From: Methanoregula sp.
GTDB taxonomy: Archaea; Halobacteriota; Methanomicrobia; Methanomicrobiales; Methanospirillaceae
NCBI GenBank assembly: GCA_030694985.1
Contig: JAUYTV010000032.1
Coordinates: 1 to 32,767 of the forward strand
Direction of reading: 5' to 3'
Length of the DNA stretch: 32,767 nucleotides
Positions within the stretch are counted from its first letter, which is position 1. The number at the start of each line of letters is the position of its first letter. The notes under the pieces were generated by a model. It was not told where the DNA came from and made no database searches. It saw only the letters and a list, made by a program, of their open reading frames with translations. Positions 1 through 32,767 of this stretch are shown piece by piece. The translations under genes and the position numbers were made by a program.

Positions 1-261
1 GGGTGTACGGATAATGACTAGTTTTTTAAACGAGATCATCGTCTCAAAAAAAAATCAGTCTTAACCATCCACAAAAAAAAATAGGATTTCTTAGATTTTC
101 ATGTTTTTCGGTGTGCTCGCAACGCGTCCATGTCCGTTTTTAATGAATTCGATTAAAGGAACAACTTTTATACTGTTTGATAAACTGGTTCAATACCTTT
201 TCAAACGATAGAACCGGAAAATCGAAACGGATTGGGGAGTGCAAAACTTTCATAGCTTTGG

Positions 262-293
262 TAAAAAACCTTTTAGATTCAAACGGTTTTTTA
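262..293. repeat. 9-bp inverted repeat upstream of the archaellin promoter
   Basis: TAAAAAACC (262-270) and GGTTTTTTA (285-293) are perfect inverted copies separated by 14 nt. They sit four bases upstream of the TATA-containing palindrome. This could be a regulator binding site or a hairpin; the arms are A/T-rich, so chance formation is possible. Confidence 0.4.
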
Positions 294-296
294 AGA

Positions 297-310
297 AGAG
301 TATATACTCT
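297..310 (+). promoter_or_regulatory. Palindromic TATA element, candidate core promoter of arlB
   Basis: AGAGTATATACTCT is a perfect 14-bp palindrome with TATATA at its centre and a purine-rich flank. An archaeal box A here would place transcription start near 328-332 and leave a leader of about 45 nt carrying the GGTGA ribosome site at 367-371. A second TATATACT lies at 351-358, but it would give an almost leaderless transcript. The palindrome could also be an operator overlapping box A. Confidence 0.45.
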
Positions 311-364
311 ATTAAAACATTTTCTCATTATAAGTAGCTGACAGGTTCATTATATACTTTGACG

Positions 365-372
365 AAGGTGAG
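365..372 (+). promoter_or_regulatory. Ribosome binding site of arlB
   Basis: AAGGTGAG ends three bases before the ATG at 376 and contains the GGTGA core that pairs with the archaeal 16S 3' end. It supports the chosen start. Confidence 0.65.
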
Positions 373-375
373 ATC

Positions 376-954
376 ATGATTCAATATAAAACTGATGACA
401 AAGCATTCACAGGACTTGAGGCAGCGATTGTGCTGATCGCATTTGTCGTTGTCGCGGCGGTGTTCTCATACGTGGTACTCGGTGCTGGGTTCTTCACAAC
501 CCAAAAGGCACAGGAGACTGTGTACACGGCTGTTGCCCAAGCAACTTCCAATATTCAGGTTATTGGACAGGTATATGGTACAGCATCCATTCCGGCAAAT
601 GGAATTGACAATATCTCATTCTCGATTGGTCTTGCTCCAGGATCACCCACTCTGGATATTTCAAAGATGAATATTGTCTTCTCTACACCTAATGATGCTC
701 CAAAAATTTACACGTGGAGTTCTGGTGTTGCCAGCGGTACGTTATTTAGTGCCAGCGAAACCCTTGCTGGAACCACAAGGACTGGCCTACAATCCCTGCG
801 TCCACAAAACCAAACTCAGATTTCTTTTATTGTTAGTCCGGTGGTACCAAAAAATACTATTATAAATATAGAAATACGCCCATCTGTCGGTGCTGCATTA
901 CCCTTCGAAAAGATCACGCCACCGTCACTTACATCTACGAATGTACTCTACTGA
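376..954 (+). CDS. arlB: Archaellin (archaellum filament subunit)
   Basis: This is the structural subunit of the archaellum filament, exported and assembled outside the cell after removal of a short class III signal peptide. Residues 1-13 form a charged leader ending in Gly13. Residues 14 to about 40 are the conserved hydrophobic assembly helix that begins LEAAIVLIAF, followed by the archaellin-typical FFTTQKAQE. ArlK-type cleavage after Gly13 is expected. The mature protein is about 179 residues, short for an archaellin. Two N-glycosylation sequons are visible (N79-I-S, N145-Q-T). The start is fixed by the GGTGA site. Only one archaellin gene is in the window, and a 9-kb opposite-strand gene separates it from the motor genes, so it is transcribed on its own. 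Older name flaB. Confidence 0.93.
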   Translation: MIQYKTDDKAFTGLEAAIVLIAFVVVAAVFSYVVLGAGFFTTQKAQETVYTAVAQATSNIQVIGQVYGTASIPANGIDNISFSIGLAPGSPTLDISKMNIVFSTPNDAPKIYTWSSGVASGTLFSASETLAGTTRTGLQSLRPQNQTQISFIVSPVVPKNTIINIEIRPSVGAALPFEKITPPSLTSTNVLY

Positions 955-961
955 TATCATC

Positions 962-970
962 ATTTTTTTA
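962..970 (+). terminator. T-tract terminator after arlB
   Basis: A run of seven T (963-969) starts eight bases after the archaellin stop codon. Archaeal RNA polymerase commonly stops at such tracts without a hairpin. Confidence 0.5.
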
Positions 971-1053
971 ATATGAATTCAATTGGTAAAATGACGTTCT
1001 CACTTCTTGAAGAAATACAGATTTCGCACACTTAAAAATACCAAATTACAATT

Positions 1054-1066
1054 TTGACAAAAAAAC
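1054..1066 (-). terminator. T-tract terminator of the giant TPR gene
   Basis: Seven A on the + strand (1059-1065) are seven T on the minus-strand transcript, about 55 bases past the stop codon of the giant gene. It lies in the convergent gap between that gene and the archaellin gene. Confidence 0.4.
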
Positions 1067-1120
1067 TGGAACGCTATATTCCCGCAATAAGAACGTTATC
1101 TCCTCTGGATACACTGAAAA

Positions 1121-4100
1121 TCAATGTTCCAATTTTTTTTGTTGAATTGCAAAGTTACGGTTATTTCGCGCAATCTCATCATCCGGGTCAATCTCAATCA
1201 CTCTGTTAAATGAATCAATAGCTTCTGTATACTGTCCGAGTTTTAGTAGTGCCATTCCGTGGTTGAACCAAGCATCGGTGAAATTCGGGTTGATCGCAAT
1301 TGCTTTGTCATACGATTCGACTGCTTCTGTATATCGATTGAGATTACCTAGCGCGAATCCTCGGTTGTTCCACGCCTTTATGTAGTCCGGATTTATGGCA
1401 AGCACTTTGTCAAATGAGTCAACGGCTTCTGCATAACGCCCGAGTTCAGTTAATGCTAAACCGCGGTTATTCCACGCCTTTGCGTAGTCAGGGTTGATGC
1501 TAATTGCTTTTTCATACGAGTCTACGGCTTCTGTATACCGTTTGAGTTCAGTTAATGCTAAACCACGGTTGTTCCACGCCCCGGCAAAATCCGGGTTTAT
1601 GGCAAGCACCTTGTCGAATGAGTCAACCGCTTCAGCATACCGTCCGAGATCAGTTAAAGCTAATCCGCGATTGTTCCATGCCCCGGCAAGTTCAGGGTTT
1701 ATGGCAAGTGCCTTATCAAATGAGTCAACCACTGCTGCATGCTGTCCGATATAATGTAGTGCATTTCCGCGGTTGTACCACGCATCTGCGTAGTCAGGAT
1801 TGATGGCAATTGCTTTATCATATGAGGTGACCGCATCTGCATGTTGTCCTAGTTCACCAAGGGCTAATCCGCAGTTGTACCACGACTCAGCGTAGTCAGG
1901 AACAATGGCAATTGCCTTATCATACGAGTCGATGGCATCTGCATGTCGCCCAAGTTTACCTAGTGCGAGTCCACGGATGTTCCAAGCTTTGGCAAAATCC
2001 GGGTTGATGGCAAGCGCCTTATCAAACGAGTCGACTGCTTCTGAATACCGATTGAGATCAGTTAATGCTAATCCGTAGTTGTACCACGCCAAGGTAAAAT
2101 CCGGGTTTATGGCAAGTGCTTTGTCATACGAGGCAAGGGCTTCTGCATGCCGCCAGAGTTTACCTAGCGCGAGTCCACGGAGGTTCCACGCTTTGGCAAA
2201 ATCCGGGTTTATGGCAAGCGCCTTATCGAATGAGTCGACTGCTTCGGCATGCTGACTGAGCGTACTTAATGCAAATCCGCGGTTATTCCACACATTGGCG
2301 TCATTTGGGTTGATGGCAATTGACTGATCATACGAATCGACTGCTTTTGTAGGATGACCGAGCTTACCTAACGCAAATCCTCGGTTGTTCCACACATTGG
2401 CGTCATTTGGGTTGATGGCTATTGACTTATCATACGAATCGACTGCATCTGCATGCCGCCCGAGATCACTTAACGATAATCCACGCAGGTTCCACACTTT
2501 AGCTAAACCCGGGTTTATGGCAAGTGCCTTGTCATATGAGTTGACCACTTCTGCATGTTGTCCGAGATAATGGAGTGCATTTCCGCGATTGACCCACGCC
2601 GAGGAGAAATCCGGGTTTATGGCAAGCGCATTGTCATATGAATTGACTGCTTCTGTATACCGTTTGAGATTATCAAATGCGATTCCGAGGTTGTACCATG
2701 TAAGGGAATCATTTGGATTAATGGCAACTACTTTGTTATACGAGTTGACTGCTTCTGCATATTGTCTAAGACTGGTGAGTGTATTTCCGCGGAAGTTCCA
2801 AGCATCTACTAAATCCGGGTTGATTGCAAGCGCCTTGTCATACGAGTCGACGGCTTCTGCATCCCGACCTAGTTTACCGAGGGCAAATCCGCGTCTGTAC
2901 CATGCATTGTCGTCATTTGAATTGATGGAAAGCGACTTATCGAATGATTCGATCGCTTCTGCATGCAATCCAAGTTCACCCGACGCGAGTCCACGGTTGT
3001 ACCACGCATCAGGGTAATCAGGATTGATGGCAATTGCCTTGTCATATGAGTCGACCGCATCTGCATATTTTCCAAGTTTACTGAGCGCGAATCCGCGTTT
3101 GAACCACACAGTGGCATCATTTGGGTTGGCGGAAAGCGCTTTATCGAGTGAGACAACTGCTTCTGCATGCTGTCCAAGATTACCTAGCGCTAATCCGCGG
3201 TTGTACCATGCATCGGTGTAGTCAGGAACAATGGCTATTGCCTTATCATACGAGTCAACGGCTTCTGCATCCCGACCAAGTTTACCGAGGGCTAATCCCC
3301 GGTTATACCACGCATCAGCGTAGTCAGGAACAATGGCAATTGCCTTATCATACGAGTCAACGGCTTCAGCGTGCTGTCCGAGTTTACCGAGGGCTAATCC
3401 ACGATTGTACCACGCATCGGCGTAGTCAGGAACAATGGCAATTGCCTTATCATACGATTCAACTGCTTTTGCGTGCTGTCCGAGTTTACCGAGGGCTAAT
3501 CCCCGGTTGTACCACGCATCGGTGTAGTCAGGAACAATGGCAATTGCCTTATCATACGATTCAACTGCTTCAGCGTGCTGTTCGATTTTACCTAGCGCTA
3601 ATCCACGATTGTACCATGCATTGGCGTAGTCAGGAACAATGGCAATTGCCTTATTATATGATTCAACCGCATCTGCATGCCGACTAAGTTTCATTAGCGT
3701 AAGTCCGTGGTTGTACCACACACTGGCGTGCAGTTCGAGTTCACCTAACGCCAATCCACGGTTGTACCACGCATCGGTGCAATCTGGCTTTATGGCAAGC
3801 GCCTTTTCAAATGAATCGACTGCTTCTGCATACTGATTGAGTTCGTTTAACGCTAATCCACGTTTGTACCACACACTGGCATCATTTGGGATGATAGCCA
3901 GCGCCTTATTAAATGAGACTACCGCTTCTGCATGCCGGCTGAGTTCGCTTAACGCTGTTCCGCGTTTGTACCAAATACGGGCATCATCCGGATTGATGCC
4001 AATCGCCTTATCGAATGAGTCGACCGCATCTGCATACCGCCCAAGTTTACCTAGCGCGAGTCCACGGATGTTCCATACATTGGCAAAATCCGGGTTAATC

Positions 4101-7100
4101 GTAAGCGCCTTATCGAATGACTCGACAGCTTCTGCATACTGTCCAAGTTTACCCAGCACAAATCCACGGTTGTACCACGAATCAGCGTATTCAGGATTGA
4201 TGGCAACCGCCTTATCGAATGTGTCGACCGCATCTGCATACCGGCCGAGTTTAATTAAAGCTAATCCACGGTTATACCAGGCATCGGCGAAATCCGGATT
4301 GATAACTAATACTTTGTCATACGAGTCGATGGCTTCTGCATGTTGTCCAAGTTCACTTAATACCAATCCGCGGTTGTACCAAGCATCGGCGAAATATGGA
4401 TTGATAACTAACACTTTGTCATACGAGTCAACGGCTTTTGTATGTTGTCCAAGTTCACTTAATACCAATCCTCTGTTGTACCAAGCCAATGTGAAATCCG
4501 GGTTGATGGCAAGTGCTTTGTCATACGAGGTCAGGGCTTCTGCATGTTTTCCAAGTTTACCCAGCGTAAGTCCACGAAGATTCCACGCTTTGGCAAAATC
4601 CGGGTTTATGGCAAGTGCTTTGTCATACGAAGTCAGGGCTTCTGCATACTTTCCAAGTTTACCAAGCGCAAGTCCACGGAGATTCCACGCTTTGGCAAAA
4701 TCCGGGTTGATAACAAGCGCTTTGTCATATGAAGTCAGGGCTTCAGCATACTGCCCAAGTTTACCCAGCACTAATCCCCGGAGGTACCACGCATCTACGA
4801 AATCCGGGTTGATAGCAAGCGCCTTGTCATATGAAGTCAGAGCTTCAGCATACTGCCCAAGTTTACCCAGCATTAATCCATGGTTGTACCACGCATCAGT
4901 GCAGTCAGGAGCGATAGCAATTGCCTTTTCAAATGAATCGACCGCATCTGCATGCTTTCCAAGTTTACCCAGCATTAATCCGCGTTGGTACCACACACTG
5001 GCATCCTTTGGATTGATGACAACTGCTTTTTCAAATGATCCGACTGCTTCTGCATACCGATTGAGTTTGCTTAACGCTAATCCTTGGTTGTACAAGGCAT
5101 CAGTAAAACCAGGGTTGATGGCAACTGCCTTATCAAATGACTCGACCGCCTCTGAATGGTGTCTAAGTTTATCCAGTACTAATCCGCGATTGTACCATGC
5201 ATTGACGTATTCAGGATTGATGGTAACTGCCTTGTAAAATGAGTCAACCGCCTCTGAATGGTGTCCAAGTTTATCCAGTACTAATCCGCGATTGTACCAT
5301 GCATTGACGTATTCAGGATTGATGGTAACTGCCTTGTCGAATGAGTCGATCGCTTCTGAATGGTGTCCAAGTTTATCCAGTACTAATCCGCGATTGTACC
5401 ATGCATTGACGTATTCAGGATTGATGGCGAGTGCCTTTTCGAATGATTCTACCGCTTCTGCATACTGTCCGAGATCCCTTAACGCTAATCCACTGTAGTA
5501 CCAGGCATCAGTGTATTCAGGATTGATGGCGAGTGCCTTTTCGAATGATTCTACCGCTTCTGCAAGTTGTTCGAGATCACTTAACACTAATCCTTGGTTG
5601 TACCATGCATCAGCGTATTTTGGATTGATGACAACCGCTTTTTTAAATGAGTTGACCGCTTCTGCATGCTGCCCAAGTTCACGTAACGCTAATCCCTGGT
5701 TGTACCATGCATCAGCGTATTCAGGATTGATGACAACCGCTTTTTTAAATGAGTTGACCGCTTCTGCATGCTGCCCAAGTTCACGTAACGCTAACCCGCG
5801 GTAGTACCACGCATCGACATGTTCAGGATTTATGGTGAGCGTCTTTTCAAATGAGTTGACCGTTTCTGCATACTGTCCAAGATCCCATAACGCTAATCCG
5901 CTGTTGTACCAGGCATCGGTGTAGTCAGGGTTGATGGCAAGTGCCTTGTCATAAGAGGCGACCGCATCTGCATATTGTCCAAGTTCACCAAACGCCAAAC
6001 CGTGGTTGTACCATATATCAGCGAGACATGGGTTGATGGCAATTGCCTTTTCATATGAGACGATGGCTTCTGCATATTGTCCAAGAGCCCTTAACGCTAA
6101 TCCATGGTTGTACCATGCCAAGGTAAAATCCGGGTTGATGGCTATCGCCTTATTAAACGAGTCGACAGCTTCTGCATACTGTCCGAGATCCCTTAACCCT
6201 AATCCTCGGTTATGCCATGCCAAGGAAAAATCCGGGTTAATGGCAAGCGCCTTGTCATACGAGGCAATGGCTCCTGCATGCCGACAGAGTTCATTTAACG
6301 CAAATCCACGGTTGAACCATGCATCGACGTATTCAGGACTGATGGCAACCGCATTGTCAAATGATTCAACCGCTTTGGCATGCTGCCCAAGTTCACTTAA
6401 CGCTAATCCGTGATAGTACCATGCATTGGCGTGTTTGGGATTAATGGCAAGTGCCTTTTCAAATGAATCGACAGCTTCTGCATGTTGTCCAAGTTCCTCT
6501 AACGCTAATCCGCGGTTGAACCATGCATCGGTGTAGTACGGATTGATGGCAACAGTCTTGTCGAAAGAGTCGATGGCTTCATCCAGATGGTCCAGATCAA
6601 TTAACGTTAATCCACGGCTGTACCATGCAAGGGTGAAATCCGGTTGGATGCTAACTGCCTTGTCAAACGAGTCGACGGCTTCAGTCTGACGCGCCAGATC
6701 ACATAACGCTAAGCCGCGGTTGTACCATGCTAAGGTAAAATCCGGCTTGATGGCTATCGCCTTGTCAAATGAATCAACGGCTTCATCATCCAGACCAAGA
6801 TTAATCAGTGCCAATCCCCGGTTGTACCATGCCAGGGTAAAATCCGGTTTGATGGCAATGGCTTTATCAAAGGAGTCGATGGCTTTTGCATGCTGACAGA
6901 GATCATTGAATGCTAATCCCCGGTTAACCCACGCCCCAGCGAAATCCGGGTTGATGGCAATTGCCTTGTCATACGAGGCAATGGCTTCTGAATGCCGACC
7001 AAGTTCACTTAACGCTAATCCGCAGTTGTACTGCAGACGGGCATCATCTGGCGTGATTGCGATTGCCTTGTTATACGAGTCCACCGCATCTGAATACTGA

Positions 7101-10100
7101 CCGAGATTATCGAGTGCATTTCCGCAGTTGATCCACGCATTGGAAAAATTCGGGTTTATCATTACCGCTTTTTCATACGAGTCTACGGCTTTGGCATACT
7201 GTCCAAGTTCACTTAAAGCTAGTCCACGGAAGTTCCACACTTTGGCGAGATCTGGACTGATGGCAAGCGCCTTGTCATATGAGTCAACCGCTTCTGCATG
7301 TTGTCCTAGTACATTTAACGCAAATCCACGGTGGTACCATGCATTGACATCATTTGGGTTGATAGCAACCCCTTTGTCATACGAGGCAATAGCTTCTGCA
7401 TGCCGACCGAGTTCCGTTAGTGCAAATCCACGATTGTACCAAGTATTGGCGTCATTTGGGTTGATAGCAATTGCCTTATCAAAAGATACGAGTGCATCTG
7501 AATCCTTACCGAGCATCACCAGTGTGAGTCCGTGGTTGCTCCACGCATTAGCGTCATCTGGGTTGCCGGTTATTGCCTTTTCATATGAGGTAAGGGCCTC
7601 TTCATAACGATCTAGTTCACCCAGCGCAAATCCGCAGTTGTACCATGCATCAGCAAAATCAGGGTTGATGGCAAGCGCCTTGTCATATGAGGCAATGGCT
7701 TCTTCATGCCGATCGAGATCATTTAATGCTAATCCGCGGTTATACCATGCATCAGCAAAACCTGGGTTTATGGCAATTGCCTTGTCATATGTGTTGATTG
7801 CCTCTTCATGTCGATCGAGATTATCGAGCGCATTTCCGAAATTGACCCACGCATCGTAGTAATCCGGGTTGATGGCAATTGCTTTTTCATACGAATCAAG
7901 TGAATCTGCATGCCGGTTAAGCATCCCCAGTGCGAGTCCATGGTTGTTCCACGCATTTGCGTCATTTGGGTTGATGGCAATTGCCCTGTCATACGAATCG
8001 ACTGCTTCTTCATGCCGATCTAGTTCACCTAACGAGACTGCGCGGTTGTACCACGCCTTGGCGTAGTCCGGGTTGTTGGCAATTGCCTTTTCATACGAAT
8101 CGACTGCTTCTGCATGTCGTCCAAGTTCCCCGAGCGCGAGTCCGCGGTTATATCCCGCATTGGCGTCATTTGGGTTGATAGTTAACGCTTTGTCATATGA
8201 GTCTACAGCATCTGCAAGTCGTCCAAGTTCACTTAACGTTAATCCGCGGTTGTACCACGCCTTTGCGTATTCCGGTTTGATGGTAAGTGCTTTGTCATAA
8301 GAGGCAAGGGCTTTTGTATGCTGTCCAAGTTCACCCAGCGTAAATCCGCGATCGTACCACGCATTGGCGTCATTTGGGTTGATGGTAATTGCCCGGTCAT
8401 ACGAGTTGACTGCGTCTGCATACTGACCAAGTTTATCCAGCGCGACACCGCGATTAACCCACGCAACAGCGAAATTCGGGTTGATGGCAATCGCCCGGTC
8501 ATACGAGTTGACCGCTTCTGCATGCCTGCCGAGATCACTTAATGCTAACCCACGGTTGTTCATGGCATCAATGCAGTCTGGTCTGATGGCAATGGCCTTG
8601 TCATATGAGGCAATCGCTTCTGAATACCGACCGAGAGAACTTAGCGCAAGTCCATGGAAGTTCCACGCTTTGGCGAGATCTGGCCTGATGGCAAGCGCCT
8701 TGTCATATGAGGCAACCACTTCTGCATGCCTGCCGAGATTACTTAACGAGAGTCCGCGGTTGTACCACACACTGGCGTCCGTTGGATTGAGGGCAATTGC
8801 TTTGTCATATGAGTCGACTGCTTCGGCATGCCGACCGAGTTTCCCTTGCGCCAGTCCTTGGTTGCTCCACGCATTTGCATCTGTTGGATCGATGGCAAGT
8901 GCCTTATTTAATGAGTCAACCACTTCAGCATGCTGTCCAAGATAATGGAGCGAGTTTGCGCGGTTGTACCACGCATTGGAGTCATTTGGGTTGATGGCAA
9001 TTGCCTTGTCATACGAGTCGACCGCCTCTGCATGCCGATCTAGTTTACCTAACGAGAGTCCGCGGTTGTACCACGCCTTTGCGTGTTCAGGCATGATGAC
9101 AATCGCCCTGTCATACGAGGCAACCGCTTCTGCATGCCGTTCTTGTTCACCTAGCGAGAGTCCGCGGTTGTACCACGCACTTGCATCATCCGGCTTTATG
9201 GCATTTGCTTTGTCATACGAGTCAACTGCGTCTGTGTGCAGTCCGAGATTACCCAGCGCGTTTCCGCAGTTGAGCCACGCATTGGAGAAATCCGGGTTTA
9301 TGGCAATCGCCTTGTTGTACGAGGTGACTGCTTCTTTATATTGACCGAGATTAGCAAGCGCGTTTCCGCGGTTATACCACACACTGGCATCATCAGGCTT
9401 TACGGCATTTGCTTTGTCATACGAATCTACTGCTTCTTTATATCTACCGAGATTACCCAGTGCGTTTCCGCGGTTGGCCCAGGCATTGGAAAAATCCGGG
9501 TGTATGGCAATAGCCTTGTCATATGAGTTGACCGCTTCTGCATATTGACCGAGATTACCCAGTGCATTTCCGCGGTTGACCCATGCATTGGAAAAATACG
9601 GATTGATGGCAATTGCCTTGTCATATGAGTCGACTGCTTCTGAATAACGACCGAGATTACCCAGAGCATTTCCGCGGTTGACCCATGCCGAAGCATAGTC
9701 CGGGTTTATGGCAATTGCCTTGTCACAAGATTCGACTGCTTCTGTATGCCGTGTGAGATGATGAAGTGCATTTCCGCGGTTGACCCATGCATTGGAGAAC
9801 TCCGGGTTTATGGCTATTGCCTTGTCATATGAGTCGACTGCTTCTGAATACCGACCGAGATTACCCAGCGCGTTTCCCCGGTTAGCCCATGCATTGGAAA
9901 ACTCCGGGTTTATGGCTAGTGCTTTGTCACAAGATTCAACTGCTTCTTCATGCCTTTTGAGATGATGGAGCGCGTTTCCGCGGTTAGCCCAGGCATTGGC
10001 GTTTTGAGGATTGATGGCTATTGCCTTGTCATATGAATCAACCGCTTCTGAATACCGACCGAGATTTCCCAGTGCATTTCCGCGGTTAACCCATGCATTG

Positions 10101-10216
10101 GAAAAATCCGGATTTGCGGCAATCGCCTTGTCATACGATGCGACTGCTTCTGAATACCGACCGAGATTGGCAAAATCAACCCCTTCATTATAATATTGCA
10201 TTGCCCGGTCTTCCAT
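1121..10216 (-). CDS. Giant TPR-repeat protein (3031 aa) inside the archaellum locus
   Basis: The protein is built almost entirely of tetratricopeptide repeats, helix-turn-helix motifs that stack into a superhelix and bind proteins. A four-residue head is followed by 88 full 34-residue units and one 17-residue half unit, then a 17-residue helical cap ending KKLEH. The arithmetic closes exactly over residues 5-3014 or 6-3014. Units carry the classical TPR signature (W4, G8, Y11/H11, A20, A27, P32), typically AWYNRGLALGKLGQHAEAV. No signal peptide, membrane segment or catalytic domain is visible, so it is probably cytoplasmic. The frame is open for 9.1 kb, which argues for selection. No Shine-Dalgarno is seen; an A/T-rich box about 25 bases upstream (10237-10244) suggests a leaderless transcript. 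It lies antiparallel between arlB and arlCE. A scaffold role for the archaellum pole is inference only. TPR identification is certain; function is unknown. Confidence 0.93.
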   Translation of the reverse strand: MEDRAMQYYNEGVDFANLGRYSEAVASYDKAIAANPDFSNAWVNRGNALGNLGRYSEAVDSYDKAIAINPQNANAWANRGNALHHLKRHEEAVESCDKALAINPEFSNAWANRGNALGNLGRYSEAVDSYDKAIAINPEFSNAWVNRGNALHHLTRHTEAVESCDKAIAINPDYASAWVNRGNALGNLGRYSEAVDSYDKAIAINPYFSNAWVNRGNALGNLGQYAEAVNSYDKAIAIHPDFSNAWANRGNALGNLGRYKEAVDSYDKANAVKPDDASVWYNRGNALANLGQYKEAVTSYNKAIAINPDFSNAWLNCGNALGNLGLHTDAVDSYDKANAIKPDDASAWYNRGLSLGEQERHAEAVASYDRAIVIMPEHAKAWYNRGLSLGKLDRHAEAVDSYDKAIAINPNDSNAWYNRANSLHYLGQHAEVVDSLNKALAIDPTDANAWSNQGLAQGKLGRHAEAVDSYDKAIALNPTDASVWYNRGLSLSNLGRHAEVVASYDKALAIRPDLAKAWNFHGLALSSLGRYSEAIASYDKAIAIRPDCIDAMNNRGLALSDLGRHAEAVNSYDRAIAINPNFAVAWVNRGVALDKLGQYADAVNSYDRAITINPNDANAWYDRGFTLGELGQHTKALASYDKALTIKPEYAKAWYNRGLTLSELGRLADAVDSYDKALTINPNDANAGYNRGLALGELGRHAEAVDSYEKAIANNPDYAKAWYNRAVSLGELDRHEEAVDSYDRAIAINPNDANAWNNHGLALGMLNRHADSLDSYEKAIAINPDYYDAWVNFGNALDNLDRHEEAINTYDKAIAINPGFADAWYNRGLALNDLDRHEEAIASYDKALAINPDFADAWYNCGFALGELDRYEEALTSYEKAITGNPDDANAWSNHGLTLVMLGKDSDALVSFDKAIAINPNDANTWYNRGFALTELGRHAEAIASYDKGVAINPNDVNAWYHRGFALNVLGQHAEAVDSYDKALAISPDLAKVWNFRGLALSELGQYAKAVDSYEKAVMINPNFSNAWINCGNALDNLGQYSDAVDSYNKAIAITPDDARLQYNCGLALSELGRHSEAIASYDKAIAINPDFAGAWVNRGLAFNDLCQHAKAIDSFDKAIAIKPDFTLAWYNRGLALINLGLDDEAVDSFDKAIAIKPDFTLAWYNRGLALCDLARQTEAVDSFDKAVSIQPDFTLAWYSRGLTLIDLDHLDEAIDSFDKTVAINPYYTDAWFNRGLALEELGQHAEAVDSFEKALAINPKHANAWYYHGLALSELGQHAKAVESFDNAVAISPEYVDAWFNRGFALNELCRHAGAIASYDKALAINPDFSLAWHNRGLGLRDLGQYAEAVDSFNKAIAINPDFTLAWYNHGLALRALGQYAEAIVSYEKAIAINPCLADIWYNHGLAFGELGQYADAVASYDKALAINPDYTDAWYNSGLALWDLGQYAETVNSFEKTLTINPEHVDAWYYRGLALRELGQHAEAVNSFKKAVVINPEYADAWYNQGLALRELGQHAEAVNSFKKAVVINPKYADAWYNQGLVLSDLEQLAEAVESFEKALAINPEYTDAWYYSGLALRDLGQYAEAVESFEKALAINPEYVNAWYNRGLVLDKLGHHSEAIDSFDKAVTINPEYVNAWYNRGLVLDKLGHHSEAVDSFYKAVTINPEYVNAWYNRGLVLDKLRHHSEAVESFDKAVAINPGFTDALYNQGLALSKLNRYAEAVGSFEKAVVINPKDASVWYQRGLMLGKLGKHADAVDSFEKAIAIAPDCTDAWYNHGLMLGKLGQYAEALTSYDKALAINPDFVDAWYLRGLVLGKLGQYAEALTSYDKALVINPDFAKAWNLRGLALGKLGKYAEALTSYDKALAINPDFAKAWNLRGLTLGKLGKHAEALTSYDKALAINPDFTLAWYNRGLVLSELGQHTKAVDSYDKVLVINPYFADAWYNRGLVLSELGQHAEAIDSYDKVLVINPDFADAWYNRGLALIKLGRYADAVDTFDKAVAINPEYADSWYNRGFVLGKLGQYAEAVESFDKALTINPDFANVWNIRGLALGKLGRYADAVDSFDKAIGINPDDARIWYKRGTALSELSRHAEAVVSFNKALAIIPNDASVWYKRGLALNELNQYAEAVDSFEKALAIKPDCTDAWYNRGLALGELELHASVWYNHGLTLMKLSRHADAVESYNKAIAIVPDYANAWYNRGLALGKIEQHAEAVESYDKAIAIVPDYTDAWYNRGLALGKLGQHAKAVESYDKAIAIVPDYADAWYNRGLALGKLGQHAEAVDSYDKAIAIVPDYADAWYNRGLALGKLGRDAEAVDSYDKAIAIVPDYTDAWYNRGLALGNLGQHAEAVVSLDKALSANPNDATVWFKRGFALSKLGKYADAVDSYDKAIAINPDYPDAWYNRGLASGELGLHAEAIESFDKSLSINSNDDNAWYRRGFALGKLGRDAEAVDSYDKALAINPDLVDAWNFRGNTLTSLRQYAEAVNSYNKVVAINPNDSLTWYNLGIAFDNLKRYTEAVNSYDNALAINPDFSSAWVNRGNALHYLGQHAEVVNSYDKALAINPGLAKVWNLRGLSLSDLGRHADAVDSYDKSIAINPNDANVWNNRGFALGKLGHPTKAVDSYDQSIAINPNDANVWNNRGFALSTLSQHAEAVDSFDKALAINPDFAKAWNLRGLALGKLWRHAEALASYDKALAINPDFTLAWYNYGLALTDLNRYSEAVDSFDKALAINPDFAKAWNIRGLALGKLGRHADAIDSYDKAIAIVPDYAESWYNCGLALGELGQHADAVTSYDKAIAINPDYADAWYNRGNALHYIGQHAAVVDSFDKALAINPELAGAWNNRGLALTDLGRYAEAVDSFDKVLAINPDFAGAWNNRGLALTELKRYTEAVDSYEKAISINPDYAKAWNNRGLALTELGRYAEAVDSFDKVLAINPDYIKAWNNRGFALGNLNRYTEAVESYDKAIAINPNFTDAWFNHGMALLKLGQYTEAIDSFNRVIEIDPDDEIARNNRNFAIQQKKLEH
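3200..3700 (-). repeat. Block of near-identical 102-bp TPR units
   Basis: The marker GTCAGGAACAATGG recurs at 3221, 3323, 3425, 3527 and 3629, exactly 102 bp apart each time, with very similar flanks. At the protein level these are the consecutive units containing IAIVPDY. This points to recent tandem duplication or gene conversion. A single isolated copy of the marker recurs at 1895. Confidence 0.85.
3725..3775 (-). repeat. Half TPR unit (51 bp) interrupting the 34-residue period
   Basis: Here the spacing between equivalent repeat positions is 153 bp (3629 to 3782) instead of 102, the only break in register that the length arithmetic requires. The 17 residues DAWYNRGLALGELELHA form one helix A, followed directly by the helix A of the next unit; helix B is missing. 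An exact half-unit deletion in frame explains it. Confidence 0.85.
5130..5465 (-). repeat. Three near-identical consecutive TPR units
   Basis: The string CTAATCCGCGATTGTACC begins at 5179, 5281 and 5383, exactly 102 bp apart, with nearly identical surrounding sequence. The encoded units share NAWYNRGLVLDKL. This is a second locally homogenised block in the array. Confidence 0.85.
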
Positions 10217-10236
10217 GAATTACAATCTACGATTCA

Positions 10237-10244
10237 GATAATTA
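10237..10244 (-). promoter_or_regulatory. Candidate box A of the giant TPR gene
   Basis: On the minus strand this reads TAATTATC, about 25 bases upstream of the ATG at 10216. That is the spacing expected for a leaderless archaeal transcript, and no Shine-Dalgarno is present. Confidence 0.35.
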
Positions 10245-10657
10245 CTGTTTTCATTGGTATCATCACAAAACAATGTGTCTATGATTATTGTTTTTAACCG
10301 GTAATCTGTGTAACCTTTCGTAATGGAAATGGATCTTCATTATTTTTTAAATGCACGAATCGGCACGTTTTTTTTTTAAAAGTGTCGTTCTGTGCCATTT
10401 TCTTATTGCAGGACACTTTGATATCTGGATTTGATATTGTGAAATTTTAACACACAGTAACGGTATCCGGATATCATTTAAGTTTGGCAAAAGCGAAATA
10501 CACCCGGTGATATCGCACCGCCACTTCTTTTTATGAATCCGAAATCCAGGACTTGATGAAAAGTTAATAAAACGAATTCATTTATCCTGCAAAAACCAAA
10601 AAAAATTCCTGAAATTAAATATCGATCCCGATTTACGCCGCTTTAGAGGTAAGAATG

Positions 10658-10682
10658 TTTATTAGTAACTAATCTAATATAT
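10658..10682 (+). promoter_or_regulatory. Candidate promoter/operator of the arl motor operon
   Basis: TTTATTAG (10658-10665) could be a box A placing the start near 10687, ten bases before the ATG. It overlaps the inverted repeat ATTAGT-A-ACTAAT (10661-10673), so a repressor there could block TBP. TCTAATATAT nearer the ATG is an alternative box but lies too close. No Shine-Dalgarno precedes the gene. Confidence 0.35.
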
Positions 10683-10696
10683 CGCATAGATACACT

Positions 10697-11716
10697 ATGG
10701 CAGTAAACCAGTCGCAGGTAGATCATATTATCACTGCCGCATCTGAGGATGACCCCGAGGTCAAGCTCCAGAACCTCGAACGGGAAGTCGACCTGATAAA
10801 AACCTCCATCAAACGTCTTTTAATGGATATCCGTGAACGGATGAATGAACTCGAAAATCCATTTACGCTTACTGCAGTGGCCGGGGGATCGTCCGGTCAT
10901 TCAATATCAGCTGCTGAAGTTGAGGCCGGAGAAGCAAAAAGATCAGCTCTTGAAGCGCGGGAAGCTGCCCTTGATGCCCGTGAATCGCAGATAGAATCAA
11001 CCAAATCGAAAAATGAGACAGAAAAATATAAGGCAGAATCTGCAAAAGAAGCCGAAAGATCTCACTCTCCTGTCACTCAATATGAAGCAGAACGAAAAAT
11101 GTTAGATGAGCAGATGCTCGCTGCCTTAAGAAATCAGATGACAGGTCCTCCCATGGCAAGTCCGCCTGGTTATCATCCTGCAAGTCAACCTTCATATCTT
11201 CCGGCAGGTTTCCCTTCTAATTCCCCTGCAAGTCAGCCTGCAAGAACAGCAATGCCCCCACCGTCAATTCCGATAAACGAGAAGCTTCGTCTCCAGAAGG
11301 TGTATAAACTCTTCAAATGGACAACCCAGTCGGTAAAAAAATTCGGACATGATCGTCTTGAGATCATTTTGGGTTCTTACCAGGCGATGGGGTATATCTC
11401 CAAAGATTCCTGCGATGAGATACGGGAGATTTCCCGCCTGATGCCCGCAAATCTGGGCGAGGAGCATGAAGTGGGTCCAGACGAATTCGTTGCTGAGCTC
11501 TATGCTTTAAACCGTATCCTCTCCCCGACAGACACATCTCTGGACCGGGATATGATTGAAGTGATGATGGAACAGCGCCAGCAGGATCTGCCGGTAAAGG
11601 AAAAATCCAGTGAGCCAAAATTGAATATTTCGGGCATCTCTATGAGAGAACGCTCCTCCCCATCAAAGAGCAAAGAAAATGATGAAGACTGGATGAACCT
11701 TCCCGACAGGATCTGA
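10697..11716 (+). CDS. arlCE: Archaellum cytoplasmic protein ArlCE / ArlD-E domain protein
   Basis: Cytoplasmic archaellum component of the FlaC/FlaD/FlaE group, which surrounds the motor in Euryarchaeota and receives the chemotactic signal through CheF. Residues about 20-55 form a predicted coiled coil (FlaC-like). Residues 75-145 are charged helical sequence rich in A, E and K. Residues 150-190 are a proline/serine-rich linker. Residues about 193-280 match the Arch_fla_DE domain (KVYKLFKWTTQSVKKFG through FVAELYALNRIL). A charged tail follows. It is the only gene with a D/E domain in the window, so it may serve for C, D and E together. It is the first gene of the motor operon; the next starts three bases after its stop. 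Family assignment is firm, the C/D/E letter less so. Confidence 0.85.
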   Translation: MAVNQSQVDHIITAASEDDPEVKLQNLEREVDLIKTSIKRLLMDIRERMNELENPFTLTAVAGGSSGHSISAAEVEAGEAKRSALEAREAALDARESQIESTKSKNETEKYKAESAKEAERSHSPVTQYEAERKMLDEQMLAALRNQMTGPPMASPPGYHPASQPSYLPAGFPSNSPASQPARTAMPPPSIPINEKLRLQKVYKLFKWTTQSVKKFGHDRLEIILGSYQAMGYISKDSCDEIREISRLMPANLGEEHEVGPDEFVAELYALNRILSPTDTSLDRDMIEVMMEQRQQDLPVKEKSSEPKLNISGISMRERSSPSKSKENDEDWMNLPDRI

Positions 11717-11719
11717 TAC

Positions 11720-12190
11720 ATGTCTGCCGAGACCATCACCACTGCTATTTTCTTAATTACCGCAGTAGTTGCAACAGCAGTGCTTGTGAATGCAATTTAC
11801 CCGGTCATCTACAGTACTGCGGGAACATTCCAGTCTTCCACGCATGACGCGGACACGAGACTCCGTACGGATTTTAAGATTGTTGCAAATTTTGCCTCGC
11901 CCGCTGGCACTGCCGATATATACATGAAAAATATAGGAAGCCAGAGGATATCAACAGCAGAAATCGCAAATGCAAATGTTTTTTGCGGTAAGACTGTAGG
12001 CAACCTGCTTACCTATGGTGTTACTTGGAGTGCAGACATCGTTCCTGCCGATGACACTTACTGGGATACGGGTGAGACACTTCATATCCACGCAACGACA
12101 TCAATCGATGCAGGCAAAACGGTTTATTTCCAGTTTGTTCTTCCGAACGGGATCTGGCGATCTCAGGAATTCAATGCTGAGTCGAGCTGA
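11720..12190 (+). CDS. arlG: Archaellum stator-like protein ArlG
   Basis: A 156-residue protein with one N-terminal hydrophobic helix (residues about 6-30) and a C-terminal beta-rich domain outside the membrane. The pattern MSAETITTAIFLITAVVA, then a charged RLRTDFKIV stretch, a YMKNIGS core strand motif and a late GETLHI/VLPNG segment fits FlaG. ArlF and ArlG form a complex that contacts the S-layer and is thought to act as the static part of the motor. It starts three bases after arlCE. ArlF and ArlG resemble each other, and the two labels here could be exchanged. Confidence 0.75.
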   Translation: MSAETITTAIFLITAVVATAVLVNAIYPVIYSTAGTFQSSTHDADTRLRTDFKIVANFASPAGTADIYMKNIGSQRISTAEIANANVFCGKTVGNLLTYGVTWSADIVPADDTYWDTGETLHIHATTSIDAGKTVYFQFVLPNGIWRSQEFNAESS

Positions 12191-12196
12191 CGCACC

Positions 12197-12700
12197 ATGG
12201 CTGTCGCTGAGATAATCGGAGCTGCCATCGGGGTTATGATGCTGGTTATTGTGGCATACATACTTGTGGGTAGCGTACTCACCACAACGGATGTAGTCTT
12301 AAATGCACAAAAAGATAGTACGCTGCTACAGGGGGCACGATTGGGGACCACTATAGAAATCGCCTCATATGGTAATAGCACATTTGACCCGTGGCTGAAT
12401 TTCAATGTCACGAATAACGGAAATGAAATGATCACAGATTTTGAACATATGGATGTTTTTATCTTCACCAGTTCTCCACTCCAGCATCTCACCTACGAAG
12501 CATCAGGAGATAATTCGGGCAAGTGGAGAAAGATAGGGATTTATTCAGGTCCTACCCTTAACGACGCAGAGGTCATTCATCCCAACCAGCTGGATCCCGG
12601 TGAGAAAATGTGGGTTTGTGCAACCTATAACAATGCAGATCTTATAAAATGGTTCCAGATCACAACAGGCAATGGGGTAAATGCTCAGACAACAATATAA
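12197..12700 (+). CDS. arlF: Archaellum stator-like protein ArlF
   Basis: A 167-residue protein with an N-terminal membrane helix (residues about 4-28) and an extracytoplasmic beta-sandwich-like domain containing LNFNVTNNGNEMI and the LDPGEKMWV motif typical of ArlF/ArlG domains. ArlF binds S-layer protein in other archaea and pairs with ArlG. It starts six bases after arlG and precedes arlH, matching the G-F-H-I-J order I recall for halophile/Methanomicrobiales-type clusters. Gene order and the N-terminus made me choose F. Confidence 0.72.
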   Translation: MAVAEIIGAAIGVMMLVIVAYILVGSVLTTTDVVLNAQKDSTLLQGARLGTTIEIASYGNSTFDPWLNFNVTNNGNEMITDFEHMDVFIFTSSPLQHLTYEASGDNSGKWRKIGIYSGPTLNDAEVIHPNQLDPGEKMWVCATYNNADLIKWFQITTGNGVNAQTTI

Positions 12701-12710
12701 CAATATTAAA

Positions 12711-12715
12711 AGGAG
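12711..12715 (+). promoter_or_regulatory. Strong Shine-Dalgarno of arlH
   Basis: AGGAG lies seven bases before the ATG at 12723. It is the clearest ribosome site in the arl operon and fixes the ArlH start. Confidence 0.7.
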
Positions 12716-12722
12716 TTCCTGA

Positions 12723-13454
12723 ATGGCAACCATTTCCGATCTGATGGGGGGCGAAGACCGGCGAATCCTCTCCACAGGCAACGCGGAACTGGATAAAAAG
12801 ATCGCAGATGGTCTCCCGCTTGAATCGCTCACCCTTATCGAAGGAGAAAATGACACCGGAAAGAGTGTATTGACCCAGCAGATCATCTGGGGTGCAATGA
12901 AACAGGGATTTTGTGTTGACCTCTTCACCACTGAGAGTACAACGAAAAGTTTTCTCAAACAGATGGAGTCAATGAGCCTGGATATCTCCGAGTATTTTGC
13001 CTGGGGCTACATCAAGGTTTTTCCCCTTCACGTAACCGGATTTGAATGGAAAAAAGAAGACATGGTCGGAATCCTTGCACATCTGATATCCTTTATCAAG
13101 GAGAGCAAAGCAGAGGTAATTGTCATAGATTCACTCACCTTATTTACTGAATATGCACAAACGGATTCTATCCTTGCTTTCTTTACCAGCTGCAAATCCC
13201 TTGTTGACAAAGGAAAGACAATCCTTGTCACACTTCATACCTATGCATTCGAAGAAGATACTCTTGTGCGGATACGTTCCATATCAGATGCCCACCTGAA
13301 CATGAAAAAAGCTCAGGTAGGCGACAAATATGTGATGGTAATGGAGGTGAACAAGGTACGCGGTGCAAGAAAGACTACCGGAAACCTTGTAAGTTTTGAA
13401 GTTCATCCGGGTTATGGAATGAAAGTAATCCCCATGAGCTTTGCGAGGGTTTGA
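12723..13454 (+). CDS. arlH: Archaellum KaiC-like ATPase-fold protein ArlH
   Basis: ArlH is a RecA/KaiC-family nucleotide-binding protein that sits under the motor platform and interacts with ArlI. The Walker A motif is GENDTGKS at residues 41-48, and the Walker B strand is EVIVIDSLT with Asp136. As in other ArlH proteins, the residue after that Asp is Ser rather than a catalytic acid, so it may bind ATP with little hydrolysis. At 243 residues it is the usual length for the family. It stops one base before the ArlI ATG, so translation is probably coupled. Confidence 0.92.
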   Translation: MATISDLMGGEDRRILSTGNAELDKKIADGLPLESLTLIEGENDTGKSVLTQQIIWGAMKQGFCVDLFTTESTTKSFLKQMESMSLDISEYFAWGYIKVFPLHVTGFEWKKEDMVGILAHLISFIKESKAEVIVIDSLTLFTEYAQTDSILAFFTSCKSLVDKGKTILVTLHTYAFEEDTLVRIRSISDAHLNMKKAQVGDKYVMVMEVNKVRGARKTTGNLVSFEVHPGYGMKVIPMSFARV

Positions 13455-13455
13455 T

Positions 13456-15324
13456 ATGGGTACGCTCACCGTTGCAGTCAACCTTCCATACAAGCCCGAA
13501 GTGGTTGATTCAGATGTAGATTTTTACAATGATATCGAATCAAGTCCGCTTTACAAAATGCTTCCGGCTAATGCCAAAGAATATGTAAAAGCAAGTCCGC
13601 ACCTGCTCGAATATCTTCATACATTTCCGGTAAACACCTATGGCATCCCGCTCTTTTTATCGGAATTGAAAAAAGATCTCCGCAAGATGGAGAGTCCCAA
13701 TATCATTTATCCGGTCAATGAAACCACATTTATCCATATCCTTCCCGATCCAGATGATGTCAGAAATTTTTACATTCCTATTGAACCTTCGTTCCTCCAT
13801 AACGTGAATATGATGATGCCGGCCATTGAGATCAAACTTGTAGACTTAATTGATGGTCTGGAAGAAGATCCAATCAGCGACAAGGAGCGGTCAGAAGTCA
13901 TTAAAAAGATGCTGGCTCTTGTTACTGTTATCCGTCCAAAAGGTGTGCCACTTGCCCAGCTCACCGGGGGGGGTGCACAAGGTCAGGATATGAAATCCAA
14001 ACTTACGACATTTTTAAAAACGGACTTCTCGGCAAAAGACAAGATGAAAAATGTCAAAAAGAAGCATCAGGTGCCCCAGACCCCTGAAGGAAAAGTGATC
14101 CTGACAAACGAGGAATACCGGGCCATTGAATACCTGTTAGTGAGGGATAAGATCGATATGGGGGTACTAAAACCCTTCCTTTCTGACAATTATATTGAAG
14201 ATATCTCCTGTGATGGTGTCGGTCCGATCTTCATTGAGCACAAGATCTTCAAAGGCTTAAAATCGGTTATTGAATTCACAGTATCAAGCGAGCTTGACGA
14301 ATTTGTTGTCAGAATGGCAGAAAAGATCAAGCGCCCCATCACTTACAGAAGTCCGATTGTTGATGCCACACTGCCGGATGGTTCACGTATCAATATTGTC
14401 TACGGAACTGCCATCAGTCGCCACGGAAGTAACTTTTCTATCCGTAAAGTGAACGAAGTCCCGCTTTCAATCTTAAACATCATTGAAAGCAATGGTCTTG
14501 ACTACCTGTCTGCGGCGTATCTCTGGATCTGTGCAGAGTACGGTATGTCACTATTCGTTTCAGGGGAAACTGCAAGCGGAAAAACAACCCTGTTAAATGC
14601 CATCACCGGGTTCATACCCCCGGAGAACAAGATAATTACCATCGAAGATACTCCGGAGCTGACTGTTCCCCACAGGAACTGGATCCGGGAAGTTGCACTT
14701 GCAAAAGGTAAAGGATCCGGTGGGGGGACCGGTGGTGAAGTGACCATGTTTGACCTGTTAAAGGCCGCCCTGCGTCAGCGCCCCAACCAGATCCTTGTCG
14801 GTGAAATCCGTGGAGAAGAAGGGGCCGTGGCGTTTGGTGCCATGCAGACAGGTCACCCTGTCATGAGCACTTTCCACGCAGCATCGGTTGAAAAACTCAT
14901 CCAGCGTCTCTGTGGAGATCCAATCAATATTCCAAGGACGTATGTGGATAACTTAAACCTTGTCGTCATCCAGAGTGCAGTCAAGCGCCCGGACGGGCAG
15001 CTGGTGCGGCGGATGATCAGCTGTAATGAACTGGTGGGGTTTAACCCGGAAACCCAGGGGTTTACCTTTGTGGAAATGTTCAGCTGGGAACCGGTTTCCG
15101 ATACATTTACCTGGAGCGGAAAAGGCAGTTCATTCCTGCTGGAAAATAAGATTGCCACCATGCTCGGGATGCCTGAGAATAAAAAGTCAGAGATCTACCT
15201 TGAAGTGGAAAAACGTGCAAAAATTCTTGAACGCCTGCATAAAGCCGGGTACACCAAGTTCTGGGATCTGTTTCACATGATGACAAAGATCAAGAAACAG
15301 GGACTCCTGCAGATTGGTTCCTGA
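13456..15324 (+). CDS. arlI: Archaellum motor ATPase ArlI
   Basis: Hexameric secretion-superfamily ATPase of the T2SS/T4P type that drives both archaellum assembly and rotation. With the ATG at 13456 the protein has 622 residues. The Walker A GETASGKT is at 370-377 and the Walker B region ILVGEIRGEE starts at 446. The following GHPVMSTFHA is the His box. The N-terminal about 230 residues are longer than the minimal ATPase and contain a lysine-rich linker near 185-205. The frame could begin at TTG 13441, inside arlH, but the ATG has GAGGG six bases upstream and lies one base after the arlH stop. Confidence 0.93.
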   Translation: MGTLTVAVNLPYKPEVVDSDVDFYNDIESSPLYKMLPANAKEYVKASPHLLEYLHTFPVNTYGIPLFLSELKKDLRKMESPNIIYPVNETTFIHILPDPDDVRNFYIPIEPSFLHNVNMMMPAIEIKLVDLIDGLEEDPISDKERSEVIKKMLALVTVIRPKGVPLAQLTGGGAQGQDMKSKLTTFLKTDFSAKDKMKNVKKKHQVPQTPEGKVILTNEEYRAIEYLLVRDKIDMGVLKPFLSDNYIEDISCDGVGPIFIEHKIFKGLKSVIEFTVSSELDEFVVRMAEKIKRPITYRSPIVDATLPDGSRINIVYGTAISRHGSNFSIRKVNEVPLSILNIIESNGLDYLSAAYLWICAEYGMSLFVSGETASGKTTLLNAITGFIPPENKIITIEDTPELTVPHRNWIREVALAKGKGSGGGTGGEVTMFDLLKAALRQRPNQILVGEIRGEEGAVAFGAMQTGHPVMSTFHAASVEKLIQRLCGDPINIPRTYVDNLNLVVIQSAVKRPDGQLVRRMISCNELVGFNPETQGFTFVEMFSWEPVSDTFTWSGKGSSFLLENKIATMLGMPENKKSEIYLEVEKRAKILERLHKAGYTKFWDLFHMMTKIKKQGLLQIGS

Positions 15325-15325
15325 T

Positions 15326-16960
15326 ATGGTTGATGTTTCAAAAGCCTCAAAAGATAAACCGGCAAAGAAAGAGATCCCCTTTGCGTCTATTGTAAAAGGA
15401 CTCAAAGAAAAATTTAATAATTTTTCTGAAGCAAAACAGATGCCAGCAGATCTGCTCTTTATGATAACGTACCTGGCATCTCTGGGACTTGCCAATGCCA
15501 CCCGTCCTGAAATTTTTTCCTATGGTGGCAACAGAAAAGAGTACATATCTGCTATTTACATCGAAAAAGTGGATACGTTTGCCAAGAAATGGGGTTTTAG
15601 TTATTCCGAATCGTTAAGCATTGTAGCCGAACGCGTTAGTAACACCAATCTCAGGAGTCTGCTCGACAGGTATGCAAATGCGATTGAATCCGGTGTTCCT
15701 GATGACGATTACCTAAATAACGAGCTCTCAACCGTCCGAGCCGTGTACCGGAGCCAGGTGGAGCAGGGACTCGAGATGCTTAAAAAATGGGGAGATGCCT
15801 ATATTGCCATGCTCCTTTCAGGAACCGTGATAGCTGTAGTCATGATGATCTCGATTGCCATTTATGCTCCATCCGGGATTCAGAGCACATTGAATGTTGC
15901 CTATGGAATTGTTTTTGCCATCTCCCTTGGGGGCAACGTGCTCATGTATACATCGGTTCCCTATGATCCAAAATCCCATGGTCTGATGACCCGTGCATCG
16001 AAAGAGCAGGATACCGTTCATGCCATGGAAAGGATCATCGTACCTGTCACCATTATCGCAATTATTGTCCTTGTGCTGCTCGGTGTTCACGCAGGATTAA
16101 TTTTTCTTCTTGTAGGAATCTTAATGGCACCGCTGGGTATCATTGGCTTTATTGATGATTCCAATATTACGCTTCGGGATGCAGATTTTTCAACATTCAT
16201 CAGCAGCCTTGGGGCAATCATGGGAGGACAGGGTTCTACTGCAGTAACCGCGCTTGGAAAGATCGATCGCAAATCACTCCCCGCTATTGAATATCTGGTT
16301 AATTCTGTTTATTCCAAAATGAATCTTGGTCTGGATAATAAACAGATCTGGGATAAATTCATCGGGGAATCCGGAAGCAACCTGATCTACAAATACTTAA
16401 ATATCTATTTAGATACCGTTACGCTTGGCGGTCCTGCAGAACCCATAGGTAAAGTGGTGGGATCTTCAGTACTTGAACAGACACTCCTTAGAGAAAAGAA
16501 AGATATGCATGCCAAAAGTTTTTTTATTCTCCTTATTCCGATGCATATCGCAATGATAGGAATTTTTGTCGGGCTCTACCAGATCATGGTAGTCCTGACG
16601 AGTTCCGTATCAAAAATGATGACTACATTCCAGCAAACATCGGTTGCCGCAGCTGGATCAGCAAGTGGGGCCGCAAGTGGGGCCGGTGTGTCTGCGGGTT
16701 CTGCTATGGGCGGAATGACCATGCTCACAAACTTTCCTGAAAAGGAGATGATGACCTTTGTTGTCATTATTTTAACCATCATCACTGTATCCAATATCTT
16801 TGCTGCACGGATAGTAGGGGGAGGGGATCGGTATATGTATTATTTCTACATAGCAATATTCTGTACATGTACCGGATTTGTATTGCTCGTAGCACCAACT
16901 GTAGTCGGTATGTTCTTCAACCCTGAAGCACTCCAGCAAATGGGTTCATCAGTAAAATGA
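15326..16960 (+). CDS. arlJ: Archaellum membrane platform protein ArlJ
   Basis: Polytopic membrane protein of the GspF/TadC type that forms the platform with which ArlI interacts. From ATG 15326 it has 544 residues. Hydrophobic segments are visible in two clusters: near residues 165-290 (starting AYIAMLLSGTVIAVVMM) and near 395-540 (from FFILLIPMHIAMIGIFV to the C-terminus). Between them is a large cytoplasmic charged domain. An Ala/Gly/Ser-rich loop near residues 440-465 lies between two C-terminal membrane segments and is an unusual low-complexity insertion. The upstream TTG at 15314 is an alternative start, but the ATG lies one base after the arlI stop. Confidence 0.9.
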   Translation: MVDVSKASKDKPAKKEIPFASIVKGLKEKFNNFSEAKQMPADLLFMITYLASLGLANATRPEIFSYGGNRKEYISAIYIEKVDTFAKKWGFSYSESLSIVAERVSNTNLRSLLDRYANAIESGVPDDDYLNNELSTVRAVYRSQVEQGLEMLKKWGDAYIAMLLSGTVIAVVMMISIAIYAPSGIQSTLNVAYGIVFAISLGGNVLMYTSVPYDPKSHGLMTRASKEQDTVHAMERIIVPVTIIAIIVLVLLGVHAGLIFLLVGILMAPLGIIGFIDDSNITLRDADFSTFISSLGAIMGGQGSTAVTALGKIDRKSLPAIEYLVNSVYSKMNLGLDNKQIWDKFIGESGSNLIYKYLNIYLDTVTLGGPAEPIGKVVGSSVLEQTLLREKKDMHAKSFFILLIPMHIAMIGIFVGLYQIMVVLTSSVSKMMTTFQQTSVAAAGSASGAASGAGVSAGSAMGGMTMLTNFPEKEMMTFVVIILTIITVSNIFAARIVGGGDRYMYYFYIAIFCTCTGFVLLVAPTVVGMFFNPEALQQMGSSVK

Positions 16961-18258
16961 GATTTGCCATGAAAGAAAGTCTCCGCAGGCCAATATTGTT
17001 TGTAGTGATTGTTATCACCGGATCTATCCTGATCCTCTTTGATATTCCACTCATTTTCATGTTCCCCATCATCCTTATCGTGGGCTTTTTAATCCTCATC
17101 ATTCTCGGTGCGATCACTCTTACCGATATGAAAACCGCACTGAACAAATTAAAACCGTCAAATTTAAAAAATATCGGCATAATCAAAAAACTCAAAGGGA
17201 TGAAATTTTCAAAAAAATCAACACCCGCCCCAAATGATAAAACTCCCCCGCAAAAGGCAGGAGAAAAACAACCCGCAAAAGGAACGGATAAGAAAAAAGG
17301 CATCGGTCTGCATATCCGTTCGTTTGTATCCTCCATAAAATCCCTCGGATCAGTGTTAAAAGCGCGCGGCAAGTCTGGAAAAAAGGTTGACGACATCAAT
17401 AAGCAGCTTGATAGAACCGTCCGTGAAAAAGTTGAGAAAAGTTCGGCACTCGATAATGCCGGAAATGTAGGAAACAACTCTGTTCAATTGCCATCCTTTG
17501 GTGCAGGAACAACAGCCATGGGTACGACACAAGATCAGGATCCTTTCCTGTCCCTGTCTGAGGATGAATTTGATTCTGGTCTGCTCGATTCTTTAGATGG
17601 CCTTGAATCCCCGCAATCAATGCCGGGAATTTCAGATGGTGCTTTCAGTTCGTTTCCAAACGCCAGCTCACTTGAGATAAATGAGCCCGATATTCCCCTC
17701 CCCTCACTCGATCTTGATGGGGAAGCAGGAAATATTCTCAGGGACAATGCCGAAGGACTCGAAGAGTTCAGCGGTCTTGAAGGCGGTGATGCAATTGATA
17801 GTGATTTTGGAGATCTTGACAACCTGAGCCTTGACGATGTTGAACTTGATGATGATGCAGAAGAAAAAACCCCGCAGTCTCCGGCAACCCCGGCTGGACC
17901 GGCTCCCATAAATGATGTTGCTCCTGCTGAACCTGTTAAAGGACAGGTAAAGACTGACTGGATTAAATCAGATGCACCGGACAATGCCGGTCAATCCGAG
18001 GAACAGATCTCAACCCAATCGGAGATGGCAGCATTCTCCAGCGGTGCCATGGGTACCGATGCAGATCTTTTAAGCTCGCTTGCTTCTGAGGTAAAGCAAG
18101 TCAAAAAAGAGAAAAATCTCGCCCTCCTCCGGGATTTAGCGGATTTCAAAGCACCCGGTGAGGAGATTGAGAGTGAACTGACTGACGTGTTTACAAGGAT
18201 GAGCGCTATTAAGGAAACTCAGAAAAAGAAAACATCTCCTGCAGAAGGAATAAAATAA
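16957..18258 (+). CDS. Unrecognised membrane-anchored acidic protein at the end of the arl operon
   Basis: I do not recognise this 433-residue protein. It overlaps the arlJ stop by an ATGA junction, which implies translational coupling. Two adjacent hydrophobic helices (residues about 12-29 and 31-54) form a hairpin anchor. Residues 56-145 are strongly basic and rich in Lys, Pro and Gly. Residues about 180-310 are strongly acidic and Ser/Leu/Asp-rich (for example SLSEDEFDSGLLDSLDGLE). A Pro/Ala linker follows, then a predicted helical C-terminus (about 365-433) with alternating charges. The bulk is likely disordered in the cytoplasm. Its position between the motor platform gene and cheF suggests a role at the motor or in linking it to taxis proteins; that is inference. 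A second in-frame ATG at 16969 is possible. Confidence 0.75.
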   Translation: MRFAMKESLRRPILFVVIVITGSILILFDIPLIFMFPIILIVGFLILIILGAITLTDMKTALNKLKPSNLKNIGIIKKLKGMKFSKKSTPAPNDKTPPQKAGEKQPAKGTDKKKGIGLHIRSFVSSIKSLGSVLKARGKSGKKVDDINKQLDRTVREKVEKSSALDNAGNVGNNSVQLPSFGAGTTAMGTTQDQDPFLSLSEDEFDSGLLDSLDGLESPQSMPGISDGAFSSFPNASSLEINEPDIPLPSLDLDGEAGNILRDNAEGLEEFSGLEGGDAIDSDFGDLDNLSLDDVELDDDAEEKTPQSPATPAGPAPINDVAPAEPVKGQVKTDWIKSDAPDNAGQSEEQISTQSEMAAFSSGAMGTDADLLSSLASEVKQVKKEKNLALLRDLADFKAPGEEIESELTDVFTRMSAIKETQKKKTSPAEGIK

Positions 18259-18286
18259 GCCATAGCACTACATACATGTATCTGGA

Positions 18287-18297
18287 TATTTTAAATA
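18287..18297 (+). promoter_or_regulatory. Candidate promoter of the chemotaxis operon
   Basis: TATTTTAAATA in the 62-base gap before cheF matches an archaeal box A and would start transcription close to 18318. GAGG at 18313-18316 also lies shortly before the ATG. The 8-bp palindrome TACATGTA (18273-18280) precedes the box. Confidence 0.5.
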
Positions 18298-18320
18298 CCT
18301 GCAATAATTGTTGAGGTTCC

Positions 18321-19130
18321 ATGACGGAAGTACCGGTAAAAATTGAGTTCAACAAAGAATGGATCGTCACTAAACTGGCTGTAAGTGAAGATCGTCTGGT
18401 AATTCCGGCTCCGATAAACAAAGAGATCCTTTTTAAGTCCGTCTTAGATGTTTCTGAAAAGAAAAGCATTCTCATCATTACCGTAAAAACGGACGTTGAA
18501 GTAGTTTATAAAATACTCTCCGTTGAAAAAGTGCTCCAGTTTTTAAAAGTACGCATTCTCCCGCTCTGCAATGCGTATCGGCTCATGGCGTACTTCATGT
18601 CGCCGGCCATACGGGGTGGAGTGATGATCAAAGAAGCCTCATGGGAGAAGGGAAGTGTAGTTGTTGTCAAAAGCGGCATATGGTTTGTCAGTGCGGCAAA
18701 ACAGATCAGTGTTCCCATCACCGAAGTAGCAGCAATAGAGCTCACCAAACGGGATGTACAGGGAAAACCTACCGAAGTGATAAAAATCGATTATCTCGAA
18801 TCAGCTGAAGTGGTCTCAAGCCTTGTGCTCTGTCCCATATCAACCCTTCAGGTTCTTTATAATTTCTTAAAAGATACCACAAAAAGCATGGATATGAAAG
18901 GAACAGAGCTTGACGGCGTTGACCAGCAGGTAGCCATGCTCGTATATTCTGGAATGGACTCACATGCCATTGAAAATATGTTAACCATCCCTCACAAACA
19001 ACTCGACCAGATCTATGATAAAATATTATCCCTCGGTCTTGCTGAAGTGGTCGTTATCAGAAGAGAAATTCAGCTCTCGCCTAAAGGTGTAAGATATATT
19101 ACAGATGCCACCAAATCCCAAACAAATTAA
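18321..19130 (+). CDS. cheF: Archaeal taxis adaptor protein CheF
   Basis: CheF (formerly DUF439) is found only in archaea and connects phosphorylated CheY with the archaellum proteins ArlCE/ArlD. The 269 residues show the family layout: an N-terminal beta-rich region with IVTKLAVSEDRLVIPAPI, a middle part with a PITEVAAIELTKRDVQGK-type strand pair, and a C-terminal winged-helix-like segment (about 205-269) ending LAEVVVIRREIQLSPKG. It is the first gene of the che cluster and directly follows the arl operon, as expected for the link between both systems. The start is supported by the TTGAGG stretch and the box A spacing. Confidence 0.9.
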   Translation: MTEVPVKIEFNKEWIVTKLAVSEDRLVIPAPINKEILFKSVLDVSEKKSILIITVKTDVEVVYKILSVEKVLQFLKVRILPLCNAYRLMAYFMSPAIRGGVMIKEASWEKGSVVVVKSGIWFVSAAKQISVPITEVAAIELTKRDVQGKPTEVIKIDYLESAEVVSSLVLCPISTLQVLYNFLKDTTKSMDMKGTELDGVDQQVAMLVYSGMDSHAIENMLTIPHKQLDQIYDKILSLGLAEVVVIRREIQLSPKGVRYITDATKSQTN

Positions 19131-19159
19131 AAAATACCCCTGTTTTATTACCAATACCT

Positions 19160-19166
19160 CTATATG
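19160..19166 (+). promoter_or_regulatory. Candidate internal promoter before cheY
   Basis: CTATATG lies about 33 bases before the cheY ATG in the 68-base gap after cheF, and no Shine-Dalgarno is present. A near-leaderless cheY transcript is possible, in addition to read-through from cheF. Confidence 0.3.
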
Positions 19167-19198
19167 CAATCATCTCACAAATTGTAATTTGATCGTCA

Positions 19199-19561
19199 AT
19201 GGGAAAGATTTTGATTGTGGATGATACGCTCTTCATGCGAACCCTTGTTAAAAATATTCTGTTTACAGGAGGACATTCGATTGCCGGAGAAGCTGGGGAT
19301 GGCGAAGAAGCGATTGCAAAATACAAGGAATTGAAACCGGATCTCGTCACTATGGATATCGTGATGCCCAAAATGAACGGAATTGAGGCATTAAAAGGCA
19401 TCAAGGCGATTGACCCTGCTGCAAAGATCATCATGTGTACGGCAGTAGGTCAGGAACAGATGGTCAAACTCGCGATAAAAAGCGGTGCAAAAGGGTATAT
19501 CGTCAAACCGTTCCAGGCACCCAAGGTTCTTGAGGAAGTCAAAAACGTACTGGCGTCCTGA
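19199..19561 (+). CDS. cheY: Chemotaxis response regulator CheY
   Basis: Single-domain receiver of 120 residues. The acidic pocket is D8/D9, the phosphorylation site is D53 (LVTMDIVMPKMNG), and the switch residues are T81 and K103 (YIVKPF). When phosphorylated by CheA it acts through CheF on the archaellum motor. It lies between cheF and cheB, two bases from the latter. The sequence is a standard archaeal CheY with all catalytic residues present. Confidence 0.95.
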   Translation: MGKILIVDDTLFMRTLVKNILFTGGHSIAGEAGDGEEAIAKYKELKPDLVTMDIVMPKMNGIEALKGIKAIDPAAKIIMCTAVGQEQMVKLAIKSGAKGYIVKPFQAPKVLEEVKNVLAS

Positions 19562-19563
19562 TT

Positions 19564-20604
19564 ATGGTTAAGGTACTTATCATAGATGATTCCGTGTTCA
19601 TGCGGACAATCATTAAGGATATGCTGACAAAGGATAAGTCCATAGAAATCGTGGGCACTGCAACAAATGGTGTCGAAGCGTTAGACAAAATCCAGAGTCT
19701 TGCACCGGATCTTATCACGCTTGACATTGAAATGCCAGTGATGAATGGGATTGAAGTATTAAAAGAACTTAAGAAAAGATCAAAGCGCCCAAAAATCCTG
19801 ATGCTGAGCACCTTAACTTCAGAAGGTGCTGAACTGACAACACAGGCAATTCAGCTGGGTGCGGATGATTTCATGCTCAAGCCAAAGGATATTCCCCATG
19901 TGCGTGATATCAGTCAGGAACTGATTGAAAAAGTCAAACATCTCATCTCCCTTCCTTCAAAATTTGTTACCCGAAAAGAACCTGTTAGTACGGCAACCGC
20001 AGACAGGGTAGTACTCATTGGATCATCTGCCGGCGGTCCGCCAATGCTCGATACTCTTCTGGCACAACTTCCAGCAGATCTTCCGGCAGGCATCATCGTC
20101 ACCCAGCACATGCCCCCGGGATTTACCAAACCCCTTGCCGAACGGTTTAACCGGATATCGCAGATCCCGGTCAAGGAAACAGAAACCGGAGATTCCATAT
20201 TGACAGGAAGGATTCTCCTCTCACAAGCCGGGGTCCATACCGTAGTCAGCGGAGCATTATCAGAAAAAAATAAAAAAACCGGGCGCATTATCCACACTAA
20301 TTCCCCCCCGCTCCACGGGGTCAAACCGGCGGTTGACAAAACATATGAATCCGCAGTCACCGTATATGGAAAAAATATTGTCTCAGTAACATTGAGTGGC
20401 ATGGGAAACGATGCCGGTGCCGGAGCACTGGCGATAAAACAGGCCGGGGGAAAAAATCTGGTCTGTGATGAGAAAGACTGTCTGGTCTATGGCATGGCAC
20501 GATCGGTGATTAAGTATAATGCCGCCGATCTGATCCTGCCTCTGAATAAGCTTGCAAAAGAGATTGAGAAGGCTGTACATGGTATGGAGGGCATAGATGT
20601 CTGA
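19564..20604 (+). CDS. cheB: Chemotaxis methylesterase/deamidase CheB
   Basis: Two-domain enzyme that removes methyl groups from receptor glutamates and is activated by phosphorylation. Residues 1-125 form the receiver domain (D8/D9, D54, K106). Residues about 147-340 form the esterase domain with the catalytic triad S155 (IGSSAGGPP), H182 (TQHMPPGF) and D283 (SGMGNDAGAG). At 346 residues it is a normal length. The gene starts two bases after cheY stops and overlaps cheA by eight bases, indicating coupled expression. Its partner methyltransferase CheR is not in the window. Confidence 0.95.
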   Translation: MVKVLIIDDSVFMRTIIKDMLTKDKSIEIVGTATNGVEALDKIQSLAPDLITLDIEMPVMNGIEVLKELKKRSKRPKILMLSTLTSEGAELTTQAIQLGADDFMLKPKDIPHVRDISQELIEKVKHLISLPSKFVTRKEPVSTATADRVVLIGSSAGGPPMLDTLLAQLPADLPAGIIVTQHMPPGFTKPLAERFNRISQIPVKETETGDSILTGRILLSQAGVHTVVSGALSEKNKKTGRIIHTNSPPLHGVKPAVDKTYESAVTVYGKNIVSVTLSGMGNDAGAGALAIKQAGGKNLVCDEKDCLVYGMARSVIKYNAADLILPLNKLAKEIEKAVHGMEGIDV

Positions 20605-22552
20605 ATTTGAAGCCTACAGGGGTCTGTTTGTTGCTGAATCACGTGAGAATCACGAGAATCTGGTAAAGAACATGCTGATTCTGGAAAAAGGGGGAAGCCA
20701 GACGGCTATTGATGAGATATTCCGTTCGATTCACACCCTCAAAGGTGCCTCAGCATCCATGGGCTTTATGGAGATGGAGAGACTCTGCCATACCATGGAA
20801 GATGTGTTCCAGATGATACGCAGTGGAAGCGCTGTGATCACTGCGGACTTAAACAACATGCTGTTAGCATGCTCAGATATAATTGAGTTGATGCTGGATG
20901 ATGTGGAAGGTGGTGGCGATTCGTCTTCTGTCAATCCTGATGAACAGGTAAAAGCCTTAAAACAATGGATCTCGAAAAATTCCGGTAAACCAATAGAGAA
21001 GGACTCAAAACCGGCTGTCACACCAAGTAAGGCTGCCACAGAAAAAATAAAAGAAATTGTTGATGACACAAATCGTCCCCGCTATTCCATAACAATAAAG
21101 GTTGCCGATGACTGTGCCATGAAAGATATCCGGGCAATGTTAGCCATAGGAAATCTTGAGTCCCTGGGAACCATCCTGTCTTTCAATCCATCACGCGAAT
21201 CAATCGATGAAGGCGTATTTGAAGGCACTCTTATACTGAAAATTGCCAGCGACGTGGGCGAGGATGCCTTGAAAACCGCTGCAACCGGAACGGATATCGC
21301 CTCTGTTGAAATTGCACCCGCTCTAAAAGAAGAGCAAGCCCCCTCAACAGATGCATCCGATGATGCAAAACCTGAAAAAGCCGATCCAAAGCAGCAATCT
21401 GCAAGTGCGGATAAAAACCGGGAGATAAAGAACTTAAGGGTAGATATCACCCAGCTCGATCATATTATGAATCTTGTCGAGGACCTGGTTATCAATCGCG
21501 GCAGGCTCAAGCAGATCGCTGAACAGAACAAGATCAAAGAGATGGATGAAGCCATCGGGATGGTGGAGCGATCGGTATCGGATCTCCAGAACCTGATGAT
21601 GAACATCCGCATGATCCCCTTAAATCATATCTTTAACCGCCTTCCAAGGGTAGTCCGGGATGTCGCCCAGTACGATGGGAAAGAAGTGGAATTTGTCATG
21701 GAAGGCGGGGAGACTGAACTTGATCGTAGTGTCATGGACGGACTCAATGATCCGCTCCTTCACTTAATCAGGAACGCAGTGAATCATGGGATCGAATCAC
21801 CCGATGTCAGGGAAAAGGCCGGTAAAACCAGAAAAGGGTATGTTAAATTATCAGCTCACCGTGACCGGGATAATGTAATTATCGAACTTCTTGATGATGG
21901 CGCCGGAGTCAATGTTGAGAAGGTTAAGTCAAAAGCGGTAGAAAAAGGCTTGATAACAAAGGAAATTGCCGAAACACTGACAACAGATCAGGCAGTAGAT
22001 CTGCTGTTCATGCCAGGATTCTCCACAGCCGATAAAATCTCAGACATCAGCGGACGGGGTGTGGGACTTGATGTAGTAAAACGTTCCATTGAATCTTTAA
22101 AAGGTTCAATCCGTGTGGAGACAAACCCGGGAAAAGGGAGTCGCTTTGAACTGCTGCTCCCACCCACAATGGCCATTGTTGACGTAATGATCGTGCGGAT
22201 CAATAAGCGCAGACTTGCCATTCCTATCAGCAGTATTGTTGAAGTGGCAAACTTCAAAGACGAAGCAACCCACAGGATTGGCAAGAGTGATGCAATTTTA
22301 CTTCGCGATGAAGTGCTTGAAGTCTTCTTACTCGATGATATGATGGGAAAATCCGAAGGCAGAGAGATCCTTATTGTAGTGCAGTACCAGAAACGTAAGT
22401 GCTGTATCGCAGTTGACATAGTTGAAGGAAAGCAGGAAGTTGTGGTAAAACCGTTAAGCAGCATTATCGGCAACACCCGCGGAGTGAGCGGGATTACCAT
22501 TCTTGGTGACGGGGAAGTAGTACCCGTGCTTGATGTAAATACCATGGTGTAG
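20597..22552 (+). CDS. cheA: Chemotaxis histidine kinase CheA
   Basis: Central kinase of the taxis pathway, passing phosphate to CheY and CheB. Domains in order over 651 residues: HPt with the phosphorylated His46 (SIHTLKGASASMGF); a P2-like region near 160-240 after a Lys/Pro linker; a dimerisation helix pair near 277-340 (LDHIMNLVEDLVINRGRLKQ); an HATPase domain with N box LIRNAVNHGIE, G1 DDGAG and G2 GRGVGLDVV; and a C-terminal CheW-like domain from about 510. All kinase motifs are intact. The ATG lies within the last codons of cheB. Confidence 0.96.
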   Translation: MSEFEAYRGLFVAESRENHENLVKNMLILEKGGSQTAIDEIFRSIHTLKGASASMGFMEMERLCHTMEDVFQMIRSGSAVITADLNNMLLACSDIIELMLDDVEGGGDSSSVNPDEQVKALKQWISKNSGKPIEKDSKPAVTPSKAATEKIKEIVDDTNRPRYSITIKVADDCAMKDIRAMLAIGNLESLGTILSFNPSRESIDEGVFEGTLILKIASDVGEDALKTAATGTDIASVEIAPALKEEQAPSTDASDDAKPEKADPKQQSASADKNREIKNLRVDITQLDHIMNLVEDLVINRGRLKQIAEQNKIKEMDEAIGMVERSVSDLQNLMMNIRMIPLNHIFNRLPRVVRDVAQYDGKEVEFVMEGGETELDRSVMDGLNDPLLHLIRNAVNHGIESPDVREKAGKTRKGYVKLSAHRDRDNVIIELLDDGAGVNVEKVKSKAVEKGLITKEIAETLTTDQAVDLLFMPGFSTADKISDISGRGVGLDVVKRSIESLKGSIRVETNPGKGSRFELLLPPTMAIVDVMIVRINKRRLAIPISSIVEVANFKDEATHRIGKSDAILLRDEVLEVFLLDDMMGKSEGREILIVVQYQKRKCCIAVDIVEGKQEVVVKPLSSIIGNTRGVSGITILGDGEVVPVLDVNTMV

Positions 22553-22559
22553 GTGAGAC
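22553..22559 (+). promoter_or_regulatory. Ribosome binding site of cheC
   Basis: GGTGA occupies most of the seven-base gap between the cheA stop and the cheC ATG at 22560. It supports that start. Confidence 0.6.
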
Positions 22560-23174
22560 ATGAAATTATCAACAGTACAGGCAGATGCAATTCAGGAACT
22601 GGGAAATATCGGTGCGGCTCATGCGGCGACAACATTATCACAGATGCTATCGAGCACGGTTTCGATGAGTGTTCCGGCAATCAAGGCTGTTGACCTTGCC
22701 GAACTGGGAAACTATGTCGGTGATGAGTCCGCTGCACTGGTTGTATTTGAACTTCAGGGTGAGATCCCGCATGGTGGATATATAATATTTTATATCACAA
22801 GGGAATCAGCCATGCGACTGACCAACACCATGCTGGGAATGACCGATATGGATCGTGAATTTAATGAGATGGACCAGAGTGCCCTTTTAGAAGTGGGAAA
22901 CATCATGGTCTCTGCATTTTTGGATGCCACAGCAGAGCTGCTTGGTTTTGTCATGCTCCCGTCTCCACCTGCACTCAGTATCGATATGGCTCATGCAGCA
23001 ATGGAGTCACTTATTGCCCAGTTGGGGGAGGAAGTGGATGAAGTCTTACTCTTCTCAACAGAACTTATCTGTGAAGAGCACAAGATTGACAGTGATATTA
23101 TCATGCTGCCGGAGATCAGTACGTTAAAAAGAATTACCGGGCTCCTTGAAGCGATGATGAATGGTACATCTTAA
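22560..23174 (+). CDS. cheC: CheY-P phosphatase CheC
   Basis: CheC dephosphorylates CheY-P and, together with CheD, takes part in adaptation. Both copies of the catalytic signature are present: E13/N16 in QELGNIGAAHAATTLSQML and E111/N114 in LLEVGNIMVSAFLDA, so two active sites are expected. The 204 residues fit the family. It lies between cheA and cheD in the operon. Confidence 0.94.
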   Translation: MKLSTVQADAIQELGNIGAAHAATTLSQMLSSTVSMSVPAIKAVDLAELGNYVGDESAALVVFELQGEIPHGGYIIFYITRESAMRLTNTMLGMTDMDREFNEMDQSALLEVGNIMVSAFLDATAELLGFVMLPSPPALSIDMAHAAMESLIAQLGEEVDEVLLFSTELICEEHKIDSDIIMLPEISTLKRITGLLEAMMNGTS

Positions 23175-23191
23175 AAAACCAGTGACAAAAA

Positions 23192-23683
23192 ATGGCCGAT
23201 CAAACTACTCAGATCCCGCAAACGGCGATGATAGGTATTGGTGAATACCGGGTCGGTTCCTTTCCCATGATGACGATTGGTCTTGGTTCCTGTATCGGAC
23301 TTACCCTGTATGACCCGCAAAAAAAAATCGGCGCTATGGTACATATAATGCTGCCGGATAGTGGAGGCAGAACAGATCGCCCGGGAAAATATGCAGACAC
23401 AGCCATTCTTTTACTCTTAAAAGAACTCGATAAGATGGGAAGCAGCAATCGCTCACTTGTGGCAAAAATGGCAGGAGGGGCATGCATGTTTGAGTATTTC
23501 GGTACTAATCTCAATATCGGAGAACGCAATACAGAAAAAGTGCGGGTCGTTTTAAAGGAGCAGGGCATCAAGTTGTCTGCCGAAGACGTTGGGGGAAAGG
23601 TCGGCCGAACCGTCACATTCCTCCCTGCCAGTGGTGGAAAATTCTCTATCAGGAGAGCAGATGGCGTCACGAGTGAGTTATGA
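23192..23683 (+). CDS. cheD: Chemoreceptor glutamine deamidase CheD
   Basis: CheD deamidates receptor glutamines and binds CheC. The catalytic residues are visible with the expected spacing: T28, C34 (IGLGSCIGLTLYD) and H51 (GAMVHIMLPDSG). The protein has 163 residues, normal for the family. It begins 17 bases after cheC; its last 23 bases overlap the next gene. Confidence 0.94.
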   Translation: MADQTTQIPQTAMIGIGEYRVGSFPMMTIGLGSCIGLTLYDPQKKIGAMVHIMLPDSGGRTDRPGKYADTAILLLLKELDKMGSSNRSLVAKMAGGACMFEYFGTNLNIGERNTEKVRVVLKEQGIKLSAEDVGGKVGRTVTFLPASGGKFSIRRADGVTSEL

Positions 23684-24950
23684 AATCGCAATAATAATTA
23701 TTGTTTTTCTTATTTTTTTCCCGGTTAGTGCACTCCCGCAAAATGATACTTCGTTAATTGGCAAGCCAACTGCAACAATCTCACAAACACCGCCGTATTC
23801 CATTAAGCTCTTCATCCCCTCTCCAGATGCGGTGCATTCAGATGAGATCAAAGACCAGATCAACTACCCAAACGGCGATGTCCTTATTGCAACAGCATTC
23901 GGGTTGTCCACTTTTAATGGAACCTGGAGCACGCGCCACATGCACTTAAATAATTTTTCAGCGGGGCTGATGGATGATTATATCACCGCAGTTGAATTCG
24001 ATCATAAGGGAAATCAGTGGATCGGGTATTCCGGCGGGATTCAGATTTACAATGGTGCCTATTACCAGGTAATCCGTGATCAACAGCTGCTCAAGGAGAC
24101 ACGGATCCATGATCTCCAGCGCTGGAACAATGACATGTGGATTGCAACCGGTCATGCCGGCATTCACCGTTACCGCGATGGCAAATGGACATGGTTCCAG
24201 CCAATGGCAATAAACGGGTCGGGTTTTTATGAGATCAACAGCATGGCCCTTGATTCTGTGAGTAATTCCCTTGTTATTGCTACGTTAAATGAAGGGCTGT
24301 GGATTGTAAGGAATCAGGATGACCCGGTTAAGTTTGAGATGCTTGCGGGAAAAAATGATGCCGCAGGAAAGATGGAGCATGTGAAACGGGATCCTTTGGG
24401 AGGTGTCTATTTTTTCAATAGCGAAAAGATCATTCACTTTGACACAGCATCCGGTTTTAGAGATATCCTGACAACCGGTGATCTGACACAGGAAAAAATT
24501 GATATCAATGATATTGCTGCAGGATCCGATGGTAATCTCAACATAGCAACTGATGACGGATTATATATCTGGCGTGACGGGGGGATATACCGTCGCCTGA
24601 ACCGCTTTGAAGGGATTGGGACTTCTGAGATTGTCAGAACGGTGAATGTGGATCAAAAAAACAGGGTCTGGTTTTCTACACCGGGAAATGTCGGGTATTA
24701 CGTGGACAATACGAAACCTGAAAAACTAATACTGATTGATCCGGTTACCCCGACTCCTTCACTGATTCCTGTAACAATTATTGATGTAACGTCCATTAAT
24801 TCAACGACTATAAATCCACTATCAACCCCAACTACAGTAGTCACTCCATCGACGGATACCTCATCCATCCTGACCCCTATAACCTGGATCACAGATCCAA
24901 TTGCACGTGCTATCAGTGCGATTGCTCAAAAATTTGGCGTGAATATCTAA
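23661..24950 (+). CDS. Secreted beta-propeller protein at the end of the che operon
   Basis: An extracytoplasmic protein of 429 residues. Residues 1-25 form a signal peptide or anchor (YEIAIIIIVFLIFFPVSALP). Residues about 55-350 show repeated blade motifs of the two-component-regulator propeller type, such as ITAVEFDHKGNQWIGYSGGI, DMWIATGHAGIHRYRDGKW and NIATDDGLYIWRDG. A Thr/Pro/Ser-rich stretch (about 365-405) follows, then a short amphipathic end. No kinase domain is attached. I chose ATG 23661 because AGGAGA lies just upstream and the signal peptide follows at once; a frame open from 23589 would bury it. The overlap with cheD suggests co-translation. It may be a surface or ligand-sensing protein linked to taxis, but this is inference. 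Confidence 0.8.
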   Translation: MASRVSYEIAIIIIVFLIFFPVSALPQNDTSLIGKPTATISQTPPYSIKLFIPSPDAVHSDEIKDQINYPNGDVLIATAFGLSTFNGTWSTRHMHLNNFSAGLMDDYITAVEFDHKGNQWIGYSGGIQIYNGAYYQVIRDQQLLKETRIHDLQRWNNDMWIATGHAGIHRYRDGKWTWFQPMAINGSGFYEINSMALDSVSNSLVIATLNEGLWIVRNQDDPVKFEMLAGKNDAAGKMEHVKRDPLGGVYFFNSEKIIHFDTASGFRDILTTGDLTQEKIDINDIAAGSDGNLNIATDDGLYIWRDGGIYRRLNRFEGIGTSEIVRTVNVDQKNRVWFSTPGNVGYYVDNTKPEKLILIDPVTPTPSLIPVTIIDVTSINSTTINPLSTPTTVVTPSTDTSSILTPITWITDPIARAISAIAQKFGVNI

Positions 24951-24973
24951 TCCTGATTACGGATGTTTTACAT

Positions 24974-24981
24974 AAAAAAAA
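24974..24981 (-). terminator. T-tract terminator of the minus-strand helical-repeat gene
   Basis: Eight A on the + strand are eight T on the minus-strand transcript, about 20 bases after the stop codon at 25003. Confidence 0.45.
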
Positions 24982-24998
24982 GGGATGGAGCGTTTCAG

Positions 24999-25017
24999 TT
25001 TTTTAATTACTTTTTTT
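24999..25017 (+). terminator. Double T-tract terminator of the che operon
   Basis: Runs of six T (24999-25004) and seven T (25011-25017) follow the propeller gene. They overlap the 3' end of the convergent gene, where they encode its lysine-rich tail. Confidence 0.45.
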
Positions 25018-26199
25018 CTTCAGGTTTTCAGTACAATACTGCTCTATCGAATCGAGAAGAGCTTTTTTGGCCCGTTTGACCCGGGTTTCATTATCCGAAA
25101 AGAAATCTGCAGCAATATACCTTAGTGCGGTGATGTAATACTGGTAATGCGGAAATTCTTTTTCAAACTCCGTAATCTTGCTCATTGCCGCCTTTTTATC
25201 CTGTGTCAGCAGATCAAAGGATAGATCAAAGAGCTCGATAATTGAAGCAGGCATACCTTTTGTAGTGGCAAGTTTCCTGAAACTCTGGTACGTGATCCTT
25301 TTTGTTAAGAGCAGGGATAATTTTAAACCCAGGTAGACAGGTTCGAGTTCATCCGGGTACTGCTTGATTAACTGGTTTACAACACCTGCGGCTCCAGCAG
25401 CATCACGGTTCTCCAGTTTTAAGTGATACATCTCCCGTAAAAAGACCATATCTGTATAGAACCGTTCAGATCCAATCTCCAGCAGGTGTTTCTTCATTTC
25501 GTCATTATGGGTAAATGAAGCATTTTTCAATCCCACTTCAATGAACCATATTTCGCTCGGGAACCATTCGATTCCTAAAAATATCATCTGCCAGAAGATC
25601 TTTTCTAAAAATGCTGGATCTTCAATCTCCAGCTGCTTTAACTGATTTACCGGAGGCCGCACGCGTGTAAGATTGAGCATGGTTTCGCGTGCCTGCAGTT
25701 CCATATCACCGGGCCGCTGGTTTCTCTGAACCGCTTCATTTTTTTTAAATTCCCTCAGTGACAGGATAAAATGACAGTAGGCCACTGCCGTTCCAATCTT
25801 TGCATCGAGTTCCTTATATTTTTTTAAGAAATCAAGAGCATGACCATAGTCACCGTTCTTTAAGAGTTTCAGGCCAACAACTAAGTTTATTCCAATGTCG
25901 GCATCTTTTCTCTTTTTTAAGCGAAGCGCATTGATATTAACTCGTTTTATGTAATCAAAATCATTGCTTTTGGAACTCGCATCCAGAACCTTAAAAGTGA
26001 TGCTGTCGATGAAATCATCATAGGATTCGTCAGATATATCAGGAAACGATTTTTCCAGGGCGGAGATCATGTGCCCAAAAAAGACCGGGAGATTTGAATC
26101 CACTTTTTCCGAATTGCGTTCAATATAACCTGAAAAATCTTTATTTAAGAGATTCAACTTGTCATAGATAATAGCATCGGTAAGCTGCTCTCCCCGCAT
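25003..26199 (-). CDS. Uncharacterised helical-repeat protein next to ABCE1
   Basis: I do not recognise a family. The 398 residues are predicted almost entirely helical, soluble and charged, without signal peptide or membrane segments. Degenerate TPR-like helix pairs can be seen near residues 105-145 (GLKLLKNGDYGHALDFLKKY) and 260-305 (HLKLENRDAAGAAGVVNQL), quite unlike the regular repeats of the giant TPR gene. The C-terminus is lysine-rich. It lies 45 bases downstream of the ABCE1 gene on the same strand, so the two may be co-transcribed, but a TTTTAATATT box A centred about 28 bases before its ATG suggests its own near-leaderless transcript. Function unknown. Confidence 0.72.
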   Translation of the reverse strand: MRGEQLTDAIIYDKLNLLNKDFSGYIERNSEKVDSNLPVFFGHMISALEKSFPDISDESYDDFIDSITFKVLDASSKSNDFDYIKRVNINALRLKKRKDADIGINLVVGLKLLKNGDYGHALDFLKKYKELDAKIGTAVAYCHFILSLREFKKNEAVQRNQRPGDMELQARETMLNLTRVRPPVNQLKQLEIEDPAFLEKIFWQMIFLGIEWFPSEIWFIEVGLKNASFTHNDEMKKHLLEIGSERFYTDMVFLREMYHLKLENRDAAGAAGVVNQLIKQYPDELEPVYLGLKLSLLLTKRITYQSFRKLATTKGMPASIIELFDLSFDLLTQDKKAAMSKITEFEKEFPHYQYYITALRYIAADFFSDNETRVKRAKKALLDSIEQYCTENLKKKSN

Positions 26200-26244
26200 A
26201 TAGGGAAAATTGCATGTCCTAATATTAAAATGTATGACAGAGTT

Positions 26245-28017
26245 TTAAGTATCGTCTGCTGTATAATAATAGAATTCACCGGTTCCTTTCTGCTCGCGGT
26301 CAAGGAATGAGCCGGGTTTATTGATTCGTGGTCGTCCGCTCTGGTCACGGCGGAAGGTTACACCGAGCGCATCTAAGAACCGGTTCATACCGTCCCGCAT
26401 CTTAAAAGGCCCTGCTGCGGTACCTGAGATCCCCGGCTCGCCTTCAAAGACCAAAATGCGCTCGCTGATCATATCAATTAAGTAAATGTCGTGATCGATT
26501 ACCATTATGCCGACTTGTTTTCCTTCTGCATGATGCTTGATCATCCGGGTGACCTTGACCCGCTGCTCGACATCAAGATGTGCGCTGGGTTCATCGAGAA
26601 TATACACATCGGCTTCCCGGGAGAGGCACCCGGCAATTGTCACCCGCTGGAGTTCTCCGCCACTGAGCGTATCTACTGATGACTGGAGTATGGGCTCTAA
26701 CGAGAGTGATTCTATGATCTCGTGCTGGTAATATGAAGTGTCATATTTTGTTGTGCAACGGCGCAGGTACATCTCCACGCTGTCAGATGTGTCGGCTTTG
26801 ATATACTGGGGTTTATACGATATGCGCAGGGATGTTTCCATCTTGCCTGTTGTTGGCGTTTCTACACCTGCCAGGAGTTTTGCAAAGGTGCTCTTACCCA
26901 TGCCGTTTGCTCCGACAACCCCGAGCACTTCTCCGCTCCTGATTGTGCCACCTGAGACCGTGAGATGGAACGATTCATATTCCTTTGTCATCGCAGGTAT
27001 CTTGAAAAGATCTTCCCGGTTGGATCCTTTATCATGCGCCCGCTTCTCAAAGACCACCTGTGTTGTGCGGAACCGCACGTTCTCTTCGGTTAAAAAACCC
27101 TCAAGGTACTGGTTGATGCCCACACGGACGCCCTTTGGCCGGGTGATGATCCCAAAGACTGCTGGTTTTCCATAGCCTACGTGAACTGTATCGGCGAGCA
27201 TATCGAGGATTGCCAGGTCGTGTTCAACAACAACTACGGGTCTGTCTGCCGCCAGTTCCCGGATAAGTTTTGCTGCGGCAATCCGCTGGTAGATATCCAG
27301 AAATGGTGTGATCTCATCGAGGAAGTAGAGGTCTGCGTCGCGCGCAAGGCAGGCAGCGATTGCCACCCGCTGCAATTCTCCTCCGCTTAATGTGCTGATC
27401 TCGTGATCAAGTATCGCATTGAGCTTGAGTGCCGGCAGCATCTCGGAGAGTTTATTGCGTTCATCGGTTTTTTTGAGGAGTTCCCTTACAGTTCCTGTGA
27501 ATAATTTGGGAATGTAATCGATATACTGGGGTTTTGATGCGATCTTCAAACTCTTTTTTGATACGGTCTGGAGATAATCAAAGAGTTCAGTGCCCGCGTA
27601 CCGCTTGAAGATCTCTTCCCATGCAACTTCGGTATCGAAATTTCCCAGATTGGGGCGGAGTTGGCCGGAGAGGATCTTGACTGCGGTACTCTTACCAATA
27701 CCGTTAGCACCAAGAATCCCGGTGACTTTTCCTTCGAGTGGAATGGGAAGGCCGTAGAGAGCAAAACCATTCATACCGTACCTGTGTGTAGGATGCTCAA
27801 GCTCTTCGGGCAGGCTGACGATATCGATCGCATCGAACGGACATTTTTTTATGCAGATGCCGCAACCGACACAGAGTTCTTCAGATATGACGGCTTTTCC
27901 CTCTTCTCCGATAATAACAGTTTCGTCACCGGTCCTGACGCGGGGACAATAAATAATGCATTCGGTGCCGCATTTTTTTGAGTGGCACCGGTCTTTATGA
28001 ACAATCGCTATTCTCAT
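26245..28017 (-). CDS. abce1: Ribosome recycling ATPase ABCE1 (Rli1)
   Basis: ABCE1 splits ribosomes after termination or Pelota-mediated rescue. Over 590 residues: two 4Fe-4S clusters with C11/C16/C20/C24 and C49/C52/C55/C59; first ABC domain with Walker A GANGIGKST (103-111), signature LSGGE (210-214) and Walker B acids D234/E235; second with Walker A GANGMGKST (369-377), signature LSGGE (451-455) and D475/E476. The segment after the first Walker B reads LDEITPFLD rather than the DEPS form seen in the second site. The start MRIAIVHKDRC is the conserved family N-terminus; an upstream TTG at 28026 is less likely. It follows the EMC6-like gene by 18 bases. Confidence 0.95.
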   Translation of the reverse strand: MRIAIVHKDRCHSKKCGTECIIYCPRVRTGDETVIIGEEGKAVISEELCVGCGICIKKCPFDAIDIVSLPEELEHPTHRYGMNGFALYGLPIPLEGKVTGILGANGIGKSTAVKILSGQLRPNLGNFDTEVAWEEIFKRYAGTELFDYLQTVSKKSLKIASKPQYIDYIPKLFTGTVRELLKKTDERNKLSEMLPALKLNAILDHEISTLSGGELQRVAIAACLARDADLYFLDEITPFLDIYQRIAAAKLIRELAADRPVVVVEHDLAILDMLADTVHVGYGKPAVFGIITRPKGVRVGINQYLEGFLTEENVRFRTTQVVFEKRAHDKGSNREDLFKIPAMTKEYESFHLTVSGGTIRSGEVLGVVGANGMGKSTFAKLLAGVETPTTGKMETSLRISYKPQYIKADTSDSVEMYLRRCTTKYDTSYYQHEIIESLSLEPILQSSVDTLSGGELQRVTIAGCLSREADVYILDEPSAHLDVEQRVKVTRMIKHHAEGKQVGIMVIDHDIYLIDMISERILVFEGEPGISGTAAGPFKMRDGMNRFLDALGVTFRRDQSGRPRINKPGSFLDREQKGTGEFYYYTADDT

Positions 28018-28035
28018 GAGGATCAAAAATGGAAA

Positions 28036-28386
28036 TTATTTAGGCATTGCAGTCAGCAGGATTGTCCATGACATGAACCAGAAGGCAAAGGTCATGAATC
28101 CCTGGTAGAACCAGTCCTTTGCACCGAGTTTTCCGGTATTCATATGCAGGAGCATGAAGATATGCTTCTGGACAACAATTCCTGCAATCATCAGCATGAG
28201 TGCCAGGAGCCCGGAATCATTGCTATAGGATATGCTGATGTAGTATGACAGTCCGCCAACAAAGATACCAATGAGACTGGCCACAAGCGTCCGCTTGATC
28301 CGTTCGATGTGTTCTGCCTGTTTGTCTGCCTTGGTCTTCTGTTTCTTGGTCAGGACTGGCTTTTCTTCAATTATCTCGTCGCTCAT
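28036..28386 (-). CDS. Small EMC6-like membrane protein
   Basis: A 116-residue protein with a charged N-terminus (residues 1-30, Lys/Glu-rich) and three hydrophobic segments at about 33-53, 58-80 and 95-113. The arrangement and the C-terminal GAKDWFYQGFMTFAFWFM followed by SWTILL resemble archaeal relatives of EMC6/Rab5ip, a subunit of the eukaryotic membrane insertase complex. The match is from memory and moderate. The frame is open further upstream to 28596, but that part overlaps the divergent gene; ATG 28386 has GGTG at a suitable distance. It is the first gene before ABCE1 on this strand. Confidence 0.65.
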   Translation of the reverse strand: MSDEIIEEKPVLTKKQKTKADKQAEHIERIKRTLVASLIGIFVGGLSYYISISYSNDSGLLALMLMIAGIVVQKHIFMLLHMNTGKLGAKDWFYQGFMTFAFWFMSWTILLTAMPK

Positions 28387-28446
28387 CGATGTTACACCAG
28401 TAGTCTTATTTTTTAGTGCGCAAGCCATATGTATCTTGGTACTTAC
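28387..28446. promoter_or_regulatory. Short divergent promoter region between EMC6-like/ABCE1 and RqcH/Pelota
   Basis: Only 60 bases separate the two divergent start codons. A TTATTTTTTA stretch (about 28405-28414) can act as box A on the + strand, and its complement CTAAAAAATAA on the minus strand. The two operons may therefore share one symmetric promoter and be regulated together. Confidence 0.45.
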
Positions 28447-30342
28447 ATGGCATCCGAACAGGGCATGAGCGGAATAGACGTTAAGGCAATCACGTCTGAA
28501 TTGTGTGAGAAGCTGCCGCTCTGGATCGACAAGGTCTACCAGTTCGATTCCCGGACTCTCGGAATCAGGCTCAATGGGGAGAACAAAGCCCGGCACCTGC
28601 TGCTCATCGAGTCAGGCAGGAGAACCCATCTTGTAAAAGAATTTCCCGCACCCCCAAAAAATCCGCCCCAGTATGCAATGCTCCTGCGCAAGTACCTGTC
28701 CGGTGGAAAGGTGCTGGCGATACACCAGCATGGACTCGAACGAATACTGATCTTCGATGTAGGTAAAGGGACAACGGTATACCATCTGATCATTGAACTC
28801 TTTGATGAAGGCAACGTGATACTGACTAATGAAGAATACAAAATAGTCAAACCCCTCCGGCATCACCGCTTTAAGGAACGCGAGATTGTTCCTAATGCAG
28901 TGTACCAGATGTCTGCCGTTGATCCCACATCGTCGTTAGAGAACCTGACTGCCTCACTTAAGGATCAGGACCGGGATCTTGTGCGTGGTCTTGCAATGGG
29001 ATGTATGCTGGGAGGCACTTACGCAGAGTATATCTGCTTAAAAGCAGGGCAGGAAAAAACCATGCCCGCAGCATCGGCAGATCCGGCTCTTCTGTTTACC
29101 GCAGTTCAGGATTTCTTTGAACAGGTACTGCACGCACGCACACCTGTTATCTCGGCAAAGCACTGCGAGTCGGTAGATATACGAGGTGAAAAGGATCTCC
29201 AGAGTTTTTCAAGTTTCTCAGAAGCCCTTGAGGCATTCTATCCCTTAACAAAGAAAGAGACGGCAACAAAAGCGGCAAAACCCAAATTCTCAAAAGAAGA
29301 GCGGATCAGGAAATACCAGGAATCGGCAATAAAAAAATTCGATGAGAAAGTTGCAAAAACTGAAGAAGTTGTTGCGGCAATCTATGAAAATTACCAGTTC
29401 ATCTCCCAATTGATCGCATCTCTGGATGCTGCAAGCAGGCAACTCTCCTGGCAGGAGATGGAGCGGCATCTCAAAGGTGCAACATCAGCGGATTCTAAAA
29501 AAATTACCGCATTTTATCCTGATGAAGCGGCGGTTGAAGTTGACATAGGAAAACGGGTAAAAATTTATGTGCACGAAGGCATTGAACAGAATGCCGGTCG
29601 GTATTACGATGTGATAAAAAAATTTAAGAAAAAGAAGGCCGGCGCACTCGTGGCAATGAAGAACGTTGTTGTTAAAAAGAAGGTTACACGGCGCGATATC
29701 ATCCCGTTAAAGAAACTCTGGTACCACCGCTTCCGCTGGTTTATAACAAGCGATGGCACGGTAGTTCTTGGAGGACGCGATGCCTCCCAGAACGAAGAAC
29801 TGGTCAAAAAATATATGGCCGGTGGAGATCTCTTTGTGCATGCCGATGTGCACGGTGCAAGTGTCGTAATTGTGAAGGGCAAAACAGAGCATATGGATGA
29901 AGTGGCACAGTTTGCCGCCTCCTACTCCGGCGCATGGCGCAGCGGGCATTTCTCCGCAGATGTCTATAGTGTCCTTCCCCCTCAGGTGAGTAAGACTCCT
30001 GAGACCGGGGAATTTGTTTCGCGGGGTTCATTCATTGTCCGCGGCGAGCGCACATGGTACCGGAATGTTCCGCTATCGGTGGGAATCGGTCTCATGCTCG
30101 AACCAAATGCCGCTGTGATCGGCGGTCCGCCATCAGTAATCAAAGGAAAATGCAAGGCCTATAACGAGCTCAAGCCCGGGCAGTTCGAGCCTAATGATAT
30201 TGCAAAGAAGATGCTGCGTCTTTTGAAAGGTAAGATCTCTGAAGACGAGGAAAAGGCGCTCAAAGGGATCCTGAATACTGATACGGTTGCTGCGTTTGTT
30301 CCACCCGGCGGCTCAGATATTGTAGGTCAGCATGAAGGCTGA
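28447..30342 (+). CDS. rqcH: Ribosome quality control protein RqcH (NFACT family)
   Basis: Archaeal member of the Rqc2/NEMF/RqcH family, which binds stalled large ribosomal subunits and promotes C-terminal tailing of the nascent chain. From ATG 28447 it has 631 residues: NFACT-N domain (about 1-200), a helical/coiled-coil middle rich in Lys and Glu (about 265-385), and NFACT-R (DUF814, about 425-540) with GGDLFVHADVHGASVVIVKG. The position of the conserved DR motif in NFACT-N appears as E98-R99 (GLERILIF). Starts at 28429 and 28465 are possible; 28465 would give MSGIDVKAIT, close to many family N-termini. The gene overlaps pelA by 11 bases. Confidence 0.9.
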   Translation: MASEQGMSGIDVKAITSELCEKLPLWIDKVYQFDSRTLGIRLNGENKARHLLLIESGRRTHLVKEFPAPPKNPPQYAMLLRKYLSGGKVLAIHQHGLERILIFDVGKGTTVYHLIIELFDEGNVILTNEEYKIVKPLRHHRFKEREIVPNAVYQMSAVDPTSSLENLTASLKDQDRDLVRGLAMGCMLGGTYAEYICLKAGQEKTMPAASADPALLFTAVQDFFEQVLHARTPVISAKHCESVDIRGEKDLQSFSSFSEALEAFYPLTKKETATKAAKPKFSKEERIRKYQESAIKKFDEKVAKTEEVVAAIYENYQFISQLIASLDAASRQLSWQEMERHLKGATSADSKKITAFYPDEAAVEVDIGKRVKIYVHEGIEQNAGRYYDVIKKFKKKKAGALVAMKNVVVKKKVTRRDIIPLKKLWYHRFRWFITSDGTVVLGGRDASQNEELVKKYMAGGDLFVHADVHGASVVIVKGKTEHMDEVAQFAASYSGAWRSGHFSADVYSVLPPQVSKTPETGEFVSRGSFIVRGERTWYRNVPLSVGIGLMLEPNAAVIGGPPSVIKGKCKAYNELKPGQFEPNDIAKKMLRLLKGKISEDEEKALKGILNTDTVAAFVPPGGSDIVGQHEG

Positions 30343-31360
30343 TTGTGGAGATCTCAAAGGCAACAATGGCGAGATCCGGTTGTTTCCGGAAAGTGTAGAC
30401 GATCTCTGGCACCTCCAGCACCTTGTCGCACCCGGAGATCTCATCTTTGCCACCACATTTCGGAGCGTGGACACAGCAAGTGACAAACTTCGCCCGGAGA
30501 AGATGGAAAAGCGCCCGGTCCGGCTTGGCGTCCGGATCGAACGGGTGGAGTTCTCACAACACGGTGTCCGGCTCCGAATCAGCGGGGTGATCGAACATGG
30601 CATTGAAATTGGTTCATACCACACGATCAATGTAGAAACTGGTTTTGAGATCTCGATAATCAAGCAGTGGCGCCCCCATGAACTGGAGCGCATTGAACGG
30701 GCAGTGAAATCCTCGGCGTTCAGTCTTATCCATATCCTCACGATAGAAGAAGGTGAAGCCGAACTCTTCCGGCTCCGGCAATACGGCCCGGAGAGTGTAG
30801 TAACCAACACTGCCGGCAGCGGTAAAGGCGGAGAGTCGGATAACCGCCCGGCATTTTTTGAGCAGGTGCTAGCTCCCCTTACAGCAATCGATGGACCGCT
30901 GATAATCGCGGGCCCGGGATTTATCAAGGACGATTTCATAAAATATGCGAAAAACAAGGGAAGTCCGGTTGCTGAAAAAGCGATCAGTGTCGAGACACGG
31001 CGCATCGGGCGCGGCGCAGTGCAGGATGTGATTGGCAAGGGTGCGCTTGAGAAACTGATCGATGATCTCCAGCTCTCCCGCGAGGTGAAGTTCATGGATG
31101 ATGTGCTCTGCCGGATTGCACAGGATGGGGCGGTTGCCTATGGGCGGCAGGAAGTTAAGGATGCGATTGGGTACGGCGCAGTCGAACAGGTGCTGGTTGC
31201 CGATACATTGCTTCGGGATCCGGCAACCATGGCACTCATCGAGAACGCAGAAGCGATGCGGGCAGTCGTAGTTGTACTCTCCTCCAGCTTTGAGCCCGGG
31301 GAGCGACTGGTGGCGCTGGGCGGGATTGCGGCACTGCTGCGGTATAAGATGGGAAAATAA
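30332..31360 (+). CDS. pelA: Ribosome rescue factor Pelota (aPelota)
   Basis: Pelota (Dom34) is related to the termination factor aRF1, enters stalled ribosomes with aEF1A, and triggers subunit splitting with ABCE1. The 342 residues cover the usual three domains: an N-terminal Sm-like beta domain (about 1-130), a central aRF1-domain-2-like part (about 131-265, with LIIAGPGFIKDDF) and a C-terminal L7Ae-like domain (about 265-342, with AIGYGAVEQVLVADTLL). No GGQ motif is present, as expected for Pelota. The start overlaps the rqcH 3' end, and GGTC precedes the ATG, so the two are co-translated. Confidence 0.94.
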   Translation: MKADCGDLKGNNGEIRLFPESVDDLWHLQHLVAPGDLIFATTFRSVDTASDKLRPEKMEKRPVRLGVRIERVEFSQHGVRLRISGVIEHGIEIGSYHTINVETGFEISIIKQWRPHELERIERAVKSSAFSLIHILTIEEGEAELFRLRQYGPESVVTNTAGSGKGGESDNRPAFFEQVLAPLTAIDGPLIIAGPGFIKDDFIKYAKNKGSPVAEKAISVETRRIGRGAVQDVIGKGALEKLIDDLQLSREVKFMDDVLCRIAQDGAVAYGRQEVKDAIGYGAVEQVLVADTLLRDPATMALIENAEAMRAVVVVLSSSFEPGERLVALGGIAALLRYKMGK

Positions 31361-31369
31361 AAAGAACGA

Positions 31370-31377
31370 TTTATACC
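31370..31377 (+). promoter_or_regulatory. Candidate promoter of the radical SAM gene
   Basis: TTTATACC in the 57-base gap after pelA resembles box A. A possible Shine-Dalgarno TAAGGA lies about 12 bases before the ATG at 31418. Confidence 0.4.
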
Positions 31378-31417
31378 CGTGTAAAAAGAGAATAACAATT
31401 AAGGAAACAAAAATTTC

Positions 31418-32584
31418 ATGAAAAGTCCGTTTCACATCATGCTCATCCCTACACTGGGTTGTCCTGCCCATTGCAGTTACTGCTGGAGTTCAGAAGCAGG
31501 TTCTCCAAAGATGAGTATTGATACCGTCAAAGAAACCGTATCATGGCTTAAGGATTTCAGGAAAGATCAGGTCACCATCACCTTCCACGGAGGTGAACCG
31601 CTCCTTGGGGGTGCAGATTTTTACCGGCAGGCACTTCCCATTATTTCTGAAGGATTAAGCGAGCTCAAGCCCACGTTTGCCATGCAGAGTAACCTCTGGC
31701 TGCTCACCCCGGAGCTTGCCGATATTCTGGCGAAATACCATGTGCCGATCGGCACCAGCATCGATGGCCCTGAAGCCCTCAATGACTCACAGCGGGGGGA
31801 TGGATATTATAAAAAGACCATGCGGGGGTACGAACTGGCAAAGGCACACGGCCTCCAGGTCCGGTTCATCTGCACATTCACCGGTGAATCCGTAAAGCAG
31901 AAAGAAGAGATCTTCCGGTTTTTCCTTACAAATGGTTTTGTGATGAAACTCCATCCCGCACTGCCGTCCCTGCGCAGCGGGAACCCGAAGCAGTGGGCAC
32001 TCGAACCGGCAGCATACGGGGAACTGCTCGTCTTTTTGCTGGACAAATATCTTGAAAATATGGGCAGGATCGAGATCATGAACATCAACGACCTGTGCCG
32101 GTGCGTCTCTACCCGGAGGGGTTCAGTCTGTACGTTTGCTGACTGCATGGGAAACACCTTTGCCATTGGTCCCGATGGCAGCATCTATCCCTGCTACCGT
32201 TTTGTCGGTATGGACGAGTGGGTGATGGGCAATGTGCGGGATCGACCCTCACCAGAAACACTCGCAAACACTGTTGCAGGAAAGCGGATGCAGGCTTACA
32301 AGGAATTTGTTGACATCTCATGCAGGGAATGTTCGCATATCAAATACTGCCGTGGCGGGTGTCCCTACAACGCGATTGTCCCAACCGAAGGAGAGATACG
32401 GGGTGTCGATCCTCATTGCGTGGCCTACAAAAGAATCTTTGATGAAATGAACGACCGGCTCAACAAGGAGATGTTCGAATCCGATGAGATGGATATGAAT
32501 ACCTTCTCCCCGTTCGGAGCACGACCGAAACGAGCGACAAAAGCAGGAATAATGACCCTGGTGCATTCGGTCCTTTCAAAATAA
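31418..32584 (+). CDS. Radical SAM/SPASM enzyme, putative peptide modifier
   Basis: An iron-sulfur enzyme of 388 residues that cleaves S-adenosylmethionine. The radical SAM cluster motif is C15-x3-C19-x2-C22 (GCPAHCSYCW), with a SAM-binding GGEP at residues 58-61. The C-terminal SPASM/twitch region provides cysteines for auxiliary clusters: C227, C229, C238, C243, C259, C302, C305, C311, C315 and C334, including IYPCYRF, CRECSHIKYC and RGGCPYNA. This layout is shared by anaerobic sulfatase-maturating enzymes and peptide-modifying enzymes; I recall a methanogen family (type member Mhun_1560) of the latter kind, but this is from memory. No small precursor peptide gene and no sulfatase is visible nearby. 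A hairpin terminator follows. Confidence 0.85.
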   Translation: MKSPFHIMLIPTLGCPAHCSYCWSSEAGSPKMSIDTVKETVSWLKDFRKDQVTITFHGGEPLLGGADFYRQALPIISEGLSELKPTFAMQSNLWLLTPELADILAKYHVPIGTSIDGPEALNDSQRGDGYYKKTMRGYELAKAHGLQVRFICTFTGESVKQKEEIFRFFLTNGFVMKLHPALPSLRSGNPKQWALEPAAYGELLVFLLDKYLENMGRIEIMNINDLCRCVSTRRGSVCTFADCMGNTFAIGPDGSIYPCYRFVGMDEWVMGNVRDRPSPETLANTVAGKRMQAYKEFVDISCRECSHIKYCRGGCPYNAIVPTEGEIRGVDPHCVAYKRIFDEMNDRLNKEMFESDEMDMNTFSPFGARPKRATKAGIMTLVHSVLSK

Positions 32585-32591
32585 GAATATG

Positions 32592-32619
32592 CTCTCCGGC
32601 ATAACCCGGAGAGAGTTTT
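32592..32619 (+). terminator. Hairpin terminator after the radical SAM gene
   Basis: CTCTCCGG (32592-32599) and CCGGAGAG (32606-32613) form a perfect 8-bp stem with a 6-nt loop, followed by AG and four T. It starts seven bases after the stop codon. Such a strong stem is less common in archaea than plain T tracts. Confidence 0.7.
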
Positions 32620-32633
32620 AAAAACCAAAAAAA

Positions 32634-32767
32634 TTATTCTTCTTTCTTCTCAGGTTTTTTGTAGCTCTCGACAAGAACGATCTCGGAGATGCCCTTGATA
32701 TGCTCAAAACCCTCGTGAATGATCCGGCCGCGCCAGAGCATCCAGCGGCGGTCGTAGTTGATTCCTG
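32634..32767 (-). CDS. 3' end of an unidentified minus-strand gene (partial)
   Basis: The frame is open from the window edge to a TAA at 32634-32636 and gives about 44 residues containing YDRRWMLWRGRIIHEGFEHI, then ISEIVLVESYKKP and a charged KKEE tail. The composition and the convergent position next to a terminator support a real gene. I do not recognise the family, and its start lies outside the window. Confidence 0.6.
   Translation of the reverse strand, partial: GINYDRRWMLWRGRIIHEGFEHIKGISEIVLVESYKKPEKKEE

Follow-up and report, generated by a model that had tools for sequence, protein, structure and literature searches.

A selected 88-unit TPR array beside arlCE in one Methanoregula lineage: a probable cytoplasmic adaptor in a variable slot of the archaellum gene cluster

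The presence of a giant gene built of TPR units within the archaellum (arl) gene cluster of a Methanoregula genome poses the question of whether its product belongs to the archaellum or whether the gene has come to lie there by rearrangement. The window analysed here is a stretch of 32,767 nucleotides, namely contig C3, from its first base, of genome G000 (2.49 Mb in 58 contigs). As the first-pass annotation of this DNA had described, a single intact frame encoding 88 TPR units with short caps lies on the minus strand between the archaellin gene and the motor operon (Table 1), and both the open reading frame and the unit counts agree with that description, as do the neighbouring genes. The favoured reading, held at a probability of roughly 0.6, is that the gene encodes a cytoplasmic adaptor superhelix of one Methanoregula lineage, equipped with its own promoter and lodged in a variable slot of the cluster; the protein probably does not belong to the regular parts of the swimming motor.

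Table 1. Positions of the TPR gene, its parts, its neighbours and related genes (window coordinates unless a genome, contig or locus is named).
Feature	Position	Strand	Remark
Giant TPR protein gene	1121..10216	minus	3031 aa; 88 complete 34-aa units and one half unit
N-terminal cap MEDRAM	10199..10216	minus	leads straight into unit 1
Units 3-33	6833..9994	minus	unit order and groove residues kept unit for unit in two further species
Half unit, 17 residues	3722..3772	minus	aa 2149-2165; conserved in G098; modelled within a continuous 30-residue helix
C-terminal cap EIARNNRNFAIQQKKLEH and stop codon	1121..1177	minus	common to G098 C14 and G089 C83
33-bp leader, probable TPR promoter	10217..10249	minus	almost unchanged across the clade and in the copy of the sister species
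arlCE leader, probable promoter	10647..10696	plus	50 bp; kept also in G089, where the slot lacks a TPR gene
Archaellin	376..954	plus	3' neighbour of the TPR gene in G000 only
ArlCE-like switch protein gene	10697..11716	plus	divergent neighbour of the TPR gene; identity from sub-threshold Arch_fla_DE match (E 0.0099) and position before arlGFHIJ
arlG, arlF, arlH, arlI, arlJ	11720..16960	plus	downstream of arlCE
433-aa gene	16957-18258		between arlJ and cheF
cheF, cheY, cheB, cheA, cheC, cheD	18321..23683	plus	after the arl genes
Perfect palindrome GAGTATATACTC	298-309		~65 bp before the archaellin start
Small TPR genes of genus g12	L075:12085-12816, L076:12329-13057, L077:10414-11175, L218:6504-7274, L219:4462-5202	opposite to arlCE	
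Genus-wide TPR giant	G000:C11, L153:11417 to L154:5429; also L273, L279, L281, L284, L286, L289, L290		

The frame starts with ATG and remains open over all its codons with no internal stop, for which the chance is ~10^-72 at the base composition of the window (46% G+C). The predicted product (334 kDa, pI 5.0) holds its complete units in strict register, and 85 stretches of it match Pfam TPR_1; the single half unit is an addition to the earlier description. The TPR signature W4-G8-A20-F/Y24-A27-P32 is present along the array (W in 84, G in 87, A in 82 and P in 87 of 89 by column counts). Asparagine occupies position 6 at 68 of the 89 unit starts, which we take to be reminiscent of the asparagine ladder of O-GlcNAc transferase (OGT). 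No hydrophobic stretch was found along the predicted sequence, and neither a signal peptide nor a membrane segment was seen at the N-terminus; the protein is presumed to be cytoplasmic. Caps resembling the N-terminal one also occur in G098, G106, G089 and G082, while the C-terminal cap, tried as a marker across the family, gave a strong match only in G098 and G089.

Modelling of the segment around the half unit with AlphaFold2 gave a pLDDT of 95.6 when an alignment of window segments and orthologues was supplied (a single sequence gave 41). The best Foldseek match of this modelled segment is 9qhb (E 3e-18), the nearest structures being engineered or consensus TPR superhelices and the TPR domain of OGT. 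By its unit signature and its modelled helix-pair solenoid, the protein is assigned to the TPR superfamily. The half unit, located ~72% of the way along the array, fuses in the model with the next A helix into one 30-residue helix (model residues 101-130), and this conserved element is predicted to break the superhelix. The rise of TPR arrays is ~0.9 nm per unit, a geometry that would make the full array a superhelix roughly 80 nm long. The CTPR superhelices (PDB 8bu0, 8chy, 9qhb), nearest by both sequence and fold, share the consensus 34-residue unit and the uninterrupted superhelix, whereas the window protein is natural, has 88 units instead of 8-16, is broken once by a half unit and carries unit-specific grooves that appear to be under selection. 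The OGT TPR domain (PDB 1w3b) is also a long TPR superhelix, but the window protein has about eight times more units and no C-terminal glycosyltransferase domain: a short cap follows its last unit, and no such domain stands among the best 25 of 49 Pfam families.

Comparison with orthologues indicates that this array is maintained. The frame is intact in G000 and open frames occur in two relatives; units pair one to one between species at constant offsets (scores of 156-180 against a best of <=56 in 20 shuffles), with differences of one and two units in number in the N-terminal part. Across 35-40 one-to-one units in three species pairs, dN/dS amounts to 0.21-0.25, which is higher than for ArlH/ArlI (0.04) and ArlCE (0.16) yet clearly purifying, and the natural 88-unit array is therefore held under selection. 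The specificity positions of TPRs (2, 5, 9, 12, 13, 33 and 34) lie on the concave face (PMC1261162). For each position, the identity between orthologous units was set against that between non-matching units, and the resulting unit-specific identity (kappa) is 0.42-0.53 at groove positions, 0.20-0.26 at other positions and 0.12-0.20 at fourfold sites; the difference between groove and other positions is of modest strength (permutation p 0.002-0.02 in three non-independent pairs). Along the protein, the groove signal is confined to units 3-33, and from unit 34 on the grooves of G000 and G098 have no specific match save for a general similarity over units 54-65, round the half unit. DNA identity reaches 95% for units 48/49, and the copies within units 48/49 and 66-69 span 83-95%, which argues for ongoing duplication.

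These features can be brought together in a putative mechanism. Extended segments of partner proteins may lie in the concave groove of the superhelix, where the identity of groove residues in roughly the first 33 units would set which partner binds where. The array would have grown through tandem duplication of units, its C-terminal part still growing with units replaced faster than species diverge, and the one conserved half unit would interrupt the superhelix. The selected array combines groove chemistry fixed unit by unit at its N-terminal end with fast turnover at the other.

With regard to the association with the archaellum, the DNA upstream of arlH was read in 39 loci of the family, a few contigs ending too early to judge. 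Archaellin genes directly precede arlCE in most of these loci, and elsewhere in the family the slot before arlCE holds opposite-strand genes for a PMT-like membrane protein, AbiTii proteins or pyruvate kinase. Besides G000, the giant TPR gene occupies this slot only in G098 and, as found via a genus-wide search, G106, and no other readable arl locus of the family has it. In a tree built from seven concatenated proteins, the three genomes form one clade (support 0.97-1.0) with G089 as sister. The slot of G089 harbours SpoIIE, HATPase and STAS genes; an aminotransferase and a PsiE-like gene fill that of G103, and the run of genes in G085 resembles it. In five other families of the order, 14-kb stretches were read at 40 arl loci: archaellins adjoin arlCE in most of them, and no TPR gene lies anywhere in these stretches (0/40). 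Further, the N-terminal 340 aa of the protein, searched against 199 genomes drawn evenly from the order, retrieved clear relatives (E <= 1e-95) from just two genomes among the matches listed, G089 and one from another family, the latter with a 971-aa frame; neither G098 nor G106 features among these matches. Named sequences related to the window ArlCE come from Methanoregula and Methanomicrobiales MAGs and reach 85% identity.

Since the gene holds this slot in these three genomes only, is lacking from all 40 loci read in other families and is replaced by other genes in the slot, its placement beside arlCE is a single event in one small clade. The earlier proposal that a giant TPR gene recurring beside arlCE in other Methanomicrobiales would support a link with the archaellum is thus answered in the negative, and the recurrence with arl genes across lineages that is expected of a conserved arl accessory was not found. 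The same annotation had held that orthologues lying only away from arl genes would refute the link; all three collinear orthologues adjoin arlCE. A small TPR protein (2-5 TPRs found) encoded near arlCE in genus g12, in all five genomes whose contigs reach that position, was considered as a possible recurrence and rejected on its small size, its signal-like N-terminus and the adenine deaminase gene that stands between it and arlCE in G039.

The two divergent genes also have separate leaders. The 33 bp before the TPR start are almost identical in G000, G098, G106 and the unlinked copy of G089, and occur once more, ahead of a 328-aa TPR gene of G089. Because the TPR leader is kept in a copy away from arl and the arlCE leader in a slot that lacks the TPR gene, each leader is independent of the other. 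None of the palindromes tested is common to the archaellin, arlCE and TPR leaders, and the perfect palindrome upstream of the archaellin gene is absent from the TPR-arlCE intergenic region.

In several members of the subclade (G098, G087, G089, G103 and G085), the motor operon is separated from the archaellins and the NAD kinase, FBPase and eIF5A genes that accompany them, the archaellins of G098 being on a contig other than that of its TPR-arlCE pair. The window opens at the start of its contig, so that its view upstream ends with the single archaellin. Contig C32 of G000 carries the NAD kinase/eIF5A region and stops at the gene usually found ahead of archaellins; it probably continues into C3, although no overlap between the two was found. 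In G098, the TPR gene is spread over two contigs: C26 bears the first 1385 aa beside arlCE, while C14 bears 1784 aa with the same C-terminal cap beside cca, ligT and nrdD. Their units align in order with units 3-43 and 42-89 of G000, respectively, with the half unit found again at the matching position; by this collinearity and the shared half unit, the two parts are very probably one gene of ~3133 aa, the contig ends showing no exact overlap but a near match. If so, the pair with arlCE is common to both genomes, with a different 3' neighbour of the TPR gene in each (archaellin in G000, cca in G098). This could mean that the linkage is favoured and is the sole argument for it, and common descent accounts for it equally well. 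In the sister G089, the 5' part of a similarly capped TPR gene follows grpE, dnaK and dnaJ on C95, and a 3' part on C83 is followed by a DUF4277 gene, of a kind often associated with transposases; this copy is cut by contig ends, and the two parts may belong to one gene.

A second TPR giant occurs in the same genome, as a frame of 4668 codons on contig C11, and nearly every Methanoregula genome holds such a giant of 3.8-5.4 kaa, or pieces of it. In most genomes examined, it is flanked by an aminotransferase on one side and a small-TPR/MTase/dnaJ/dnaK/grpE cluster on the other, a STAS-histidine kinase replacing the chaperone side in G035, G065 and G042. It also occurs in three genomes (G060, G077, G086) that yielded neither ArlCE nor a true ArlH, and is hence a conserved protein independent of archaella. 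The window protein resembles it in being giant and TPR-rich but differs in locus, as it sits at arlCE and not at the aminotransferase/MTase-dnaJ-dnaK-grpE site, and in its units, which are only 31-38% identical. The genus-wide giant is the better experimental target and merits a study of its own.

Which explanation do these observations favour? The adaptor reading has to be weighed against one in which the chaperone neighbourhood is telling: the protein may be a co-chaperone-like scaffold along whose groove nascent or Hsp70-bound clients gather, and a diverged relative of the dnaK-linked giant. TPRs are classical chaperone adaptors. HOP is one example (PMC1261162), and both the sister homologue in G089 and the genus-wide giant adjoin grpE-dnaK-dnaJ genes; the two dnaK genes are, however, different paralogues (43% identical), the units of the two giants are as divergent as stated above and the window copy is away from dnaK, which together render this reading rather unlikely. 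A recruited, clade-specific part of the archaellum or chemotaxis pole is unlikely as well. Here, the giant would bind ArlCE or CheF via its conserved N-terminal groove and organise motors beneath the membrane, by analogy with SgmX of Myxococcus xanthus, which consists solely of TPRs (14 of them) and was shown by experiment to activate type IV pili, machines to which the archaellum motor is related, at the cell pole (PMC7668184). The divergent arrangement with arlCE in all three species with collinear orthologues, despite a changed other neighbour, accords with such a role, as does the fact that the polar cap protein is unidentified (PMC5517150, PMC8978795); if true, the giant would be a clade-specific addition to the archaellum in G000, G098 and G106 and a candidate for a cap protein of that sort. 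Against it are the lack of recurrence outside one clade, the sister homologue away from arl, the mutually independent leaders and the lack of a palindrome in common with the archaellin promoter. The Pyrococcus cap is a sheet ~3 nm thick and ~35 nm from the membrane (PMC5517150), at odds with the inferred rod of ~80 nm, though these dimensions neither demand nor exclude one. In the literature searched, no paper dealt with this protein or with any TPR protein at the archaellum.

Two further readings dispense with partner binding. The near-uniform units, the long frame and the similar length of the probable G098 orthologue are what a passive rod, spacer or ruler would show, for which length matters and surface does not; it would not predict grooves conserved unit by unit, as an adaptor would, and it sits badly with the differences in unit number, such that the pure ruler entertained in the first-pass annotation fits poorly and is quite improbable. 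Selfish or neutral repeat expansion devoid of function would account for the ongoing turnover of units and for the unmatched units from 34 on, but selection on the N-terminal half already speaks against it and, given dN/dS of ~0.25, open frames in three genomes and the conserved half unit and grooves, it is very improbable. The adaptor superhelix remains the best account. The TPR gene, with its own short promoter, would have arrived before arlCE a single time, in the common ancestor of the three Methanoregula species, and because of this single arrival its position is most likely incidental to rearrangement in a variable slot and not the mark of a conserved archaellum component. Of the scaffold initially thought conceivable at the archaellated pole, a cytoplasmic TPR scaffold (intact, under purifying selection and of TPR fold) thus stands, while the polar link is not supported, for want of recurrence and in view of the sister copy with chaperone genes; the alternative then offered, chance insertion of an unrelated gene, gives the best fit. 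The gene is consequently dropped as a candidate among conserved polar-cap proteins, and it illustrates that a position inside the arl cluster can be accidental.

A few minor observations concern the surrounding cluster. The 433-aa gene between arlJ and cheF matches no Pfam or NCBIfam entry and is kept across the genus, with 35-37% identity in genus g12. In G085 (C16; L139/L162), a remnant arl operon retains arlCE and arlG next to a shortened cheB, with arlH, arlI and arlJ gone, which suggests a recent loss of the archaellum; in G089 (C235; L040/L159), arlI is tandemly duplicated with a shortened arlJ between the copies. Several species harbour an opposite-strand gene of 650-670 aa after the archaellins or before arlCE (L047, L050, L207, L208), two copies of which weakly match PMT_2 or glycosyltransferases, and which possibly serves in archaellin glycosylation.
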